A stretch of 64,000 bases of DNA from Seleniivibrio woodruffii. Its GTDB lineage: Bacteria; Chrysiogenota; Deferribacteres; Deferribacterales; Geovibrionaceae. Under the pieces are notes generated by a model. The model saw only the letters and a program-made list of their open reading frames with translations, searched no databases and was not told the DNA's origin. Both the position numbers and the translations under genes were made by a program. Of the stretch, positions 1 through 64,000 are shown in pieces. The stretch spans positions 744,770-808,769 of the forward strand of contig NZ_SMGG01000003.1 in NCBI RefSeq assembly GCF_004339245.1. Direction: 5' to 3'. The first letter of the stretch is position 1; the number at the start of each line of letters is the position of its first letter.

Positions 1-112
1 TTGTGATGTTGAACTTATCACACCCATCGCTATGGACCCCGGTCTTCGCTTCGCAATCCGTGAAGGCGGACGTACTGTTGGCGCAGGCGTGGTTGTTGAG
101 ATCTCTGAGTAA
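1..112 (+). CDS. tuf: Elongation factor Tu, C-terminal end (partial)
   Basis: Only the last 36 codons are present, read in the frame that starts at base 2 and ending in TAA at 110-112. The tail matches the conserved end of EF-Tu domain 3 ([14 protein letters not shown], then VVVEISE). EF-Tu carries aminoacyl-tRNA to the ribosome in the cytoplasm. Position just before rpsJ is the classical str-to-S10 junction. The start and GTPase domain lie outside the window. Confidence 0.95.
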
Positions 113-123
113 TAGGCGAAGTA

Positions 124-432
124 ATGGAAAATCAAAAGATCAGAATAAAGCTTAAGGCTTTCGATTACAGAATTCTGGATAAAGCAGTGAAAGACATCGT
201 CAACACTGCGAAACGTACAGGCGCAGAGGTAGTGGGACCCATCCCGCTGCCTACTTCGATTGAAAAGTTTACTATCCTCAAGTCCCCTCACGTTAACAAG
301 GACGCGAGAGACCAGTATGAAGTAAGGACTCATAAAAGGCTCATCGACATTTTTGAGCACAACCCTCAAACTATTGATGCCCTTATGAAACTGGAACTTT
401 CCGCAGGCGTTGACGTAGAAATAAAACTCTAA
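124..432 (+). CDS. rpsJ: 30S ribosomal protein S10
   Basis: 102 residues, the usual S10 length. It shows the family's [14 protein letters not shown] start, the GPIPLPT loop, and the HKRLIDIF and GVDVEIKL segments. S10 is part of the 30S head and also the NusE antitermination factor. It lies 11 bp after tuf and begins the S10 operon. Confidence 0.98.
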
Positions 433-450
433 GAGTAGGAAAAGACGAAA

Positions 451-1089
451 ATGGCAAAAGCAATTATCGGCAAAAAAGTGGGTATGACACAGGTCTTTAA
501 AGAAGACGGAACCGTAGTGCCTGTCACCGTTGTGCAAGCTGGCCCCTGTGTCGTTACCGAAGTCAGAACCAAGGACAAAGACGGGTACTGTGCCATTCAG
601 CTGGGTTATGAAGAAATCGTCAAAGACGGCAAAGTAAACAAACCCATGGCCGGATATTTCAAGAAACAGGGCGTTAAGCCCCACAAGTATCTGAAGGAAT
701 TCAGAACTGAATCCGGCTCGGATAAAGCTGTCGGCGAGCAGGTCAATGTTACGATCTTTGAGGAAGGCGATCTCATTGATGTTCAGGGAACATCCATTGG
801 TAAGGGCTTTCAGGGTGTTGTTAAGAGATATGGATTTGCGGGCGGTCCCAAGACCCACGGTTCACACTTCCACAACGTACCCGGCTCAATAGGGATGTGC
901 GAATTCCCCGGCGAAACAGCGAAGGGAAAGAAGATGCCTGGCAGAATGGGCGGAAAAACTGTTTCCGTTCAGAACCTGCAAGTGGTGAAAGTAATACCTG
1001 AAACAAACCTGCTGCTTATTAAAGGTGCGGTACCCGGCCATGAAGACGGAGTCGTCTACATCAAACAAGCAGTTAAGGCTAAAAAGTAA
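451..1089 (+). CDS. rplC: 50S ribosomal protein L3
   Basis: 212 residues. It starts with the conserved [10 protein letters not shown] and contains the [13 protein letters not shown] and [11 protein letters not shown] loops that reach the peptidyl-transferase centre, followed by GRMGG. L3 initiates large-subunit assembly. It lies in the S10 operon between rpsJ and rplD. Long minus-strand open frames across it are shadows. Confidence 0.98.
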
Positions 1090-1101
1090 TCTGAGGAACT
1101 A

Positions 1102-1728
1102 ATGGCTACTTTTGACGTTAAAAACGTGAAAAACGAAAAAGTGGGTCAGGTTGATCTGAGCGACGAAATAATGTCGTATCCTGTAAAACCTACCCTGATG
1201 CACGAGGTGGTAATTATGCAGCTTGCCTCTAAGAGAGCAGGCACGCATTCCACACTCAACAGAGCCAGAATGGACGGCGGTAAAGGTGCGAAACCCTGGA
1301 GACAGAAAGGCACAGGCCGTGCAAGATCCGGTTCTAAAAAGTCTCCCCTCTGGAGAGGCGGAGCAATAGCATTCGGTCCCCATCCCAGAGACTATGCTTA
1401 CACTATGCCCAAGAAAAAGGTTAAGAACGCTCTTAAATCTGCAATCAGGGCAAAATCCGAAGCCGGCGCGCTTCATGTTATTGATGCGCTGAACGTTGCT
1501 GACGGTAAGACCAAAGAAGCAGTTGAAATCCTTAAGAATTTCTCTGCTGACAGAAAGGTTCTCGTGGTATACGGCGAGCTTGATGAGAAATCAGAAAGAG
1601 CTTTCCGCAACGTACCCTATGTTGACCTTCTCAACGTTAACGGTCTGAACGTTTATGACGTTCTTAACGCCCGCACAATCCTGCTTTGCCAGGATGCAAT
1701 CGGACGTATTCAGGAGGTTCTCGTATGA
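1102..1728 (+). CDS. rplD: 50S ribosomal protein L4
   Basis: 208 residues. The conserved extended loop GAKPWRQKGTGRAR, which lines the exit tunnel, and WRGGAIAFGP are present. L4 is a primary 23S rRNA binder, and in some bacteria it represses its own operon. Its TGA stop overlaps the rplW start as ATGA, which suggests translational coupling. Confidence 0.98.
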   Translation: MATFDVKNVKNEKVGQVDLSDEIMSYPVKPTLMHEVVIMQLASKRAGTHSTLNRARMDGGKGAKPWRQKGTGRARSGSKKSPLWRGGAIAFGPHPRDYAYTMPKKKVKNALKSAIRAKSEAGALHVIDALNVADGKTKEAVEILKNFSADRKVLVVYGELDEKSERAFRNVPYVDLLNVNGLNVYDVLNARTILLCQDAIGRIQEVLV

Positions 1729-2012
1729 GTCTGCTTTCAATGTACAACGTAATCAAAAAGCCCCTCATCACTGAGAAGGCTGTTGAGATGAAAGAGAACC
1801 TTAATCAAGTAACTTTCGCAACTGATGCGAGAGCTTCTAAAAAGCTCATCAAACTGGCAGTTGAAAAACTGTTCAACGTGAAAGTGAAAGATGTCAGAAC
1901 TATGAACTACAAAGGCAAAGCAAAGCGTTTCGGCCGCACAATGGGCAAAAGAAGCGACTGGAAAAAAGCCATTGTTGTTCTGGCTGATGGCGAAAAACTG
2001 GAGTTTGTGTAA
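1725..2012 (+). CDS. rplW: 50S ribosomal protein L23
   Basis: 95 residues from the ATG at 1725, which overlaps the rplD stop as ATGA. An upstream GGAGG at 1713 supports this start, whereas a longer in-frame reading from 1686 would lie inside rplD. The family signature YNVIKKPLITEKA and the later NVKVKDVRTMNYKGK basic segment are present. L23 sits at the tunnel exit and docks SRP and trigger factor. Confidence 0.96.
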   Translation: MSLLSMYNVIKKPLITEKAVEMKENLNQVTFATDARASKKLIKLAVEKLFNVKVKDVRTMNYKGKAKRFGRTMGKRSDWKKAIVVLADGEKLEFV

Positions 2013-2026
2013 GAGAGGAATCTTAA

Positions 2027-2854
2027 ATGGGAATCAAGAAGTTTAAACCGACTTCAGACGGTGTAAGGTTCAGAACCAACAGCGACTTCCAGGATGTGAC
2101 AACCGATCAGCCTGAAAAGTCCCTGCTGGCGCCCCTGTCTAAACATGCAGGCCGTACTAACAACGGTCGCATCACAGTCAGACACAAAGGCGGCGGGAAC
2201 AAAAGAAAATATCGTCTGATAGATTTCAAGAGAAACAAAGACAACATAGAAGCAAGTGTTAAAACAATCGAGTACGATCCTAACAGAAGCGCAAGAATCG
2301 CTCTTGTGTTTTATGCTGACGGTGAGAAAAGATATATCCTTGCTCCCCTTGGTCTTAAAGTTGGAGACAAGATCCACAGCGGTACGGAAGCGGATATCAA
2401 ACTCGGCAACGCTAAGATGCTGAAAGACATGCCCGTGGGTACAGTTGTGCACAACGTGGAGATGAGGCCCGGTAAAGGCGGTCAGCTTGCCCGTTCCGCA
2501 GGAACATACGCACAGCTTCTCGCTAAAGAGGGAACCTATTGCCACGTCCGCATGCCTTCCGGTGAGATCAGACTTATCAAAGCCGAGTGCAAAGCCACTA
2601 TCGGTCAGGTAAGCAACACCGAGCATGAGAACATTCAAATCGGTAAAGCGGGTAGAACTCGTTGGAAAGGCGTAAGACCTACTGTTCGAGGCGTTGCGAT
2701 GAACCCTGTTGATCACCCCCATGGTGGTGGTGAGGGTAGAACTTCCGGTGGCCGTCACCCTGTGACCCCCTGGGGCGTTCCTACTAAGGGCTACAAAACA
2801 AGAGCCAAAAACAAGCCCTCTAACAAGTACATAGTTTCCCGCAGGAAGAAGTAG
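2027..2854 (+). CDS. rplB: 50S ribosomal protein L2
   Basis: 275 residues, standard length. [11 protein letters not shown], the [18 protein letters not shown] segment and the catalytic-region [14 protein letters not shown] loop are all intact. L2 supports subunit joining and peptidyl-transferase function. It lies in the S10 operon, and a TAG stop is followed closely by the rpsS Shine-Dalgarno. Confidence 0.98.
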
Positions 2855-2866
2855 GAGGATTGACAA

Positions 2867-3148
2867 GTGCCTAGGTCATTAAAGAAAGGCCCTTTCCTGG
2901 ATGATCACCTCGAAAAGAAGGTGATGGTTGCCAAAGAAAGCGGCGATAAAAAAGTCATTAAGACTTGGTCTAGAAGAAGCACCGTGATTCCTGAGATGGT
3001 CGGCCTGACATTTGCGGTCCACAACGGACAGAAGTTCATCCCTGTTTTCGTAACAGAGAACATGGTTGGCCATAAACTTGGTGAATTTGCACTCACCAGA
3101 ACTTTCAGAAGTCACAAGAAAGACGACAAAAAGGTAAGGGGCAGATAA
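2867..3148 (+). CDS. rpsS: 30S ribosomal protein S19
   Basis: 93 residues with a GTG start, preceded by AGGAG at 2854-2858. The [10 protein letters not shown] start, [15 protein letters not shown] and [10 protein letters not shown] motifs are diagnostic of S19, which binds the head of the 30S subunit with S13. It is separated from rplV by one base. Confidence 0.98.
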
Positions 3149-3149
3149 C

Positions 3150-3482
3150 ATGGAAGCTAAAGCTTACGCAAGGTTTCAGAGAGTTTCCACCAGAAAAACT
3201 CGCCCTGTAGCTGACCTTATCAGAGGTAAAAAAGTTGAGGAAGCTCTTGCTATCCTTAAGTTTACCCCTAACAAAGGCGCAGAGATTCTGTATAAAACCA
3301 TCAAATCCGCTGCAAGCAACGCAGAGGAAAACCATGGTCACACAGATGCCAGCCGTATGGTTGTAAAAGAGGTTAGAGTGGATTCAGGTCCCGCTATGAA
3401 GAGGTTCACACCCAGAGCCTACGGAAGAGCATCCCTTATCCGCAAACCTACAAGCCACATCACTGTCGTGCTTTCAGACTAA
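3150..3482 (+). CDS. rplV: 50S ribosomal protein L22
   Basis: 110 residues, with [17 protein letters not shown] near the start, the hairpin loop ending [10 protein letters not shown], and HITVVLSD at the end. L22 lines the exit tunnel and is a site of macrolide resistance in other bacteria. It is in the S10 operon. Confidence 0.98.
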
Positions 3483-3493
3483 GGGAGGATTCG

Positions 3494-4150
3494 GTGGGAC
3501 AAAAAGTTAATCCTAACGGATACAGAATTGGCATAAACAAGCCCTGGAAATCAACTTGGTATGCCAATAAAAAAGAATACAGACAGCAGCTTCTTGAAGA
3601 TATCAAGATCAGAAAGTATCTTAAAGAAAAGCTTGCTCAGGCCGGTCTTGCCAGAATCGGGATCGAGCGTATGGGTAACAGAGTGCGCATCACTCTTAAC
3701 ACATCACGCCCCGGTATCGTTATCGGTAAAAAAGGCGCTGAAATCGATAAACTGAAAAGAGATCTGAAAAGATTTACGGATTCCGAAGTTCTTCTGGTTA
3801 TCAGAGAAGTTAAGAAACCCGAAATCAACGCTCTCCTCATCGGCGAGAACATCGCTATGCAGATCCAGAGACGTGTAGCTTTCAGACGTGCAATGAAAAA
3901 AGCCGTTCTTCAGGCTATGAAATCAGGCGCTCTGGGAATCAGAGTTGCTTGTTCCGGCCGTCTTGCCGGCGCTGACATGGCAAGAACAGAATGGTACATC
4001 AAAGGACGAGTTCCGCTTCAGACGCTTCGTGCGGACATCGACTACGGCACCACGGAAGCCCTTACAACTTACGGTATCATCGGTATCAAAGTTTGGGTCT
4101 TCACAGGTGAAGTTCTCGAGGACAGAGGCAGAACAGAGGCAGGTGAGTAA
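3494..4150 (+). CDS. rpsC: 30S ribosomal protein S3
   Basis: 218 residues from a GTG start preceded by GGAGG at 3484-3488. [13 protein letters not shown] and the KH-domain GxxG region ([13 protein letters not shown]) are present, and so is the C-terminal [14 protein letters not shown] segment. S3 sits at the mRNA entry tunnel. The TAA stop shares one base with the rplP ATG (TAATG), typical of coupled translation. Confidence 0.98.
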
Positions 4151-4575
4151 TGCTTACACCCAATAGAATGAAATACAGAAAGCAGTTCAAAGGCCGCATC
4201 AAAGGTGTTGCGTCTAAAGGTCACTATGTGGCTTTCGGCGACTTCGGTCTTGCTGCAGACGGCAAAGCAAAGCTTACCAGCCGTCAGATAGAATCCGCGA
4301 GGATCGCTATCAACAGATACCTGAAAAGAGGCGGAAACCTTATTATCCGCATCTTCCCTCACAAACCCATAACCTCTAAGCCCCTTGAAGTAAGACAGGG
4401 TAAAGGTAAGGGTGCGGTTGAGTACTATGTGGCTCCCGTTAAAGAAGGAACCATCCTTTATGAAGTTGGCGGTGTTACAGAAGAACAGGCAAAAGAGGCG
4501 TTCAGAAGAGCATCTCACAAACTGCCCGTTAAGACCAAGTTCGTAAGACGTGAAACAGTGGAGGCAGCACAATGA
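4150..4575 (+). CDS. rplP: 50S ribosomal protein L16
   Basis: 141 residues, with the L16 start [24 protein letters not shown], and [17 protein letters not shown]. It contacts tRNA near the A site. It overlaps rpsC by one base and rpmC by four. Confidence 0.98.
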
Positions 4576-4769
4576 AAGCAGCAGAACTGAAAGCACTTAG
4601 TGTTGCCGAGCTGAAAGCGAAAGAGCTTGAGCTCAGCGAAAATATCTTCAGAATGAAGTTTAAACTGGCCACAGGCGATATTGAGGATTCCTCACTTATC
4701 AGAAAGGCTAAAAAAGACATAGCTCGTATTCAGACCATCCTGAACGAGAAAAGCACCGAGGGCAAATAA
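4572..4769 (+). CDS. rpmC: 50S ribosomal protein L29
   Basis: 65 residues of a mostly helical protein. The L29 hallmarks are [13 protein letters not shown], then [13 protein letters not shown] and a [13 protein letters not shown] tail. It lies near the tunnel exit beside L23. It overlaps rplP (ATGA) and shares the TAATG junction with rpsQ. Confidence 0.97.
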
Positions 4770-5044
4770 TGGAAGCCAGAAACGCTAGAAAAGTAAGGAA
4801 AGGAGTGGTAGTCAGCGACAAGATGGACAAAACAGTCGTTGTTAAAGTCCAGAGCCTGAAACTCCACCCCCGTTACCAGAAGTTCATCAAGAGCACTAAA
4901 AGTTTTAAGGCTCATGATGAGAACAATGAATGCAAAGTTGGCGATACCGTGGAAATCGTAGAGACTAGACCTCTCAGCAAAGACAAACGCTGGAGAGTGG
5001 CTAAGATTCTTCAACGCTCCATAGAAGCCGCAAGCCAGGAGTAA
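4769..5044 (+). CDS. rpsQ: 30S ribosomal protein S17
   Basis: 91 residues. [18 protein letters not shown], then [15 protein letters not shown] and the RPLSKDKRW motif mark this OB-fold protein, an early binder of 16S rRNA. It closes the S10-type gene set, seven bases before rplN. Confidence 0.98.
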
Positions 5045-5050
5045 GATAAG

Positions 5051-5422
5051 ATGATACAGGTTGAATCCAGACTCAGAGTTGCAGACAACTCAGGAGCCAA
5101 GGAAGTGCTTTGCATCAAAGTCCTCGGCGGATCAAAAATCCGCTACGGAAGAATAGGCGACATCATCGTGTGCACAGTGAAAGCAGCCGGACCCGACAGC
5201 AACATCAAAAAAGGTTCTGTCGTTAAAGCGGTTATCGTTCGCACTGCGAAAGAACAGCGCCGCCCCGACGGCACATACATCAAGTTTGATGACAATGCAT
5301 GTGTTATCCTGGGCAAGAACAACCTTGAACCTATCGCAACAAGGGTTTTCGGACCCGTTGCCAGAGAGCTGCGCGGAAAAGGCTATCTGAAAATAGTTTC
5401 AATGGCTCCCGAAGTACTCTAA
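5051..5422 (+). CDS. rplN: 50S ribosomal protein L14
   Basis: 123 residues with the invariant [18 protein letters not shown] start, [13 protein letters not shown] and the GPVARELR motif. L14 forms an intersubunit bridge and is the docking site of RsfS. It is the first gene of the spc-type group. Confidence 0.98.
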
Positions 5423-5434
5423 GAGGGTTTTTCA

Positions 5435-5761
5435 ATGAGTGTTAAACTGAAAATCAAGAAGGACGACCCTGTTATCGTTACCACCGGTAAGGATAAAGGC
5501 AAGAAGACTAAGGTCGTCAAAATGGACAGGGAAGGCGGCAAAGTGTTTTGCGAAGGCGTTAACGTCTCCAAAAAGCACGTTAAACCCAACCAGTTCAACC
5601 CCGACGGCGGCATCGTTGACAAAACAATGCCTCTGGCAATATCCAATGTTGCGTACTACTGCCCCAAATGCAGTAAAGGCGTAAAGCTTGGACTCAAGGT
5701 TCTCGAATCCGGCAAAAAAGTCCGCTTTTGCAGAGCCTGTGGCGAGATAATCGATAAGTAA
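5435..5761 (+). CDS. rplX: 50S ribosomal protein L24, cysteine-bearing form
   Basis: 108 residues. The KOW motif (DDPVIVTTGKDKGKK) near residue 10 identifies L24, an assembly initiator at the 5' end of 23S rRNA. The C-terminal part carries two CxxC pairs, YYCPKC near residue 75 and FCRACG near residue 99, predicting a bound zinc. Many L24 proteins lack this. Confidence 0.97.
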   Translation: MSVKLKIKKDDPVIVTTGKDKGKKTKVVKMDREGGKVFCEGVNVSKKHVKPNQFNPDGGIVDKTMPLAISNVAYYCPKCSKGVKLGLKVLESGKKVRFCRACGEIIDK

Positions 5762-5777
5762 CGGAGACTAAAAAGAA

Positions 5778-6326
5778 ATGGCGGAACTTAAAAGAATCTA
5801 TAAAGAAGAAGTTATGCCGAAACTTATTAAAAAGTTCGGCTACGCTAACGTCATGCAGGTCCCGAAAATTGACAAGGTAACTCTTAACATGGGTGTCGGC
5901 GAGGCAGTTCAGAACTCCAAAGCCGTTGAAGGCGCCCTGAGAGACATGACCCTCATCGCGGGACAGAAACCGGTTGTCACCAAGGCTAAAAAGTCCATCG
6001 CCAGCTTCAAGCTGAGAGAAGGTATGCCCATCGGATGCAAAGTCACCCTTCGCGGCGACGCAGCATACGACTTCCTGTTCAGGCTGACCAGAATCGCTCT
6101 GGCCAGGGTTAGAGACTTTGCGGGTGTAAACCCTAAATCTTTCGACGGCAGAGGCAACTTTGCCATGGGTCTGAAAGAGCAGATCGTCTTCCCTGAAATC
6201 GATTATGATAAAATCGATAAGATCAGAGGTTTTGACATCATCGTCACAACAACAGCTAAAACTGACGAAGAGGCTAGAGAGCTCCTCAGGGAACTCGGCA
6301 TGCCCTTCGAAAATCCGGAGGCGTAA
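5778..6326 (+). CDS. rplE: 50S ribosomal protein L5
   Basis: 182 residues, with [42 protein letters not shown] and [10 protein letters not shown], all standard for L5. It binds 5S rRNA and contacts P-site tRNA. Its TAA stop is directly followed by the GTG start of rpsN. Confidence 0.98.
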
Positions 6327-6512
6327 GTGGCTACTAAGGCTAAATTCCACAGCGGATTTCAGAAGAAGAAATTCAAAGTTCAGGAATACAATCGTTGCCC
6401 TATTTGTGGAAGACCCCGTTCTTTCATGCGCAGGTTCAACATGTGCAGACTTTGCTTCAGGAAGTTCGCCGCTGAGGGAGAAATCCCCGGCGTAAGAAAG
6501 TCCAGCTGGTAA
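6327..6512 (+). CDS. rpsN: 30S ribosomal protein S14, zinc type (type Z)
   Basis: 61 residues with a GTG start. This is the short, zinc-binding S14: [10 protein letters not shown] followed by CRLCFRKFA gives the CxxC...CxxC ribbon, unlike the roughly 100-residue cysteine-free form. It assembles into the 30S head. GGAG within the end of rplE acts as ribosome-binding site. Confidence 0.97.
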
Positions 6513-6531
6513 TAAGAAGGAGACTAAAGTC

Positions 6532-6930
6532 ATGGGAATGACAGATCCTATCGCTGATATGCTTACAAGAGTACGTAATGCTCTTATGGTTAAACATCAA
6601 GAAGTCGTAATGCCTCATTCAAAAATGAAAGAGGCTGTTGCAGGCCTGTTTAAGGAAGAGGGTTACGTAAAAAATATCCGTGTGGTAACAGACGGAAACA
6701 AAAAGAATCTGGTGATACACCTTAAATATCATGATAACGGCGAGTCCGTTATCCGCGGGCTTAAGAGAATCTCTAAACCCGGCCAGAGAGTGTATATTAA
6801 CACTAAAAACCTTAAACCTGTACTTGGCGGACTTGGAAACGGTGTCGTTTCTACTTCCAGAGGCATCAAGACCGTTAAGCAGTGCATCGCTGAGAAAGTC
6901 GGCGGTGAGTACATTTGCCAGATATGGTAA
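6532..6930 (+). CDS. rpsH: 30S ribosomal protein S8
   Basis: 132 residues, beginning MGMTDPIADMLTRVRNA, with the C-terminal GVVSTSRGIKT motif. S8 organises the 16S central domain and can repress the spc operon by binding its mRNA in E. coli; no such site was examined here. Confidence 0.98.
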   Translation: MGMTDPIADMLTRVRNALMVKHQEVVMPHSKMKEAVAGLFKEEGYVKNIRVVTDGNKKNLVIHLKYHDNGESVIRGLKRISKPGQRVYINTKNLKPVLGGLGNGVVSTSRGIKTVKQCIAEKVGGEYICQIW

Positions 6931-6942
6931 TGGAGAGCGTTA

Positions 6943-7482
6943 ATGTCTAGAATCGGTAAAAAACCTATAGATATTCCCGCAGGCGTGACCGTCACTATCG
7001 ACAGAAACACGGTCAGCGTTGCAGGCCCCAAAGGCAAGCTGGAACAGGAACTCCACTACAAAGCCGTCGTATCAGTCGACGGTAATGTAGTGAACGTGGA
7101 CAGAAAGGACGAAACTAAAATCTCCAAATCCGTTCACGGCCTTACACGTACTCTCATCAGCAACATGGTGACAGGCGTTACTCAAGGGTACACCAAGAAG
7201 CTTGACATTGTTGGTGTGGGTTACAGGGTTGCTCAGAAGGGAACAGATCTTGATCTGTCCCTCGGCTTCTCACACCCCGTTGTCGTGACTCCCCCCGCAG
7301 GCATCGAGCTTAAGGCGGAAACTCAGACAAAGATCGCCGTAATCGGTATCGACAAACAGCTCGTCGGTCAGGTAGCTGCCGACATCCGCAAGCTGAGAGA
7401 GCCCGAGCCTTACAAAGGTAAAGGTATCAGATACGAAGGCGAATACATTCTTAGAAAAGCCGGCAAGACCGGTAAGAAATAA
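6943..7482 (+). CDS. rplF: 50S ribosomal protein L6
   Basis: 179 residues with MSRIGKKPIDIPAGV, VVTPPAGIEL and the C-terminal REPEPYKGKGIRYEGEYI signature. L6 supports the factor-binding region of the 50S subunit. It lies 12 bp after rpsH in the spc set. Confidence 0.98.
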   Translation: MSRIGKKPIDIPAGVTVTIDRNTVSVAGPKGKLEQELHYKAVVSVDGNVVNVDRKDETKISKSVHGLTRTLISNMVTGVTQGYTKKLDIVGVGYRVAQKGTDLDLSLGFSHPVVVTPPAGIELKAETQTKIAVIGIDKQLVGQVAADIRKLREPEPYKGKGIRYEGEYILRKAGKTGKK

Positions 7483-7493
7483 GGGGAGTTGAA

Positions 7494-7859
7494 ATGGCTG
7501 GATTTTCAAGAGCGACTGCCCGTATAAGAAGGCATGTTCGTAACAGAAAAAAGGTAAAGGGCTCAGAAATCAGACCCAGACTGGCTGTTTTCAAAAGCAA
7601 CAGATACATCTATGCACAGGTGATCGACGACTCGAAAGGAACAACCATTGTAACTGCAAGCTCTCTTGAAAAAGAGATGAAAGAGCAGTTCAAAGGTAAA
7701 GTTAACCTTACAGTTGCCAAAGCCATCGGCGCAGAGGTTGCTAAAAGAGCTTCCGAAAAGGGAATCAGCAAGGTCGTTTTCGACAGAGGCGGTTTCCTGT
7801 ATCACGGCAGAATCAGAGCACTTGCTGAAGGCGCTCGTGAAGCCGGACTGGATTTCTAA
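7494..7859 (+). CDS. rplR: 50S ribosomal protein L18
   Basis: 121 residues. RPRLAVFKSNRYIYAQVIDD and FDRGGFLYHGRIRALAEGAREAGL (two stretches) are diagnostic. L18 binds 5S rRNA with L5 and L25. Confidence 0.98.
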   Translation: MAGFSRATARIRRHVRNRKKVKGSEIRPRLAVFKSNRYIYAQVIDDSKGTTIVTASSLEKEMKEQFKGKVNLTVAKAIGAEVAKRASEKGISKVVFDRGGFLYHGRIRALAEGAREAGLDF

Positions 7860-7869
7860 GGAGTAACCT

Positions 7870-8376
7870 ATGAACAATGCTAACGTAAACGGCGAAAATC
7901 AACTTGTAGATAAAGTGGTTAACATAGGCAGAGTTACGAAAGTCGTTAAAGGCGGTCGTATATTCAAGTTCACAGCTCTTGTTGTTGTCGGCGACATGAA
8001 CGGCAAAGTCGGTATCGGTCACGGCAAAGCGAGAGAAGTTCCGGACGCTATTAAAAAGGCGCTCGAGAACGCTAAGAAAAGCATGGTGGAAGTGCCCGTT
8101 GTAAACGGCACTATCCCCCACGATGTCATCGGACGTTTCGTTTCAAGCGAAATCGTAATGAAACCCGCCGCTGCCGGTACGGGTATCATCTCCGGCGGCG
8201 TGACCCGCTCACTTTTTGAGCTGGCAGGCGTTCAGAACATCCTCTGCAAGTCAACCAGAAGCAGAAACCCCTATAACTCGCTCTATGCGGTTATGGACGG
8301 GTTTAAGAACATCAGAACCCTGGAGAAGGTTGCCGAAATGAGAGGCAAAACCATTCAGGAAATCATTAAGTACTAA
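7870..8376 (+). CDS. rpsE: 30S ribosomal protein S5
   Basis: 168 residues. The double-stranded RNA-binding start (VNIGRVTKVVKGGRIF), VGIGHGKAREVPDAI and GIISGGVTRSLFELAG identify S5, important for decoding accuracy. Only 12 bp separate it from rplO; rpmD (L30), which usually sits here, is absent. Confidence 0.98.
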   Translation: MNNANVNGENQLVDKVVNIGRVTKVVKGGRIFKFTALVVVGDMNGKVGIGHGKAREVPDAIKKALENAKKSMVEVPVVNGTIPHDVIGRFVSSEIVMKPAAAGTGIISGGVTRSLFELAGVQNILCKSTRSRNPYNSLYAVMDGFKNIRTLEKVAEMRGKTIQEIIKY

Positions 8377-8388
8377 GAGGATACACAG

Positions 8389-8838
8389 ATGGAACTTCAT
8401 GATCTGAGACCGGCTCCCGGTGCCAATAAAGACAGAAAAAGACTCGGAAGAGGCAGCGGTAGCGGACACGGAACTACTGCCGGTAAAGGTACAAAAGGTC
8501 AGAAAGCCAGAAGCGGCGGCGGTACAAGACCCGGTTTTGAAGGCGGTCAGATGCCTCTTAACAGAAGACTGCCCAAAAGAGGTTTCAACAACGCAAAATT
8601 CGCTACAGTGTATGAAACTGTAAACCTTGAAGTCATCAGCAATAACTTCAAAGACGGTGATCTGGTTAACTTCGTCACCCTCAAAGAAAAAGGTATTGTG
8701 AAAGGCAATAAGGACGGTATCAAGGTTCTTGGCGACGGCGAGATCACTAAAAAGCTGAAACTCGAAGTTGACAAGATATCTGGCTCCGCAAAAGAGAAAG
8801 CGGAAAAAGCCGGCTGCGAAGTCGTTGTTCTGGGGTAA
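8389..8838 (+). CDS. rplO: 50S ribosomal protein L15
   Basis: 149 residues. The glycine/arginine-rich start (RLGRGSGSGHGTTAGKG, GFEGGQMPLNRRLPKRG) is typical of L15. It is a late-assembling 50S protein. secY follows after 3 bp. Confidence 0.98.
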   Translation: MELHDLRPAPGANKDRKRLGRGSGSGHGTTAGKGTKGQKARSGGGTRPGFEGGQMPLNRRLPKRGFNNAKFATVYETVNLEVISNNFKDGDLVNFVTLKEKGIVKGNKDGIKVLGDGEITKKLKLEVDKISGSAKEKAEKAGCEVVVLG

Positions 8839-8841
8839 TTA

Positions 8842-10152
8842 ATGTTTAAAAAAATAGAAGAAATCTTCTCAATAGCAGAACTCAGGAAGAGGATCCTCTG
8901 GACTCTTTTCTTCCTGTTCGTTTATCGGGTGGGCGCTCACGTGCCCACACCCGGCATCGACGGCGAAGCACTCAGCCAGTTTTTTGCCCAGCAGTCAGGA
9001 AACCTTCTCGGTTTCTTCGACATGTTCACGGGCGGGGCACTGTCAAAGCTGACGGTCTTCGGTCTCGGTGTAATGCCGTATATCTCCGCATCGATCATCA
9101 TCGAACTTATGAGCGTTGCGGTTCCTCACCTTGCTGAACTCAAAAAGAGAGGCCAGGAGGGCAGGGACAAGATAACCAGGTACACAAGGTATGGTACGGT
9201 CCTTATCAGTATGATACAGGGTCTCGGTATCGCAATCGGTCTTGAGGGGATGATGTCCCCCACAGGGTCGCCTATAGTTATGTATCCCGGATTTGGGTTC
9301 AGACTTCTCACGGCGCTCACCCTGACCACCGGTACGGTATTCCTTATGTGGCTTGGCGAGAAGATTACCGAAAAAGGTCTTGGCAACGGTATGTCGGTCT
9401 TAATTTTTGCAGGTATCATTGCGGGCTTCCCCTCTGCGGTCAGCCGTTCTGCTACTCTGCTTCAGTCCGGCGAGCTTCAGCTGATTGTTCTGCTGATAGT
9501 TCTGGCACTCATTTTTGTTGTCACCGCTGCTATTGTCTTCATGGAAACTTCACAGAGAAGAATACCCATTCAATATGTAAGAAAAGGCGGAGGCGGCAGT
9601 TCGGCTGCAACAACATCCTATCTGCCGCTGAGGCTTAACCCTGCCGGGGTTATCCCGATAATCTTTGCTATGTCTATTCTTGCATTCCCCAGCACTCTGG
9701 CTACATTCAGCCAGAACCCTGTGGTGCAGAAGATAAGCTTATACTTCTCCCCCAGCCACGTGTTCTACTATGTTATAACCGTGGCGATGATAGTGTTCTT
9801 TACATATTTTTATACGTCCATCATCTTTAACCCGAATGACATCGCTGACAACATCAACAAGTCCGGCGGCGTTATTCCCGGTAAAAGACCTGGTGCGGAA
9901 ACTTCCGGATTCATAGACTACACACTGTCAAGACTGACATTTGTGGGCGCTATCTATCTTGGTGCTGTGGCCGTTCTGCCTCAGCTAATCATTCAGGGTT
10001 TCAACGTGCCTTTCTACTTCGGCGGAACTTCGGTTCTGATCGTTGTGGGGGTTGGTATGGATGTTATATCAAAAATTGAAGCTTCACTGGTGACCAACAA
10101 TTATGACGGTTTCCTGAAGAAGGGCAGAATTAAAGCCAGAGGTGAGATGTAA
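8842..10152 (+). CDS. secY: Protein translocase subunit SecY
   Basis: 436 residues of the integral inner-membrane channel of the Sec translocon, with the usual ten hydrophobic segments. Seen motifs: RVGAHVPTPGID near TM1, FDMFTGGALS in the plug region, GLGVMPYISASI, and NPNDIADNINKSGG in the late cytoplasmic loops. Location after rplO and before adk is the standard order. Its stop and the adk ATG overlap (TAATG). Confidence 0.98.
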   Translation: MFKKIEEIFSIAELRKRILWTLFFLFVYRVGAHVPTPGIDGEALSQFFAQQSGNLLGFFDMFTGGALSKLTVFGLGVMPYISASIIIELMSVAVPHLAELKKRGQEGRDKITRYTRYGTVLISMIQGLGIAIGLEGMMSPTGSPIVMYPGFGFRLLTALTLTTGTVFLMWLGEKITEKGLGNGMSVLIFAGIIAGFPSAVSRSATLLQSGELQLIVLLIVLALIFVVTAAIVFMETSQRRIPIQYVRKGGGGSSAATTSYLPLRLNPAGVIPIIFAMSILAFPSTLATFSQNPVVQKISLYFSPSHVFYYVITVAMIVFFTYFYTSIIFNPNDIADNINKSGGVIPGKRPGAETSGFIDYTLSRLTFVGAIYLGAVAVLPQLIIQGFNVPFYFGGTSVLIVVGVGMDVISKIEASLVTNNYDGFLKKGRIKARGEM

Positions 10153-10799
10153 TGATTAATCTCATTTTCTTAGGCCCTCCCGGAGCGGGCAAGGGCACAC
10201 AGTCTGCGAAGATAATAGACGAGTACAAGGTTGTCCAGATATCCACAGGCGACCTTCTCAGAGCCGCCGTTAAGGCCGGATCTGAACTTGGCAAAGAAGC
10301 TAAGGTTTACATGGACGGCGGACAGCTTGTCCCCGACAGGCTGATAATCGACATGATGAAGGAGCGCTTCCAGTCCGACGACTGCAAGAACGGCTTCATC
10401 CTTGACGGTTTTCCCAGAACAACGGCTCAGGCTGAAGCTCTGGATTCAATGCTTGTCAACGACCTTAAAACTTCCATTACCCATATCATCAGCCTTGAGG
10501 TTGATGATGAAGTGGTGGTTACCCGCAACACAGGCAGAAGAGTATGCCCCAAATGCGGAGCAACCTATCATATTAAATTCAATCCTCCCAAGACAGGCGG
10601 AGTCTGCAACAACGACGGGGAGACCCTCGTTCACAGAGACGACGACAGGGAGGAGACAATCCGCAAAAGACTGGCTGTTTATCACCAGACAACCGCACTG
10701 CTGAAAGACTATTACGGCAAGAGCGGAAAATTCCATGAACTCAACGGTGACGACACAACCGACAACGTTTTTGCGGCGATAAAGAAGATACTGGACTGA
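10152..10799 (+). CDS. adk: Adenylate kinase
   Basis: 215 residues of the long-lid form. P-loop GPPGAGKGTQ at residues 7-16, the AMP-binding STGDLLRAA and DGFPRTTAQAEAL motifs are present. The lid has CPKCG followed by CNNDG, a Cys3-Asp arrangement that usually binds zinc. It interconverts 2 ADP with ATP plus AMP in the cytoplasm. Stop overlaps the map start (CTGATG). Confidence 0.97.
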   Translation: MINLIFLGPPGAGKGTQSAKIIDEYKVVQISTGDLLRAAVKAGSELGKEAKVYMDGGQLVPDRLIIDMMKERFQSDDCKNGFILDGFPRTTAQAEALDSMLVNDLKTSITHIISLEVDDEVVVTRNTGRRVCPKCGATYHIKFNPPKTGGVCNNDGETLVHRDDDREETIRKRLAVYHQTTALLKDYYGKSGKFHELNGDDTTDNVFAAIKKILD

Positions 10800-11542
10800 T
10801 GGTTGTAATCAAGTCCAAATCCGAGATCGAGCTGATGAAGGCACCCTGCCACATAGTGAAAGAGGTGCTGGAGAAGTTGGAAGACTTTATAAAGCCCGGA
10901 CTCACAACATTAGATATTGACAAATTTGTAGAGAATATTATATCCTCTCGGGATGCTCTGCCCTCTTTTAAGGGTTACAGAGGATACCCGGCCTCTATAT
11001 GTGCGTCAATTAACGAAGTTGTGGTGCACGGGATCCCCTCCGACAGAAAAATTGTCGAGGGAGACATCATCAGTGTTGATGTCGGGGCATTTAAAAACGG
11101 ATTTCACGGAGACGCTGCCCGAACCTATGCGGTGGGCAAAATTTCCAAAGAAGCTGAAGATCTTATAAGAGTGACCAAAGAGTCGTTCTTTAAAGGTATA
11201 GAAAAGGCCGTAGACGGCGGAAGACTCACGGACATCTCGCACGCTGTGCAGGTACATTGCGAGTCCCACGGATACGGAGTTGTTAGAGACTTTTTCGGTC
11301 ACGGAATCGGAAGAGAAATGCACGAAGAACCGGCGATTCCCAATTATGGTAAACCGAATCGCGGGTTGCGGCTGCGTGCAGGGATGGTTCTGGCTGTGGA
11401 GCCTATGGTTACCGCAGGACATTACAGTGTTAAAACCCTCAAAGACGGCTGGACCGCAGTCACAGAAGACGGCAGTTTAGCGGCACATTATGAAAACACT
11501 GTGGCCATCACCCCGAACGGACCGGAAATATTAACCATGTAA
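10799..11542 (+). CDS. map: Methionine aminopeptidase, type I
   Basis: 247 residues. The pita-bread fold ligands are visible: [15 protein letters not shown] supplies the two aspartates, [14 protein letters not shown] the histidine, and EPMVTAG and the late EDG segment the glutamates. It removes initiator methionine from nascent proteins. Coupled translation with adk; infA follows after 7 bp. Confidence 0.97.
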
Positions 11543-11549
11543 AAGGCAT

Positions 11550-11774
11550 ATGGGAAAAAAAGAAGACGTTATCGAAGCCAGCGGGACGGTGCTTGAAGCT
11601 CTGCCGAACGCAATGTTTAAGGTCGAGCTTGAAAACAAGCACGTAATCCTGTCGCATCTCTCTGGAAAAATGAGGATGCACTTTATAAGAATTCTCCCAG
11701 GAGACAAGGTCACAGTGGAACTTTCCCCTTATGACCTTTCCAGAGGCAGAATTACTTACCGACATAAGAAATGA
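11550..11774 (+). CDS. infA: Translation initiation factor IF-1
   Basis: 74 residues, an OB-fold S1-like protein with [18 protein letters not shown], the [16 protein letters not shown] segment and the [10 protein letters not shown] end. IF-1 occupies the 30S A site during initiation. Placement before rpmJ is the classical order. Confidence 0.97.
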
Positions 11775-11785
11775 CGGGGTGAAAA

Positions 11786-11899
11786 ATGAAAGTTCGGGCT
11801 AGTGTTAAGCCTATATGCGCTAAGTGTAAAGTAATCAAACGTAAAGGGGTAATCCGTATAATCTGCGAAAACCCCAGACATAAGCAGAGACAAGGCTAA
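11786..11899 (+). CDS. rpmJ: 50S ribosomal protein L36, zinc form
   Basis: 37 residues reading [20 protein letters not shown] and on to [10 protein letters not shown]. The four zinc ligands (CAKC, then C and H in the tail) are present, so this is the zinc-ribbon form. It has its own GGGGTG ribosome-binding site at 11775-11780 and lies between infA and rpsM, as in most bacteria. Confidence 0.96.
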
Positions 11900-11912
11900 A
11901 AGGAGGCTTTTT

Positions 11913-12281
11913 GTGGCACGTATTGCTGGTGTTGACATTCACAACAATAAAAAAGTCGAGGTTGGCCTTACAGGAATTTACGGCGTAGGTCGTGAAACTG
12001 CTAAAACAATACTTGGCGTAATCGGCGTGGACCTGTCCAAAAGGATAGGTGATCTTTCTGAGCAGGATATATCCGCTATCAGAAAGTATATCGAGGAAAA
12101 TCTTACCGTTGAAGGTGATCTCCGCAAAGAGATATCTCTGAACGTTAAGAGACTTATGGAAATCAGCTGCTATCGCGGCCAGAGACACAAAATGCACTTG
12201 CCTTGCAGAGGTCAGAAGACCAGAAGCAACGCAAGAACAAGAAAAGGTCTCGCCGGAAAGCGCGGTATCAAGAAAAAGTAA
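11913..12281 (+). CDS. rpsM: 30S ribosomal protein S13
   Basis: 122 residues from a GTG preceded by AGGAGG at 11900-11905. MARIAGVDIHNNKKVEVGL, YGVGRETA and the C-terminal RGQKTRSNARTRKG are conserved. S13 forms head bridges to the 50S subunit. First gene of the alpha-type group. Confidence 0.98.
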   Translation: MARIAGVDIHNNKKVEVGLTGIYGVGRETAKTILGVIGVDLSKRIGDLSEQDISAIRKYIEENLTVEGDLRKEISLNVKRLMEISCYRGQRHKMHLPCRGQKTRSNARTRKGLAGKRGIKKK

Positions 12282-12294
12282 GGATTGAACAAAG

Positions 12295-12678
12295 ATGGCT
12301 AAAAGAGGCTCTAAAAAAAGAGAGAGAAAAAACGTCCCCAGAGGCGTTGCTCATATCAGGTCAACTTTTAACAACACTATCGTAACATTCACCGATGCAC
12401 AGGGCAACACTGTTTGCTGGGCAGCGGGCGGCGGCGTGGGCTTTAAAAACTCACGTAAGTCCACTCCCTTCGCAGCACAGATAGCCGCTGAGCAGGCTGC
12501 TAAAAAAGCGGCCGACAACGGTATGCGCGAAGTGGAAGTTAACGTTAAGGGTCCCGGCGCAGGCCGTGAGAGCGCAATCCGTGCTATCGCCGCTGCCGGC
12601 ATGAAAATCACCGTTATCAGGGACGTTACACCCGTTCCCCACAACGGATGCAGACCCAGAAAGAAGAGAAGAGTGTAA
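12295..12678 (+). CDS. rpsK: 30S ribosomal protein S11
   Basis: 127 residues with [18 protein letters not shown], the [12 protein letters not shown] motif and [17 protein letters not shown] at the end. S11 lies on the 30S platform beside the mRNA exit. Confidence 0.98.
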
Positions 12679-12690
12679 CGGAGGCTTAAG

Positions 12691-13317
12691 TTGGCTAGGT
12701 ATACAGGTGCAGTATGCAAACTTTGCCGTAGAGAGGGCATGAAGCTCTTCCTTAAAGGCGAGCGTTGCTACAAAGATAAATGCGGTTTTGAGAAAAAACC
12801 TTACGCTCCCGGTCAGCATGGCCAGGCACGCAAGAAACTGAGCGACTACGGTACTCAGATGCGTGAAAAGCAAAAAGTTAAAAGACTGTACGGCGTTCTT
12901 GAAAAACAGTTCCGCCGCTACTTCGACAAAGCAACCAGGATGCAGGGCATCACCGGTGAAAACCTGCTTCAGCTTCTTGAAAGAAGACTGGACAACATCG
13001 TTTACAGAGCAGGATTCGCTGGCAGCCGCAAAGAAGCAAGACAGATGGTCGGTCACGGTCATTTCCTTGTGGACGGCAAACCCGTTAACATCCCCAGCTT
13101 CCTTATCAAAGCTGGACACATAGTTTCCGTGTGCGAGAAATCACGCGAAAACTCTAGAATTAAAGAATGCGTTGACACTGCGGAAGGCAGGGGCGTTTCC
13201 GAGTGGATCTCACTCGATAAAGGTGCCTACAAAGCGTCTGTTCACAGACTTCCCGCAAGAGACGACATCGGATATGAAATTCAGGAACACCTGATAGTGG
13301 AACTTTACTCCAAGTAA
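12691..13317 (+). CDS. rpsD: 30S ribosomal protein S4, zinc form
   Basis: 208 residues from a TTG start, supported by CGGAGG at 12679-12684 and by the exact family start [16 protein letters not shown]. The N-terminus carries a CxxC-x13-C-x4-C zinc pattern. The S4 RNA-binding domain ([15 protein letters not shown]) follows. S4 nucleates 30S assembly. Confidence 0.97.
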
Positions 13318-13340
13318 CGTTTTACACGGAGGTTAAGATA

Positions 13341-14345
13341 ATGATCATCATGAATTTTCATGAAATCATAAAACCCAGAAAGATTGAAGCTCTGGGTGAA
13401 GTCACTAACAGAAAAGGCGTGTATGTCGCAGAACCCTACGAGAAGGGATTCGGCACAACTGTGGGCAACGCCCTCAGACGTGTTATGCTCTCTTCAATCG
13501 AGGGCACGGCTGTCACAGCTGTTAGGATCGACGGCGTAAGCAACGAGTTCGCCGCACTCGAAGGTGTTTATGAGGATGTAGTAGACATCCTTCTGAATAT
13601 CAAAATGCTGGAACTGAAACTGCACACTCACGAAACCAGACGTGTGTATATCAGAAAAAGAGGCGAAGGCCCCGTTACAGCCGGTGACATCACCGGTGAC
13701 ACAATGGTGGAGATACTCGACCCCGGCCAGCATATCTGCACAATAACCGACCCCAACAAAGAGCTCTACATGGAGTTCGTTGTTAAAAGAGGTATCGGAT
13801 ATGTGCCTGCCGAAGAGATTGAAAAAGACAACGACGAAGTGGACATGCTTTCTGTTGATGCGGTTTTCACACCCATCAAAAAAGTAAACTACTATGTTGA
13901 AAACGCCCGTGTCGGCCAGAGTACTGATTACGATAAGCTTACTCTGGAAATCGAAACTGACGGTTCTATCAATCCTGAGGACGCAATAGGTTTTGCGGCA
14001 AAAATCATCAAAGATCAGATGAACCTTTTCATCAACTTTGATGAACCCGTAGTGGACGATTCCGTGTCTGAAGACGCAAGCCAGAACGACCACCTGCTCG
14101 ACCTGCTCGACAAGAGCATTGAAGAGCTTGAGCTGTCTGTTCGTGCTTACAACTGTCTGAAGAACGCCAACATCAAGACACTTGCAGAACTCTGCATGAA
14201 AACAGATGCAGAAATGCTGAAGACTAAGAACTTCGGCCGCAAGTCTCTGGAAGAGATCAAAAAAGTTCTCTGCGAACTTGGCCTCTCACTCGGCATGGAT
14301 CTGGAAGCTATCGGCTATAACAGTATAGATTCGGAGGAAGAATAG
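13341..14345 (+). CDS. rpoA: DNA-directed RNA polymerase subunit alpha
   Basis: 334 residues. The N-terminal assembly domain has [21 protein letters not shown] (two conserved blocks). The C-terminal domain has [15 protein letters not shown] and [12 protein letters not shown], which bind UP-element DNA and activators. GGAGG at 13328-13332 fits the ATG at 13341; a second ATG at 13350 is possible. Confidence 0.98.
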
Positions 14346-14699
14346 ATGCGTCACGGTGTGAGCGGAAACAGACTCGGCAGAAAACCTGCCCACAGAAAGG
14401 CAATGGTTCGCAACCTTGCCACATCTCTTGTGGACAATGGCCGTATCGAAACAACCGTAGCTAGAGCAAAACAGCTGCGTATGTTCATCGAGCCCATCGT
14501 TACACTTGGTAAAAAAGGCGACCTTGCTGCACGCAGAACAGCACTCAGCAAGCTCCCCAACATCAAGATTGTTCACAAAATCTTCGACGAGATAGCTCCT
14601 AAATTTAAAGAGCGTCCCGGCGGATATACAAGAATAATCAAAACCGGTTTTCGTCAGGGCGACAACGCCTCAATGGCGATCATCGAATTCGTAGACTAA
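14346..14699 (+). CDS. rplQ: 50S ribosomal protein L17
   Basis: 117 residues with MRHGVSGNRLGRKPAHRKAM, RIETTVARAKQLR, and GGYTRIIKTGFRQGDNA in the C-terminal part. It follows rpoA without a gap and is the last gene of the superoperon before a terminator. Confidence 0.98.
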   Translation: MRHGVSGNRLGRKPAHRKAMVRNLATSLVDNGRIETTVARAKQLRMFIEPIVTLGKKGDLAARRTALSKLPNIKIVHKIFDEIAPKFKERPGGYTRIIKTGFRQGDNASMAIIEFVD

Positions 14700-14701
14700 T
14701 C

Positions 14702-14728
14702 AAAAGGGAGCTTCGGCTCCCTTTTTTG
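14702..14728 (+). terminator. Rho-independent terminator of the ribosomal superoperon
   Basis: AAAAGGGAGC, a TTCG tetraloop, then GCTCCCTTTTTT: a 10-bp stem capped by a stable loop and running into a T tract, three bases after the rplQ stop. Confidence 0.93.
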
Positions 14729-15238
14729 TTCTTCAAATCAAAATTCAGACTTCACTATCTCACTTCTTTTTCACCAGCAAATTTTTTTATAAAAATATTT
14801 TGTTTTGCTGATTAATTATATCTGTATGTAAAGTTCACGCATGGCATGTTCTGAGCGTGGAAATAATAGTGACAAATATAAGCCTTAATATGCAGTTAGC
14901 GCTATTCTTATCTGAATATGGGTTACTTAACAAGTGTTTAAAAGCGTTGGAAATCATGTATGGGTGTAAATCTATTTTACATATAACGTGAAAAAAAGTG
15001 TGAAAAAACACTCAAACCTACCAGAGTTGGTGGTTAGAATTATGGTATAATGTTGTACAATAGGTGTAGATTATTACGCACTTTATGCATAGTTGTGCTT
15101 ATCACGTCAAACCATTCAGTGCGGTATCTGTTTGAAGGTGGCGGCTATAAACATACCACAAGCAAAAGTCACCATTTAAAATCAAAAATGATTATCCGGC
15201 GCATACACAAATGCGTTAAAAGGATTAAAAGGTGACAT
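14729..15238 (+). other. AT-rich 510-bp intergenic leader of the giant surface-protein gene
   Basis: No gene-like reading frame is convincing here. The region is much more AT-rich than its neighbours and includes a near-homopolymer block at about 14788-14805. A small hairpin AGTGT/ACACT lies near 14997-15012, and an extended -10 promoter near 15043. I see no recognisable riboswitch. Confidence 0.6.
15043..15051 (+). promoter_or_regulatory. Extended -10 promoter for the giant surface-protein gene
   Basis: TGGTATAAT is a perfect extended -10 (TG, one base, TATAAT) with no strong -35 at ideal spacing. It would give an untranslated leader of about 180 bases before the ATG at 15239. Prediction from consensus only. 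Confidence 0.5.
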
Positions 15239-18200
15239 ATGAGCTCGTTCAAACAAGTATCCTTCGTTCTTAATAATGTTGAGAATTATCAACAGCTGGC
15301 AGCCGAGGCCGGAGCAAATTCTGAAGTTTTTATAATCAACTCTGAACTTGATGCCCTTGAGCAGATGGCTGAAATTCTGCAAGATTATAGTGATCTTGAT
15401 GCTCTGCACATAATATCCCACGGCAGCAGCGGAGTCATAAACCTGGGCTCGGTGCAGCTTTCGGACACTAATATAAATGAGTATTCAGCAGTTCTTTCGG
15501 TAATAGGCTCATCGCTTTCAGAAGAGGGTGACATTCTGGTCTATGGGTGTAATGTAGCATCCGGATATGAAGGCAAGTCTCTGATAGCATCACTTGCACA
15601 GGCGACAGGAGCAGATATTGCGGCTTCAGAAGACCTTACAGGTGCGGCAGATAAGGGCGGCGACTGGGTGCTGGAGTTCAGAAGCGCAGAGATCAATGTT
15701 GATTCGGTCTCAGCGGAATATGCAGGTGTACTCGATTCCGTAACTTATACGTTTGAAGTTGAAGATCCTCTGTGGTCAGTTCTTTCAACTGTCTCCGGCG
15801 GGTTTGCCGATGGTTATCCTTCAAGTCTGAAGTATAGTGCACCTGACGGCAATACACTGGTATTTACCCTTGATGATCCTGATAATGCAGGTTTCTCTAT
15901 ATTTCAGCCCATGACTGGTGGTGAGTTACTCTGGAGCGGCGAGAATGACTCGTATTCATCACACCCTCACTCAATAAGCATAGCCATGGAAGGCGGAGGC
16001 GCTTTCAACCCCACTTCCATCAAGGCTGCATGGGACGCAGCTGGAAATTACATCGGCAACCCTGTTGATGGAAGACCGACACCCGATATAACTGTTACGG
16101 CATATGATGAGAACGGGGATGCTATTCCCGGCAAATCAGTTACAATACATGATGTTACTTCACCTCAGGGTTTTGTGACATTCGATCTTTCATCGTTCGG
16201 ATCTGTTTATAAGATTGTGGTCTCAACAACCGGAGCAGATCTGATGCTCGATGATCTTGTTTTAGATAACACACCTGCACCTTCGGACACGGCTCTTTTG
16301 ACTTTTGAAGCCGGAGACGGCACTACATCGGGACTGGGAACGAAAACAGTTACATATGACGATACTGGTTCAGGTGTTGAATTTACGGTTGAGGCGACTG
16401 CTTCCCAGATCATAAGCTCATCTGTCGGCGGTGCTCCTGACGGGCGTGCGGATGCGGAGGCTTTGTATTTCGGTTGGGATGAAAAAGAAACATCAATAAA
16501 GGTTTCAGTGGAATCAGGCAAGGCGTTTGACCTTGTTTCATTTTATATAAGCAACCAGAACGGTGCGGGAAATGAAGATTTTACAATAACAACTGATAGC
16601 GGCGGGTCATATACTTTCACCTTTATAGATACCGGATCGATCACGAAACAGCTTGTAACAATTCCTGCAGGAGATGCTGACTTTAACGGTATCACATGGT
16701 TTACCATAACATCTCCGGCAGGTGGTGCTTTTATTGAGCTCGATAACATAAGCGTAGAAAATATCACTGCTGCGGCTGCCGATGCAGCCCCTACTTTAGC
16801 AGCCACCGGCGCAACACCTTCATATGCAGAGGGCAGCACCACCGGAGTTGACCTGTTCAGCTCTGTTACAGCGGACACTAACGACAGCGGACAGGTATTC
16901 ACAGGATTTATAGTTACGGTTACTAATGTTTCCGACACCACAGAGTATCTTACCATAGGCGGAACCGACGTAGCTCTTACTAACGGCAACTCAGTTGCTG
17001 TGTCCGGCGGAACAGCCTCTGTCAGTATAGCAGCCGGTACGGCCACTGTGACAGTGTCCGGTGTAAGCCTTGCCAATGCTGCCATGGGAACGCTCATTGA
17101 CGGAATAACATATAAAAATCTTGATACGACAGCAACAAACGGGAACCGTGTGGTTACCGTAACGCAGATAACGGACGACGGCAGTTCCTCAAATACGGCG
17201 GCTCCCAACATATCTGCTACTGTTAACGTCAGCGGACCTATCGATATCACCTTTGATTTTGAAGCGAACACTTCACCTGTAAGTGACGATACAGGAGCAA
17301 CGGTTGACTCAACAGCAACCCAGACGAAAAATGGTGAAACCATTGAGATAGTTTCAACAGGGGGAGATTTTTCTGTCGGAGCGGAATCTGCTATTTTTGG
17401 AATGGATATCGGTGCCGGATTCAGCGGGGATATTCTTTCATTTGACATGATGGACGGCGATTTGGATTCTGAATATGCTTCGACACGGATAGATGTTGAT
17501 CTTCAGTCGGGCAAATATTTCACCCTGAAATCCATATCCATATTCGACAATTACAATGTTGACCACATCGGTCAGGATATCAAGATCATAGCTAGCAACG
17601 GTACCGAATACACAGTTGTAATAGACTACGAAGGGGATGATAACGGCGGGGTTACTGTCGATTTGTCAGGTGTTGCGGGTTTTGACAATATTACCAGTTT
17701 TTACATATACGCAAACGGCCTGCCTATGCAGCTGGTGATTGATAATATTGAACTTGTCAATATCAGCTCCACACCTGTTCTGACTGCTCCCACCCTTTCA
17801 GCAACTGGTGAAACTCCTACGTTTACCGAAGGCGGTTCTGATGTTGACCTCTTTGATACTGTTACAGCGGATACTAACGACAGCGGACAGGACTTCACAG
17901 GATTTGTGCTCACCGTTACAAACGTCGCCGACACTACGGAATATCTTACCATAGGCGGCACGGATGTTGCGCTTACGAACGGCAACTCGGTTTCCGTTTC
18001 CGGCGGAACGGCATCAGTCAGTATATCCGGCGGAACAGCCACGGTGACAGTGACAGGGCTCAATCTTAACGATTCAGCTTTCAGCTCACTGATTGACGGC
18101 ATGACTTATAAAAACACTTCAGGCAGTGTGACCATCGGCAACCGTGTGATCACAGTTACGCAGGTGACTGATGAAGGCAGTTCAAATAACACATATTCTC

Positions 18201-21200
18201 CGAATATAACATCAACGGTAACAGTAGCGGATAGTGTTTCTTCGCTTCCGTACACTATTCTTTTGAGATTAACAGACACTTTGAACGCTAACTTCAACAC
18301 AATGGCAGGGTATAATATTGACGGCGATAAAGGGTCGGCAATTGCAGACAGCAGATATGCTATGCCGGACAGACTTTCATCAAACATGCTTGTGCACGGC
18401 AACCTTATTTATGCGGTAATATATGATAATAATGCAAATCTTTATGCAACATTTGCAAAGTTCGACGGAGTGGATTTTACATTTTATGAGGGGATAACAT
18501 TTTCCGCTGTTTCAACCATGGTGGCGGCTGATGACGGCGACGTTTACATGCTTGCCACAGCATCTACAGATTCGTCAAAATACTATTTATACAAATTCGA
18601 TGCTCAGACGGAGACCGTTTCAAAGGTTATAGATATCATATCCCACCAGAGCATAATATTTGAATATGCTGACGGAAAGCTTTATTTCGCATGCAATGAA
18701 GCATCAGGCTCTTATATTAGCGGCGGAGTTTACACCTACGACGGTACAACCGTTTCCGCACTGACCATAAGCGGCGGCTCTACTATTCTAGGCGCACCGT
18801 CCAACCAGTCGAGTTATGTTGTTGAGTTCAACGGAACAACCTATATTGTCGGCAGTGAAACCGTCGGCGGCAACAGCATAAAAAATATTTACAAAATAGA
18901 CGGTTCCGGTAACGCTGTAAAAGTGACCAGCAACGCCAATCAATATCTGCACCCGGGACAGATGTGTGAATACAACGGCAGACTTTATTTCACACTGACC
19001 GACCTTACTCCATCTTCTGAAACCAGCTATCTGTATTCCATCGGAACCGGAGCCTCGGAAACACCCCAGCTCGAATGGGCGGGCACCCGTGTATATCAAG
19101 CAACTGTTCTGAATGGTGAGCTGTATGTTGTCGGAGGTGCGTCTGCTTATGCCCTTGACCTTTATAAATACGACGGTTCCGCTTTTAACAAAATTACAAA
19201 TATCAATACTGCAAACAACGCATACGGAATAACGAACCTTACCTACCATGACGGTAAGATCTATTTCCTTGCCACGGCAGGAATAGATAACCTTAGAAGT
19301 CTATATGCTTACGATGGCACAAGCACAGAGCTTATTGTTTCATATACCGATCTTGGCGGCTCGGGTATTCGCAACGAACTTGTGAACGATATTTACAATT
19401 CAACTCCCCTTGATATATTCAACGGCAATATGGCTGCATTTCTTACAGGCGCACGGGGTATCGTTTACGGAGAATCAGGAGACGTGATAACTGTTGCTCC
19501 GAACCTTGTTATCACTGACGTTGACGGGAACAATATCACAGGTGCGACAGTTGAATTTTCTGAAGGATTTCAGGCAGGCGACCTGCTTGCCATAACCGAA
19601 GCCAGCGGTATAACCGCAAGTTATAATTCAAGCACAGGTGTTCTCACTCTGTCCGGAACAGCTACCATAGCCGAATATCAGGCGGTTCTGCGTACACTTG
19701 AACTTACGGCGGCCGATGAGACCGGAGACAGGGTTCTGCTTCTCAGGGTGACCGACGAAAGCGGAACGACATCCTCCGCAACTAACCTTAATGCTTTTGC
19801 TTCCGTTGCAATTGCTGACAGTGAAAGTGAGACTGTGATTGTCGACTTTGCATCAATGCCGACCGGCCTTGCAGAGTCAGGGTGGGCTGGTGAATGTTCC
19901 GTAGCGTCATCAAACCTTGACAATATTAAATTTATAATGACTGCCAGCGCAGTGGGAACGAGCCTCGGCAGTATAGTTACACAAAGTGATTCCGGCGGCG
20001 GTCTGCAGTATAATGCTACTGACGACACCATGTACGCTTCTGTAAACAACGCATGGGATCTGACAACCATCAGAAACGTTATGAGTCTGGTTATCGCATC
20101 CGAAAACGGCGAATCGTTCGAATTCCACGGCTTCACAGTGAAAGGGTCCGTCATGTCTTTATCAGGTATGAACATTGTGGGATACAAAGACGGGGTTCAG
20201 GTTGCACAACAGTCTGTGGCGGCACTGAGCAACTCTGTGAACAATATCGTACTTTCATCCGACTTTGACGATGTGGATGTTGTCTGGATAACCAGAGTGG
20301 CCGGAACATTCAGAGCTCAGTTTGATGATTTTATCATAATTGAAAAGGTGTCTTCCGCATTTGCGGCTCCCACACTTTCGGCCACAGGCGCAACGCCCGT
20401 GTTTGATGAAGCAAGCGGCACAGTAGTTGATCTTTTCAGTACTGTCACAGCAGATACAAACGACAGCGGACAGGTATTCACAGGGCTTAAGCTCACTGTT
20501 ACAAACGTTGCCGACACCACGGAATATCTTACCATAGACGGCACGGATGTTGCGCTTACGAACGGCAACTCGGTTTCCGTTTCCGGCGGAACGGCATCAG
20601 TCAGTATATCCGGTGGAACAGCAACCGTAACCCTGACAGGGTTCAGCCTTTCCAATACGGATATGGGAACCCTTGTCGACGGCATAACATATAAAAATGA
20701 TGATTCAACTGCCACTGCGGGCAACCGTGTGGTAACGATCACCCAGATAACCGATGACGGAGCATCTGCCAATACGGCAGCCTTAAGCATAAGCTCCACT
20801 GTAACTGTCAGAGAGCCTTCGATCACGTCTGCAACCTATGACGCCTCCACAGGTGAACTGGTTGTCACCGGAGCGGGGCTTACTGCCGGAGATTCCATTG
20901 ACACCACTAAACTTACGATAACCGGAGAGGGCGGAAATACTTATACCCTTGCAGGTTCATACACTGTAACGGCCTCAAGCGCTACATCGTTCACCGTTAC
21001 ACTTGATGCCACAGATCAGCTGTTTGTGGAGGGGCTGCTGAACAAGAACGGAACCTCATCAGCAGGCTCAACAACGTTCAATCTTGGCGCAGCTGCCGAA
21101 TGGACGGCAGGCGCTCCTGCGGATTCAACCGGAAACGGTGTAACCGTGAGCAACCTTTCCGCTCCGGCCATATCCGGTGTGAGCTATAATGCTTTCACAG

Positions 21201-24200
21201 GTGTTCTGACCGTAACAGGAACAAATTTTGTTCATCAGCCGGGTGCGGCAAACGACATAGATGTCTCTGCATTTACCTTCACAGGTGAGGGCGGCGGGAC
21301 CTACTCTCTTACAAATACATCCGATGTGGAGATAACTTCGGCCACATCCTTCACTGTAACGCTCAGTGCTACAGATGAAGCCGCAGTGGAAGCAATTCTC
21401 AATGCGAACGGAACAAGCTCATCCGACAGCACGGTCTATAACATTGCCGTTGCAGATAACTGGAACGGGCCTGTTACAGGCGGCGATATCAGTGATTCCA
21501 CCACAGCCGTTAACGTTACGGGACACGGTACTGCTCCTGTTCTGGATCTGAACGGAGGCACAGCGGGAACGGATGTGACACTGACACTCGGTGCGGCAGA
21601 GAGCGGGCTTGCTCCTTCTGTTGTAATCAGCGACGTTGAGAACGATGTCTCCGGATGGGACGGTTCAACCCTTACTGTTCAGCGTGTGGATTCAGGCGGT
21701 GCTGCCGACGGATGCGCACACGACGTATTCTCGTTCGTATCTGTTGATAATTTTGTAGTCAACGGATCAGGCATTACACATGGGGCGGACTCAAACGGTA
21801 CTCTTTCGACAACCGGAGGCACTCAGTTTGCCACATGGAGCTATACCACTGCCGACGGCAAACTGCTTATCAGCTTCGATTCCGATGCGACAACTGCACT
21901 TGTTCAGGAGGTTGCTTCATCCATCGGTTATGAAAATGCAACGCCCTACGGTGATGCAGTTATAGAATTTTCACTTTATGACGGTATGATAACTACAAAA
22001 TCCGAAGTAACCGTCACCAGCAACATTATCCACGTTACCCAGACGGATTACGACACCGACGGCGATGCGGCTGACGGTCTCAGCCTTTACGAAGCTCTGG
22101 CAATAGCGAAGGACGGCGATACGATCCTTCTCCATGACGGGGTATACAGAGGCCAGTTCGACATAACCAAGGCTGTGACCATTGATGCTCTGAACGGCGA
22201 AAACGGCAACGTTGTGATAGAATCGCCCGATGCCGACGATCTTGTTCAGGTTCTTCCCGACATGATGACCAACAACGGACGCTGGCGTATGCCCGTTCTT
22301 AACGTCAACACCAGCGGCGATGCAGGAACAGTGACCATAAAAAACATCACGGTTGACGGCCGTGATCAGGGTCTGGCTGACGGCTTTGCCAACAATAAAG
22401 ACCTCCTCGGCATAGGCATAGTAAACTCTAATGTCTTGATAGACAACGTTTCCCTGTCCAACTTCCGCTGTGAGGACAGCGGCGAATGGGGCTGGGGAGA
22501 GAACTTCCCGATAATGGCCGAGGCGGATTCCTCACTCAGCAGTGTTGTTAACGTTACAATCCAGAACTCCGATATATCCAACTTCCAGAAAACAGGTATA
22601 GTCGGCTGGGGACCCATGCTGAATCTCACTGTGGATAGCACGACCATAACCGGTTCCGGAACAGCCGGAGTAGCCGGTCAGAACGGCATTCAGGTGGGTT
22701 CAGGCGGTCTGCGCACAGGAACAACGGCAACGATAACCAACAACACCATAACCAATTTCGGATTTCTGAGCAGTGTATACGCCGCAAGCGGTGTGCTTAT
22801 TGTAAATGCCGGTGATTTAACAATTACAGGCAATACATTTGAAGGCACAGCAGATGGTTCCGGCAGATTTTCAGGTGTGGGCATAAATGATGTTCTGAAC
22901 GGCACCATTGAGATGAACGTTTCCGGCAACACCTTCACCAACGCTGACTACGGCATCCTGAACGAAGCTTATATAACACATATTCTGACAGTCGGCACAA
23001 ACGATTTCAGCGGCGCAACAATAGCGGTTCACGACAGCTATATCATTGCTGATCCCTCAACTGAACTGCCCTTCGACAATGCCACTACCATCAGCATTCA
23101 CAGCACTGCCTCTCCGGCAGTGGGAGCAGTGGCATACTATCTGTATGACGGAGACGACTCCTTCACAGACACAGGCTCTGTTGACTCAGTTGTTTACGGC
23201 GGCGGCGGAGACGACACCATCACCACAGGCAGCGGAGACGATGTTCTTGCGGGCGGTCTGGGGGATGATACCCTCACAGGCGGCGCAGGAGAGGACGTCT
23301 TCCTGTTCCAGGCTCAGGAGACAGTTCCCGAAGCTCCTACTGTTGTTGTATACGACATCACGGATTTCGGTGTGGACACCATCACCGATATGACCCAGAG
23401 CGATGCCATCAGGGTCACAGGTGCTGACTTCTCGGATCATATCGTTCTGGAAGGCGATGGAACCAACGTTGAGGCTGCTTCAATGCAGGTCAGCTATGAT
23501 TCAGGAACAAACACCACCAGCCTGTTCATTGATACCGACGGCTCAGACGGAGCAGATCTTCAGATAAATCTGTCCGGTGAGTTCAGCGCAAGCCAGTTCG
23601 GCTTCAACGGCGCAGATATTTTCATTGGTGCTCCCACCCTCGACCTGAACGGTGCGGGCGGCGGAACAGACGTTTCCGTGACCCTCGCTTCTGCGGCAAC
23701 AGGGCTTATTCCTGCTGTTGAGATAAGCGATGCGGAGAACGATATCGCAGGATGGAACGGCGCAAGCCTTACCGTTCAGCGGGTCGATTCCTCAGGCAAT
23801 GCCGACGGAAGCGAATATGACGTGTTCGGTTTTGCCGCCGCAAGCGGAATTACCGTCACAGGTTCGATCACAGAGGGTGCTGATTCCAACGGAACTCTTT
23901 CATCCGGCGGAACGTCATTTGCCACATGGAGCTACTCATCGGCAGACGGCAAACTCACTATCGATTTTAATGGAAACGCCACGACCGCTCTCGTTCAGAG
24001 TGCGGCCGAGGCCATCAGCTATACAAACGACACGCCTTTCGGCGATGCAAACATTCAGGTAACTCTGGATGACGGAGTCAGAACTGTGACATCCGAAGTT
24101 ACAGTGACCAGCAACATTATCCACGTCACCCAGACTGACTTCGACACCGACGGCGATGCCGCAGACGGATTCAGCCTTGCCGAAGCACTCGCAATGGCTC

Positions 24201-27200
24201 AGGACGGCGACACTATCCTTATCCATGAGGGTGTTTACAGAGGACAGTTCAGCATAACGAAGGCTGTCACCATTGATGCCTTCCAGGGCGGAAACGTTGT
24301 GATCGAATCTCCGGACACAGCAGACCTTCAGGCTGTGAATCCCACAGAGCTTACCAATAACGGACGCTGGCGTATGCCCGTCATAAACGTTGACACCAAC
24401 GGCTCAGCCGGAACAGTCATAATCAAAAATATCACCATAGACGGCCGTGATCAGGCTGTTATGGATCTGAACAACGGAAGCGGCGATTTTATCGGTATCG
24501 GAATAGCCAACAGCAATGTTGTTGTGGACGGAGTGACGATTAAGAATATAAGAAGCTCCGACAGCGATATGTGGGGCGAAAGCGAAAACTACGGTATCCT
24601 TGCGGAGGCCGGAAGCGCACTGTTCACTCCGGTCAGCGTAACGGTCACAAATTCTGATATTTACAACTACCAGAAGACGGGAATCGTAGGCTGGGGACCG
24701 AATCTTGACATTACAATTACGGACAACGATATAACCGGAGCTGGAGTTGACGGTACATGTGGCCAGAACGGTATTCAGATAGGCTCTTCAAATACCGACC
24801 GTTATGGAACAACAGCCACAATAACAGGCAACACGATCTCCGATCTCGGCTTTGAAAACAACGTCTACGGTGCCACAGGTATAATCCTGAGACAGACAGG
24901 TGATGTCACCGTTTCAGACAACACGATATCAGGTACTGTGGACGGCTCGGGCAACTGTGCCGGCGTTACTGTATATCAGGGACTTAACGGTGTGACCATT
25001 ACAGTTGAGGACAACGTTTTCAACAACACCGACTATGCGATATTCAACGAGTTCCAGTCCAGCGGCGTAATCCTGAATGTGAACGGCAACGATTTCTCCG
25101 GCTCTGTTCTGGCCATTCTGGACAGCCACGGCCTGCCCGACACAGTATGGGGTAACAACACATTCGGCAGCTCGGCCACCAGCCTGACAGTGAACAGCAG
25201 CGGAACACCGATGAGCGGAAAGCTCTCCTACTATCTGTTCGACGGTGACGATACGCTCACCGACACGGGTTCAGTGGATTCGGTTATTTACGGCGGCGGC
25301 GGAAACGACACCCTCACAGCCGGAAGCGGGGACGACATCCTCGTGGGCGGTCTGGGTGACGACACGCTGACAGGCGGTGACGGCAATGACGTATTCCTGT
25401 TTGAAGCGGTTGAGTACTATCCCGAATCCACAACGGAAGTTATGTACAATGTGACCGACTTCGGCACAGACCTGATAAAAGATTTCTCTGAAGATGATAT
25501 TATCCGCATTTCAGGAGCAGATTTCGACAATCATAATGCAGTGGCAGGCAACGGAACCAACGTTCTGGCCGACACCATGCAGGTCAGCTACGACTCCGGA
25601 ACGGACAAAACCACCCTTTACATCGACACGGACGGCATCAACGGTGCTGACCTTGTTGTGAAACTGGACGGAGAGTTCGAAGCAACGGATTTCCTGATGA
25701 GCGGAACCGACATAAGATACGAGGTCAACGTAGCTCCGACCGTTTCACTGACGGCACTGGGCGGAACTTCGGATCAGACCACAACGGCACCTATAGCACT
25801 GTTTGATGCCTCAGCGGCGGATACAGGCAACAATTCACAGACGTTCTCATCCCTCACCCTCACGGTTGAAGGTGTTGAGGATGCGGCTGAATATATAGTT
25901 ATAGACAGCGTCGAGATAGCACTGACAAACGGCAACTCTGTCTCCGTTGCAGGGGGAACAGCATCTGTCGCCCTTGTTAACGGCACAGCGACCCTTGTGC
26001 TCTCCGGCCTTGCCCTTTCAAACAGCCAGATACTGTCGCTCATTGACAGCATCGCATATACGAACGATGAAGATGAACCCACCATTGGCGACAGGGTCAT
26101 CACCCTTACGGAGATAAAGGACAGCGGAAATGCGGCGAACACCGTAACCCCCAACATTGCCTCAACCGTCAGCGTCAACCTGTATTCAGAACCTGAACTC
26201 ACAGTGACAGGTTCTGATGTCACCTTCACCGAAAAAGGCGAGGATGCGGTGAGCCTGTTTGAAATAACAGCCGCCGACACAGGGGACAGCGGTCAGACCT
26301 TCACAGGAATCAGGCTTACGGTAACAAACGTTGCCGATGCCACTGAATATCTTGTGATAGGCGGCGCAGAGGTTGCTCTGGTGAACGGAACCAGCGTCAG
26401 TGTTGCGGGCGGAACAGCTTCGGTTACAGTCGTAAACGGTACCGCCACTCTGGTTCTCAGCGGAATAGATCTGGATAACACAGAGATGGCCGCACTGGTG
26501 GGCGGAATAAGCTACCTGAATACAGATACCACACTGACTGCGGGAGACAGGGTTATAACCATCACCGAGGTCACAGACAGCGGAACCGTAAGCAATGTCA
26601 GCACTCCCAACGTATCGGCAACAGTCAGCGTTGAGGATCTGTTCACTATACCCACAGTAACTGTTGCGGCTGCCGGAGGCACTCTGGCATATGCCGCCAC
26701 AACCCCCGTAGACCTGTTCGGAACGGTAACATCCGCCGATACAGGCGATGAAGGCGAATCCTTCACCGGGCTGAAACTGACAGTGACAAACGTTTCCGAT
26801 TCCACGGAAATCATAACCATAGGGGGAGTGGACGTTGCGCTTACCAACGGAACCAGTGTCAGCGTTGCGGGCGGAACAGCTTCGGTTACAGTCGTAAACG
26901 GCACTGCCACAGTGACACTCACCGGACTCGATCTTGACGCAGCAGAGCTTGGAACTCTTGTGGATGGTGCGGCATATAAAAATACCGGAATAACACCCAC
27001 AGGCGGCAACAGGGTTGTCACCCTCACGGAAATAAGCGACAGCGGTGCGGAGAACAACACTGTGACACCAAACGTGTCCTCAACAGTGAGCGTGACAGCA
27101 AGCCCCGCAATAACCAATGCAGCGTTCAATGCGGCGGCAGGGGTTATTACAGTCACAGGAACCGGACTGGCGGCAGGCGATGTTATCGATGCCACCAAGC

Positions 27201-29188
27201 TGACCCTGACGGGCGAGGGCGGAAACACCTATACGCTGGCCGGAACTTACACCGTTGCGGCAACTGCAAACGGATTCAGCCTGACACTGACAGAGACCGA
27301 CCTTCTGAACGTTAAAGGTATTCTGAACTCCAACGGAACAACGGCAGGCGGAAGCGGAACCTTCAACCTTGCGGCGGCTTCCGGCTGGAGTGTTACGAAA
27401 CCTGCGGCTGCGGATGCATCAAACGCTGTGACAGTGAGCGGTTCAGCATCGCCCGCTGTTTCATCCGCAACATACAACGCCGAAACCGGAGTTATCACCG
27501 TTACCGGTTCTAACTTTGTTAAACAGCCCGGTGCGGCAAACGACATAGACGTGACCAAGTTCACCTTCACAGGTCAGGGCGGCAGTGTGACACTCTCAAC
27601 CACTTCCAAGGTTGAGACAAGCTCCGGTTCAACTTTCTCAGTGACCCTGAGCACCGCCGACAAAGCCCTTGTGAATGCTCTTCTGGACAAAAACGGAACT
27701 GCCTCTTCCGGCGGAACCGCATATAACCTTTCTCTGGCCGACGACTGGAACGGACCTGTAACTGGCGGCAACACTGCCGACACCACAAACCCCATAACGG
27801 TGAGCGGTGTCAAGGTTGTTGAAACTGTAGACGGAGTTGCGGTTACAACTGAAACTACTACCGTTACCCAGACATACACCGACCTGAACGGAAACACAGT
27901 GACCCGTGAGGTTGAGACCGAAACGGTGACCGTTGCACCCGTCACCGACACAAGAGTGAATCAGGAAGGACCCGCCGCAACAGCTGAGATCCCGCTGTTC
28001 TGGGGCGAAAGCTCAAGAACGGAGTGGGCTACGGTTGCGAGCCTTCCCGTTGGCGTGGGTATAGCCACCAGCGGCGTTCGCTCACCTGTTGACAACAGAA
28101 CGCTGAACGACGCAATAGGCGACCTGCTTTACTATATCGATACGACCGCACCCACAACAGACGGAGCCAGAACAGGAATGCTGGCGGGCGGTTCGGGCTT
28201 CCTCCAGACACTTTCAGACTCCACCGACACTCTGATAGTGAACAAGGTGACCCTGACAGTTGCCGGAACGGACGTTCCTGCAACACCTGTCGTCATAAGC
28301 GGTACGGCAAACAGTGTAACCACACCCGCAGGAACCGCAACTCCCAAAGAGGCGATCGTTATTGATGCCTCCGCTCTTCCCGCCGGAACACACCTTGACC
28401 TGCAGAACATTGAGTTTGCGGTCATCATAGGCAGCGGAATCACCGTGAGGGGTGGTGACGGAGCCAACATCGTGTTTGCGGGAGAGGGCAGTCAGAACAT
28501 TCTGCTCGGTGCGGATGACGATGAACTCCATGCAGGCGACGGCGACGACTTTGTCGGCTCTCTGGCAGGAAACGACAGAATATTCGGCGAAGGCGGAAAC
28601 GACCGCATGTCCGGCGGCGACGGAAACGACTTTATGCACGGCGGAGACGGAATGGATACCGTGGTCTACAGCGGCAATATGAAGGACTACATCATTACCC
28701 GTGACCATGGTCTGACTTATATCAGCCCCGTTTCCAACCCGTCAGAAAAGGATGTTATCCTGAACTCCGAGCACATCGAGTTTGCCGACGGAACATACAA
28801 TATCGATAACAGCGATGAACTGACATATGTCGCATCGCTCTACACCCAGATTCTCGGCAGACAGCCCGAAGTTGACGGCTTCCAGTACTGGGCAGATCTG
28901 GTTGAAGATCATAACCTGTCTGTGGGCGATATGACCATCTGGTTCATGAAGTCCGCAGAGTATGAAACGGCTGCGGGCGTTGATTTCGACACCCTTTCTG
29001 CGGCAGATCAGGTTGAGCAGCTCTATGTTGCCCTGCTGGGAAGACCTTCGGATGCGGACGGTAAGGCTTACTGGCTGAGTGTTCTGGATTCAGGTCATAC
29101 CATTCAGGATGTTGCGGAAGGCTTCGTTACATCCGTTGAGATGCAGGGTGTGTATAACCTGCCCGACGATTGGAACTTCTTCTCTTAA
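15239..29188 (+). CDS. Giant RTX surface protein/adhesin with DUF4347 and DUF4214 ends
   Basis: 4649 residues with no Sec signal peptide. An N-terminal DUF4347 domain (about 5-165) carries HIISHG and VYGCNVA. Six bacterial adhesin-type repeats of about 145 residues share the core TEYLTIGGTDVALTNGNSV (near 517, 850, 1710, 3499, 3651 and 3804). A kelch-like propeller region spans about 1000-1410. Four IPT-like domains contain LTGEGGNTYTL or a variant (near 1860, 1975, 3955 and 4070). Two tandem modules of about 700 residues (2098-2796 and 2796-3497) each hold a beta-helix segment (GDTILLHDGVYRGQF) and an RTX block (GSGDDVLAGGLGDDTL). A last RTX block (4420-4480) and a DUF4214 domain (4525-4649) end the protein. 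RTX blocks bind calcium after type I secretion, and TolC/PrtD/HlyD-type genes lie 5 kb downstream. A role in adhesion or biofilm is inferred; substrate unknown. Confidence 0.88.
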   Translation: MSSFKQVSFVLNNVENYQQLAAEAGANSEVFIINSELDALEQMAEILQDYSDLDALHIISHGSSGVINLGSVQLSDTNINEYSAVLSVIGSSLSEEGDILVYGCNVASGYEGKSLIASLAQATGADIAASEDLTGAADKGGDWVLEFRSAEINVDSVSAEYAGVLDSVTYTFEVEDPLWSVLSTVSGGFADGYPSSLKYSAPDGNTLVFTLDDPDNAGFSIFQPMTGGELLWSGENDSYSSHPHSISIAMEGGGAFNPTSIKAAWDAAGNYIGNPVDGRPTPDITVTAYDENGDAIPGKSVTIHDVTSPQGFVTFDLSSFGSVYKIVVSTTGADLMLDDLVLDNTPAPSDTALLTFEAGDGTTSGLGTKTVTYDDTGSGVEFTVEATASQIISSSVGGAPDGRADAEALYFGWDEKETSIKVSVESGKAFDLVSFYISNQNGAGNEDFTITTDSGGSYTFTFIDTGSITKQLVTIPAGDADFNGITWFTITSPAGGAFIELDNISVENITAAAADAAPTLAATGATPSYAEGSTTGVDLFSSVTADTNDSGQVFTGFIVTVTNVSDTTEYLTIGGTDVALTNGNSVAVSGGTASVSIAAGTATVTVSGVSLANAAMGTLIDGITYKNLDTTATNGNRVVTVTQITDDGSSSNTAAPNISATVNVSGPIDITFDFEANTSPVSDDTGATVDSTATQTKNGETIEIVSTGGDFSVGAESAIFGMDIGAGFSGDILSFDMMDGDLDSEYASTRIDVDLQSGKYFTLKSISIFDNYNVDHIGQDIKIIASNGTEYTVVIDYEGDDNGGVTVDLSGVAGFDNITSFYIYANGLPMQLVIDNIELVNISSTPVLTAPTLSATGETPTFTEGGSDVDLFDTVTADTNDSGQDFTGFVLTVTNVADTTEYLTIGGTDVALTNGNSVSVSGGTASVSISGGTATVTVTGLNLNDSAFSSLIDGMTYKNTSGSVTIGNRVITVTQVTDEGSSNNTYSPNITSTVTVADSVSSLPYTILLRLTDTLNANFNTMAGYNIDGDKGSAIADSRYAMPDRLSSNMLVHGNLIYAVIYDNNANLYATFAKFDGVDFTFYEGITFSAVSTMVAADDGDVYMLATASTDSSKYYLYKFDAQTETVSKVIDIISHQSIIFEYADGKLYFACNEASGSYISGGVYTYDGTTVSALTISGGSTILGAPSNQSSYVVEFNGTTYIVGSETVGGNSIKNIYKIDGSGNAVKVTSNANQYLHPGQMCEYNGRLYFTLTDLTPSSETSYLYSIGTGASETPQLEWAGTRVYQATVLNGELYVVGGASAYALDLYKYDGSAFNKITNINTANNAYGITNLTYHDGKIYFLATAGIDNLRSLYAYDGTSTELIVSYTDLGGSGIRNELVNDIYNSTPLDIFNGNMAAFLTGARGIVYGESGDVITVAPNLVITDVDGNNITGATVEFSEGFQAGDLLAITEASGITASYNSSTGVLTLSGTATIAEYQAVLRTLELTAADETGDRVLLLRVTDESGTTSSATNLNAFASVAIADSESETVIVDFASMPTGLAESGWAGECSVASSNLDNIKFIMTASAVGTSLGSIVTQSDSGGGLQYNATDDTMYASVNNAWDLTTIRNVMSLVIASENGESFEFHGFTVKGSVMSLSGMNIVGYKDGVQVAQQSVAALSNSVNNIVLSSDFDDVDVVWITRVAGTFRAQFDDFIIIEKVSSAFAAPTLSATGATPVFDEASGTVVDLFSTVTADTNDSGQVFTGLKLTVTNVADTTEYLTIDGTDVALTNGNSVSVSGGTASVSISGGTATVTLTGFSLSNTDMGTLVDGITYKNDDSTATAGNRVVTITQITDDGASANTAALSISSTVTVREPSITSATYDASTGELVVTGAGLTAGDSIDTTKLTITGEGGNTYTLAGSYTVTASSATSFTVTLDATDQLFVEGLLNKNGTSSAGSTTFNLGAAAEWTAGAPADSTGNGVTVSNLSAPAISGVSYNAFTGVLTVTGTNFVHQPGAANDIDVSAFTFTGEGGGTYSLTNTSDVEITSATSFTVTLSATDEAAVEAILNANGTSSSDSTVYNIAVADNWNGPVTGGDISDSTTAVNVTGHGTAPVLDLNGGTAGTDVTLTLGAAESGLAPSVVISDVENDVSGWDGSTLTVQRVDSGGAADGCAHDVFSFVSVDNFVVNGSGITHGADSNGTLSTTGGTQFATWSYTTADGKLLISFDSDATTALVQEVASSIGYENATPYGDAVIEFSLYDGMITTKSEVTVTSNIIHVTQTDYDTDGDAADGLSLYEALAIAKDGDTILLHDGVYRGQFDITKAVTIDALNGENGNVVIESPDADDLVQVLPDMMTNNGRWRMPVLNVNTSGDAGTVTIKNITVDGRDQGLADGFANNKDLLGIGIVNSNVLIDNVSLSNFRCEDSGEWGWGENFPIMAEADSSLSSVVNVTIQNSDISNFQKTGIVGWGPMLNLTVDSTTITGSGTAGVAGQNGIQVGSGGLRTGTTATITNNTITNFGFLSSVYAASGVLIVNAGDLTITGNTFEGTADGSGRFSGVGINDVLNGTIEMNVSGNTFTNADYGILNEAYITHILTVGTNDFSGATIAVHDSYIIADPSTELPFDNATTISIHSTASPAVGAVAYYLYDGDDSFTDTGSVDSVVYGGGGDDTITTGSGDDVLAGGLGDDTLTGGAGEDVFLFQAQETVPEAPTVVVYDITDFGVDTITDMTQSDAIRVTGADFSDHIVLEGDGTNVEAASMQVSYDSGTNTTSLFIDTDGSDGADLQINLSGEFSASQFGFNGADIFIGAPTLDLNGAGGGTDVSVTLASAATGLIPAVEISDAENDIAGWNGASLTVQRVDSSGNADGSEYDVFGFAAASGITVTGSITEGADSNGTLSSGGTSFATWSYSSADGKLTIDFNGNATTALVQSAAEAISYTNDTPFGDANIQVTLDDGVRTVTSEVTVTSNIIHVTQTDFDTDGDAADGFSLAEALAMAQDGDTILIHEGVYRGQFSITKAVTIDAFQGGNVVIESPDTADLQAVNPTELTNNGRWRMPVINVDTNGSAGTVIIKNITIDGRDQAVMDLNNGSGDFIGIGIANSNVVVDGVTIKNIRSSDSDMWGESENYGILAEAGSALFTPVSVTVTNSDIYNYQKTGIVGWGPNLDITITDNDITGAGVDGTCGQNGIQIGSSNTDRYGTTATITGNTISDLGFENNVYGATGIILRQTGDVTVSDNTISGTVDGSGNCAGVTVYQGLNGVTITVEDNVFNNTDYAIFNEFQSSGVILNVNGNDFSGSVLAILDSHGLPDTVWGNNTFGSSATSLTVNSSGTPMSGKLSYYLFDGDDTLTDTGSVDSVIYGGGGNDTLTAGSGDDILVGGLGDDTLTGGDGNDVFLFEAVEYYPESTTEVMYNVTDFGTDLIKDFSEDDIIRISGADFDNHNAVAGNGTNVLADTMQVSYDSGTDKTTLYIDTDGINGADLVVKLDGEFEATDFLMSGTDIRYEVNVAPTVSLTALGGTSDQTTTAPIALFDASAADTGNNSQTFSSLTLTVEGVEDAAEYIVIDSVEIALTNGNSVSVAGGTASVALVNGTATLVLSGLALSNSQILSLIDSIAYTNDEDEPTIGDRVITLTEIKDSGNAANTVTPNIASTVSVNLYSEPELTVTGSDVTFTEKGEDAVSLFEITAADTGDSGQTFTGIRLTVTNVADATEYLVIGGAEVALVNGTSVSVAGGTASVTVVNGTATLVLSGIDLDNTEMAALVGGISYLNTDTTLTAGDRVITITEVTDSGTVSNVSTPNVSATVSVEDLFTIPTVTVAAAGGTLAYAATTPVDLFGTVTSADTGDEGESFTGLKLTVTNVSDSTEIITIGGVDVALTNGTSVSVAGGTASVTVVNGTATVTLTGLDLDAAELGTLVDGAAYKNTGITPTGGNRVVTLTEISDSGAENNTVTPNVSSTVSVTASPAITNAAFNAAAGVITVTGTGLAAGDVIDATKLTLTGEGGNTYTLAGTYTVAATANGFSLTLTETDLLNVKGILNSNGTTAGGSGTFNLAAASGWSVTKPAAADASNAVTVSGSASPAVSSATYNAETGVITVTGSNFVKQPGAANDIDVTKFTFTGQGGSVTLSTTSKVETSSGSTFSVTLSTADKALVNALLDKNGTASSGGTAYNLSLADDWNGPVTGGNTADTTNPITVSGVKVVETVDGVAVTTETTTVTQTYTDLNGNTVTREVETETVTVAPVTDTRVNQEGPAATAEIPLFWGESSRTEWATVASLPVGVGIATSGVRSPVDNRTLNDAIGDLLYYIDTTAPTTDGARTGMLAGGSGFLQTLSDSTDTLIVNKVTLTVAGTDVPATPVVISGTANSVTTPAGTATPKEAIVIDASALPAGTHLDLQNIEFAVIIGSGITVRGGDGANIVFAGEGSQNILLGADDDELHAGDGDDFVGSLAGNDRIFGEGGNDRMSGGDGNDFMHGGDGMDTVVYSGNMKDYIITRDHGLTYISPVSNPSEKDVILNSEHIEFADGTYNIDNSDELTYVASLYTQILGRQPEVDGFQYWADLVEDHNLSVGDMTIWFMKSAEYETAAGVDFDTLSAADQVEQLYVALLGRPSDADGKAYWLSVLDSGHTIQDVAEGFVTSVEMQGVYNLPDDWNFFS

Positions 29189-29216
29189 GGGCGGAAGTTT
29201 AAAAATATAATGAAAG

Positions 29217-29248
29217 CTCCGGAGCCTTTCAGGTTCCGGAGTTTTTTT
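29217..29248 (+). terminator. Terminator after the giant surface-protein gene
   Basis: CTCCGGA and TCCGGAG arms, extended by GCC/GGT, around a short loop, then a run of seven T. It lies 28 bp past the stop, so the downstream export genes probably have separate or read-through transcription. Confidence 0.88.
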
Positions 29249-29321
29249 GTTGATTGCCGTTGCCGTGTCTTTAATGATATGTCATTATCGAATATATATT
29301 TTTTTCGGGACGACGGGGACT

Positions 29322-30110
29322 ATGCAGGATATTTTGGTCAGTGTGTGGCGATACAGATATTTTATTTTCAGCTCCGCAGCAGGCGAGTTTCAGGCCAGAT
29401 TTGCCAGAAGCAGACTCGGCGGGTTCTGGGGTGTTCTGGGGCCGCTCTGCCAGTCGGCGGTGTATGCTCTGGTGCTCTCCTCCGTGCTTTCGGACAGGTT
29501 CGGCGGCGGGTCTCATCCCTATGCCGCATATCTGCTTGCGGGCACTCTGGGCTGGGCTTTCTTCTCCGAGGTGATCCTTGCGTGCGTCAACGTTTTCACA
29601 GGTAACGCCAATCTCATTAAAAAGGTAAGCTTTCCGGGGATTGTTCTCCCGTTTTCTGCGGCTGTTTCGGCAGGTATCAATGCCGTTCTGCTCCTTTTTG
29701 CAGTTCTGACCGTTTTTTTCATCTCCGGCTGGCCGCTCAGCGTCCACATCCTCTGGATTCCTCTTATCTACGGAGTTTCCTTGATATTTGCCATGGGTTT
29801 CGGACTGATCCTGGGGGTTCTGACCGTTTTTATAAGAGATATCAGGCACGGTGCGCAGATTCTGATGCAGCTGTGGTTCTGGCTGACACCCGTTGTCTAT
29901 GCCGAAGGGATGATCCCCGAAAAATACAGATACCTTCTGAAGCTCAATCCCGCATATCCTGTGGTGAGCGGTTTTCAGGACGTGCTTGTATACGGCAGAA
30001 TGCCCGACTTGGGGCATTTGGCGATGACAGCCGCTCTGGGTGCGGTTCTTATTCTGTTTGCCCTGACGCTTTACAGGAAGGCGGCGGGCGAAATGGCGGA
30101 TGTGCTGTGA
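29322..30110 (+). CDS. wzm: ABC-2 type polysaccharide export permease (Wzm-like)
   Basis: 262 residues from the ATG at 29322 (MQDILVSVWRYRYFI), chosen because homologous permeases begin this way; an upstream extension would run into the terminator. About six hydrophobic segments and the family's WGVLGPLCQ, FIRDIRHG and LWFWLTPVVY motifs are visible. It forms the inner-membrane channel that exports a lipid-linked glycan with the ATPase encoded next. The GTG of the ATPase overlaps its TGA. Confidence 0.88.
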   Translation: MQDILVSVWRYRYFIFSSAAGEFQARFARSRLGGFWGVLGPLCQSAVYALVLSSVLSDRFGGGSHPYAAYLLAGTLGWAFFSEVILACVNVFTGNANLIKKVSFPGIVLPFSAAVSAGINAVLLLFAVLTVFFISGWPLSVHILWIPLIYGVSLIFAMGFGLILGVLTVFIRDIRHGAQILMQLWFWLTPVVYAEGMIPEKYRYLLKLNPAYPVVSGFQDVLVYGRMPDLGHLAMTAALGAVLILFALTLYRKAAGEMADVL

Positions 30111-31324
30111 AGGTGCTCAGTGTTTCGGGTATCGGCAAAACATACAGAACCTACGGCTCGGAGCTGAGACGCATTGCCTCATGGTTCGGAATAGGCAGTG
30201 GCGGATTCCGTGAGAGCAGAGTGCTTGAGGAAGTCAGCTTCTCCATGGAGCCGGGCGAGGCCGTGGGCATAGCCGGACACAACGGTGCGGGCAAAAGCAC
30301 ACTGCTTAAGATAATAGCGGGAATGACCAGACCATCCGAAGGGCGCATTGAGCTTAAGGGAACTGTTTCTGCCATCATTGAGCTGGGGCTGGGGTTCAAC
30401 CCGGAGTTCACCGGAAGGCAGAACGCCGCACATTATCTGGGTATGACGGGTTTTCAGCCGGATGAGATACGCAGGGCGATTCCGTTTATCGAGGAGTTTT
30501 CGGAGCTGGGAGGGTATTTCGAAATGCCTCTCAGGGTCTATTCCAGCGGAATGCAGGTAAGGCTGGCGTTTGCGGCGGCAACGGCTTTCAGACCGGATGT
30601 GCTGATAGTTGACGAGGCTCTGGCTGTGGGCGACGCATATTTTCAGCATAAGAGTTTCGGCAGGATAAAGGAGTTCCGTGACAGCGGAACGGCGGTTCTT
30701 CTGGTCTCCCACGACAGGCAGGCGCTTCAGAGCGTCTGCGGAAGGGTCATTCTTCTGGACGGCGGAAAGCAGGTTATGGACGGCAGTCCGGCGGACGTTT
30801 TGGACTATTACAACGGGCTGATGGCGGTTCGGGGTGCGGCGGCGGTGAGCCAGACAGCCGTTACCGGAGGACGGATGCAGACAGTTTCAGGCACAGGCGA
30901 GGCCAAGACCGAATCGGTGGGTCTGTTTGATGCCGACGGAAACAGGGTGACGGTGCTCAAGGTGGGGCAGGCTGTTGAACTGCGGGCAGAAGTGGCGGTA
31001 TATGCACATGTGGGCACGCTGAATTTCGGATACATGCTTAAAGACAGGCTGGGGCAGACGGTCTACGGCACAAACACATGGTTCACCGGACAGGCTTTTT
31101 CCGCTGAGGCGGGAGACAGATACATTTTCACCGTACGGTTCAGCGCCGACATGGGAGTGGGCAGCTATTCGGTCACCACAACCCTTACCGACGGGCTTTC
31201 CCATCTGGACCACAACTGCGAATGGAGGGATTTTGCCCTGATGTTCGAGGTTGTTAATACTGATAAAACACATTTCGAGGGGCACAGTCATATCCCCTCG
31301 GTGATAGAGATAGAGAAGAGATGA
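30107..31324 (+). CDS. wzt: ABC polysaccharide export ATPase with carbohydrate-binding tail (Wzt-like)
   Basis: 405 residues from a GTG overlapping the permease stop (GTGA). The ABC domain has Walker A GHNGAGKST near residue 57, signature YSSGMQVRLAF, Walker B DVLIVDEAL and the switch histidine VSHD. Residues from about 270 onward form the extra beta-rich domain of Wzt proteins, which in O8/O9a-type systems recognises the capped end of the glycan. This suggests a chain-terminated polymer. Stop overlaps the next gene (ATGA). Confidence 0.88.
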   Translation: MKVLSVSGIGKTYRTYGSELRRIASWFGIGSGGFRESRVLEEVSFSMEPGEAVGIAGHNGAGKSTLLKIIAGMTRPSEGRIELKGTVSAIIELGLGFNPEFTGRQNAAHYLGMTGFQPDEIRRAIPFIEEFSELGGYFEMPLRVYSSGMQVRLAFAAATAFRPDVLIVDEALAVGDAYFQHKSFGRIKEFRDSGTAVLLVSHDRQALQSVCGRVILLDGGKQVMDGSPADVLDYYNGLMAVRGAAAVSQTAVTGGRMQTVSGTGEAKTESVGLFDADGNRVTVLKVGQAVELRAEVAVYAHVGTLNFGYMLKDRLGQTVYGTNTWFTGQAFSAEAGDRYIFTVRFSADMGVGSYSVTTTLTDGLSHLDHNCEWRDFALMFEVVNTDKTHFEGHSHIPSVIEIEKR

Positions 31325-31536
31325 ACAGACAAAAGGTTAAGAAGATACTGAGGCGGACGGCGGACATGCTGTTCAAAGTGCCTTATGCAAAAAGAATATT
31401 TCTGGCGGTTCTGCCGGAGTCCCTGACTGACAGGATATTTTACCGTCTGGGGATCCCGTCACTGAAACCGGGGCTGAGCCGTGAGGGACTTGGTATTCTT
31501 AAAAAACTTAAAGACATCAGGAGCGGCAGAGCATGA
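31321..31536 (+). CDS. Small basic protein of unknown function in the glycan operon
   Basis: 71 residues, rich in lysine and arginine (MNRQKVKKILRRTADML start). Its start overlaps the Wzt stop, and its end overlaps the glycosyltransferase start, each as ATGA. This tight coupling argues that it is really translated. No domain recognised; possibly an amphipathic membrane-associated partner of the glycosyltransferase. Confidence 0.6.
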   Translation: MNRQKVKKILRRTADMLFKVPYAKRIFLAVLPESLTDRIFYRLGIPSLKPGLSREGLGILKKLKDIRSGRA

Positions 31537-34238
31537 GGGTTCTGCTGAGGCTCAATGACGGCTCGGATTTTGAAGGGGCAAAGAGGCAGATATCCGCAGA
31601 GGATGATGTACGCCTGCTCTATGTGGGCAGTGAGCCGCTGAGGGTTCGTGAGTATTTCTCAGAAGTTCTTCCGCCCGAAAGGATAGTTGCCGTTAAAGAT
31701 GTCGGCGTAAAGGGGCTTGCTGAGTATGCGGCTTCCCTGATGAATCCTGTTTCGGGAGGGGATACTTCAACGGCGGACACTAAAAAAATAGCGGTGGTGT
31801 CGCCTCTGCCCCCGGTGAACTCCGGCATTGCGGGCTACACTGCTGAGCTGGCCGAAGGGCTTGTTAAGTTTTATGACGTTGACCTTATCACCGTTCAGGA
31901 TACTTCTGATGTAACTTCCGTTCCTGCCGGTTGTACGGTCAGAAGTGTTTCGTATTTCAAAAAGAATTATGGACGATACGACAGAGTGCTCTATCAGATG
32001 GGAAACTCCGGACACCATGCCCACATGCTGAAACTGATGCGAACCTGTCCGGGTGCTGTTGTCCTCCACGATTTCTATCTGGGACATCTTATGGCGTGGA
32101 TGCAGTATATGGAGCTGGCTTCGGACTACCTGACCGAAGCGGTGCTGTTTTCCCACGGCATAGGCGGGCTCAGATATCTGGCTGAGAACGGGCACGAGAA
32201 GACAATGTGGCATCTGCCCGCCAACAGAGAGATTTTTTCCGGGAGCGTCGGCGTTCTGGTACACTCGGAATATGCCCGGAAACTGGCTGAAAGATACTAC
32301 GGCGGCGAATATTCCGACCGTGTCCGTGTTGTGCCGCAGGTGCACCGTGAGTCTGAAAAGACCTGCCGTGAATCTGCCAGAAAAACACTGGGGCTTAGCG
32401 GCTCTGAGCGCATTGTCTGCTCCTTCGGACACATTGGCAGTGTGAAGGACAGCGTGCGGCTGGCAAGGGTTTTCAGAAACATATCCGGCATGAGGCTGAT
32501 ATTTGTGGGAGGTCATACAGACCCCGCCTATGAAAAGCTGATGAACGAAACCATTGAAGGAACGGATATCGTTGTCACAGGCAATGTGTCCGACGAGACC
32601 TATGCAGATTACCTTAAGGCGGCCGATATGGCCGTTCAGCTCAGAACGGCAAACAGGGGCGAAACTTCCCGTGCTGTTCTGGACTGCATGGCAAACGGTC
32701 TGCCGGTGATCATAAACGCTGACGGCGCAATGGCGGAGATCCCGTCCGATTGTGTGAAGGTGCTGGACGGGAACTGCACCGACGAACTGCTGGCGGCCGC
32801 CATAACGGAACTGATGGACGATAAGGACAAAATGGAAAAACTCTCCGCAAACGGCAGAACCTACATTAAGAAATGTTCTCCTCTGTCCGCAGGGCGCAGG
32901 GTCTATGAGGAGCTTGAAAGCCTTTACTCGGAGGACTGCGAAACGCATTTCGACAGATTCCTTGAGGACGGGGCGGAAGATATCAGAAAACTGGACGACA
33001 AGGGGCTTGAGCGGCTGACAAAAGCCATCATCCACTGCCGTTCGGTGATTAAAAGAAAATATATTTACGTTGATATATCAGTCGTATACAGAACAGACCA
33101 CCGCACAGGGATTCAGCGGGTGGTGCGCTCGGTTCTGCGTGGACTTGCCACAGGCAGGGTCTACGGGCATTTCATCATGCCTGTGTACATTGCCGACGCG
33201 GGCGGGCGCAAATGCTACCGCAAAGCCCCTGAGTATGCGGCGAAGCTGATAACAGAGTTCGGAGGCAAACCCTATATGGATGAGCTTCTGGAGCTTGAGG
33301 ATTCCGGCGATATTATAGAACCCTGTCAGGGAGATATCTTTCTGGGGGTGGACTTTGACGCTGTCAAGGTTTACGAAGCCCACAGAGAGGGACTGTTTGC
33401 CGGATGGCGGGAGCGGGGCGCAGGGGTGCATTTCGTAGTGTACGACCTTCTGCCGCTGAGATTTCCGCAGTATTTTCCCCACTATGCCGAAAGTGTCCAT
33501 GCCGACTGGCTCTATGCAATAGGTATGTCTGCCCACAGCCTGATATGTATATCCGCCGCAGTTGCGGATGAGCTTAAGGAATGGCTGAAAACCAACATTC
33601 CCGAATGCAGGGCGAGGGTCGGATGGTTTCATCTGGGGGCGGATATTGATGCATCCATGCCGCAGAGGGGACTGCCCGATGGTGCGGAAAAATTCATAGC
33701 AGAGTGTGCAGACACCGCAACTTTCCTTATGGTGGGCACTGTGGAACCCAGAAAAGGGCACTATCAGGCGGTGAAGGCCTTTGAGGTTCTTCTGGACGGC
33801 GGAGCAGATGCCCGACTGGTGGTAGCGGGCAGGTTCGGCTGGCTTGCGGACGAGACTGTGAGAGCCATTGAGAACAGCAGGTATTACAACAAAAAAATAT
33901 TCTGGCTGAAAAATGCCGCAGACGACTATCTGGAGCGGCTCTATTCCGCTTCCGCATGCCTTCTGGCGGCAAGCTACGGCGAGGGGTTCGGGCTTCCGCT
34001 GATAGAGGCGGCGCAGAAGGGTCTGGCGGTCATTGCCAGAGATATACCCGTGTTCCGTGAGGTTGCGGGGGGTAACGCTTTCTTCTTTTCCGAAGCCACT
34101 GCGAGCGGACTGGCGCAGAGGATGGCTGACTGGCTGAGACTTTATGAAGCGGACAAGCACCCCAAAAGCGGCGCAATGGGGTATCTGACATGGGACGAAA
34201 GCACGGCGAAGCTAAAAGAACTGATAGTTAAATATTAA
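31533..34238 (+). CDS. Bidomain glycosyltransferase (two GT4-type domains)
   Basis: 901 residues with two GT-B glycosyltransferases in tandem. Domain 1 (about 85-470) begins with IAVVSPLPPVNSGIAGYTAE, the donor-side N-terminal loop of GT4 enzymes, and has RGETSRAVLDCM. Domain 2 (about 515-895) begins YIYVDISVVYRTDHRTGIQR and has the E-x7-E motif in EGFGLPLIEA. Multi-domain GT4 enzymes of this kind build repeat-unit O-antigens in Wzm/Wzt systems such as WbdA. Sugar and acceptor cannot be told from sequence. It may build the exported glycan or modify the giant protein. Confidence 0.82.
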   Translation: MRVLLRLNDGSDFEGAKRQISAEDDVRLLYVGSEPLRVREYFSEVLPPERIVAVKDVGVKGLAEYAASLMNPVSGGDTSTADTKKIAVVSPLPPVNSGIAGYTAELAEGLVKFYDVDLITVQDTSDVTSVPAGCTVRSVSYFKKNYGRYDRVLYQMGNSGHHAHMLKLMRTCPGAVVLHDFYLGHLMAWMQYMELASDYLTEAVLFSHGIGGLRYLAENGHEKTMWHLPANREIFSGSVGVLVHSEYARKLAERYYGGEYSDRVRVVPQVHRESEKTCRESARKTLGLSGSERIVCSFGHIGSVKDSVRLARVFRNISGMRLIFVGGHTDPAYEKLMNETIEGTDIVVTGNVSDETYADYLKAADMAVQLRTANRGETSRAVLDCMANGLPVIINADGAMAEIPSDCVKVLDGNCTDELLAAAITELMDDKDKMEKLSANGRTYIKKCSPLSAGRRVYEELESLYSEDCETHFDRFLEDGAEDIRKLDDKGLERLTKAIIHCRSVIKRKYIYVDISVVYRTDHRTGIQRVVRSVLRGLATGRVYGHFIMPVYIADAGGRKCYRKAPEYAAKLITEFGGKPYMDELLELEDSGDIIEPCQGDIFLGVDFDAVKVYEAHREGLFAGWRERGAGVHFVVYDLLPLRFPQYFPHYAESVHADWLYAIGMSAHSLICISAAVADELKEWLKTNIPECRARVGWFHLGADIDASMPQRGLPDGAEKFIAECADTATFLMVGTVEPRKGHYQAVKAFEVLLDGGADARLVVAGRFGWLADETVRAIENSRYYNKKIFWLKNAADDYLERLYSASACLLAASYGEGFGLPLIEAAQKGLAVIARDIPVFREVAGGNAFFFSEATASGLAQRMADWLRLYEADKHPKSGAMGYLTWDESTAKLKELIVKY

Positions 34239-34286
34239 CTGTATTTTATGATATATTCTTAATAATTTCAAACGGCGGTGGCGTTT

Positions 34287-35591
34287 ATGAAGAGACTTAT
34301 CTCTGTTTTCATCTCCCTGGCGATTCTGGCATCCTCTGCGGCGCATGCAGGCACGGGCATTCAGGAGGCCTATGAAAGGGCTCTGAAGAACGACAGCATC
34401 CTCCGGTCGGCCAGACACTATCAGAAGGCGGCTGAGGCCGTTCGTGACCAGACAAGGGCGGGACTTCTGCCCAGTGTCACAGGTCAGTACATAGCATCTA
34501 AATACGACACCGACAGATACGACAAATATGACACCAGAGACCTGAGCATAAACCTTGTTCAGCCTGTTTTCGATATGGGTAAATACCTTCAGCACGGCCA
34601 GAGCAGATATACTCTGGAATCGTCCAACGCAAAGCTGAAATCCGCAGAGTCAAACCTTATTGTGCGGGTGGTCACTGCGTACATCAACGTTCTGTATGCG
34701 AAGGACAAGGTTGAGCTGATGAAAAAGAAGCAGGACGGGGCGAAGGAACAGCTTGTTCAGGCTCAGAAGATGTTCTCCGCAGGGCTTGTGGCTGTGACCA
34801 GCATCCACGAGGCACAGGCGAATCTGGACACCGTGGGTTATGACATTGTGAATGCCGAAAACGAATATCTCAACGCAATGGTGGATCTGGAATCCATCAC
34901 GGGAAAGATTGACGGAGTCAAATGCCTCGCCCGTGAGTTCGGCTATGGGGTACACGACATAGGCACCCTTGACGAATGGATCGCCACAGCAGCGGCAAAC
35001 AGCAGTGACGTGGAGTATTACAGGGCGCAGAGCAAATATGCCGACGACACTGTGCGTATCATCAGAAGCCAGCACCTGCCCACCGTGAACCTGATTCTGA
35101 ACTACAGAAAATCCGACCAGGTGAGCAACATAAAGAGCACCGAAACCACATATAAAAGCATAGCGGCACAGCTTTCCGTGCCCATTTTCAACGGGGGCTA
35201 CACCTCCGCCCGTGTTCAGGAGAACAGGGAGCGGTTCTATCAGTCCGTCAGCGACATGAACTCCGCACTGAACGACGTTAAAAAGAAGGTGGCCGAGAGC
35301 TATACGGCACTTCTGGGAAGCAAGGCGAAAATAGCCGCTCTGGAGCGGACAGCGGCCTCGAACAGTCTGGCCTATGAGTCCAATAAAAAGAGTATGACGG
35401 CGGGTGTCGTCACTCTTGTGGACGTTATAAACGCCCAGAACAACCTCTTCGACAGCCTCTCCCGCCTGCTTCAGGCAAAATATGAATATTTTACCGGATA
35501 CACCACTCTCAAGTATCATGCGGGGGTGCTTAAACCCTCGGATGTGGGATTTCTGGAATCTATAATAAACTCCGAATGTAAGGTGAACTGA
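34287..35591 (+). CDS. tolC: TolC-family outer membrane channel protein of a type I secretion system
   Basis: 434 residues from the ATG at 34287, with a cleavable signal peptide (MKRLISVFISLAILASSAAHA). The body shows the two TolC repeats of long helices and short strands: IQEAYERALKNDS near the start and LSVPIFNGGYTSARVQEN in the second half. It forms the periplasm-spanning exit duct. Its stop shares a base with the ABC exporter start (TGATG), so the three export genes form one unit. Confidence 0.9.
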   Translation: MKRLISVFISLAILASSAAHAGTGIQEAYERALKNDSILRSARHYQKAAEAVRDQTRAGLLPSVTGQYIASKYDTDRYDKYDTRDLSINLVQPVFDMGKYLQHGQSRYTLESSNAKLKSAESNLIVRVVTAYINVLYAKDKVELMKKKQDGAKEQLVQAQKMFSAGLVAVTSIHEAQANLDTVGYDIVNAENEYLNAMVDLESITGKIDGVKCLAREFGYGVHDIGTLDEWIATAAANSSDVEYYRAQSKYADDTVRIIRSQHLPTVNLILNYRKSDQVSNIKSTETTYKSIAAQLSVPIFNGGYTSARVQENRERFYQSVSDMNSALNDVKKKVAESYTALLGSKAKIAALERTAASNSLAYESNKKSMTAGVVTLVDVINAQNNLFDSLSRLLQAKYEYFTGYTTLKYHAGVLKPSDVGFLESIINSECKVN

Positions 35592-37336
35592 TGAACAGCG
35601 TCAACAAAATGCCGGGCAGGATGCCCGCAGGCGAGCTGAAAAAGATCCTGATGACATTTAAACGCACCTTTATAGCTCTGGCGGGGTTCAGCTTTGTGAT
35701 AAACATGCTGATGCTCGTTCCCTCCATCTATATGCTCCAGATATACGACAGGGTACTCACCAGCCGCAACAAGGAGACACTGCTGGTAATAACCCTCATC
35801 ACCCTTTTCATGTTCATCGTCCTTGCGGCGATGGAGTGGGTGCGTTCGCAGATAATGATAACCGCAGGAAACAGGATGGACGAGATGCTCTCGGGCCGTG
35901 CTTTCGGTGTTGCGTTTGAAAACGCCCTTAGAAGCGGTGCGGGAAGTGCATCGCAGGTGTTTCAGGACGTAACCGCAATAAGGCAGTTTCTCACAGGACA
36001 CGGGATGTTCGCATTCATGGACGCTCCGTGGTCGCCTATCTATCTGATAGTGATATACATGCTCCATCCTTCGATAGGCATTCTGGCTACTGTTGCGGCA
36101 ATATTTCTGATACTGCTTACAGTTGCAACTGAGTATCTGAGCAAAAAGCCCATCGAAGAGGCAAACACGAACTTCCGCAAGGCGACAATGTTCGCCACAA
36201 CAAACTTCCGCAATGCGGAGGTCATAGAGTCAATGGGAATGCTGGGCAACGTCAGGAAACACTGGCTGCCGAAGCACCTTGCCTTCCTCAAGCTCCAGAG
36301 CGTCGCCAGCGACAGAGCTTCGGGCATATCCGCCATGACAAGGTTCATAAGGATATCCGCCCAGTCCATGGTATATGCCGTGGGCGCATATTACGTTATC
36401 AACATGGACATGACAGCCGGAGCGATGATAGCAGGTTCCATTCTGATGGGCAGAGCGCTTGCCCCGGTTGAGATGATAACCTCGTCATGGAAGGGTTTTG
36501 TTTCCGCCAGAAGCGCATACAGAAAACTGGGCGAACTTTTCGACGCCTTCCCTGAGGAGAGCGAAAAGATGAAGCTTCCCCGCCCGCAGGGAAAAGTGGC
36601 CGCCAGAGGTATATTCGCCACACCCCCTGCCGTTAACATGCAGATACTCAAGAACATATCGTTCGATGCCGAAGAGGGAGACATGGTGGCTGTTTTAGGC
36701 CCCAGCGCATCGGGCAAGTCATCTCTGGCCAGAGTGCTTGTGGGCATCTGGAAGCCCGTTTCAGGTGAAATGAGGCTTGGCGGTGCGGACGTTGCGAAAT
36801 GGGATAAATCGGAAATGGGGCAGTACATCGGCTACCTTCCGCAGGATATAGAGCTTCTTGAGGGAACGGTTGCGGAGAACATCGCCCGTTTCGGCGATCT
36901 GGATTCGGAAAAGATAGTTGCGGCGGCACAGCTTTCAGGCGTTCACGAGATGATCCTCGGACTTCCGGAAGGCTATGAAACATACATTGGCGAGGGCGGA
37001 GTGGTGCTTTCGGGCGGTCAGCGCCAGCGCATCGCACTGGCAAGGGCTGTGTACGGCGATCCGGTGCTTGTGGTTCTGGATGAGCCGAACTCCAATCTTG
37101 ACGAACCGGGTGAACAGGCTCTGGTTGAAACCCTTAAAAGGCTGAAACAGCAGAAAAAGACCGTTTTTGTTATAACCCACAGAACCAGCACCCTTTCTGT
37201 TGTTGATAAGATAATGATAATGAATTCCGGAACCATACAGATCTACAATACAAAGGAAGAGGTCATGCAGACCATTCAGAAAGGCATGCAGAATAAAATG
37301 GCGGCCAGACCCGCTCAGGCGGAGGTGAGGGCATGA
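35591..37336 (+). CDS. Type I secretion ABC exporter, PrtD-like permease/ATPase
   Basis: 581 residues. Membrane segments lie in the first roughly 300 residues, and there is no N-terminal C39 peptidase, as in the PrtD subfamily for RTX proteases and adhesins. The ATPase has Walker A GPSASGKSS near residue 370, signature LSGGQRQRIALARA near 473, and Walker B LVVLDEPNSNLD near 493. It should energise export of a C-terminal-signal substrate, most simply the giant protein 6 kb upstream. Overlaps the HlyD gene (ATGA). Confidence 0.92.
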   Translation: MNSVNKMPGRMPAGELKKILMTFKRTFIALAGFSFVINMLMLVPSIYMLQIYDRVLTSRNKETLLVITLITLFMFIVLAAMEWVRSQIMITAGNRMDEMLSGRAFGVAFENALRSGAGSASQVFQDVTAIRQFLTGHGMFAFMDAPWSPIYLIVIYMLHPSIGILATVAAIFLILLTVATEYLSKKPIEEANTNFRKATMFATTNFRNAEVIESMGMLGNVRKHWLPKHLAFLKLQSVASDRASGISAMTRFIRISAQSMVYAVGAYYVINMDMTAGAMIAGSILMGRALAPVEMITSSWKGFVSARSAYRKLGELFDAFPEESEKMKLPRPQGKVAARGIFATPPAVNMQILKNISFDAEEGDMVAVLGPSASGKSSLARVLVGIWKPVSGEMRLGGADVAKWDKSEMGQYIGYLPQDIELLEGTVAENIARFGDLDSEKIVAAAQLSGVHEMILGLPEGYETYIGEGGVVLSGGQRQRIALARAVYGDPVLVVLDEPNSNLDEPGEQALVETLKRLKQQKKTVFVITHRTSTLSVVDKIMIMNSGTIQIYNTKEEVMQTIQKGMQNKMAARPAQAEVRA

Positions 37337-38649
37337 TGAAATACAGCGACGGCGAGATTAAAAGAGATTCGAAAAAATATGTGATCATCGGCCTCAGCGT
37401 GATGATTCTGGGGCTTGGTCTGTTCGGCGTGTGGGCTTTCACGGCTCCCCTCAGTCAGGGTGTTGTGGCTCCCGGCAGTCTGGCGTTTGTGGACAAGCGC
37501 AAGACGGTTCAGCATGTTTACGGCGGAACTGTAAAAGAGATTTTCATAAAAGAGGGCAGCAGGGTCAAGGCCGGACAGGTGCTTATGAAGCTGGACGATT
37601 CCTCCGGTTTTGCAAGGCTGACCGGTGTCCGTTCGGAATATTTCACAAATCTGGCTCTTGAGTCCAGACTGATGGCAGAAAGGCTTGGCAGGGCTTCCGT
37701 TCAGTATCCGAAGATGCTGACCGACAACATGGGCGATCCGGAGGTTGCAGACATCATCCGCACCCAGAACGACCTTTTCAGAAAGCGCCGTGATTCTCTG
37801 GTGAATGAAAAACGGATTCTGATGAACCAGAAACAGGGCGTTACGGAATACATAAGCCGCATGGAACAGCTTGCCCAGTCCAGAAACAAGCAGGTGGCTC
37901 TGCTTGAAAAGGAGATCGAGTCAGTCCGAAGCATAGCGGACGAGGGCTACTACCCCCGCAACAAGATGATTGAGCTTCAGCAGAATCTGCAGGGCATTGA
38001 GGCCACCAGAAGCGAGGAACTGGCCACCATAGAACGCACCAGAAGGAGCGTCGGCGAGCTTGATCTGAAAGTTCTTCAGGTTGACAGCGAGTTCAGCAAG
38101 GACGTTGAGGCCACTCTGACAGAGGTTCAGAAGAGGATAGCGGGGCTTAAAGAGGAATATAACGCCGCACAGATAACTTATAACTCAATGATAATAAAGG
38201 CTCCGGATGACGGTATCGTCCTCGGGCTTGCGGTGCATAATGCGGGCAGTGTTGTCACACCCGGCCAGAAGATTCTGGACATAGCGCCCATGCACGAAGC
38301 GCTCATTGTTCAGGCGGAGGTCATGCCCCACGATATCGATTCCGTCCGTCTCGGGCTTCGTTCAGAGGTGCGGATATCGGCTCTGGACATGCACAAAACC
38401 CCTTCGCTCTTCGGCGAGGTTATCATGGTGTCACCCGATGTGTTTGTGGATCAGAGCAGCGGACGCAGCTATTACATGGCGCAGATACGAATTCCGGAGA
38501 ACGAGCTGAAAGCCAAACTTGGTTCGACACAGAGACTTCAGGCGGGGATGCCTGCGGAGGTCATTATTGAGACCGGAAAAAGAACTTTTATGGAATATCT
38601 GATGAAGCCGTTCTTCAACAGATTCGCAATGTCCATGAAGGAACAGTAA
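37333..38649 (+). CDS. Type I secretion membrane fusion protein, HlyD/PrtE-like
   Basis: 438 residues with one N-terminal membrane anchor (VIIGLSVMILGLGLFGVWAF), a split lipoyl domain (GVVAPGSLAF, TVQHVYGGTVKEI, and later IIKAPDDGIVLGL), a long coiled coil (about 110-280) and a beta-barrel tail. It bridges the ABC exporter and TolC. Last gene of the export unit. Confidence 0.92.
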   Translation: MMKYSDGEIKRDSKKYVIIGLSVMILGLGLFGVWAFTAPLSQGVVAPGSLAFVDKRKTVQHVYGGTVKEIFIKEGSRVKAGQVLMKLDDSSGFARLTGVRSEYFTNLALESRLMAERLGRASVQYPKMLTDNMGDPEVADIIRTQNDLFRKRRDSLVNEKRILMNQKQGVTEYISRMEQLAQSRNKQVALLEKEIESVRSIADEGYYPRNKMIELQQNLQGIEATRSEELATIERTRRSVGELDLKVLQVDSEFSKDVEATLTEVQKRIAGLKEEYNAAQITYNSMIIKAPDDGIVLGLAVHNAGSVVTPGQKILDIAPMHEALIVQAEVMPHDIDSVRLGLRSEVRISALDMHKTPSLFGEVIMVSPDVFVDQSSGRSYYMAQIRIPENELKAKLGSTQRLQAGMPAEVIIETGKRTFMEYLMKPFFNRFAMSMKEQ

Positions 38650-38657
38650 AAATTTAT

Positions 38658-38718
38658 GTCACTCTGAGCTTTGCGAAGAGTCTCAAAGCGAGACCCCCAG
38701 GCATTGCCTCAGGGTGAC
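38658..38718. repeat. REP-like palindromic repeat between hlyD-like gene and nifA
   Basis: Begins GTCACTCTGAG and ends with the near-complement CTCAGGGTGAC, with GCGAAGAGTCTC inside. It is one copy of an element also present near 41.3, 53.7 and 61.0-61.2 kb. Between two convergent genes it could work as a terminator in both directions. Confidence 0.75.
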
Positions 38719-38721
38719 TTT

Positions 38722-40281
38722 CTATATTTTCTTAACCTCTATACCGTATTTCGCAATGCGGTAGTTCACCTGCCGCACAGTCATGTTCAGCATTCGTGCG
38801 GCCTTTGCCTGAACCCATCCGGCTCTCTGAAGAGCTTCGAGAAGCTGGGTTTTATCGGAATCATCTTTTGCCGCCGAAACAGGTTCGTCCTCTTCGGAGG
38901 AGTTTTCCATTATGCGTGAAAGGCACATGTCGCCGCTCTGACAGGACACGTGTTCTGGTTTTATCAGTCCGTCGCCTGCGGTCAGAGCCGCTCTTTCCAG
39001 ACAGTTTTCAAGCTCTCTTATGTTGCCCGGCCATGTGCAGTTGGCAAGGGGAGCCAAAGTGCTGCTGTTTATTGAAAAATTCTTTCCGTATGATTCGTTG
39101 AGACGTTCGATTATCTGAAGACAGATAGCGGGGATGTCCTCTTTCCGCTTGCGCAGGGGTGGCAGGTCTATTGTGAAAACGTTGAGCCTGTAATAGAGAT
39201 CCAGCCTGAATTTTCCGGCCTGAACCGCCACCTCCAGATTTTTGTTTGTTGCGGCCAGAATCCGCACATCAACCTTTGTGCTCTCCATTGTGCCCAGTTT
39301 TTCGATGGTCTTGTCCTGAAGCACCCGCAGAAGCTTGCTCTGTGCATCAAGGGGCATATCGCCCACCTCGTCCAGAAAGACGGTTCCCCCTTCGGCCTGC
39401 TCGAAGCGTCCTTTCTTTTCGGCGGATGCTCCGGCGAATGCACCCTTGGCATAGCCGAAAAGCTCGCTTTCGATGAGGTCGGCGGGTATTGCCGCACAGT
39501 TCACCGCAACGAAAGGTTTACCGCTGCGGTCGCTGTTGTAGTGTATGGTCTTGGCCACGACCTCCTTACCCGTTCCGCTTTCGCCCCGGATGAGAACCGA
39601 TGCGGAAGTGTTTGTGACCATGGTTATCTTATCAAAAACCTTCTCCATCAGCTTGCTGTTTCCCGCAAGCCCCTTGAAGCTGAATTTCGATTTAAGCTCG
39701 TTTATCAGGCTCAGATTCTCAGCCTCTATTCTGCTCTTTTCGTCTTTGATAATGCCAAGGGTATTCTGGAAATACTCGGAATTATGGAGAAACGAAGCGA
39801 CCAGATTGGCTATCATTTTCATGATCTCAACCTCGGTGGCGACGCTGTTCATTTGTGAGCTGAACTTGTCCACAGCCAGAACACCCAGTGTTCTGCCTTC
39901 ATACTTCAGCGGTACGGCTATGAAGCTGGTCTGTTCCTCTGCCGCCGGACGCCTGAGCCTGTTCAGAAACTGCGGCTCCTTCTCTATGTCCGGAATTAGA
40001 ATAGGCACTCCGAGACGGAACACCTTGCCGACAATCCCCTCGTCACAGTTGTAGGATATGCCTGAGGAGGTTGTGTCGTCTATGCCGACGTATGCCGTCA
40101 GGTTAAGCCTGTGGGTTCGTGAATCGTGGATCAGGATAAAAGCCCGCTCAAAAGACAGCGTGTCGTGCATCTGCTTAACAACTCCGTAGAGAGCATGTCT
40201 CCTGTTGGTGGAGCTGTTAAGGATAACGCTTATCTCATAAATGGTGTTGAGTGCCGTCTTAAAATAGTTGAGATATTTCAT
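38722..40281 (-). CDS. nifA: NifA, sigma54-dependent nif transcription activator
   Basis: 519 residues from the ATG at 40281 (MKYLNYFKTALN). Order: GAF domain (about 15-170), AAA+ domain with Walker A GESGTGKE near 240 and Walker B TVFLDEVGDMP, then a Fis-type helix-turn-helix at the end. The sigma54-contact loop reads GAFAGA (280-285), not GAFTGA. Cysteines at 415, 427, 447 and 453 give C-x11-C-x19-C-x5-C, close to the C-x11-C-x19-C-x4-C of oxygen-sensitive rhizobial NifA. No nifL is present. It should drive the four -24/-12 promoters in this window. Confidence 0.93.
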   Translation of the reverse strand: MKYLNYFKTALNTIYEISVILNSSTNRRHALYGVVKQMHDTLSFERAFILIHDSRTHRLNLTAYVGIDDTTSSGISYNCDEGIVGKVFRLGVPILIPDIEKEPQFLNRLRRPAAEEQTSFIAVPLKYEGRTLGVLAVDKFSSQMNSVATEVEIMKMIANLVASFLHNSEYFQNTLGIIKDEKSRIEAENLSLINELKSKFSFKGLAGNSKLMEKVFDKITMVTNTSASVLIRGESGTGKEVVAKTIHYNSDRSGKPFVAVNCAAIPADLIESELFGYAKGAFAGASAEKKGRFEQAEGGTVFLDEVGDMPLDAQSKLLRVLQDKTIEKLGTMESTKVDVRILAATNKNLEVAVQAGKFRLDLYYRLNVFTIDLPPLRKRKEDIPAICLQIIERLNESYGKNFSINSSTLAPLANCTWPGNIRELENCLERAALTAGDGLIKPEHVSCQSGDMCLSRIMENSSEEDEPVSAAKDDSDKTQLLEALQRAGWVQAKAARMLNMTVRQVNYRIAKYGIEVKKI

Positions 40282-40511
40282 GGATAAAAACGAGCAATAT
40301 ATATGCCACGAGACGACCGCCCAACGGCAGGGGCTGCGGAGGATTAATAGTCGTGAAGTGATTAAAAAATGGTCAGGTACAGCATAAAAATTATTCAGAA
40401 GACTGCATAAAACTGCCATTTAAAAGCAATGCCGGGGCTGAGAATCAAACGGCACAGAGATTGCTTGAATATGGGCGTACGCAACGACAACCGTTTTAGG
40501 AGGATAGCTAG
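40282..40511. other. Divergent nifA/ferredoxin intergenic region
   Basis: Holds the ferredoxin sigma54 promoter. I found no exact TGT-N10-ACA activator site in it, and no clear promoter for nifA itself. Confidence 0.6.
40450..40465 (+). promoter_or_regulatory. Sigma54 (-24/-12) promoter of the nif ferredoxin
   Basis: CGGCACAGAGATTGCT: GG at 40451 and GC at 40463 with the required 10 bases between, against consensus TGGCAC-N5-TTGCW. Predicted start near 40475, leaving a leader of about 37 bases with AGGAGG before the ATG. Confidence 0.82.
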
Positions 40512-40775
40512 ATGGCATTCATTACGGGAATCAGAAAGAACGGAAAAGAGTGGACTCCCAAGTTCATATTCGAACTGAGCAAAGAGTCCTGCATTGCCTG
40601 CGGACGCTGTTTCAAAGCGTGTGCATACGCCTGCCTCGCACTTGAGGAATACGAAGACGATGACGGTGAAAAAACCTACATGTCTATAGTGGATGACGGC
40701 GCATGCATAGGCTGTGAGGCCTGCGCAAAAGCCTGCCCCAAAAGCTGCTTCACACACGCTCCTGTTGAAGCGTGA
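40512..40775 (+). CDS. Nif-associated 2[4Fe-4S] ferredoxin (ferredoxin III type)
   Basis: 87 residues. Two cluster-binding stretches, CIACGRCFKACAYACLAL and CIGCEACAKACPKSC, give two 4Fe-4S sites; the start MAFITGIRKNGKEWTPKFI resembles the nif-specific ferredoxin III family. Probably an electron donor to NifH or to cofactor assembly. It has its own sigma54 promoter, and a strong terminator follows. Confidence 0.88.
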   Translation: MAFITGIRKNGKEWTPKFIFELSKESCIACGRCFKACAYACLALEEYEDDDGEKTYMSIVDDGACIGCEACAKACPKSCFTHAPVEA

Positions 40776-40788
40776 TCTGTAATCGTGT

Positions 40789-40818
40789 GCCCTCCCCTCT
40801 GCGGGAGGGCGTTTTTTT
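40789..40818 (+). terminator. Terminator between ferredoxin and nifZ-like gene
   Basis: GCCCTCCC and GGGAGGGC arms (8 bp) with a 6-base loop and a run of seven T. It ends only 14 bp before the next start codon, so nifZ would depend on read-through. Confidence 0.9.
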
Positions 40819-40831
40819 ATGAGGTGATGAT

Positions 40832-41104
40832 ATGGAACTGAAATATAACCAGAAGGTCAGAGTGACCAAAATGATAAGAGACGACGGAACCTGTGCGGGA
40901 TGCAAAAGAGGCACCCCCGTGGCTTTCGAGGGGATGGAAGGATTCATCTGCGACATTACGGAGTTCCACTTCGAACCGGTTTACGTTGTCCATTTCCTTG
41001 AGACCAACCAGAAGCTGGGATTCCGCGGCAAAGAGCTTGAGATCATCGAGGACTATGACGAGGAAGAGGGCAGGTGGATAGTTCTGGATAAAAAGACTGC
41101 GTGA
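40832..41104 (+). CDS. nifZ: NifZ-like nitrogenase maturation protein
   Basis: 90 residues. The first 70 match the NifZ domain: KVRVTKMIRDDGTCAG, a glycine-centred turn, then VYVVHFLETNQKLGFRGKEL. NifZ helps form the second P-cluster of the MoFe protein in Azotobacter. An acidic tail (EDYDEEEG) follows. It sits just after the ferredoxin terminator; GAGGTGATG precedes the start. Confidence 0.75.
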   Translation: MELKYNQKVRVTKMIRDDGTCAGCKRGTPVAFEGMEGFICDITEFHFEPVYVVHFLETNQKLGFRGKELEIIEDYDEEEGRWIVLDKKTA

Positions 41105-41245
41105 GGCTCTCAGCTCTCGCAGTGACGCCCGAAACTGTCATTATGCTGAGATCATGAATTATCAGACGGTATGAGGCTTTAAGCCTCCCTTTTATAAAGG
41201 GAGGTTTGGAGGGATTTTCTTATAAGCAGGGGAAGATGATAACTG

Positions 41246-41269
41246 CAGGACGTGCTTTTAATAATAGGT
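41246..41269 (+). repeat. 24-bp direct repeat, copy 1
   Basis: Starts CAGGACGTGCTTTTAATA and is identical to bases 41442-41465. Here the left arm of the palindrome seen in copy 2 is missing. Confidence 0.85.
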
Positions 41270-41276
41270 CACATTT

Positions 41277-41304
41277 GAGATTCTTCGCTGGTGCTCAGAA
41301 TGAC
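41277..41304 (-). repeat. REP-like repeat unit
   Basis: GAGATTCTTCGC then GCTCAGAATGAC: one unit of the dispersed repeat, in reverse orientation to the unit at 38658. Confidence 0.75.
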
Positions 41305-41429
41305 GGCTGATTTTATGTCAGTAATAGGTCAAAACTTCAGGATGAAGTTTCGTGGAGGATGATTTCAGGGCTTTGCACTGAAGTCTGACGGAACGTGAGC
41401 GCAGGGAGGTTATACCGACCGGAGCGTTG

Positions 41430-41465
41430 TTATTAAAAGCACAGGACGTGCTTTTAATAATAGGT
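41430..41465. repeat. 13-bp perfect hairpin overlapping direct repeat copy 2 and the draT stop
   Basis: TTATTAAAAGCAC (41430-41442) and GTGCTTTTAATAA (41448-41460) form a perfect stem around AGGAC. The draT TAA stop lies in it. The right half and flank repeat bases 41246-41269. May act as a draT 3'-end structure. Confidence 0.75.
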
Positions 41466-42284
41466 AACAACTGTATCGTAGCGTCCTCCAAGGACAAGGT
41501 ATTCTTTTTCGCCGACGAAGCTTAAAGAGGGCAGAACCTCCGAGAAGAAAACTATCTTTGTGAAGGGGATCTCCGAGGTAAGTATATAGTCGCCGAACTG
41601 GGATGCGATGTCCCTGTCGGATGTGAACGACACAAGTGAATTCTGTTCGATGCAGAGTCTTGTCTTGTCATATTCCTTTACGACAAGGTGTTCTGAAAGA
41701 TCGTTAACTCCTCTGTAAAGAGTCAGTTTTGGCAGTTTGTCCGCATAGAAAGTCTTCAGAATACACTGAGTATAGGTGTAGAGGAGATCGAGCTGATGGA
41801 AGATAAGGTTTTTGTTGTGTTTGCTGTCCATCTTTTCGACCATGTATTCGTAATATTCCTCGCTGTTGACGTCCGGAATAATGTTTTTGTGATAAAAAGG
41901 CGTGATTCCGAATCTGCTTTCAACCCAACCCTTCATAACGGCTCCCTCGATGCTGTTGGAGTCGAAAAGCCAGCCTTTCAGAAGTCTGGTATAGCTTCCC
42001 ATCTTTTTGCCGTTGTGCTTTTCGGAAAGGGAGAAGAGGGTGTCCATTGCGTTTGTGAAGACTCCGCAGGCGTTTTCGATGCTGTCGGCTTTCTGGATCG
42101 CCCTGAATATCTCGCCGTAATACTCCCACACCCCGCTTATGGTTATGGGCAGAACGTTCAGATTATATTCATTGCTGACAAACATATAGGTAGGGATATT
42201 GATGAGGTTGGAGTAGTGATAGAACCTCTTGAGATCTTTAAGCCTCGATATGCTGCTTTTTTGTTTTTCAACGCCCATATACAT
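41454..42284 (-). CDS. draT: NAD+-dinitrogenase-reductase ADP-ribosyltransferase (DraT)
   Basis: 276 residues from the ATG at 42284 (TTG 42287 or ATG 42278 also possible; no strong ribosome-binding site). Family blocks: FYHYSNLINIP, then LKGWLFDSNSIEGAVMKGW and ESRFGITPFYHK, LTLYRGVND, and LVSFTSDRDIASQFGDYI near the C-terminus. DraT moves ADP-ribose from NAD+ to the arginine of NifH (Arg101 here), switching nitrogenase off in response to ammonium or darkness/low energy. It faces away from draG, with a gap of about 30 bp, instead of forming the usual draTG operon. Confidence 0.9.
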   Translation of the reverse strand: MYMGVEKQKSSISRLKDLKRFYHYSNLINIPTYMFVSNEYNLNVLPITISGVWEYYGEIFRAIQKADSIENACGVFTNAMDTLFSLSEKHNGKKMGSYTRLLKGWLFDSNSIEGAVMKGWVESRFGITPFYHKNIIPDVNSEEYYEYMVEKMDSKHNKNLIFHQLDLLYTYTQCILKTFYADKLPKLTLYRGVNDLSEHLVVKEYDKTRLCIEQNSLVSFTSDRDIASQFGDYILTSEIPFTKIVFFSEVLPSLSFVGEKEYLVLGGRYDTVVTYY

Positions 42285-42313
42285 CAAATAGATGAATTTG
42301 CAGGAGTTTGCAA

Positions 42314-43216
42314 ATGAAAAATGAGCTTCTGCGGAGGGCTTTGGGGAGCTATCTGGGGTTTGCGGTGGGCGATGCGCTGGGGGCGACGACTGAGTTTATG
42401 AACCCCAGAGAGATAAAAGAGGAATACGGAGTGCACAACAGGATAATCGGCGGCGGCTGGCTCAGGCTCAAGGCGGGCAGAGTCACCGATGACACCGAGA
42501 TGAGCCTTGCGCTGGGCAGCAGCATCATTGAGCAGAAGGGTTTTCTGCTGACATCCGTTGCTGATCATTTTGTTAAATGGATGAAATCCAAACCTGTGGA
42601 CATCGGTTCAACAGTCCGCAGGGGACTGAGAGACTACGTTACTATGGGCAGAACCGAAGCTCCGTACTCCGATCAGTCTGCGGGCAACGGAGCCGCAATG
42701 CGCAACCTTCCTGTGGTGCTCTATTGTTTTAAGGACTGGGACAGATTCGAATATATGTCTATACGGCAGGGGCGGATAACCCACAACAACGAGCACTCGG
42801 ACAGGATCACCCTTGTGTTCGGCGAAATGGTGCGTGAGCTTTTCATATCAGGCGACAAGCTGAAAGCACTAGAGATAGGCAACAGGCTGGTTCGTGAGAA
42901 TCCGAAGTATTCATATTCAAATTATAAAGGCGAGGCCACAGGCTACGTTATAGATACTTTTAAGACGGTGATGCATTTTTTTGCAGAGGGCGACAGTTTT
43001 GAGCAGATACTGACGGGAACCGTCAATCAGGGCGGCGATGCGGACACCAACGGCGCACTGGCGGGAATGCTGGCAGGCGCACTTTACGGTGTTAATAATA
43101 TTCCTTCCAAATGGCTTAGAAAACTGGAGACAAAGGTTGTGGACTCTGTCAGCGAACAGACGGGACGGCTTTTGAATCTGGAAGTGAGGGTGCATGATGC
43201 AATTTCAAACGGGTGA
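42314..43216 (+). CDS. draG: ADP-ribosyl-dinitrogenase-reductase hydrolase (DraG)
   Basis: 300 residues from the ATG at 42314, preceded by CAGGAG; a TTG at 42308 is less likely. Metal-ligand motifs of ADP-ribosylglycohydrolases are intact: GDALGATTEF, VTDDTEMSLAL near residue 57, and GGDADTNGALAGMLAGA near residue 240. It removes ADP-ribose from NifH Arg101 and reactivates nitrogenase. The last 20 bases overlap the macrodomain gene. Confidence 0.92.
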   Translation: MKNELLRRALGSYLGFAVGDALGATTEFMNPREIKEEYGVHNRIIGGGWLRLKAGRVTDDTEMSLALGSSIIEQKGFLLTSVADHFVKWMKSKPVDIGSTVRRGLRDYVTMGRTEAPYSDQSAGNGAAMRNLPVVLYCFKDWDRFEYMSIRQGRITHNNEHSDRITLVFGEMVRELFISGDKLKALEIGNRLVRENPKYSYSNYKGEATGYVIDTFKTVMHFFAEGDSFEQILTGTVNQGGDADTNGALAGMLAGALYGVNNIPSKWLRKLETKVVDSVSEQTGRLLNLEVRVHDAISNG

Positions 43217-43628
43217 TCTTCTTGATTATGTGGGGAAAGCTCCTCTGGTGATAACCACCAACGGAACTGTGCGGAAAAACGGTAAGGCTAATCTGGGTTC
43301 GGGAAATGCGAAACAGGTGGGCGATGTTCTGCCGTGGCTTGATGCGAAACTGGGCTATCTGCTGGATCAGTTCGGAAACCATGTGCACCATCTGGACAGC
43401 ATGGTTGTCAGCTTTCCCGTTGAACACAGCTGGCAGGAGAGGGCAGACATAGGGCTTATAAAGCGTTCGGCCATAGAGCTTGTCATGCTGGTTGACCAGA
43501 TAGGCTGGGGACAGGTTTATATGCCTCTTCCGGGATGCGGAAAAGGGGGCTTGCGGCCGTCTGATGTGATAGCGGTGCTTGCGCCTCTGCTGAACGACAG
43601 ATTTATAGTGCTCAATAAAAGGGGCTGA
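43194..43628 (+). CDS. Macrodomain-like ADP-ribose-binding protein
   Basis: 144 residues (a second ATG at 43197 is better spaced from GAGGGTG). It resembles small stand-alone macrodomains: VITTNGTVRKNGKANLGSGN matches the ADP-ribose-binding loop, and PLPGCGKGGLRPSDV matches the second loop (usually GxGxGG). Macrodomains bind or hydrolyse ADP-ribose species. It overlaps draG and so is very likely co-translated with it, suggesting processing or sensing of ADP-ribose released by DraG. Function is inferred. Confidence 0.75.
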   Translation: MMQFQTGDLLDYVGKAPLVITTNGTVRKNGKANLGSGNAKQVGDVLPWLDAKLGYLLDQFGNHVHHLDSMVVSFPVEHSWQERADIGLIKRSAIELVMLVDQIGWGQVYMPLPGCGKGGLRPSDVIAVLAPLLNDRFIVLNKRG

Positions 43629-43640
43629 AACAGCCCCTAT
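43614..43640 (-). terminator. Convergent terminator between macrodomain gene and secreted protein
   Basis: GGGGCTG, AAA loop, CAGCCCC (43621-43637). Read on the minus strand it runs into a T tract, so it best serves the minus-strand gene; the macrodomain stop lies inside it. Confidence 0.8.
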
Positions 43641-43642
43641 GA

Positions 43643-44164
43643 CTACTCGAAATAGATGCTCTGTATATCAGCCTTGTTGACGGGAACGCTGATTATCTCA
43701 CCGTTCATAAGTCTTATCTTCATTGACGGGACGGGTTGCACCGGCTGTTCCACCAGTTCGATGGACTGGTTCGACGAAGGATCGGGCACGAAAAGATTCC
43801 TTTTGCCCTTGATGCCCATGTCCAGAATCACAACCGAGTTCGAATATACCCCGCCGTTGACGGTCTGTCCGTCTGTGGTGGTGACCATGACAACGTCGGC
43901 CTTTGTGCCGCCCGCCGAATAGTAATACTGTCCCTGAAGATGTACTATCGATTTGATCTTGCTCATGGGAACTTTAAAATAGTGTCCGGTGCTTTCAAAA
44001 AGTGAGATGAAGCTGTCGCCGTTGAATCCGGCAACTGTTCCTTCAACGATATTGCCCGATTTCTGAACAGCTTTTATCCTCGCCCCGACATCCATGCCGT
44101 CGGCAAAAGACGGAATAGTTATCAGAAACACCGCAAGAAACAGAAGTGATTTTATATTGCGCAT
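43643..44164 (-). CDS. Secreted protein of unknown function (paralogue A)
   Basis: 173 residues with a signal peptide (MRNIKSLLFLAVFLITIPSFA). The mature part has small beta-rich blocks: DVGARIKAVQKSGNIVEGTV, VPMSKIKSIVHLQGQYY, TTDGQTVNGGVYSN. It is a paralogue of the next gene, with which it shares G[AS][RK]IKAV, EGTV, [VM]P and DGQTV-GGV. A second TDG-like block follows at the C-terminus (MKIRLMNGEIISVPV). GGAGG precedes the ATG. No known family recognised; periplasmic location inferred. Confidence 0.7.
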   Translation of the reverse strand: MRNIKSLLFLAVFLITIPSFADGMDVGARIKAVQKSGNIVEGTVAGFNGDSFISLFESTGHYFKVPMSKIKSIVHLQGQYYYSAGGTKADVVMVTTTDGQTVNGGVYSNSVVILDMGIKGKRNLFVPDPSSNQSIELVEQPVQPVPSMKIRLMNGEIISVPVNKADIQSIYFE

Positions 44165-44221
44165 AATATCCTCCTTATTAATAATACACCTTTGCTTGTA
44201 AAAACAGCGAAATAAGAAGGA

Positions 44222-44247
44222 TAAAAAACGGGGCTGAAAAGCCCCTG
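44222..44247 (-). terminator. Terminator of secreted paralogue B
   Basis: GGGGCT, GAAA, AGCCCC; on the minus strand followed by a run of T. Confidence 0.82.
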
Positions 44248-44262
44248 ATATGAAAATAATGA

Positions 44263-44709
44263 TTAAAGCTTGCTGACTGCCGAAGAGTCCTCAATCTCGA
44301 TACTCCGGAAACGGTGCATATCCGGAATCATAAGGTTTGCGGATTCTCCGCTGACCGATTCAAAAGCGATCACTGCGCTGACATTCACTCCGCCGTAAAC
44401 CGTCTGACCGTCTTTGGTCACAATCTTTACGACGTTCATCTTAGTTCCGTTTGCCGCTGTGTACTGTTCACCTGCGACGGATGTAACAGAGCGTATCTGT
44501 TCAACGGGCATTCTGAAATGCGTCCCCTCCTTGTTGATGAGCAGGACAGCTTTTGCGTCAGCCACGTTGACCACCGTGCCCTCATAAACCTTTCCGGTGG
44601 CCTTGCATACCGCCTTTATTTTGGAGCCTACTTCAAAGGCATGGGCGGCAGGGTTCAGGAAGGTTACGATCAGTAAAATAAGAAAAGTCTGTGTTAAATT
44701 GTGTAGCAT
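44263..44709 (-). CDS. Secreted protein of unknown function (paralogue B)
   Basis: 148 residues with a signal peptide (MLHNLTQTFLILLIVTFL, cleaved after AAHA). Mature blocks FEVGSKIKAVCKATGKVYEG, MPVEQIRSVTSVAG and KDGQTVYGGV align with paralogue A, but the C-terminal extra block is absent. GGAG precedes the ATG. Each copy has its own terminator, so they are likely separate transcripts lying between draG and nifH. Function unknown. Confidence 0.7.
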   Translation of the reverse strand: MLHNLTQTFLILLIVTFLNPAAHAFEVGSKIKAVCKATGKVYEGTVVNVADAKAVLLINKEGTHFRMPVEQIRSVTSVAGEQYTAANGTKMNVVKIVTKDGQTVYGGVNVSAVIAFESVSGESANLMIPDMHRFRSIEIEDSSAVSKL

Positions 44710-45022
44710 ATTTTATCTCCGTGTATTTTTATATAGTTGAACTTTAAATTTATGCAATGCGAAATCTGCCTCTGCGGCGAGTTTTATGCGGAAATATCTG
44801 ACATTTCGAGGGAAAAAATTTGTTAAGACGGGTTGTTTGACTGTCGGGTTTAAAAAATGACCATCTGGTGACTTTTTAATCATCAATAGCTGCTATTTGA
44901 ACACGTAATAAAGATTACAATTCCACTGCGCCGGACACCTTAAAGATTACGTTTGAGTCTGATGAAATCTGCAATGCCTGTTTTAAAATGATGTAAGGGA
45001 CTGTTGATAAAGCATGAAAGGC

Positions 45023-45046
45023 GGATTGTAGCGTTTATTACAATCC
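45023..45046 (+). promoter_or_regulatory. NifA upstream activator sequence (TGT-N10-ACA)
   Basis: TGT at 45027 and ACA at 45040 with exactly ten bases between, set in an 8-bp perfect dyad GGATTGTA/TACAATCC. It lies about 115 bp ahead of the nifH -24/-12 element, the normal distance. A T-run follows, so terminator-like behaviour is possible, but no plus-strand gene ends upstream. Confidence 0.85.
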
Positions 45047-45109
45047 GTTTTTGCTCCTTTCTGCCCAAAGAATGGACAGGAAACGGCATTTCCAGTGTCT
45101 TGTTTGTGA

Positions 45110-46066
<957 letters not shown>

Positions 46067-46086
46067 CCCCATAGGAATTAAAAGGA

Positions 46087-46161
46087 GTGGCGTGTCTGAA
46101 AAAGTGTCTTTCCCATTCGGCGGTAAGCGGCCGGATTCTTCAGGCATTTTTAAGACGCCAC
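46087..46161 (+). promoter_or_regulatory. Predicted stem-loop between nifH and nifD
   Basis: GTGGCGT (46087-46093) pairs with ACGCCAC (46155-46161), with 2 more pairs past a bulge, enclosing about 60 bases. It could stabilise or separate nifH from nifDK message, as described for nifH in other species. Fold not calculated. Confidence 0.45.
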
Positions 46162-46166
46162 GTTAA
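46092..46166 (+). CDS. Possible 24-residue small protein between nifH and nifD
   Basis: GTG start 5 bases after AAAGGAG; reads MSEKVSFPFGGKRPDSSGIF then KTPR and stops at TAA. Ribosome-binding site, start and stop are well placed, but the length is too short for a statistical case, and the same bases form a hairpin. Confidence 0.3.
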   Translation: MSEKVSFPFGGKRPDSSGIFKTPR

Positions 46167-46200
46167 AAGAAGCGTTCAGTGAAATTTAAGAGGTCAACCT

Positions 46201-47646
46201 ATGTCTAATAAAAATGTGCATGAACACGGCGTTGAAGTTATGGAGGATATCCTTAACGGATACAACGACGCAACAGCGAAAGACAGGAAAAAGAAAATAG
46301 AGGTTGTTAAGGCCGAAGACGTTAAATGCGGCATTAACGCCAACAGAAAGATACGCCCCGGCGTAATGTCCATGAGAGGATGCGCCTATGCGGGAGCGAA
46401 AGGTGTGGTTTTCGGACCCATCAAGGATATGATCCACATCAGCCACGGTCCCGTAGGATGCGGCCAGTATTCATGGTCTGCCAGACGTAACTTTGCAAAC
46501 GGCGTTCCCGGCGTAAGCAACTTTGTTACAATGCAGATCACATCAGACTTTCAGGAGAAGGACATCGTTTTCGGCGGCGACAAGATGCTGACAAACCTCA
46601 TCCACGAGGCTGACAAGCTGTTTCCCCTTAACAAAGGTGTGTCCGTCCTCTCCGAGTGCCCCATCGGTCTCATCGGCGATGACATCGAGGCGGTTTCCAG
46701 AGCCACTTCAAAAGATATCGGCAAACCCGTTATCCCCTGCCGCTGCGAGGGTTTCCGCGGTGTTTCCCAGTCTCTGGGTCACCACATCGCAAACGACTCA
46801 CTGCGTGACTGGATATACGAAAAGGACGTTCAGGGCGTAGAGGTTGAAGACAGCCCCTACAACGTTGCGCTCCTTGCCGACTACAACATCGGCGGCGACG
46901 CATGGAGCTCCAGAAAAATTCTTGAGGAGATGGGACTCAACGTTATCTGCCAGTCGACAGGCGACTCAACCGTAAGCGAGATCGCCAACATGACCAAGGC
47001 GAAAGTGATCCTGCTCCACTGCTACCGTTCAATGAACTACATTGCAAGGTATGTTGAAGAGAAGCACCAGATCCCGTGGGTTGAGTTCAACTTCTTCGGA
47101 CCCACTCAGATCGTTAAGAGTATGAGAAAAATAGCTTCTCATTTTGATGAAACAATTCAGGCCAAGACTGAAAAGATAATCGCTGAAAAATATCAGCCTC
47201 AGTTCGACGAGATACTGAAAAGGTTCAAACCCAGAGTTGAAGGCAGAAGCTGTATGCTGTTTGTCGGCGGTCTTCGCCCCAGACACATCATCCCCGCTTT
47301 CCGTGACCTCGGTATAGACGTTGTTATCACAGGATATGAGTTCGCTCACAACGACGACTACGCAAGAACCCTTGAATATGTGGAGAATACAACCTTTATC
47401 GTTGACGACATGAACGAATACGAGATGGAAAAACTCCTTGAGAACTTCCGCCCCGACATAGTGGGTTCCGGTATCAAAGAGAAATACTCCACACAGAAAC
47501 AGGGTATCCCCTTCCGTCAGATGCACTCATGGGATTACTCAGGCCCCTACCACGGCGTGGACGGCTTCAAAGTATTCGCAAGAGACATCGACATGGCCAT
47601 CAACGGAGCGGTCTGGAAACACATCACTCCCCCCTGGAAGAAGTAG
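46201..47646 (+). CDS. nifD: Nitrogenase molybdenum-iron protein alpha chain NifD
   Basis: 481 residues. P-cluster cysteines are in MRGCAYAG and [10 protein letters not shown] and in the [10 protein letters not shown] block. The FeMo-cofactor cysteine is in [11 protein letters not shown], and the cofactor histidine lies in [15 protein letters not shown]. It forms the catalytic alpha2beta2 protein with NifK and reduces N2 to ammonia. GAGG precedes the start; nifK follows after 21 bp. Residues point to the Mo-type enzyme. Confidence 0.98.
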
Positions 47647-47667
47647 TTTAAGGAAAGGAGACTGAAA

Positions 47668-49176
47668 ATGAGCGAAAAAATAAACGACCACGTTTCCCTG
47701 TTCAACGGATGCGAATATCAGGATATGTTTGCTGCGAAAGAAAAATATGAAAACGCAGAAACAGCCGCAAAAGTACAGGAAACGCTTGAGTGGACAAAAA
47801 CACAGGAATACAGAGACCTGAACTTCGCAAGACAGGATCTGGTAATAAATCCCCTTAAGGCTTGCCAGCCCTCCGGCGGTCTGTTCGCCGCAATCGGTTT
47901 CGAAGGCACAATGCCCTTCGTCCACGGTTCACAAGGCTGTGCATCCTATTTCCGTTCACACTTTATGCGCCACTTCCGTGAACCCTTCCCCACGTCATGC
48001 GACGCTATGACTGAGGATGCTGCGGTTTTCGGCGGACACAATGCGCTCTATCTGGGTCTGCAGAACACATATGAGCTCTACAGCCCCAAAATGATAACAA
48101 TGGTGACATCATGCATGTCTGAGGTTATCGGCGACGATATGAACTCATTCGTGAAAAATGCGAAAGAACAAGGCTTCATACCTGCGGATTTCCCTGTGAC
48201 ATTCGCACACACGCCCTCTTTCGTGGGCTCTCACATAGTGGGTTATGACAACACAATGCTTGCCATCCTCCAGCAGATGGGTGTTAAGAAAGAGACCAAA
48301 AATGACAAGATCAACGTCATTATGGGCTTTGACACCTACCTTGCGAACTATGAAGAGATCAAACGCATCTTCAAGCTGTTCGGAGCTGAGATAAACCTGC
48401 TTTCAGATCCTTCTGAAACGCTGAACTCACCCACCAACGGCGAATATAAAATGTACAGAGGCGGCACTCCCCTTGACGACCTCAGAGACGCTCCCAACTC
48501 TAAAGCGACACTGCTGCTTCAGAAATGGTCTATGATCAAAACTGCGGAGTTCATCGAAAAAGACTGGGGACAACCCGTTAAAGTGGTCAACCCTCTGGGT
48601 CTTGAAGGTTCCGACGAACTTATCATGGCCATTTCCGAACTCACAGGCAAGCCTGTTCCCGCAGAGCTTGAGCTTGAGAGAGGCCAGTTCGTGGATGCCA
48701 TCGCCGATTCCTACTACTGGATACACGGCAAAACCTTCGGCATCAACGGCGACCCCGACATGGCATACGGTCTTGCAAGATTCGTTATGGAGATGGGCGG
48801 CGAGCCTATCCACATCCTCGTTTCCAACGGTTCAAAAGACTGGGAGGCGGAGACAAAAGAGAACCTCTCCAAATATGAGTTCGCCAAAGGTGCTCAGATA
48901 TGGGCAGGAAAAGACATGTGGCACTTCCGCTCACTGCTTTTCACTGAGCCTGTGGACATGATAATCGGTAACTCCTACGCCAAATATCTCGAAAGAGATA
49001 CAGGCATTGCTCTTTGCAGAATCGGCTTCCCCCTGCAGGACAGACACCACCTGCACAGATACCCTACCATAGGATACAAAGGCGGCGTGCAGATGCTGAC
49101 ATGGATCGTTAACCGCATGCTTGACGACATAGACAAAAAGACTATGTACACAACAAGCTACGATATCCTTCGATAA
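47668..49176 (+). CDS. nifK: Nitrogenase molybdenum-iron protein beta chain NifK
   Basis: 502 residues. P-cluster cysteines lie in LKACQPSGG, GSQGCASYFRSH and TSCMSEVIGDD. An N-terminal extension (residues 1-45) before the ARQDLVINP block is of the usual group I kind. It pairs with NifD. AAAGGAG precedes the start; nifT begins 4 bp after the stop. Confidence 0.98.
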   Translation: MSEKINDHVSLFNGCEYQDMFAAKEKYENAETAAKVQETLEWTKTQEYRDLNFARQDLVINPLKACQPSGGLFAAIGFEGTMPFVHGSQGCASYFRSHFMRHFREPFPTSCDAMTEDAAVFGGHNALYLGLQNTYELYSPKMITMVTSCMSEVIGDDMNSFVKNAKEQGFIPADFPVTFAHTPSFVGSHIVGYDNTMLAILQQMGVKKETKNDKINVIMGFDTYLANYEEIKRIFKLFGAEINLLSDPSETLNSPTNGEYKMYRGGTPLDDLRDAPNSKATLLLQKWSMIKTAEFIEKDWGQPVKVVNPLGLEGSDELIMAISELTGKPVPAELELERGQFVDAIADSYYWIHGKTFGINGDPDMAYGLARFVMEMGGEPIHILVSNGSKDWEAETKENLSKYEFAKGAQIWAGKDMWHFRSLLFTEPVDMIIGNSYAKYLERDTGIALCRIGFPLQDRHHLHRYPTIGYKGGVQMLTWIVNRMLDDIDKKTMYTTSYDILR

Positions 49177-49180
49177 GCTT

Positions 49181-49393
49181 ATGAAAGTTACACTCAACAA
49201 AAAGGGGGACGTATACTCGGTATACGTCCCCAAAAAAGACATGGAACAGATCGTGGTCTCCATCGAGCAGAAGGGCGCATGGGGCGGTGAATTTACTCTG
49301 GCAAACGGCTGGGTGCTGGAGTTTGAAACATTGGACGAAGTACCTGCACTGCCGAAGACAATGGAGGCCAAATTGCTCACCAGAGGGGAATGA
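49181..49393 (+). CDS. nifT: NifT/FixU protein
   Basis: 70 residues, the family's usual size: MKVTLNKKGDVYSVYVPKKD and GGEFTLANGWVLEF are characteristic. Conserved in nif operons after nifK; molecular role unproven. 4 bp after nifK and 19 bp before nifE. Confidence 0.9.
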   Translation: MKVTLNKKGDVYSVYVPKKDMEQIVVSIEQKGAWGGEFTLANGWVLEFETLDEVPALPKTMEAKLLTRGE

Positions 49394-49412
49394 TTTCTCC
49401 GGGGAAGAAGCT

Positions 49413-50783
49413 ATGAGACTAGCAATTCAACAGCTTACGGAAGAGCCGGGCTGTGACCATAACCAGAAGAAAACCGCAGAGCAGAAAAAAGAGGCATGCA
49501 AAAAGCCCACACCCGGCGCAACAGCAGGGGGCTGTGCTTTTGACGGAGCGCAGATAGTTCTTCTGCCTGTGGCGGATGTGGCGCATATCATTCATGGCCC
49601 CATAACCTGCTGCGGTCAGAGCTATAACAACAGAGGCACCCGCACAACAGCGGGAAACCTCCACCAATACGGCATGACCACCGACATGAGCGAGTTGGAC
49701 ATCGTCTTCGGCGGCGAAAAGAAGCTCAAGGCATCGGTGCGCCATGTTGCCGCAAAGTTCAAACCCAAAGCAATATTTATCTATTCAACCTGTGTCACCG
49801 CCATGACAGGCGAGGACATTCACACCGTTGCAAAGGAGATGACCGAGGAACTGGGCATGCAGGTGATACCTGTGGATTCCCCCGGATTCTCCGGAAGCAA
49901 GAACCTCGGCAACAAATTCGCAGGGAATGCTCTTTTCGAGCACGTCATCGGCACAAAAGAGCCTGAAAGCATCCCCATGTTCCCCATCAACCTCATCGGG
50001 GAATACAACATTGCAGGAGAGCTGTATCAGGTTCAGCCGCTTTTCGATGAACTGGGAATAACCCTGTTCAGCAAAATGACAGGCAACGCAGCTTATGAGG
50101 AGCTTTGCCATGCCCACCGCTCAAAGCTGAGCGTGGTCATATGCAGCCGTGCGCTGATATCCATTGCACGGCAACTGGACGAAAAATACGGGATACCCTA
50201 TTTCGAAGGCTCATTCTACGGCATGGGCGAAACGAAAAGGACACTCATGAGCATTGCGGAGCAGATGGGAAGCGACCTGCTGAAAAGAAAGGTCGAAGAG
50301 CTTACCGCCCGCAAGGAGAAGGAGACTTACGAAAGACTTGCACCCTATCTGCCGAAGATGAAGGGAAAAAAGGTGCTTGTTTACACAGGCGGGGTCAAAA
50401 GCTGGTCGGTTCTGAAACAGCTTGAGGAAATGGGCATGGAAGTAATAAAATCCAGCACCAGAAAATCCACCGAAGAGGACATCGCAAGGATCCTCAATTA
50501 CTTTGAAGGAAACGAAGACGGTCTGATGCCCAAAGGGGACGGAAAGACCCTTCTGAAATATATGAAGGAATATGATGCCGACCTGTTTCTTGCAGGCGGC
50601 AGGAACATGTACAACGCTATGAAAGGGCAGGTTCCCTTCGTTGACGTGAATCAGGAGAGACATTTTGCATTTGCGGGATACGAAGGTTCCGTAGTTCTGG
50701 CGCAGAAGATATGCGCCACACTGGAATCACCGGTGTTTCAGCTGGTCAAGAAGCCCGCTCCGTGGGAGGTCAGCTTTGGTTAA
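49413..50783 (+). CDS. nifE: Nitrogenase cofactor scaffold protein NifE
   Basis: 456 residues from the ATG at 49413, supported by GGGGAAGAAG upstream; an earlier in-frame start would lie inside nifT. NifD-like fold with HIIHGPITCCGQSYNNRGT, IYSTCVTAMTGEDI and GEYNIAGELYQV. With NifN it forms the scaffold that converts NifB-co to FeMo-co. The N-terminal cysteines (PGCDHN, EACKKP) precede the core. The nifN TTG start lies within its last codons. Confidence 0.95.
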   Translation: MRLAIQQLTEEPGCDHNQKKTAEQKKEACKKPTPGATAGGCAFDGAQIVLLPVADVAHIIHGPITCCGQSYNNRGTRTTAGNLHQYGMTTDMSELDIVFGGEKKLKASVRHVAAKFKPKAIFIYSTCVTAMTGEDIHTVAKEMTEELGMQVIPVDSPGFSGSKNLGNKFAGNALFEHVIGTKEPESIPMFPINLIGEYNIAGELYQVQPLFDELGITLFSKMTGNAAYEELCHAHRSKLSVVICSRALISIARQLDEKYGIPYFEGSFYGMGETKRTLMSIAEQMGSDLLKRKVEELTARKEKETYERLAPYLPKMKGKKVLVYTGGVKSWSVLKQLEEMGMEVIKSSTRKSTEEDIARILNYFEGNEDGLMPKGDGKTLLKYMKEYDADLFLAGGRNMYNAMKGQVPFVDVNQERHFAFAGYEGSVVLAQKICATLESPVFQLVKKPAPWEVSFG

Positions 50784-52086
50784 GATAATTGACAAGCCAA
50801 TGGCCATCAACCCGCTGAAAAAAAGCTCCCTCATGGGTGCGGTCACCGCATTTCTGGGCATGCACAGGGTTATGCCGCTGGTGCACGGTGCGCAGGGGTG
50901 CATGGCGTTTACGAAGAACTTTCTCACACAGCACTATCGGGAGGTCACTCCCATGCAGTCAACGGCTGTGTTCGATATAGCCACCATCATAGGTGACGAC
51001 AGCAACCTCCACGAAGGGATAAAGAACGTTATAGACAAGCAGAAGCCCGATTTTATAGGGCTTGTGACCACAGGTATGACAGAGGTTCGGGGCGATGATA
51101 TCAAAGGAAGCCTTATCCGCTTCCGTGAGAAATATCCTGAATATGCTTCGACACCCGTTGTTCCCGTATCCTGCCCCGACTTCAAAGGGGATGCGGAAAC
51201 GGGCTACGCCGCCGCATGTGCCGCCACCCTGAGCCAGTTCATAACACCGGAGGTGCGCAGGGACTATAAGACCAGAAAAATGGTGAACATCCTTGCGGGA
51301 ATGCACCTGACAGCAGGCGACATAGACTGGCTGAGAAGGGTTTTCGAGGCCTTCGGTCTGGATGTGATAGTCTTTCCCGACCTGTCTTCAAGCATGGGCG
51401 GACAGGTGAACCACTTCTACGGACTGCCGGAAGAGGGAACTTCTGCCGATATGATAAAGAATATGGCGCATGCCGATTTTTCCATAGTGATAGGCGGCAG
51501 CATGGAGGCATCAGCGGATATACTGCTTGAAAGATGCACCGTTCCCTATAAAAAATTCGACACCCTCACGGGGCTTGAGGCATCCGATGAGTTTATATCA
51601 TGGCTGATGGACTACACTGGAAAACAGGCTCCCAACTGGCTTCGCATACAGCGTCAGAGGGCTGTTGATGCCCTTCTGGACGGACATTTCAGCTTCGGCG
51701 GAAAAACCTTTTCCATAGCGGGGGAACCCGACCTGATATACGGGCTGGGCAGATTTTTCACCAAGGAGCTGGGCATACGCCTTGAAACGGCAGTCACCAC
51801 AGCCAGAAGCGGAAAGTTTGAGAACCTGCCAGCAGAGAATATAATTATGGGCGACCTTGACGATCTTGAAGAGTTTTCGAAGGATTCGGATTTCATTGTG
51901 GCCAGTTCAAACGCAATACCCATGTGCCACAGGGTGCATAAGCCGCTCTATAAGGCCGGATACCCTATAAAGGACTATCTGGGGCACTTCCACAGAACAT
52001 TTATCGGCTATTACGGGGCTATGCAGCTTGCTTTTGACATAGGGAACATCTGTATGACACTCGACATTGAAAAGTCGGGACACTAA
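50776..52086 (+). CDS. nifN: Nitrogenase cofactor scaffold protein NifN
   Basis: 436 residues from a TTG at 50776, chosen because GGGAGG lies 6 bases upstream and the peptide VKIIDKPMAINPLKKSS lines up with NifN starts; an ATG at 50800 is the alternative. LVHGAQGCMAF, TTGMTEVRGDD and GAVTAFLGM are present. Partner of NifE. Overlaps nifE by 8 bp. Confidence 0.95.
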   Translation: MVKIIDKPMAINPLKKSSLMGAVTAFLGMHRVMPLVHGAQGCMAFTKNFLTQHYREVTPMQSTAVFDIATIIGDDSNLHEGIKNVIDKQKPDFIGLVTTGMTEVRGDDIKGSLIRFREKYPEYASTPVVPVSCPDFKGDAETGYAAACAATLSQFITPEVRRDYKTRKMVNILAGMHLTAGDIDWLRRVFEAFGLDVIVFPDLSSSMGGQVNHFYGLPEEGTSADMIKNMAHADFSIVIGGSMEASADILLERCTVPYKKFDTLTGLEASDEFISWLMDYTGKQAPNWLRIQRQRAVDALLDGHFSFGGKTFSIAGEPDLIYGLGRFFTKELGIRLETAVTTARSGKFENLPAENIIMGDLDDLEEFSKDSDFIVASSNAIPMCHRVHKPLYKAGYPIKDYLGHFHRTFIGYYGAMQLAFDIGNICMTLDIEKSGH

Positions 52087-52096
52087 GGGGGATAAA

Positions 52097-52477
52097 ATGA
52101 AAATAGGATTCTGCACAAACGACATGGAGACCGTTGACGAGCACTACGGAAGAGCAACGAAGGTCGCCATTTACGAGATAGACGAAAAGGCCTATGCACT
52201 CAGCGAGGTCAGGGAATTTCCCGAGCAGGAGGAGGGCACGGAGCATAAGCTGGACACCGGCTCAAAGGCCGAAAAGCTCAGCGACTGCGCAATCCTGTAC
52301 GTTGCCCAGATAGGCGGCCCTGCGGCGGCGCACGTTATCAAGAATAAGATTCACCCCGTAAAGGTGAACGACCCTATGCCCATCGCCGAGATTCTGGAAA
52401 ATCTGAAAAAGACTCTGGCGGGCAATCCAGCTCCCTGGCTTAAAAAAGCACTCTACAGAGACAGACAGCCGGAATAA
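52097..52477 (+). CDS. nifX: NifX, FeMo-cofactor precursor carrier
   Basis: 126 residues from the ATG at 52097 (MKIGFCTNDMETVDEHYG), preceded by GGGG. The nitrogenase cofactor-binding fold shows VDEHYGRA near the start, then CAILYVAQIGGPAAAHVI. It holds NifB-co or VK-cluster between NifB and NifEN. A 20-residue basic tail (APWLKKALYRDR) follows the domain. nifN is 10 bp upstream. Confidence 0.9.
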   Translation: MKIGFCTNDMETVDEHYGRATKVAIYEIDEKAYALSEVREFPEQEEGTEHKLDTGSKAEKLSDCAILYVAQIGGPAAAHVIKNKIHPVKVNDPMPIAEILENLKKTLAGNPAPWLKKALYRDRQPE

Positions 52478-52480
52478 CCC

Positions 52481-52912
52481 ATGGCAAGATCATTCAGAGA
52501 TGTGCTCATAACAAAGATACGTTCCCATGATCCGCATAACATCTGGAAGAACGTGGCGGACGATACGCTAATCACCCGATATTATGTTGTGACCAAAGAA
52601 GAAAAGAAGAAGATAGATGCTTTCAAGGCCATCTCTCCTGAAACGGTGGCAAAGATAAGGCTTTACTACGAGACGGTTGCGCTTGCTGTGGAGGAAAGCT
52701 GCGGACAGATGATAATAACCGTTCTCGATATTAACACAGAAGGCTTCGGCAGAGCTTTGCTTATTTACGAAGATTTTATCCTTCTCCAGAAATTCCACCG
52801 CAACGCCCACAAGTTCGGGTTTGCAACGCTTGAAGAGGTATTGGAGGAGGGGGAGAAGCTTGTGGCAAAGACTCTGGAGAACGCCGGAAGGCTTGGGGTC
52901 ATCCCCGCCTGA
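52481..52912 (+). CDS. NifX-associated protein (DUF269)
   Basis: 143 residues, helical, with DPHNIWKNVADDTLITRYYV, then LYYETVALAVEESCG and a late HRNAHKFGFATLEEVLEEGE. This is the DUF269 family that nearly always follows nifX; structure-based roles in cofactor handling are suggested but not settled. Three bases after nifX; last gene of the operon. Confidence 0.88.
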   Translation: MARSFRDVLITKIRSHDPHNIWKNVADDTLITRYYVVTKEEKKKIDAFKAISPETVAKIRLYYETVALAVEESCGQMIITVLDINTEGFGRALLIYEDFILLQKFHRNAHKFGFATLEEVLEEGEKLVAKTLENAGRLGVIPA

Positions 52913-52929
52913 TGTCTTATTTTCGGGTG

Positions 52930-52955
52930 CCTTCGGGGTTTTTCAACCCCGAAGG
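52930..52955. terminator. Hairpin between the nif operon and marR gene
   Basis: CCTTCGGGGTT, TTTC, AACCCCGAAGG: an 11-bp perfect stem. T-runs are weak on both sides, so it could be a bidirectional terminator or an mRNA-end stabiliser. Confidence 0.65.
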
Positions 52956-52966
52956 TGTCTGACCCT

Positions 52967-53530
52967 CTATATTCCTCTGAAATTATGATGTCCGTGATGG
53001 CGGCAGTGTCCGAAATCGTGACCGAAATCCGCCCTGCGGTGTTCGCCGTGTCCTCTGTGTCCCATGAAATCTTCGTGGTGTGAAAGCCCTCCGCACTTTT
53101 CTTCGAGGTTTTTGGTGAGCTTGTCCATCAGTGATGCGAACTGTGCCTGCTCCTCTTCGGTGAGAACCCCGAAAAGCGAATCCGACATATCAACTATTGC
53201 CGCCTTTGATGCTTTCAATGCGTTCTCTCCTTTTTCTGTGAGGTATACACGCATGACACGCTGATCCTTCTCGTCCTGCTTCCTTTCGATAAGTTCTGTC
53301 TGAGCCAGTTTTGTAAGCATCTCCGTCATTGAAGAAGGGCGCATGTCCATCAGTTCCGCAAGCTCCATCTGTTTTGCGCCGTTGTTTTCGGCGATGATTG
53401 AGAGCAGGTGTCCCTGAGCACGATGCATCCTGTGGTCCTGAACGTCGTGAACGTGTTTGTGGCTCTCTCTGTGAACCATCCTTGCCAGTCTTATGAAAGA
53501 CTTGAGTATGTTTGCCGATGAGTTGTTCAT
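52967..53530 (-). CDS. MarR-family regulator with histidine-rich C-terminus
   Basis: 187 residues. Winged helix-turn-helix: GHLLSIIAENNGAKQMELAE, MRPSSMTEMLTKL, then the wing DEKDQRVMRVYLTEKG. The last 40 residues are full of histidine (HHEDFMGHRGHGEH, HCRHHGHHNF), an unusual tail that may bind metal. GGAG precedes the ATG. Two identical palindromes bracket its promoter, so it probably represses itself. Confidence 0.88.
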   Translation of the reverse strand: MNNSSANILKSFIRLARMVHRESHKHVHDVQDHRMHRAQGHLLSIIAENNGAKQMELAELMDMRPSSMTEMLTKLAQTELIERKQDEKDQRVMRVYLTEKGENALKASKAAIVDMSDSLFGVLTEEEQAQFASLMDKLTKNLEEKCGGLSHHEDFMGHRGHGEHRRADFGHDFGHCRHHGHHNFRGI

Positions 53531-53555
53531 ATGTATTCTCCTGAAATTATTTTGC

Positions 53556-53567
53556 TTAGGTACCTAA
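53556..53567. promoter_or_regulatory. MarR-type operator, copy 1
   Basis: Perfect 12-bp palindrome TTAGGTACCTAA, placed just downstream of the minus-strand -10 (at the likely transcript start). Confidence 0.8.
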
Positions 53568-53571
53568 ATGA

Positions 53572-53600
53572 AAAATAGCGAAACGGTATTGGAAAGTCAA
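53572..53600 (-). promoter_or_regulatory. Promoter of the marR gene
   Basis: On the minus strand: -35 TTGACT (53600-53595), 17-base spacer, -10 TATTTT (53577-53572). It sits between the two operator palindromes. Confidence 0.75.
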
Positions 53601-53609
53601 GAATTAATT

Positions 53610-53621
53610 TTAGGTACCTAA
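53610..53621. promoter_or_regulatory. MarR-type operator, copy 2
   Basis: Identical TTAGGTACCTAA palindrome, 54 bp (about five helical turns) from copy 1, just upstream of the -35. Confidence 0.8.
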
Positions 53622-53715
53622 GTAAATTGGTCGTAGAGGAAAATTGAATTCGTATTTTAATATAAAAAAGACATGAAAGTTAGGATTTAATAAAAGCTAA
53701 TAATTAATTTGATGT

Positions 53716-53777
53716 AGATTCTTCGCTTCGCTCAGAATGACAATAAAGCGTCACTCTGAGCAGGGCGAAGAGTCTCA
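53716..53777. repeat. REP-like inverted pair
   Basis: Unit 1, starting AGATTCTTCGCTTCGCTCAG (53716-53741), and unit 2, starting GTCACTCTGAGCAGGGCGAA (53750-53777), are near-inverted copies separated by 8 bases. Together they would form a long hairpin between marR and nifV. Confidence 0.8.
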
Positions 53778-53799
53778 TTTATAAGTCTTTTCAGGAATT

Positions 53800-54921
53800 T
53801 TAAGCCGAAATACACAGCCCCATCTTCTCGCATAACCCCAGAACGTCCTTGTTCCTCAGGATCGCCTTGTTCTTTCTGGCGAGTTTCTTAGCTTCACAGA
53901 GAAGCCCTGTCAGCTGCCATTTTTCCAGATGCAGTCCTTCCTGATTCAGCATGTGTTCCAGAACGTGCTGACCCGACTGATTGCCGAAAACAAGGTGTCG
54001 TGTCATATCCAGCTCTTCGGGATCGAAGGGTTCGTAGTTCTTGGGATTTTTCAGAACGCCGTCGGTGTGGATTCCCGATTCGTGGGTGAACATAAATTCA
54101 CCTATGACTGGCCTCTGGGGATCCATCTGTCTGCCTGCGGCCTGAGCGACGTATTCGGAAAGGGGACGCAGATGCTTCGTGTTGAACTCATCCTCCATTC
54201 CGTAGACGTGGCGTGCCGCCATGATTATTTCCTCCAGCGGTGCGTTGCCAGCCCGCTCGCCAAGCCCCATGACGGTGGTGTTGACGTGAGTTGCCCCCGC
54301 CCGCACAGCCGCCAGAGCGTTTGCAGTGGCCATTCCGAAGTCGTTATGGGTATGCACCTCAAGGTCAAGTTTTGTGACCTCACGGATACGTTTTGTCATT
54401 TCATATGTTTTGAACGGGTCGAGCACGCCGACGGTGTCGCAGAAACGGAAGCGTGATGCTCCGTGCTCTTCGATGGTGCGGACATACTGCTCTATGAAGT
54501 CCGGATGGGCACGGGATGCGTCCTCGCCGCCCACAGATATATAGAGGTTGTATCTTGCACAATAATCAAGCACCTCTGCTATCTGTTTAAGCACCCATTC
54601 TCTTGTCCTGCCCAGTTTGGTCTCTATCTGAATGTCTGAAAGGGGCAGTGATATCTCTATGGCCTCCGCACCCGCAATGACCGATGCCTGAACGTCCTTA
54701 ATCAGTGCACGGTTCCATGCTATGATGCGTGCTTTCAGTCCCAAGTCCATGATGGAAGCGAACATTGCGGATTCCTCTATCCCCATTACAGGTATTCCCG
54801 CCTCTATCTCCTGAACACCGATGGCGTCCAGCCTGCGGGCAATCTCAAGCCTCTCCCTTCGTGTGAAGGCCACGCCGGGGGTCTGCTCGCCGTCTCTCAG
54901 TGTGGTGTCATCTATTATCAT
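53800..54921 (-). CDS. nifV: Homocitrate synthase NifV
   Basis: 373 residues from the ATG at 54921, fixed by GGAGG 5 bases upstream and by the sigma54 promoter, which leaves only about 15 bases of leader. The catalytic barrel starts IIDDTTLRDGEQTPGVAF; HTHNDFGMATANALAA and GERAGNAPLEEI supply metal and substrate residues. It condenses acetyl-CoA with 2-oxoglutarate to homocitrate, the organic ligand of FeMo-co. It is divergent from nifB. Confidence 0.94.
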   Translation of the reverse strand: MIIDDTTLRDGEQTPGVAFTRRERLEIARRLDAIGVQEIEAGIPVMGIEESAMFASIMDLGLKARIIAWNRALIKDVQASVIAGAEAIEISLPLSDIQIETKLGRTREWVLKQIAEVLDYCARYNLYISVGGEDASRAHPDFIEQYVRTIEEHGASRFRFCDTVGVLDPFKTYEMTKRIREVTKLDLEVHTHNDFGMATANALAAVRAGATHVNTTVMGLGERAGNAPLEEIIMAARHVYGMEDEFNTKHLRPLSEYVAQAAGRQMDPQRPVIGEFMFTHESGIHTDGVLKNPKNYEPFDPEELDMTRHLVFGNQSGQHVLEHMLNQEGLHLEKWQLTGLLCEAKKLARKNKAILRNKDVLGLCEKMGLCISA

Positions 54922-54945
54922 ATGCGCCTCCATTGCACTTTCTGT

Positions 54946-54961
54946 TGCAATTGCTGTGCCA
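54946..54961 (-). promoter_or_regulatory. Sigma54 (-24/-12) promoter of nifV
   Basis: On the minus strand TGGCACAGCAATTGCA, close to perfect consensus, with 10 bases between GG and GC. Predicted start near 54936. Confidence 0.88.
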
Positions 54962-55154
54962 GAGGGTAAAATGGTTAAAAAAGAACCAAATGCGCAACTA
55001 ATGACCACTTATTCTTATTAATTCAGCCGCAAGTGTCTGCCGCTGTCATACCCTGTTAAACAACAAAGCATAGACGGCTATTTGTCTTTATTGCCAGTGA
55101 TATCCGTTATTCTCCTCCCTTTCGGAGATAGGGAGAAGTATCGGTTTATTAAAC

Positions 55155-55170
55155 TGGCATCCCCATTGCT
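55155..55170 (+). promoter_or_regulatory. Sigma54 (-24/-12) promoter of nifB
   Basis: TGGCATCCCCATTGCT, GG at 55156, GC at 55168, 10 bases between. No exact TGT-N10-ACA site was found in the 190 bp shared with nifV. Confidence 0.85.
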
Positions 55171-55196
55171 TTTAAATTTACCGTGAGGTGACATAT

Positions 55197-56549
55197 ATGG
55201 ACAGAGACACTGTTAAGGCGAAAATTGATAAGCACCCCTGCTTCTGCAAGGATGCCCACAATAAATTTGCCAGAATACACCTTCCCGTTGCACCCGCATG
55301 CAACATCCAGTGCAACTACTGCAACAGAAAGTACGACTGCTCCAACGAGTCCCGCCCTGGTGTTACCAGTGCGATTCTCACTCCCGAGCATGCTCTGGAA
55401 AAGGTGATTATGGTGAAGCACTCCCTCAAAAATCTCTCCGTGGTAGGCATAGCGGGTCCCGGCGACGCACTGGCAAACCCCGAAGCGACTTTCGAAACAC
55501 TCAGACTGCTCAAAACATACGACAGGGAGCTTATCCCGTGCATCAGCACAAACGGTCTGGCACTGCCCGACCATCTGGACGAGATAGCGGAGCTTAAGAT
55601 AGGACACGTCACAGTTACCATGAATGCGGTCGACCCCGATATCGGTCAGAAGATATACAGCTGGATACACTACAACGACAGGACGTATCACGGTGCCGAG
55701 GCCGCACGCATTCTTATGGAACGCCAGATAGAGGGCATAAAGGGGCTTGTTGAGCGGGGGATACTGGTAAAGATAAACACGGTGCTTATCCCCGGAATAA
55801 ATGAGAACCACGTTCAGGAGGTTGCGAAAAAGATCAAGGAGCTGGGAGTCTTCATTCACAACATAATCCCTCTGATGAGCCGCCCCGAATACGGAACGAA
55901 GTTCTCAAACGACGGAGTTCCCGAACCCACGCCGGAGCTTATCGGAAAGGTTCGTTTCCAGTGTGCGGAGGTAATGGGCGGGTTCGATGCGGTGATGCAG
56001 CATTGCCGTCAGTGCCGTGCGGACGCCATAGGCAAACTGGGGCAGGACTGGGATTTCAACAGTGTTGAGGACGAGGTCAGAGAGAAATCCAACCTGATGA
56101 AATATCAGGTGATAAATAACAGAAGATACGACTTTTCCGTTCAGCTGAACAGCGAGTGGAAGGTCAGAACATACGACCGCAGCAGGCATATTCTGGTTGC
56201 CGTTGCCAGTGACAATCACCGCATGGCGGATATTTCGTTCAAAAATGCCAGAAATTTCTATGTTTACGAAGTTTCGGGCTGGGGCGCACATCTTCGTGAG
56301 ATACGCACACTGGACTATGACAACTCTCAGGCGTGTATCAAGCTTTCAGGTCACCTGAAAAACGTTGCGGAGCTGATAGGCGACTGCGCCGTGATGGTTT
56401 GCACTGTTGTCGGCAGAAGCGCATACGACGGAATGCACGCTAAGGGCATAGCTGTGGATACGAGGCAGGCTTATAAAGGCATTGAAGAGGCCGCATGGGA
56501 AGCGGGCAGCAGAATACTGTCCGACACCGGATGCACAATGACCGCCTGA
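55197..56549 (+). CDS. nifB: NifB, radical SAM FeMo-cofactor precursor synthase fused to a NifX-like domain
   Basis: 450 residues from the ATG at 55197 (GAGGTG upstream; a GTG at 55188 is the alternative). The radical SAM motif is C35-x3-C39-x2-C42 (CNIQCNYC), with the extra NifB cysteines CFCKD and KYDC. From about residue 320 a NifX/NafY-like domain follows (ILVAVASDNHRMADISF), as in the longer NifB class. It inserts carbide to make NifB-co in the cytoplasm. Confidence 0.95.
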   Translation: MDRDTVKAKIDKHPCFCKDAHNKFARIHLPVAPACNIQCNYCNRKYDCSNESRPGVTSAILTPEHALEKVIMVKHSLKNLSVVGIAGPGDALANPEATFETLRLLKTYDRELIPCISTNGLALPDHLDEIAELKIGHVTVTMNAVDPDIGQKIYSWIHYNDRTYHGAEAARILMERQIEGIKGLVERGILVKINTVLIPGINENHVQEVAKKIKELGVFIHNIIPLMSRPEYGTKFSNDGVPEPTPELIGKVRFQCAEVMGGFDAVMQHCRQCRADAIGKLGQDWDFNSVEDEVREKSNLMKYQVINNRRYDFSVQLNSEWKVRTYDRSRHILVAVASDNHRMADISFKNARNFYVYEVSGWGAHLREIRTLDYDNSQACIKLSGHLKNVAELIGDCAVMVCTVVGRSAYDGMHAKGIAVDTRQAYKGIEEAAWEAGSRILSDTGCTMTA

Positions 56550-56566
56550 GGCGGAGGGGTGTAATT

Positions 56567-56851
56567 ATGATGCAGTCAGAACTGACCAACAGGGCGGATA
56601 TCTCCGCACTGCTTAAAAAGGACGGATATAAGCTCATCAAGGGAGTGGTTGAAGATCTGGACATAGGCCATGTTACGGCCAGCATGTCCATCCGCTCCGG
56701 CAACAGACTGGTTTCCCTGCTTTTGCCTGTGAAAGACGTAAAACTTTCGGGCGCAGAGACAGGCAGACCCATCTATTGCCTGATGAACGGCAAAGACGTT
56801 CTGGTTTTCCGTGACATCAACTATATGATGCGGAAGATACTGAATAAATAG
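56567..56851 (+). CDS. Small Mop/TOBE-like protein downstream of nifB
   Basis: 94 residues from the ATG at 56567 (GGAGGGG upstream; ATG 56570 also possible). The body, KGVVEDLDIGHVTASMSIRS, a central LVSLLLPVKDVKLSG and then YCLMNGKDVLVFRD, resembles the beta-barrel Mop/TOBE fold that binds molybdate. It begins 17 bp after nifB. Molybdate storage or delivery for FeMo-co is an inference; the fold match is by eye. Confidence 0.55.
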   Translation: MMQSELTNRADISALLKKDGYKLIKGVVEDLDIGHVTASMSIRSGNRLVSLLLPVKDVKLSGAETGRPIYCLMNGKDVLVFRDINYMMRKILNK

Positions 56852-56871
56852 ATCACACAATCGCAAGGTTT

Positions 56872-56963
56872 GCGGGGCGTACAAAGAAGATCCGTCACCC
56901 CCACAAAAGATTAATCTTCTTTGTACATCGGAGGAGTGTTCTGTCCTCCGCCCCGCTTTTTTT
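56872..56963 (+). terminator. Three-way-junction terminator or structured RNA after the nifB unit
   Basis: Stem P1 GCGGGGC/GCCCCGC (56872-56878/56950-56956) encloses P2, 13 perfect bp (GTACAAAGAAGAT with ATCTTCTTTGTAC, 56879-56891/56914-56926), and P3, GGAGGA/TCCTCC (56930-56935/56944-56949). A run of seven T follows. Confidence 0.75.
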
Positions 56964-57037
56964 GTTCACTAAACACTGGTCTAAGTAATCGTTTTGTTGT
57001 ATACTAATCATGAAAACTTCCACATCGGAGACCTCAC

Positions 57038-58867
57038 TTGAAGGTAAAAAACAGAACGATTTTCATGCTTGCTGGCATTCTGGCGGTTGTGACCTGTGTT
57101 TATCTTCTTGATGAGTGGTATCGTTTCAACAAACATCTGGAACTTCTCAGAAAAGACAATGTCATTGCTGTTTCTAAACTTTTTAAAATGCTTCCCGACA
57201 GAGCCGATAAGGTTCTGAGGGCATATACCCACCTGATCGTAACGGATAAGGATGTCATCACCTCTTTTGAGAAGGGCGACCGGAAGGAGCTGAACACGCT
57301 TCTTCAGCCCTATGTTAAGCTTCTGAATGAATCTTTTCCCAAGTCAACCTCTGTTCTCACATTCCATTCCGCCGAGGGCAAGGTGTTTCTGCGCACGCTC
57401 GTTCCCGAGATATACGGCGACATCAGCGCAAACTACCGTCCCATGCTGAGGGACGTTCTTAAAACCGGCCAGCCCGCATCGGGGCTTGAGGTCTGCACGA
57501 AAATAATGGGTTTCAGACACATGACCCCCGTAGTGCGTGACGGAAAGCTCATAGGCGTTCTTGAGGTGGGAACTGACATCAGCTTCATGGCATCAAGACT
57601 TCAGGCGGTTTCGAGCATAAAATCCGCCGTAATGGTCAACCAGTTTGTGGCTTCAAGGCTGAAACTTAAAACCGGAGACAACGGACGTGCGGTTTATTAC
57701 AACGACAGCGTGATACCCTCTGATGTGCTTTTCGAATCCGGCAGAAAAGATGTCCTGAAAAAGAGCATAAACTACGGCGGCGACAGATACGACATACTCG
57801 GAGATTTCAGCCTGCATGACTATTCCGGAAGCGATCTGGGACAGTTCGTTTTTCTGGTCAAGGCGGGAAGCATGGAAGGCTGGATGCGCAGTCACCTGCT
57901 CCATGTGTTCATAATAGGCGGCCTTGGCGCACTGCTTATGATATTTGTGGCCAGAAAGGGCATAATAGATTCCGTTGCGGAGCTTGAAAAGAGCCACGAA
58001 GCGGTTCTGAACGAGCTTCGGCTTACCAACCACAACCTTGAGGAGAAGATTCGCAGAGAGGTTGAGAACTGCCGTATTAAAGATCAGATAATCAATCAGC
58101 AGCAAAAGGTTGCGGACATGGGGCTTATGCTCTCCGCACTGGCTCACCACTGGCGGCAGCCCATAAACGCAGTCGGGCTTTATGTTCAGGATCTGGCCGA
58201 CGCCTACCGCAACGGCGATCTGAACATGCAGTATATTGACGAGTTTGAGAAGAACAACATGCAGCTTTTGAACAAGCTCTCCGAATCCATCGACAAATAC
58301 CGAACCTTCTTCGAACCCAGTGTTGAGAAGGAGAGGTTCGACGTTGTCGAGATACTCAAAGAGACGGGGGAGATCCTCAGGGCGACCCTTTCCTCTCAGG
58401 ATGTAAAGCTGACAATGACATGCAGATGCGGCGACAGCGACTTCGACTGCATGCTTTCGGAAAAGTCTCCGGCCTGCGAAAACGGCTACGGACATATAAA
58501 CGGCTTTCTTAACGAGTTCAAGCAGACCCTTCTGAACCTGCTTTACAACTCGGTGGATGCGATTCGTGCCCGTTATGCGGCACAGGACTGTGAACATGAC
58601 GGGCTGATAGCCGTGACCATGATCGCAGACGACAACACCATCAGGATATCCGTTGCCGACAACGGAACGGGCATTTCTGACGAAATAATGGACAAGGTAT
58701 TTAACCCCTTCTACACAACCAAGGAAGCGGGCAAGGGAACCGGCATCGGGCTTTACATGGCGAAGACCGTAATTGAGAAATACATGTGCGGCAGTCTCAC
58801 GGCAAAAAATAACGGACGTGGGGTCACCATGGAGATAGTTTTACCCAAAAACAGCCCCTGTATGTAA
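57038..58867 (+). CDS. Membrane sensor histidine kinase with extracytoplasmic Cache-type sensor
   Basis: 609 residues from a TTG at 57038 (GGAG upstream). One membrane helix at 8-25, a periplasmic Cache-like sensor (about 30-285; RHMTPVVRDGKLIGVLEVGT), a second helix near 290-310, coiled coil, then the phosphoacceptor ALAHHWRQPINAV and the ATPase domain with LLNLLYNSVDAI, DNGTGI and GKGTGIGLYMAK. A loop with four cysteines (CRCGDSDFDC, then SPAC) sits before the N-box. No response regulator is adjacent. Confidence 0.88.
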   Translation: MKVKNRTIFMLAGILAVVTCVYLLDEWYRFNKHLELLRKDNVIAVSKLFKMLPDRADKVLRAYTHLIVTDKDVITSFEKGDRKELNTLLQPYVKLLNESFPKSTSVLTFHSAEGKVFLRTLVPEIYGDISANYRPMLRDVLKTGQPASGLEVCTKIMGFRHMTPVVRDGKLIGVLEVGTDISFMASRLQAVSSIKSAVMVNQFVASRLKLKTGDNGRAVYYNDSVIPSDVLFESGRKDVLKKSINYGGDRYDILGDFSLHDYSGSDLGQFVFLVKAGSMEGWMRSHLLHVFIIGGLGALLMIFVARKGIIDSVAELEKSHEAVLNELRLTNHNLEEKIRREVENCRIKDQIINQQQKVADMGLMLSALAHHWRQPINAVGLYVQDLADAYRNGDLNMQYIDEFEKNNMQLLNKLSESIDKYRTFFEPSVEKERFDVVEILKETGEILRATLSSQDVKLTMTCRCGDSDFDCMLSEKSPACENGYGHINGFLNEFKQTLLNLLYNSVDAIRARYAAQDCEHDGLIAVTMIADDNTIRISVADNGTGISDEIMDKVFNPFYTTKEAGKGTGIGLYMAKTVIEKYMCGSLTAKNNGRGVTMEIVLPKNSPCM

Positions 58868-58952
58868 TTTTTCAGCAAAATCCGCAAAAAAACCTTTTCT
58901 TATTTGAAAAACTGATGAATACTGTCAGGCTTAATTATCACAGGTGAAAAAC

Positions 58953-60782
58953 ATGGCTAAACAGAGAAATGAGAAGCTTAGAAATATAGCTATCATCGCA
59001 CACGTTGACCACGGCAAGACAACGCTCGTGGATACGCTCTTCAAACAGAGCGGAATGTTCAGAGAAGAACAGCAGGTAGAAGACAGACTTATGGACAGCA
59101 TGGATCTGGAAAGAGAAAGGGGAATTACCATCTCTGCCAAAAACTGCGCTGTCAGATGGGGAGATGTTAAGATCAACATCCTCGATACACCCGGTCACGC
59201 CGATTTCGGCGGAGAGGTAGAACGTGCTTTGTCTATGGTTGACGGTGCAATCCTCCTTGTTGACGCATCCGAAGGCCCTCTGCCCCAGACAAGGTTCGTG
59301 CTTGGAAAGGCTTTTGAAGCCGGACTCAAGATAATCGTTGTTGTTAACAAGATCGACCGTGCAGACGCAAGACCTCAGGAGGTTCTGAACGAAGTTTATG
59401 ACCTTTTCATAGACCTCGGCGCAGACGACGACCAGATAGAATTTCCCGTTTACTACGCCATCGGCCGTGAAGGTATCTGCCAGAAGACTCTTGAAGAGCG
59501 CGGAACGGACATGAAGCCCCTTTTCGAGGCAATTGTCAGCGAGATCCCCGCACCCCAATATGATGATGAAGAACCCTTTCAGATGCTGGTGAGCGACCTC
59601 GGTTATTCCGACTACCTCGGCAGACTGGCTGTGGGCAAGGTTATCAACGGAACCGCCCGCTCAAACGAATCCCTCGTGCGCATAGGCGCAGAGAACACTG
59701 TTTCCCTGCGTGTAAGCAAACTCCAGATATATGAAGGCCTCGGCACAAAAGAGGTTGAGGCGGCAGAGCCGGGCGAAATTATCGTTCTCTCAGGTCTTGA
59801 GGACATCACCATCGGCGATACCATCTGCACCAAGGAAAACCCCAAAGCACTCCCCAGAATAACAGTTGACGAACCCACGGTCTCTATGAAGTTCAGCCCC
59901 AACACAGGCCCTCTGGCCGGACGTGAGGGCAAGCTGGTTCAGTCCAACAGGATCAAGGAGAGACTTCAGAAAGAATCCCTTAAAAACGTGGCTATCAAAG
60001 TTGAGGAAAGCCCCGACAAAGAGAGCTATATCGTTAAGGGAAGAGGCGAATTTCAGATGGCTATCCTTCTGGAGACAATGCGCCGTGAAGGTTTTGAGGT
60101 TTGCGTGGGCAGACCCGAAGTTATCTGCAAAACAATTGACGGTGAGCTGTGCGAACCCATAGAGCACCTGTTCATCGACTGCGACGAGACCTTCGTAGGT
60201 GTCGTTACAGAGAAACTTTCCATACGTAAAGGAAGAATGACCAACCTTATAAACAACGGAACCGGCAGGGCCAGAATTGAGTTCTCCATACCCAGCCGCG
60301 GACTTATCGGCTACAGAGACGAGTTCCTGTCCGACACAAAAGGTACGGGCATAATGAACTCACTGCTTCACGGATATGAGCCTCACAGAGGCGATATACC
60401 CAGCAGATTCACAGGTTCCATAGTGGCCGACCGTGCGGGCAAAGGCGTTGCATACGGTCTTTTCCACCTTGAACCCAGAGGCTCGCTGTTCATCCTCCCC
60501 GGCGACGTGGTCTACGAAGGTATGATCATCGGCGCATACAACAAGGACAACGACCTGAACGCCAACCCCTGTAAAGAGAAGAAACTTACCAACATGAGAG
60601 CATCCGGAAAGGACGAAGCCATCATCCTTACCCCCGTTATGCCCATGACGCTGGAAAAAGCGATACACTTCATTGCGGACGACGAGATGGTTGAGGTTAC
60701 TCCCAAGTCCATCAGACTGCGCAAGAAGATACTTTCACAGCAGGAGAGACATACGGCCAGAGGCAAAGCACTCGGCAAGTAA
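58953..60782 (+). CDS. typA: Ribosome-associated GTPase TypA/BipA
   Basis: 609 residues from the ATG at 58953 (GTG 58944 possible). G motifs: AHVDHGKTTL, DTPGHADFGGEVERAL, VVNKIDR. Domain II and the C-terminal domain with SRGLIGYRDEFLSDTKGTG are intact. It is a translational GTPase related to EF-G that aids 50S assembly and stress adaptation. Confidence 0.97.
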   Translation: MAKQRNEKLRNIAIIAHVDHGKTTLVDTLFKQSGMFREEQQVEDRLMDSMDLERERGITISAKNCAVRWGDVKINILDTPGHADFGGEVERALSMVDGAILLVDASEGPLPQTRFVLGKAFEAGLKIIVVVNKIDRADARPQEVLNEVYDLFIDLGADDDQIEFPVYYAIGREGICQKTLEERGTDMKPLFEAIVSEIPAPQYDDEEPFQMLVSDLGYSDYLGRLAVGKVINGTARSNESLVRIGAENTVSLRVSKLQIYEGLGTKEVEAAEPGEIIVLSGLEDITIGDTICTKENPKALPRITVDEPTVSMKFSPNTGPLAGREGKLVQSNRIKERLQKESLKNVAIKVEESPDKESYIVKGRGEFQMAILLETMRREGFEVCVGRPEVICKTIDGELCEPIEHLFIDCDETFVGVVTEKLSIRKGRMTNLINNGTGRARIEFSIPSRGLIGYRDEFLSDTKGTGIMNSLLHGYEPHRGDIPSRFTGSIVADRAGKGVAYGLFHLEPRGSLFILPGDVVYEGMIIGAYNKDNDLNANPCKEKKLTNMRASGKDEAIILTPVMPMTLEKAIHFIADDEMVEVTPKSIRLRKKILSQQERHTARGKALGK

Positions 60783-60825
60783 TATAATTGGCGGTTATAA
60801 CCTGCTCATTTCTTCGTTGTCGGTT

Positions 60826-60870
60826 GAAAAATCGCCATCATGTACCTAAACGTACACTCAGCCGATTTTC
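60826..60870. repeat. Nested palindromic element after typA
   Basis: AAAATCG/CGATTTT outer arms (60828-60834 and 60863-60869) around TGTAC/GTACA inner arms (60841-60845 and 60852-60856). No T-run follows. Purpose unknown. Confidence 0.6.
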
Positions 60871-60981
60871 CGCCCTCCGCCTTGAACTGCTTGGTTCTAA
60901 CCACCAATAAGTGTTTTGTTCCCTTCTTTAATAAAGGAGGGCTAGGGTAGATTTACATTTTCCGACTTAATTGAAACAGAT

Positions 60982-61009
60982 AAAGCCCCGCTTCGGCGGG
61001 GCTTTTTGC
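60982..61009 (+). terminator. Rho-independent terminator
   Basis: AAAGCCCCGC, TTCG, GCGGGGCTTT plus further T: a 10-bp stem. It lies 200 bp past typA and is the first strong terminator after it. Confidence 0.9.
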
Positions 61010-61030
61010 GTTCACATTGGCAGGTCCGAA

Positions 61031-61058
61031 TGAGATTCTTCGTTTCACTCAGAATGAC
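61031..61058 (-). repeat. REP-like repeat unit
   Basis: TGAGATTCTTCG and CACTCAGAATGAC: same family as 53716. Confidence 0.75.
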
Positions 61059-61127
61059 GCAATGCTCTGAGGCTATGGCAATTCTCTGCTTCCTGCTTAG
61101 TTAAAGGGGAGAGAATTTCAAATATCC

Positions 61128-61182
61128 GTCACTCTGAGCGAATGCGAAGAGTCTCATCAAGTATGAGATGGCTCAGAATGAC
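61128..61182. repeat. REP-like inverted pair
   Basis: GTCACTCTGAGCGAATGCGA onward (61128-61156), facing a shortened unit ending GGCTCAGAATGAC (to 61182). Confidence 0.75.
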
Positions 61183-61190
61183 AAAGATTT

Positions 61191-62723
61191 TTAATCGTGC
61201 TGGCAGGGTTTGATGCGAAAAATGAAGCATTTTCCGTCGGAATCGTCGTAGAAAAGATCGCCGCCGTCAAAGTTTGCCGCAAGGTTCTGCGCAGTGAAAA
61301 GGCCTATTCCTGTTCCCGCTCCGCATCCTTTCGTTGAAAAATAAGGCTCGAAAAGCCTCTCTCTGACCTCGGGGGTGATGGGTGCGCCGTTGTCGCATAT
61401 CTCTATCTGGGCATATTCACCCTTTCTGATGAACCGTATGGTTATAAGCCTGTCTTCGCCTTCCGGCTTTTCGACAAGGCTGTCGTAGGAATTTTTAAGC
61501 ACTATGAGAAGTATCTACTTGAACATCGACTCTTCGCCGTCCACATAAACGTGGCTGAACCCGCAGAGATTATCGCAGGTGAAGGTTCCCTTACCGCAGG
61601 AGAAGAACACGTTGTCCTCGCCGGTCATCTGGATCTCTTCGAATGCGCCGCCCATATGGCAGTTAACATAAACCTCTATCCCAACCGACTCAAATTCAGG
61701 TCTGAGCAGTTTCAGGGCATCGAAGGTCATGGATTTTATCTCCAGCCTGACCTTGTTTTCAACTTTTGCCGCAGAGGTGAACAGGTCGATGGTGTCGCTC
61801 ATGTCTCTGACAACCTTAAGAGCCTGTTTTGCGGCCTCCTCCTCCTCCTGCTTTGTGTTTGCCAGAGGGATGGTCTGGATGAGAAGCCCGATGTTGTTCA
61901 GCGGCTGCCGCCAGTGGTGGGCAACCATGCGGAGGATCTCGTTGATGGATGAACTGCGTGTTTTGTGGATAAGCGCCGCCTCGCTCATCACCCTTCGGTT
62001 CATCTCGGTCTCAAGCTCTTTTATGGTCTTCAGCTTCTCTCTCCACGAGGCATAGACCTCCCGGCGTGAAAGGGTGATAAGCCTTATCACCATAGCCGTT
62101 GCCATCATATATGCCAGAATGGTGAGTATCGTGAATATGAAATGTTTGTTATGTTCCGCCGTAACGGGGAAAGTGATGCTGATTGCGCCTCTTACGTCAC
62201 CTATCTTGTAATCGGCGTACTGATGGCAACGTTTGCAGGTCTCGTCCACAATGAACGGGCTCATATACTGGAAGTAAATGGCGTCCTTGCTCTTAAAGTC
62301 CAGCCTGTGATATTCCTGCTGTCCGTCGTATATCCTGTGAAGTCCCTTGACCTCCCATCCTTTCGGCAGGTTGTTTCCGTTTACGGGTTTCCTGCTTATC
62401 AGATGGATGTGTATGTCGCTGTTCATGCCCTTTGCGGCGAGGTTCATCATGTAAACGGGGTTAACTCTGGACAGGCTGTTTCCGCTTTCGTCCTGAGCCT
62501 TTTCAGCGTCCGGTGCGGTTTCGTCCGGTCTGACCAGTTCCGAGGGAACGTAAATCCTTCCCAGTTCGGAGCTCCATTTGCCGAAAGCCTTGCTGATTCC
62601 GGCTATATCTCTGGATTTATTAAGCATTGTGTTTGTGAAATGTGAATATCCCTGATACAGCTCATAGAGTGAGAGCAGAACGAAAAAAGAAAGGGTGATC
62701 AGGACAAATGGGTACCTGTTCAT
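61191..62723 (-). pseudogene. Haem-type (DUF3365-like) sensor histidine kinase interrupted by an in-frame amber codon
   Basis: 511 codons in one frame, but codon 403 is TAG (61517-61515). Before it: membrane helix 5-25, a sensor region with one c-type haem motif TCKRCHQYADY, a second helix, phosphoacceptor MVAHHWRQPLNNI, and the four-cysteine insert (FSCGKGTFTCDNLCG). Directly after it, without frame change: ILLIVLKNSYDSL (N-box), CDNGAPI and GAGTGIGLFTAQN. A single C-to-T change of CAG would explain it. Unless it is read through or is an assembly error, the kinase lacks its ATP-binding domain. Confidence 0.85.
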
Positions 62724-62733
62724 GTTTGTTTAG

Positions 62734-62756
62734 TGTATCCCCTGAAACGGGATACA
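62734..62756. promoter_or_regulatory. 8-bp dyad just upstream of the haem kinase start
   Basis: TGTATCCC and GGGATACA around a 7-base loop, 10 bases ahead of the minus-strand ATG. On that strand it would bury AGGGGAT, the nearest ribosome-binding-site-like run. Confidence 0.45.
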
Positions 62757-62957
62757 GCTTCCCGTTATCAATAATTTCTATAAATATATTTTATTTTCGC
62801 TTCTAAATCAATGCACTTTTTGCTGTCATGTGTGCAGAATAACAGTTGCTCCACGAATTAAACACAATCGGAGCAAATCTTTCACACAGATGTGGAGTAC
62901 CATTCTACAGCACAAACCCGCCGATCAATTCCTATCTGAAGAATGGAGGGAACAAAC

Positions 62958-63554
62958 ATGAGTATCAGCGGTGTTAACAGCGCATCCCAGTACCTGTATC
63001 AGTACGGTCAGAACAAAGTTTCAGGCTCGAAACAGCAGGGCGGTGCGGATGCGTTTTTCAGCAAGGTCGACACAAGTCAGGACGGGACAGTAGACAAGAG
63101 TGAACTCCTTGCGCTGGTTGACGAAATTACGTCTCAGACAGGGCAGTCGGTTGACACGGAATCTCTCTTTGCCGAGTTCGATACAGACGGAAACGGCACT
63201 TACAGCGATGATGAGCTTCGCAGTTTCATGCAGTCAAACGACATACGCCCAAAAGGCGGTCCGGGAGGACCCCCGCCCTCGAAAGGGGAGGAGGGGAGCG
63301 ATTCGGAATATAATTCGTCCGAGCAGATAATAAGCCTGCTCACATCGATTCAGGACAGCCTGAACAGTCTGCTGGCGCAGAGCGGCAGCAGTTCGTCGGA
63401 AACATCCGGCGATGACGGTTCAGACCAGACAGATTATGTGAGCCAGCTTCAGACGGCCAGGACAAAATCATCCGATAATGCTTCGGCCTATTTTCAGAGT
63501 TCCATAGACAGGCTCATGCAGGGTCTGTATTCACAGTATTCGGCTGAGGCGTAA
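62958..63554 (+). CDS. EF-hand calcium-binding protein
   Basis: 198 residues from the ATG at 62958 (GGAGGG upstream; ATG 62943 is upstream of that site). Two canonical EF loops: DTSQDGTVDKSE near 36-47 and DTDGNGTYSDDE near 76-87. Then a Gly/Pro hinge (GGPGGPPPSKG), a serine-rich stretch and a helical end. No signal peptide: MSISGVNSASQYLYQYGQ resembles cytoplasmic or flagellar-exported starts. Probably a calcium sensor or buffer; partner unknown. Confidence 0.8.
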   Translation: MSISGVNSASQYLYQYGQNKVSGSKQQGGADAFFSKVDTSQDGTVDKSELLALVDEITSQTGQSVDTESLFAEFDTDGNGTYSDDELRSFMQSNDIRPKGGPGGPPPSKGEEGSDSEYNSSEQIISLLTSIQDSLNSLLAQSGSSSSETSGDDGSDQTDYVSQLQTARTKSSDNASAYFQSSIDRLMQGLYSQYSAEA

Positions 63555-63605
63555 CAGTCAGTTCAGCAGAATGAGCGGGTTGGTGCCGAATAGTTTCAGC
63601 AATAG

Positions 63606-63631
63606 AAAAAGCGGCTGAAAAGCCGCTTTTT
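63606..63631 (+). terminator. Terminator after EF-hand gene
   Basis: AAAAAGCGGCT, GAAA, AGCCGCTTTTT: an 11-bp stem ending in T. Confidence 0.9.
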
Positions 63632-63808
63632 CAAAGGCGTGCAAGGAGTACTTTTAAAGAGGTTGTCAGGTTTTTAACCTTTCTCTTATAAGTATCCTAA
63701 CGTATGATTGTGTAGATAATATGGTTGAATTATGTTTTTAAACGCATGCTTAAACAAAACCTGTGGAATAATATGCCTTAGGGTCTTATTCTGAGGTTCA
63801 GAGGCAAA

Positions 63809-64000
63809 ATGAGAGTCAGACTGTTTTACAAAATCTTTGCGCTTGCTCTGTTCTCCGTGGTGGTGAGTATTTCCGTAATGCTCCTCACGGTGGGCTATTT
63901 CGGATATTTCAACTTTCAGGACTATCTGGTTAAAAGCAAGATACACGAACTTTCGTGGCTGACGGATAAACTCGGTGAGTATTATAAGGAAAACGGCAGT
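63809..64000 (+). CDS. Membrane sensor protein, probably histidine kinase (partial, 5' end)
   Basis: First 64 codons only. MRVRLFYKIFALALFSVVVS begins a long membrane helix, followed by YFNFQDYLVKSKIHELSWL and DKLGEYYKENGS, which resembles the start of BaeS/CpxA-like sensor kinases. GAGG precedes the ATG. The rest lies outside the window, so the kinase label is an inference. Confidence 0.6.
   Translation, partial: MRVRLFYKIFALALFSVVVSISVMLLTVGYFGYFNFQDYLVKSKIHELSWLTDKLGEYYKENGS

Follow-up and report, generated by a model that had tools for sequence, protein, structure and literature searches.

Next to the nitrogenase genes of Seleniivibrio woodruffii we have found a small gene which is predicted to code for a stand-alone macrodomain of the DarG/TARG1 (ALC1-like) type. 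It has 144 amino acids and occupies positions 43,194 or 43,197 to 43,628 (plus strand) of the window, the 64,000 nt stretch of DNA that was analysed. Our main reading, to which we give a probability of about one half, is that it belongs to a distinct DarG/TARG1-like clade recruited to the nitrogenase ADP-ribosylation cycle: it would be mainly a putative reader of ADP-ribose, or a second eraser of arginine type. We hold more tentatively a narrower version, that the clade is a putative third dedicated component of the nitrogenase switch in several bacterial phyla: its ancestor would have removed ADP-ribose from nucleic acids, and a change from Lys to Glu would have made of it a specific reader or eraser of the ADP-ribosyl-arginine of NifH.

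The neighbouring genes were identified as draT and draG in the initial annotation, and their profile matches agree: judged by sequence, both are genuine members of their families. The draT gene, an NAD+-dinitrogen-reductase ADP-D-ribosyltransferase, is found at 41,454–42,287 on the minus strand, divergent from draG (PF07357, 303.6 bits, 1.2e-90). The draG gene codes for the ADP-ribosyl-[dinitrogen reductase] hydrolase and ends at 43,216 on the plus strand; it scores 372.7 bits with TIGR02662, above the cut-off of 337 bits, and also matches PF03747 (3.4e-62). It may start at TTG 42,308 or at ATG 42,314; the latter follows CAGGAG and is the probable start. The substrate gene nifH lies at 45,152–46,066 (plus strand) and its translation contains GCAGRGVI, which we take to be the motif of the DraT target arginine (Arg101). 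The three parts of the DraT/DraG nitrogenase switch, draT, draG and a NifH with the target arginine, are all present. The starts of nifH and nifD are 1.5–2.6 kb beyond the macrodomain gene; nifZ and a gene for a nifA-type regulator are on the opposite side of the locus. A search for sigma-54 -12/-24 sites with up to 3 mismatches in positions 38,000–47,000 gave none. The divergence of draT had been taken as a separation of the writer from the eraser and the reader. We reject this argument: draT and draG are head to head throughout the phylum, with and without the macrodomain, so the layout is uninformative on this point.

Two other features of the window are worth mentioning. Between the macrodomain gene and nifH (43,643–44,709, minus strand) there are two tandem paralogous genes for small, secreted-looking proteins, 36% identical, one of them with a weak DUF6982 match; their spacing and copy number differ among related genomes. 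At 15,239–29,188 (plus strand) a single open reading frame of 4649 residues is followed by genes which by eye belong to type I secretion (ABC transporter, membrane-fusion protein, TolC-like): it is probably a giant secreted adhesin beside nif.

The macrodomain gene is closely tied to draG. The stop codon of draG ends inside it, at 23 nt if the first ATG is taken as the start and at 20 nt, the value given in the initial annotation, if the second is; the overlap occupies 43,194–43,216 (plus strand), with GTGAGG immediately upstream. The gene probably starts at the second ATG (43,197), since this is the one which aligns with its relatives. An overlap of 11–32 nt is conserved in all eight genomes, from two genera of the family, in which draG runs into the macrodomain gene, and GTGAGG precedes the latter in all eight; it is a plausible ribosome-binding site. 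Within the genus the macrodomain has a dN/dS of 0.03–0.14, similar to draG (0.04–0.13). As the overlap is conserved, both genes are very probably on a common transcript. A chance reading frame is ruled out by purifying selection, by the conserved overlap with its GTGAGG and by the confidently predicted fold. A hairpin at the macrodomain stop codon (43,620–43,638) is terminator-like for the minus strand, at the end of the facing gene 43,643–44,164; it is weakly supported, with 4 sites found versus 3.2 expected.

The predicted fold bears out the small macrodomain-like protein of the initial annotation. Pfam gives a single weak match, PF01661 (E 0.17). Other profiles are more informative: the DarG model NF048014 matches one partial stretch (6.9e-6, 25.6 bits) and phrog_335 matches with 2.3e-15. 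An AlphaFold (AF2) model, calculated from an alignment of 14 sequences, has pLDDT 94.1 and pTM 0.88. Its best Foldseek matches in the PDB are the DarG macrodomains of Thermus aquaticus and M. tuberculosis and human TARG1; Poa1p and viral macrodomains are also matched. For 5m3e the values are E 6e-9 and TM 0.79 (TMq)/0.75. The structural and profile matches both place DarG and TARG1, the ALC1-like class, as the closest relatives. The loops TTNG..LGSGN and PGCGKGG are conserved in the same 14-sequence alignment; the second, PLPGCGKGGL, is the pyrophosphate-binding loop of macrodomains and is encoded at 43,524–43,553 (plus strand).

The clade has a signature of its own, FPVE, encoded in the window at 43,413–43,424 (plus strand; Phe74–Glu77). 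All 51 aligned orthologues have Glu in this motif (FPIE once), whereas the nine phage, plasmid and other relatives all have Lys at the same position (FPVK, FPTK or LPVK). HMMER alignments place the Glu on the FPTK lysine of DarG; on the assumption of a ten-residue tag in the crystallised chain, this would be Lys80, equivalent to Lys84 of TARG1. The split between the clade and its Lys relatives has support 99/99, and the Lys/Glu state changes once on the macrodomain tree. GCGxGG(L/M) is found in 51 of 51 members and is also a feature of the clade, as the relatives differ at the last Gly. The median pI is about 6.3 in the clade versus about 9.1 in the relatives; the window protein has 7.9. Six of the 51 members have another residue in place of the TTN asparagine, which is likely equivalent to an asparagine with an important part in the turnover of ALC1-like hydrolases. 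In SCO6735 the change of Gln85 to Glu, at the position of the FPVE Glu, abolished the hydrolysis of thymidine-ADP-ribose (PMC9411070). A role of the FPVE macrodomain as an eraser of ADP-ribose from DNA is unlikely because of the Lys-to-Glu swap and the lost basic charge. Glu at the catalytic position argues against a DarG-like role on DNA but says nothing against activity on other substrates.

We have studied the distribution of the clade, collected with a profile made from members of the clade itself. A scan of genome contigs for close relatives gave four loci only, all of the type found in the genus of the window. Other genera of the same family and genomes from other classes of the phylum have the macrodomain gene away from draG. 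All 14 genomes of the phylum with a strong macrodomain match carry draT and draG; five others carry draT and draG without the macrodomain. In a sample of 385 genomes, 15 of 15 strong matches are in draT carriers, which total 23; this co-occurrence represents few independent events, because most of these genomes belong to one clade. Outside the phylum there was one strong match in about 330 sampled genomes, and that genome is among only four there with draT.

The order of this last genome comprises 141 genomes, nearly all with nifH, draT and draG. The macrodomain is present in 81 of them; genomes with draT and draG but no macrodomain make up about a third to two fifths of the order. In 11 genomes from three genera it adjoins draG, with a divergent orientation in the seven loci which were read, either directly or with one reading frame between the macrodomain and draG. 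In 30 further genomes it is at most 25 kb from draG or nifH, and in six well-assembled ones it is far from draG. The remaining 34 genomes are split between contigs or have no draG call and were left out, so that 41 of 47 informative genomes have the macrodomain within 25 kb of draG or nifH. Two further Pseudomonadota have other arrangements: a string draT-draG-orf-macrodomain and, once, nifH-nifD-nifK-macrodomain, where the macrodomain gene overlaps by 4 nt the next small gene, NifX/NafY-like by eye. Four clade members from two genera had no nif genes within the stretch that was read. On the macrodomain tree, which has 58 rows and is the only means by which these linkage counts account for kinship, adjacency to draG requires at least five changes. 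These gene orders support a linkage to draG and nif which recurs independently in distant bacteria. The dedicated pairing of draG and a macrodomain which had been suggested is therefore not confined to this genome: it recurs in varied arrangements. The two outcomes which the initial annotation named as refutations, no structural match to a macrodomain, or a pairing unique to this genome with a gene not transcribed with draG, have thus not come about, with transcription judged from the conserved overlap.

Some additional genes were noticed in these regions. The nif region of the gamma-type genomes also codes for a small conserved protein with the motif PKFxGxPDxxPFxRxD, whose gene directly adjoins draG, is next to the macrodomain gene or has another place there (L117:7907–8338, minus strand; L131:1914–2267; L118:1917–2261; L158:1937–2353, minus strand; L144:1112–1489; L168:10332–10634). 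Two members were scanned and have no Pfam or NCBIfam match; the draG-linked form was searched for in the genome of the window and not found. In genome G841 the gene of the FPVE macrodomain is followed by another one which by eye codes for a macrodomain of MacroD type (L157:1501–2538). Of five genomes of the genus of the window, four have an additional draT which is more typical and has no draG of its own; the window genome lacks it. In the two loci read (centre of L063 and L066) this draT comes after the gene of a nifA-like regulator, and an anfO-type gene, judged by eye, is nearby.

How might such a protein act in the DraT/DraG cycle? It would be made with DraG, probably from the same message, and its pocket would still bind ADP-ribose. 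At the end of this pocket where the linkage lies, Glu77 would suit a cationic acceptor such as the guanidinium of NifH Arg101 better than DNA or a carboxylate. A precedent may be the arginine-specific macrodomain MavL, in which Glu107 has been proposed to keep the side chain of the arginine in place (PMC10951314); the FPVE Glu could play a similar part, by analogy and not by homology. The macrodomain may bind ADP-ribosyl-NifH, or the ADP-ribose released by DraG, and would be a reader or hand-off factor which tunes the rate of nitrogenase switch-on, or else an arginine-type second eraser. This recruitment to the nitrogenase cycle is favoured by the predicted fold, the overlap with draG in eight genomes, the low dN/dS, the varied linkages to draG and nif, the co-occurrence with draT and the Lys-to-Glu change with its shift in pI. 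Against it count the unlinked copies, the draT/draG genomes without the macrodomain, the regions read without nif genes and the absence of a DUF4804 match.

Other explanations share part of this evidence. The protein might be a scavenger or sensor of free ADP-ribose, which binds what DraG releases and relieves product inhibition or reports DraG activity, with NifH untouched. The overlap and probable co-translation with draG, the predicted fold and an invariant Glu in place of the catalytic Lys, which fits a binder, agree with this; however, little ADP-ribose flows from NifH and one genome has the macrodomain inside a nifHDK string, not with draG, so we find it rather unlikely. Somewhat less likely still is an arginine-specific second eraser proper, in which Lys-to-Glu made a new site cleaving ADP-ribosyl-arginine, perhaps of an anomer or at sites beyond DraG. 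The invariant Glu at the linkage end and the existence of arginine-specific macrodomains (PMC10951314) fit it, but the TTN asparagine is replaced in six members and DUF4804 is unmatched in Pfam. A general house-keeping enzyme (for O-acetyl-ADP-ribose, phosphate ends or DNA adducts), present in nif regions by chance or joint transfer, would agree with the unlinked positions in several genera and with the phage relatives of the family. We find it improbable in view of the varied local arrangements with draG, the repeated changes of adjacency, the absence of the macrodomain from most sampled genomes and a chance of 25-kb linkage which we estimate at about 1% per genome (50 kb in 4 Mb). Finally, DarG and phage proteins are the best characterised relatives, but the idea that the gene is left over from a phage or DarTG defence module next to nif is hardly credible: purifying selection is strong, no darT partner was noticed in the loci read, and the clade is separate and well supported, with Glu for Lys and a shifted pI.

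The DraT/DraG switch is usually presented as two enzymes under the control of PII proteins and AmtB. The FPVE macrodomain would seem to be a third participant in the control of nitrogenase, so far undescribed: in the open-licence literature we found no description of a macrodomain paired with draG, nitrogenase or nif clusters, and the pairing was equally unfamiliar to the initial annotation. The core idea of the latter is strengthened as regards the macrodomain and its dedicated association with draG and nitrogenase, while the argument from draT fell. How and why the ALC1-like hydrolases have diversified is a stated open question of the field (PMC7050489); the FPVE clade is a natural Lys-to-Glu experiment on this diversification. 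Nitrogenase switch-off is also a limit for engineered nitrogen fixation.

We may finally compare the protein with known systems. In Azospirillum the draTGB operon has DraB/NifO as its third gene, likewise small, downstream of draG and a suspected regulator; it belongs to the ArsC/thioredoxin-like family (PMC5249018), and the predicted macrodomain fold of our protein rejects this identity. The arginine-specific macrodomains of DUF4804 (MavL, Larg1) offer a possible analogy, an acidic residue toward the arginine linkage, but they are of a different, PARG-like class without sequence match to the window protein; membership is rejected, as only PF01661 is found in Pfam. The minimal ALC1-like macrodomains TARG1/OARD1 and SCO6735 have the GCG loop in common with it. 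However, the Lys84/Asp125 dyad of TARG1 is missing, with Glu and Gly at those positions, and Gln85 of SCO6735 is replaced by the inactivating Glu (PMC9411070). The DarG macrodomain, the DNA ADP-ribosyl glycohydrolase antitoxin (PDB 5M3E/5M3I), has the same predicted fold and loop order and is the best structural match, but the identity is about 20%, the NF048014 score is far below its curated cut-off of 250 bits, the catalytic Lys80 is Glu in every clade member, the clade is near-neutral to acidic and the neighbours are draG/draT or nif genes. The nearest sequences outside the clade, with about 35–43% identity, are the phrog_335 phage macrodomains (Listeria LIS04, SP-15, Moorella MTATph1). They share the TTNG..G.G and PGCG motifs with the clade of the window; the phage proteins have FPVK/FPTK and a basic pI, the clade has FPVE and GCGxGG.
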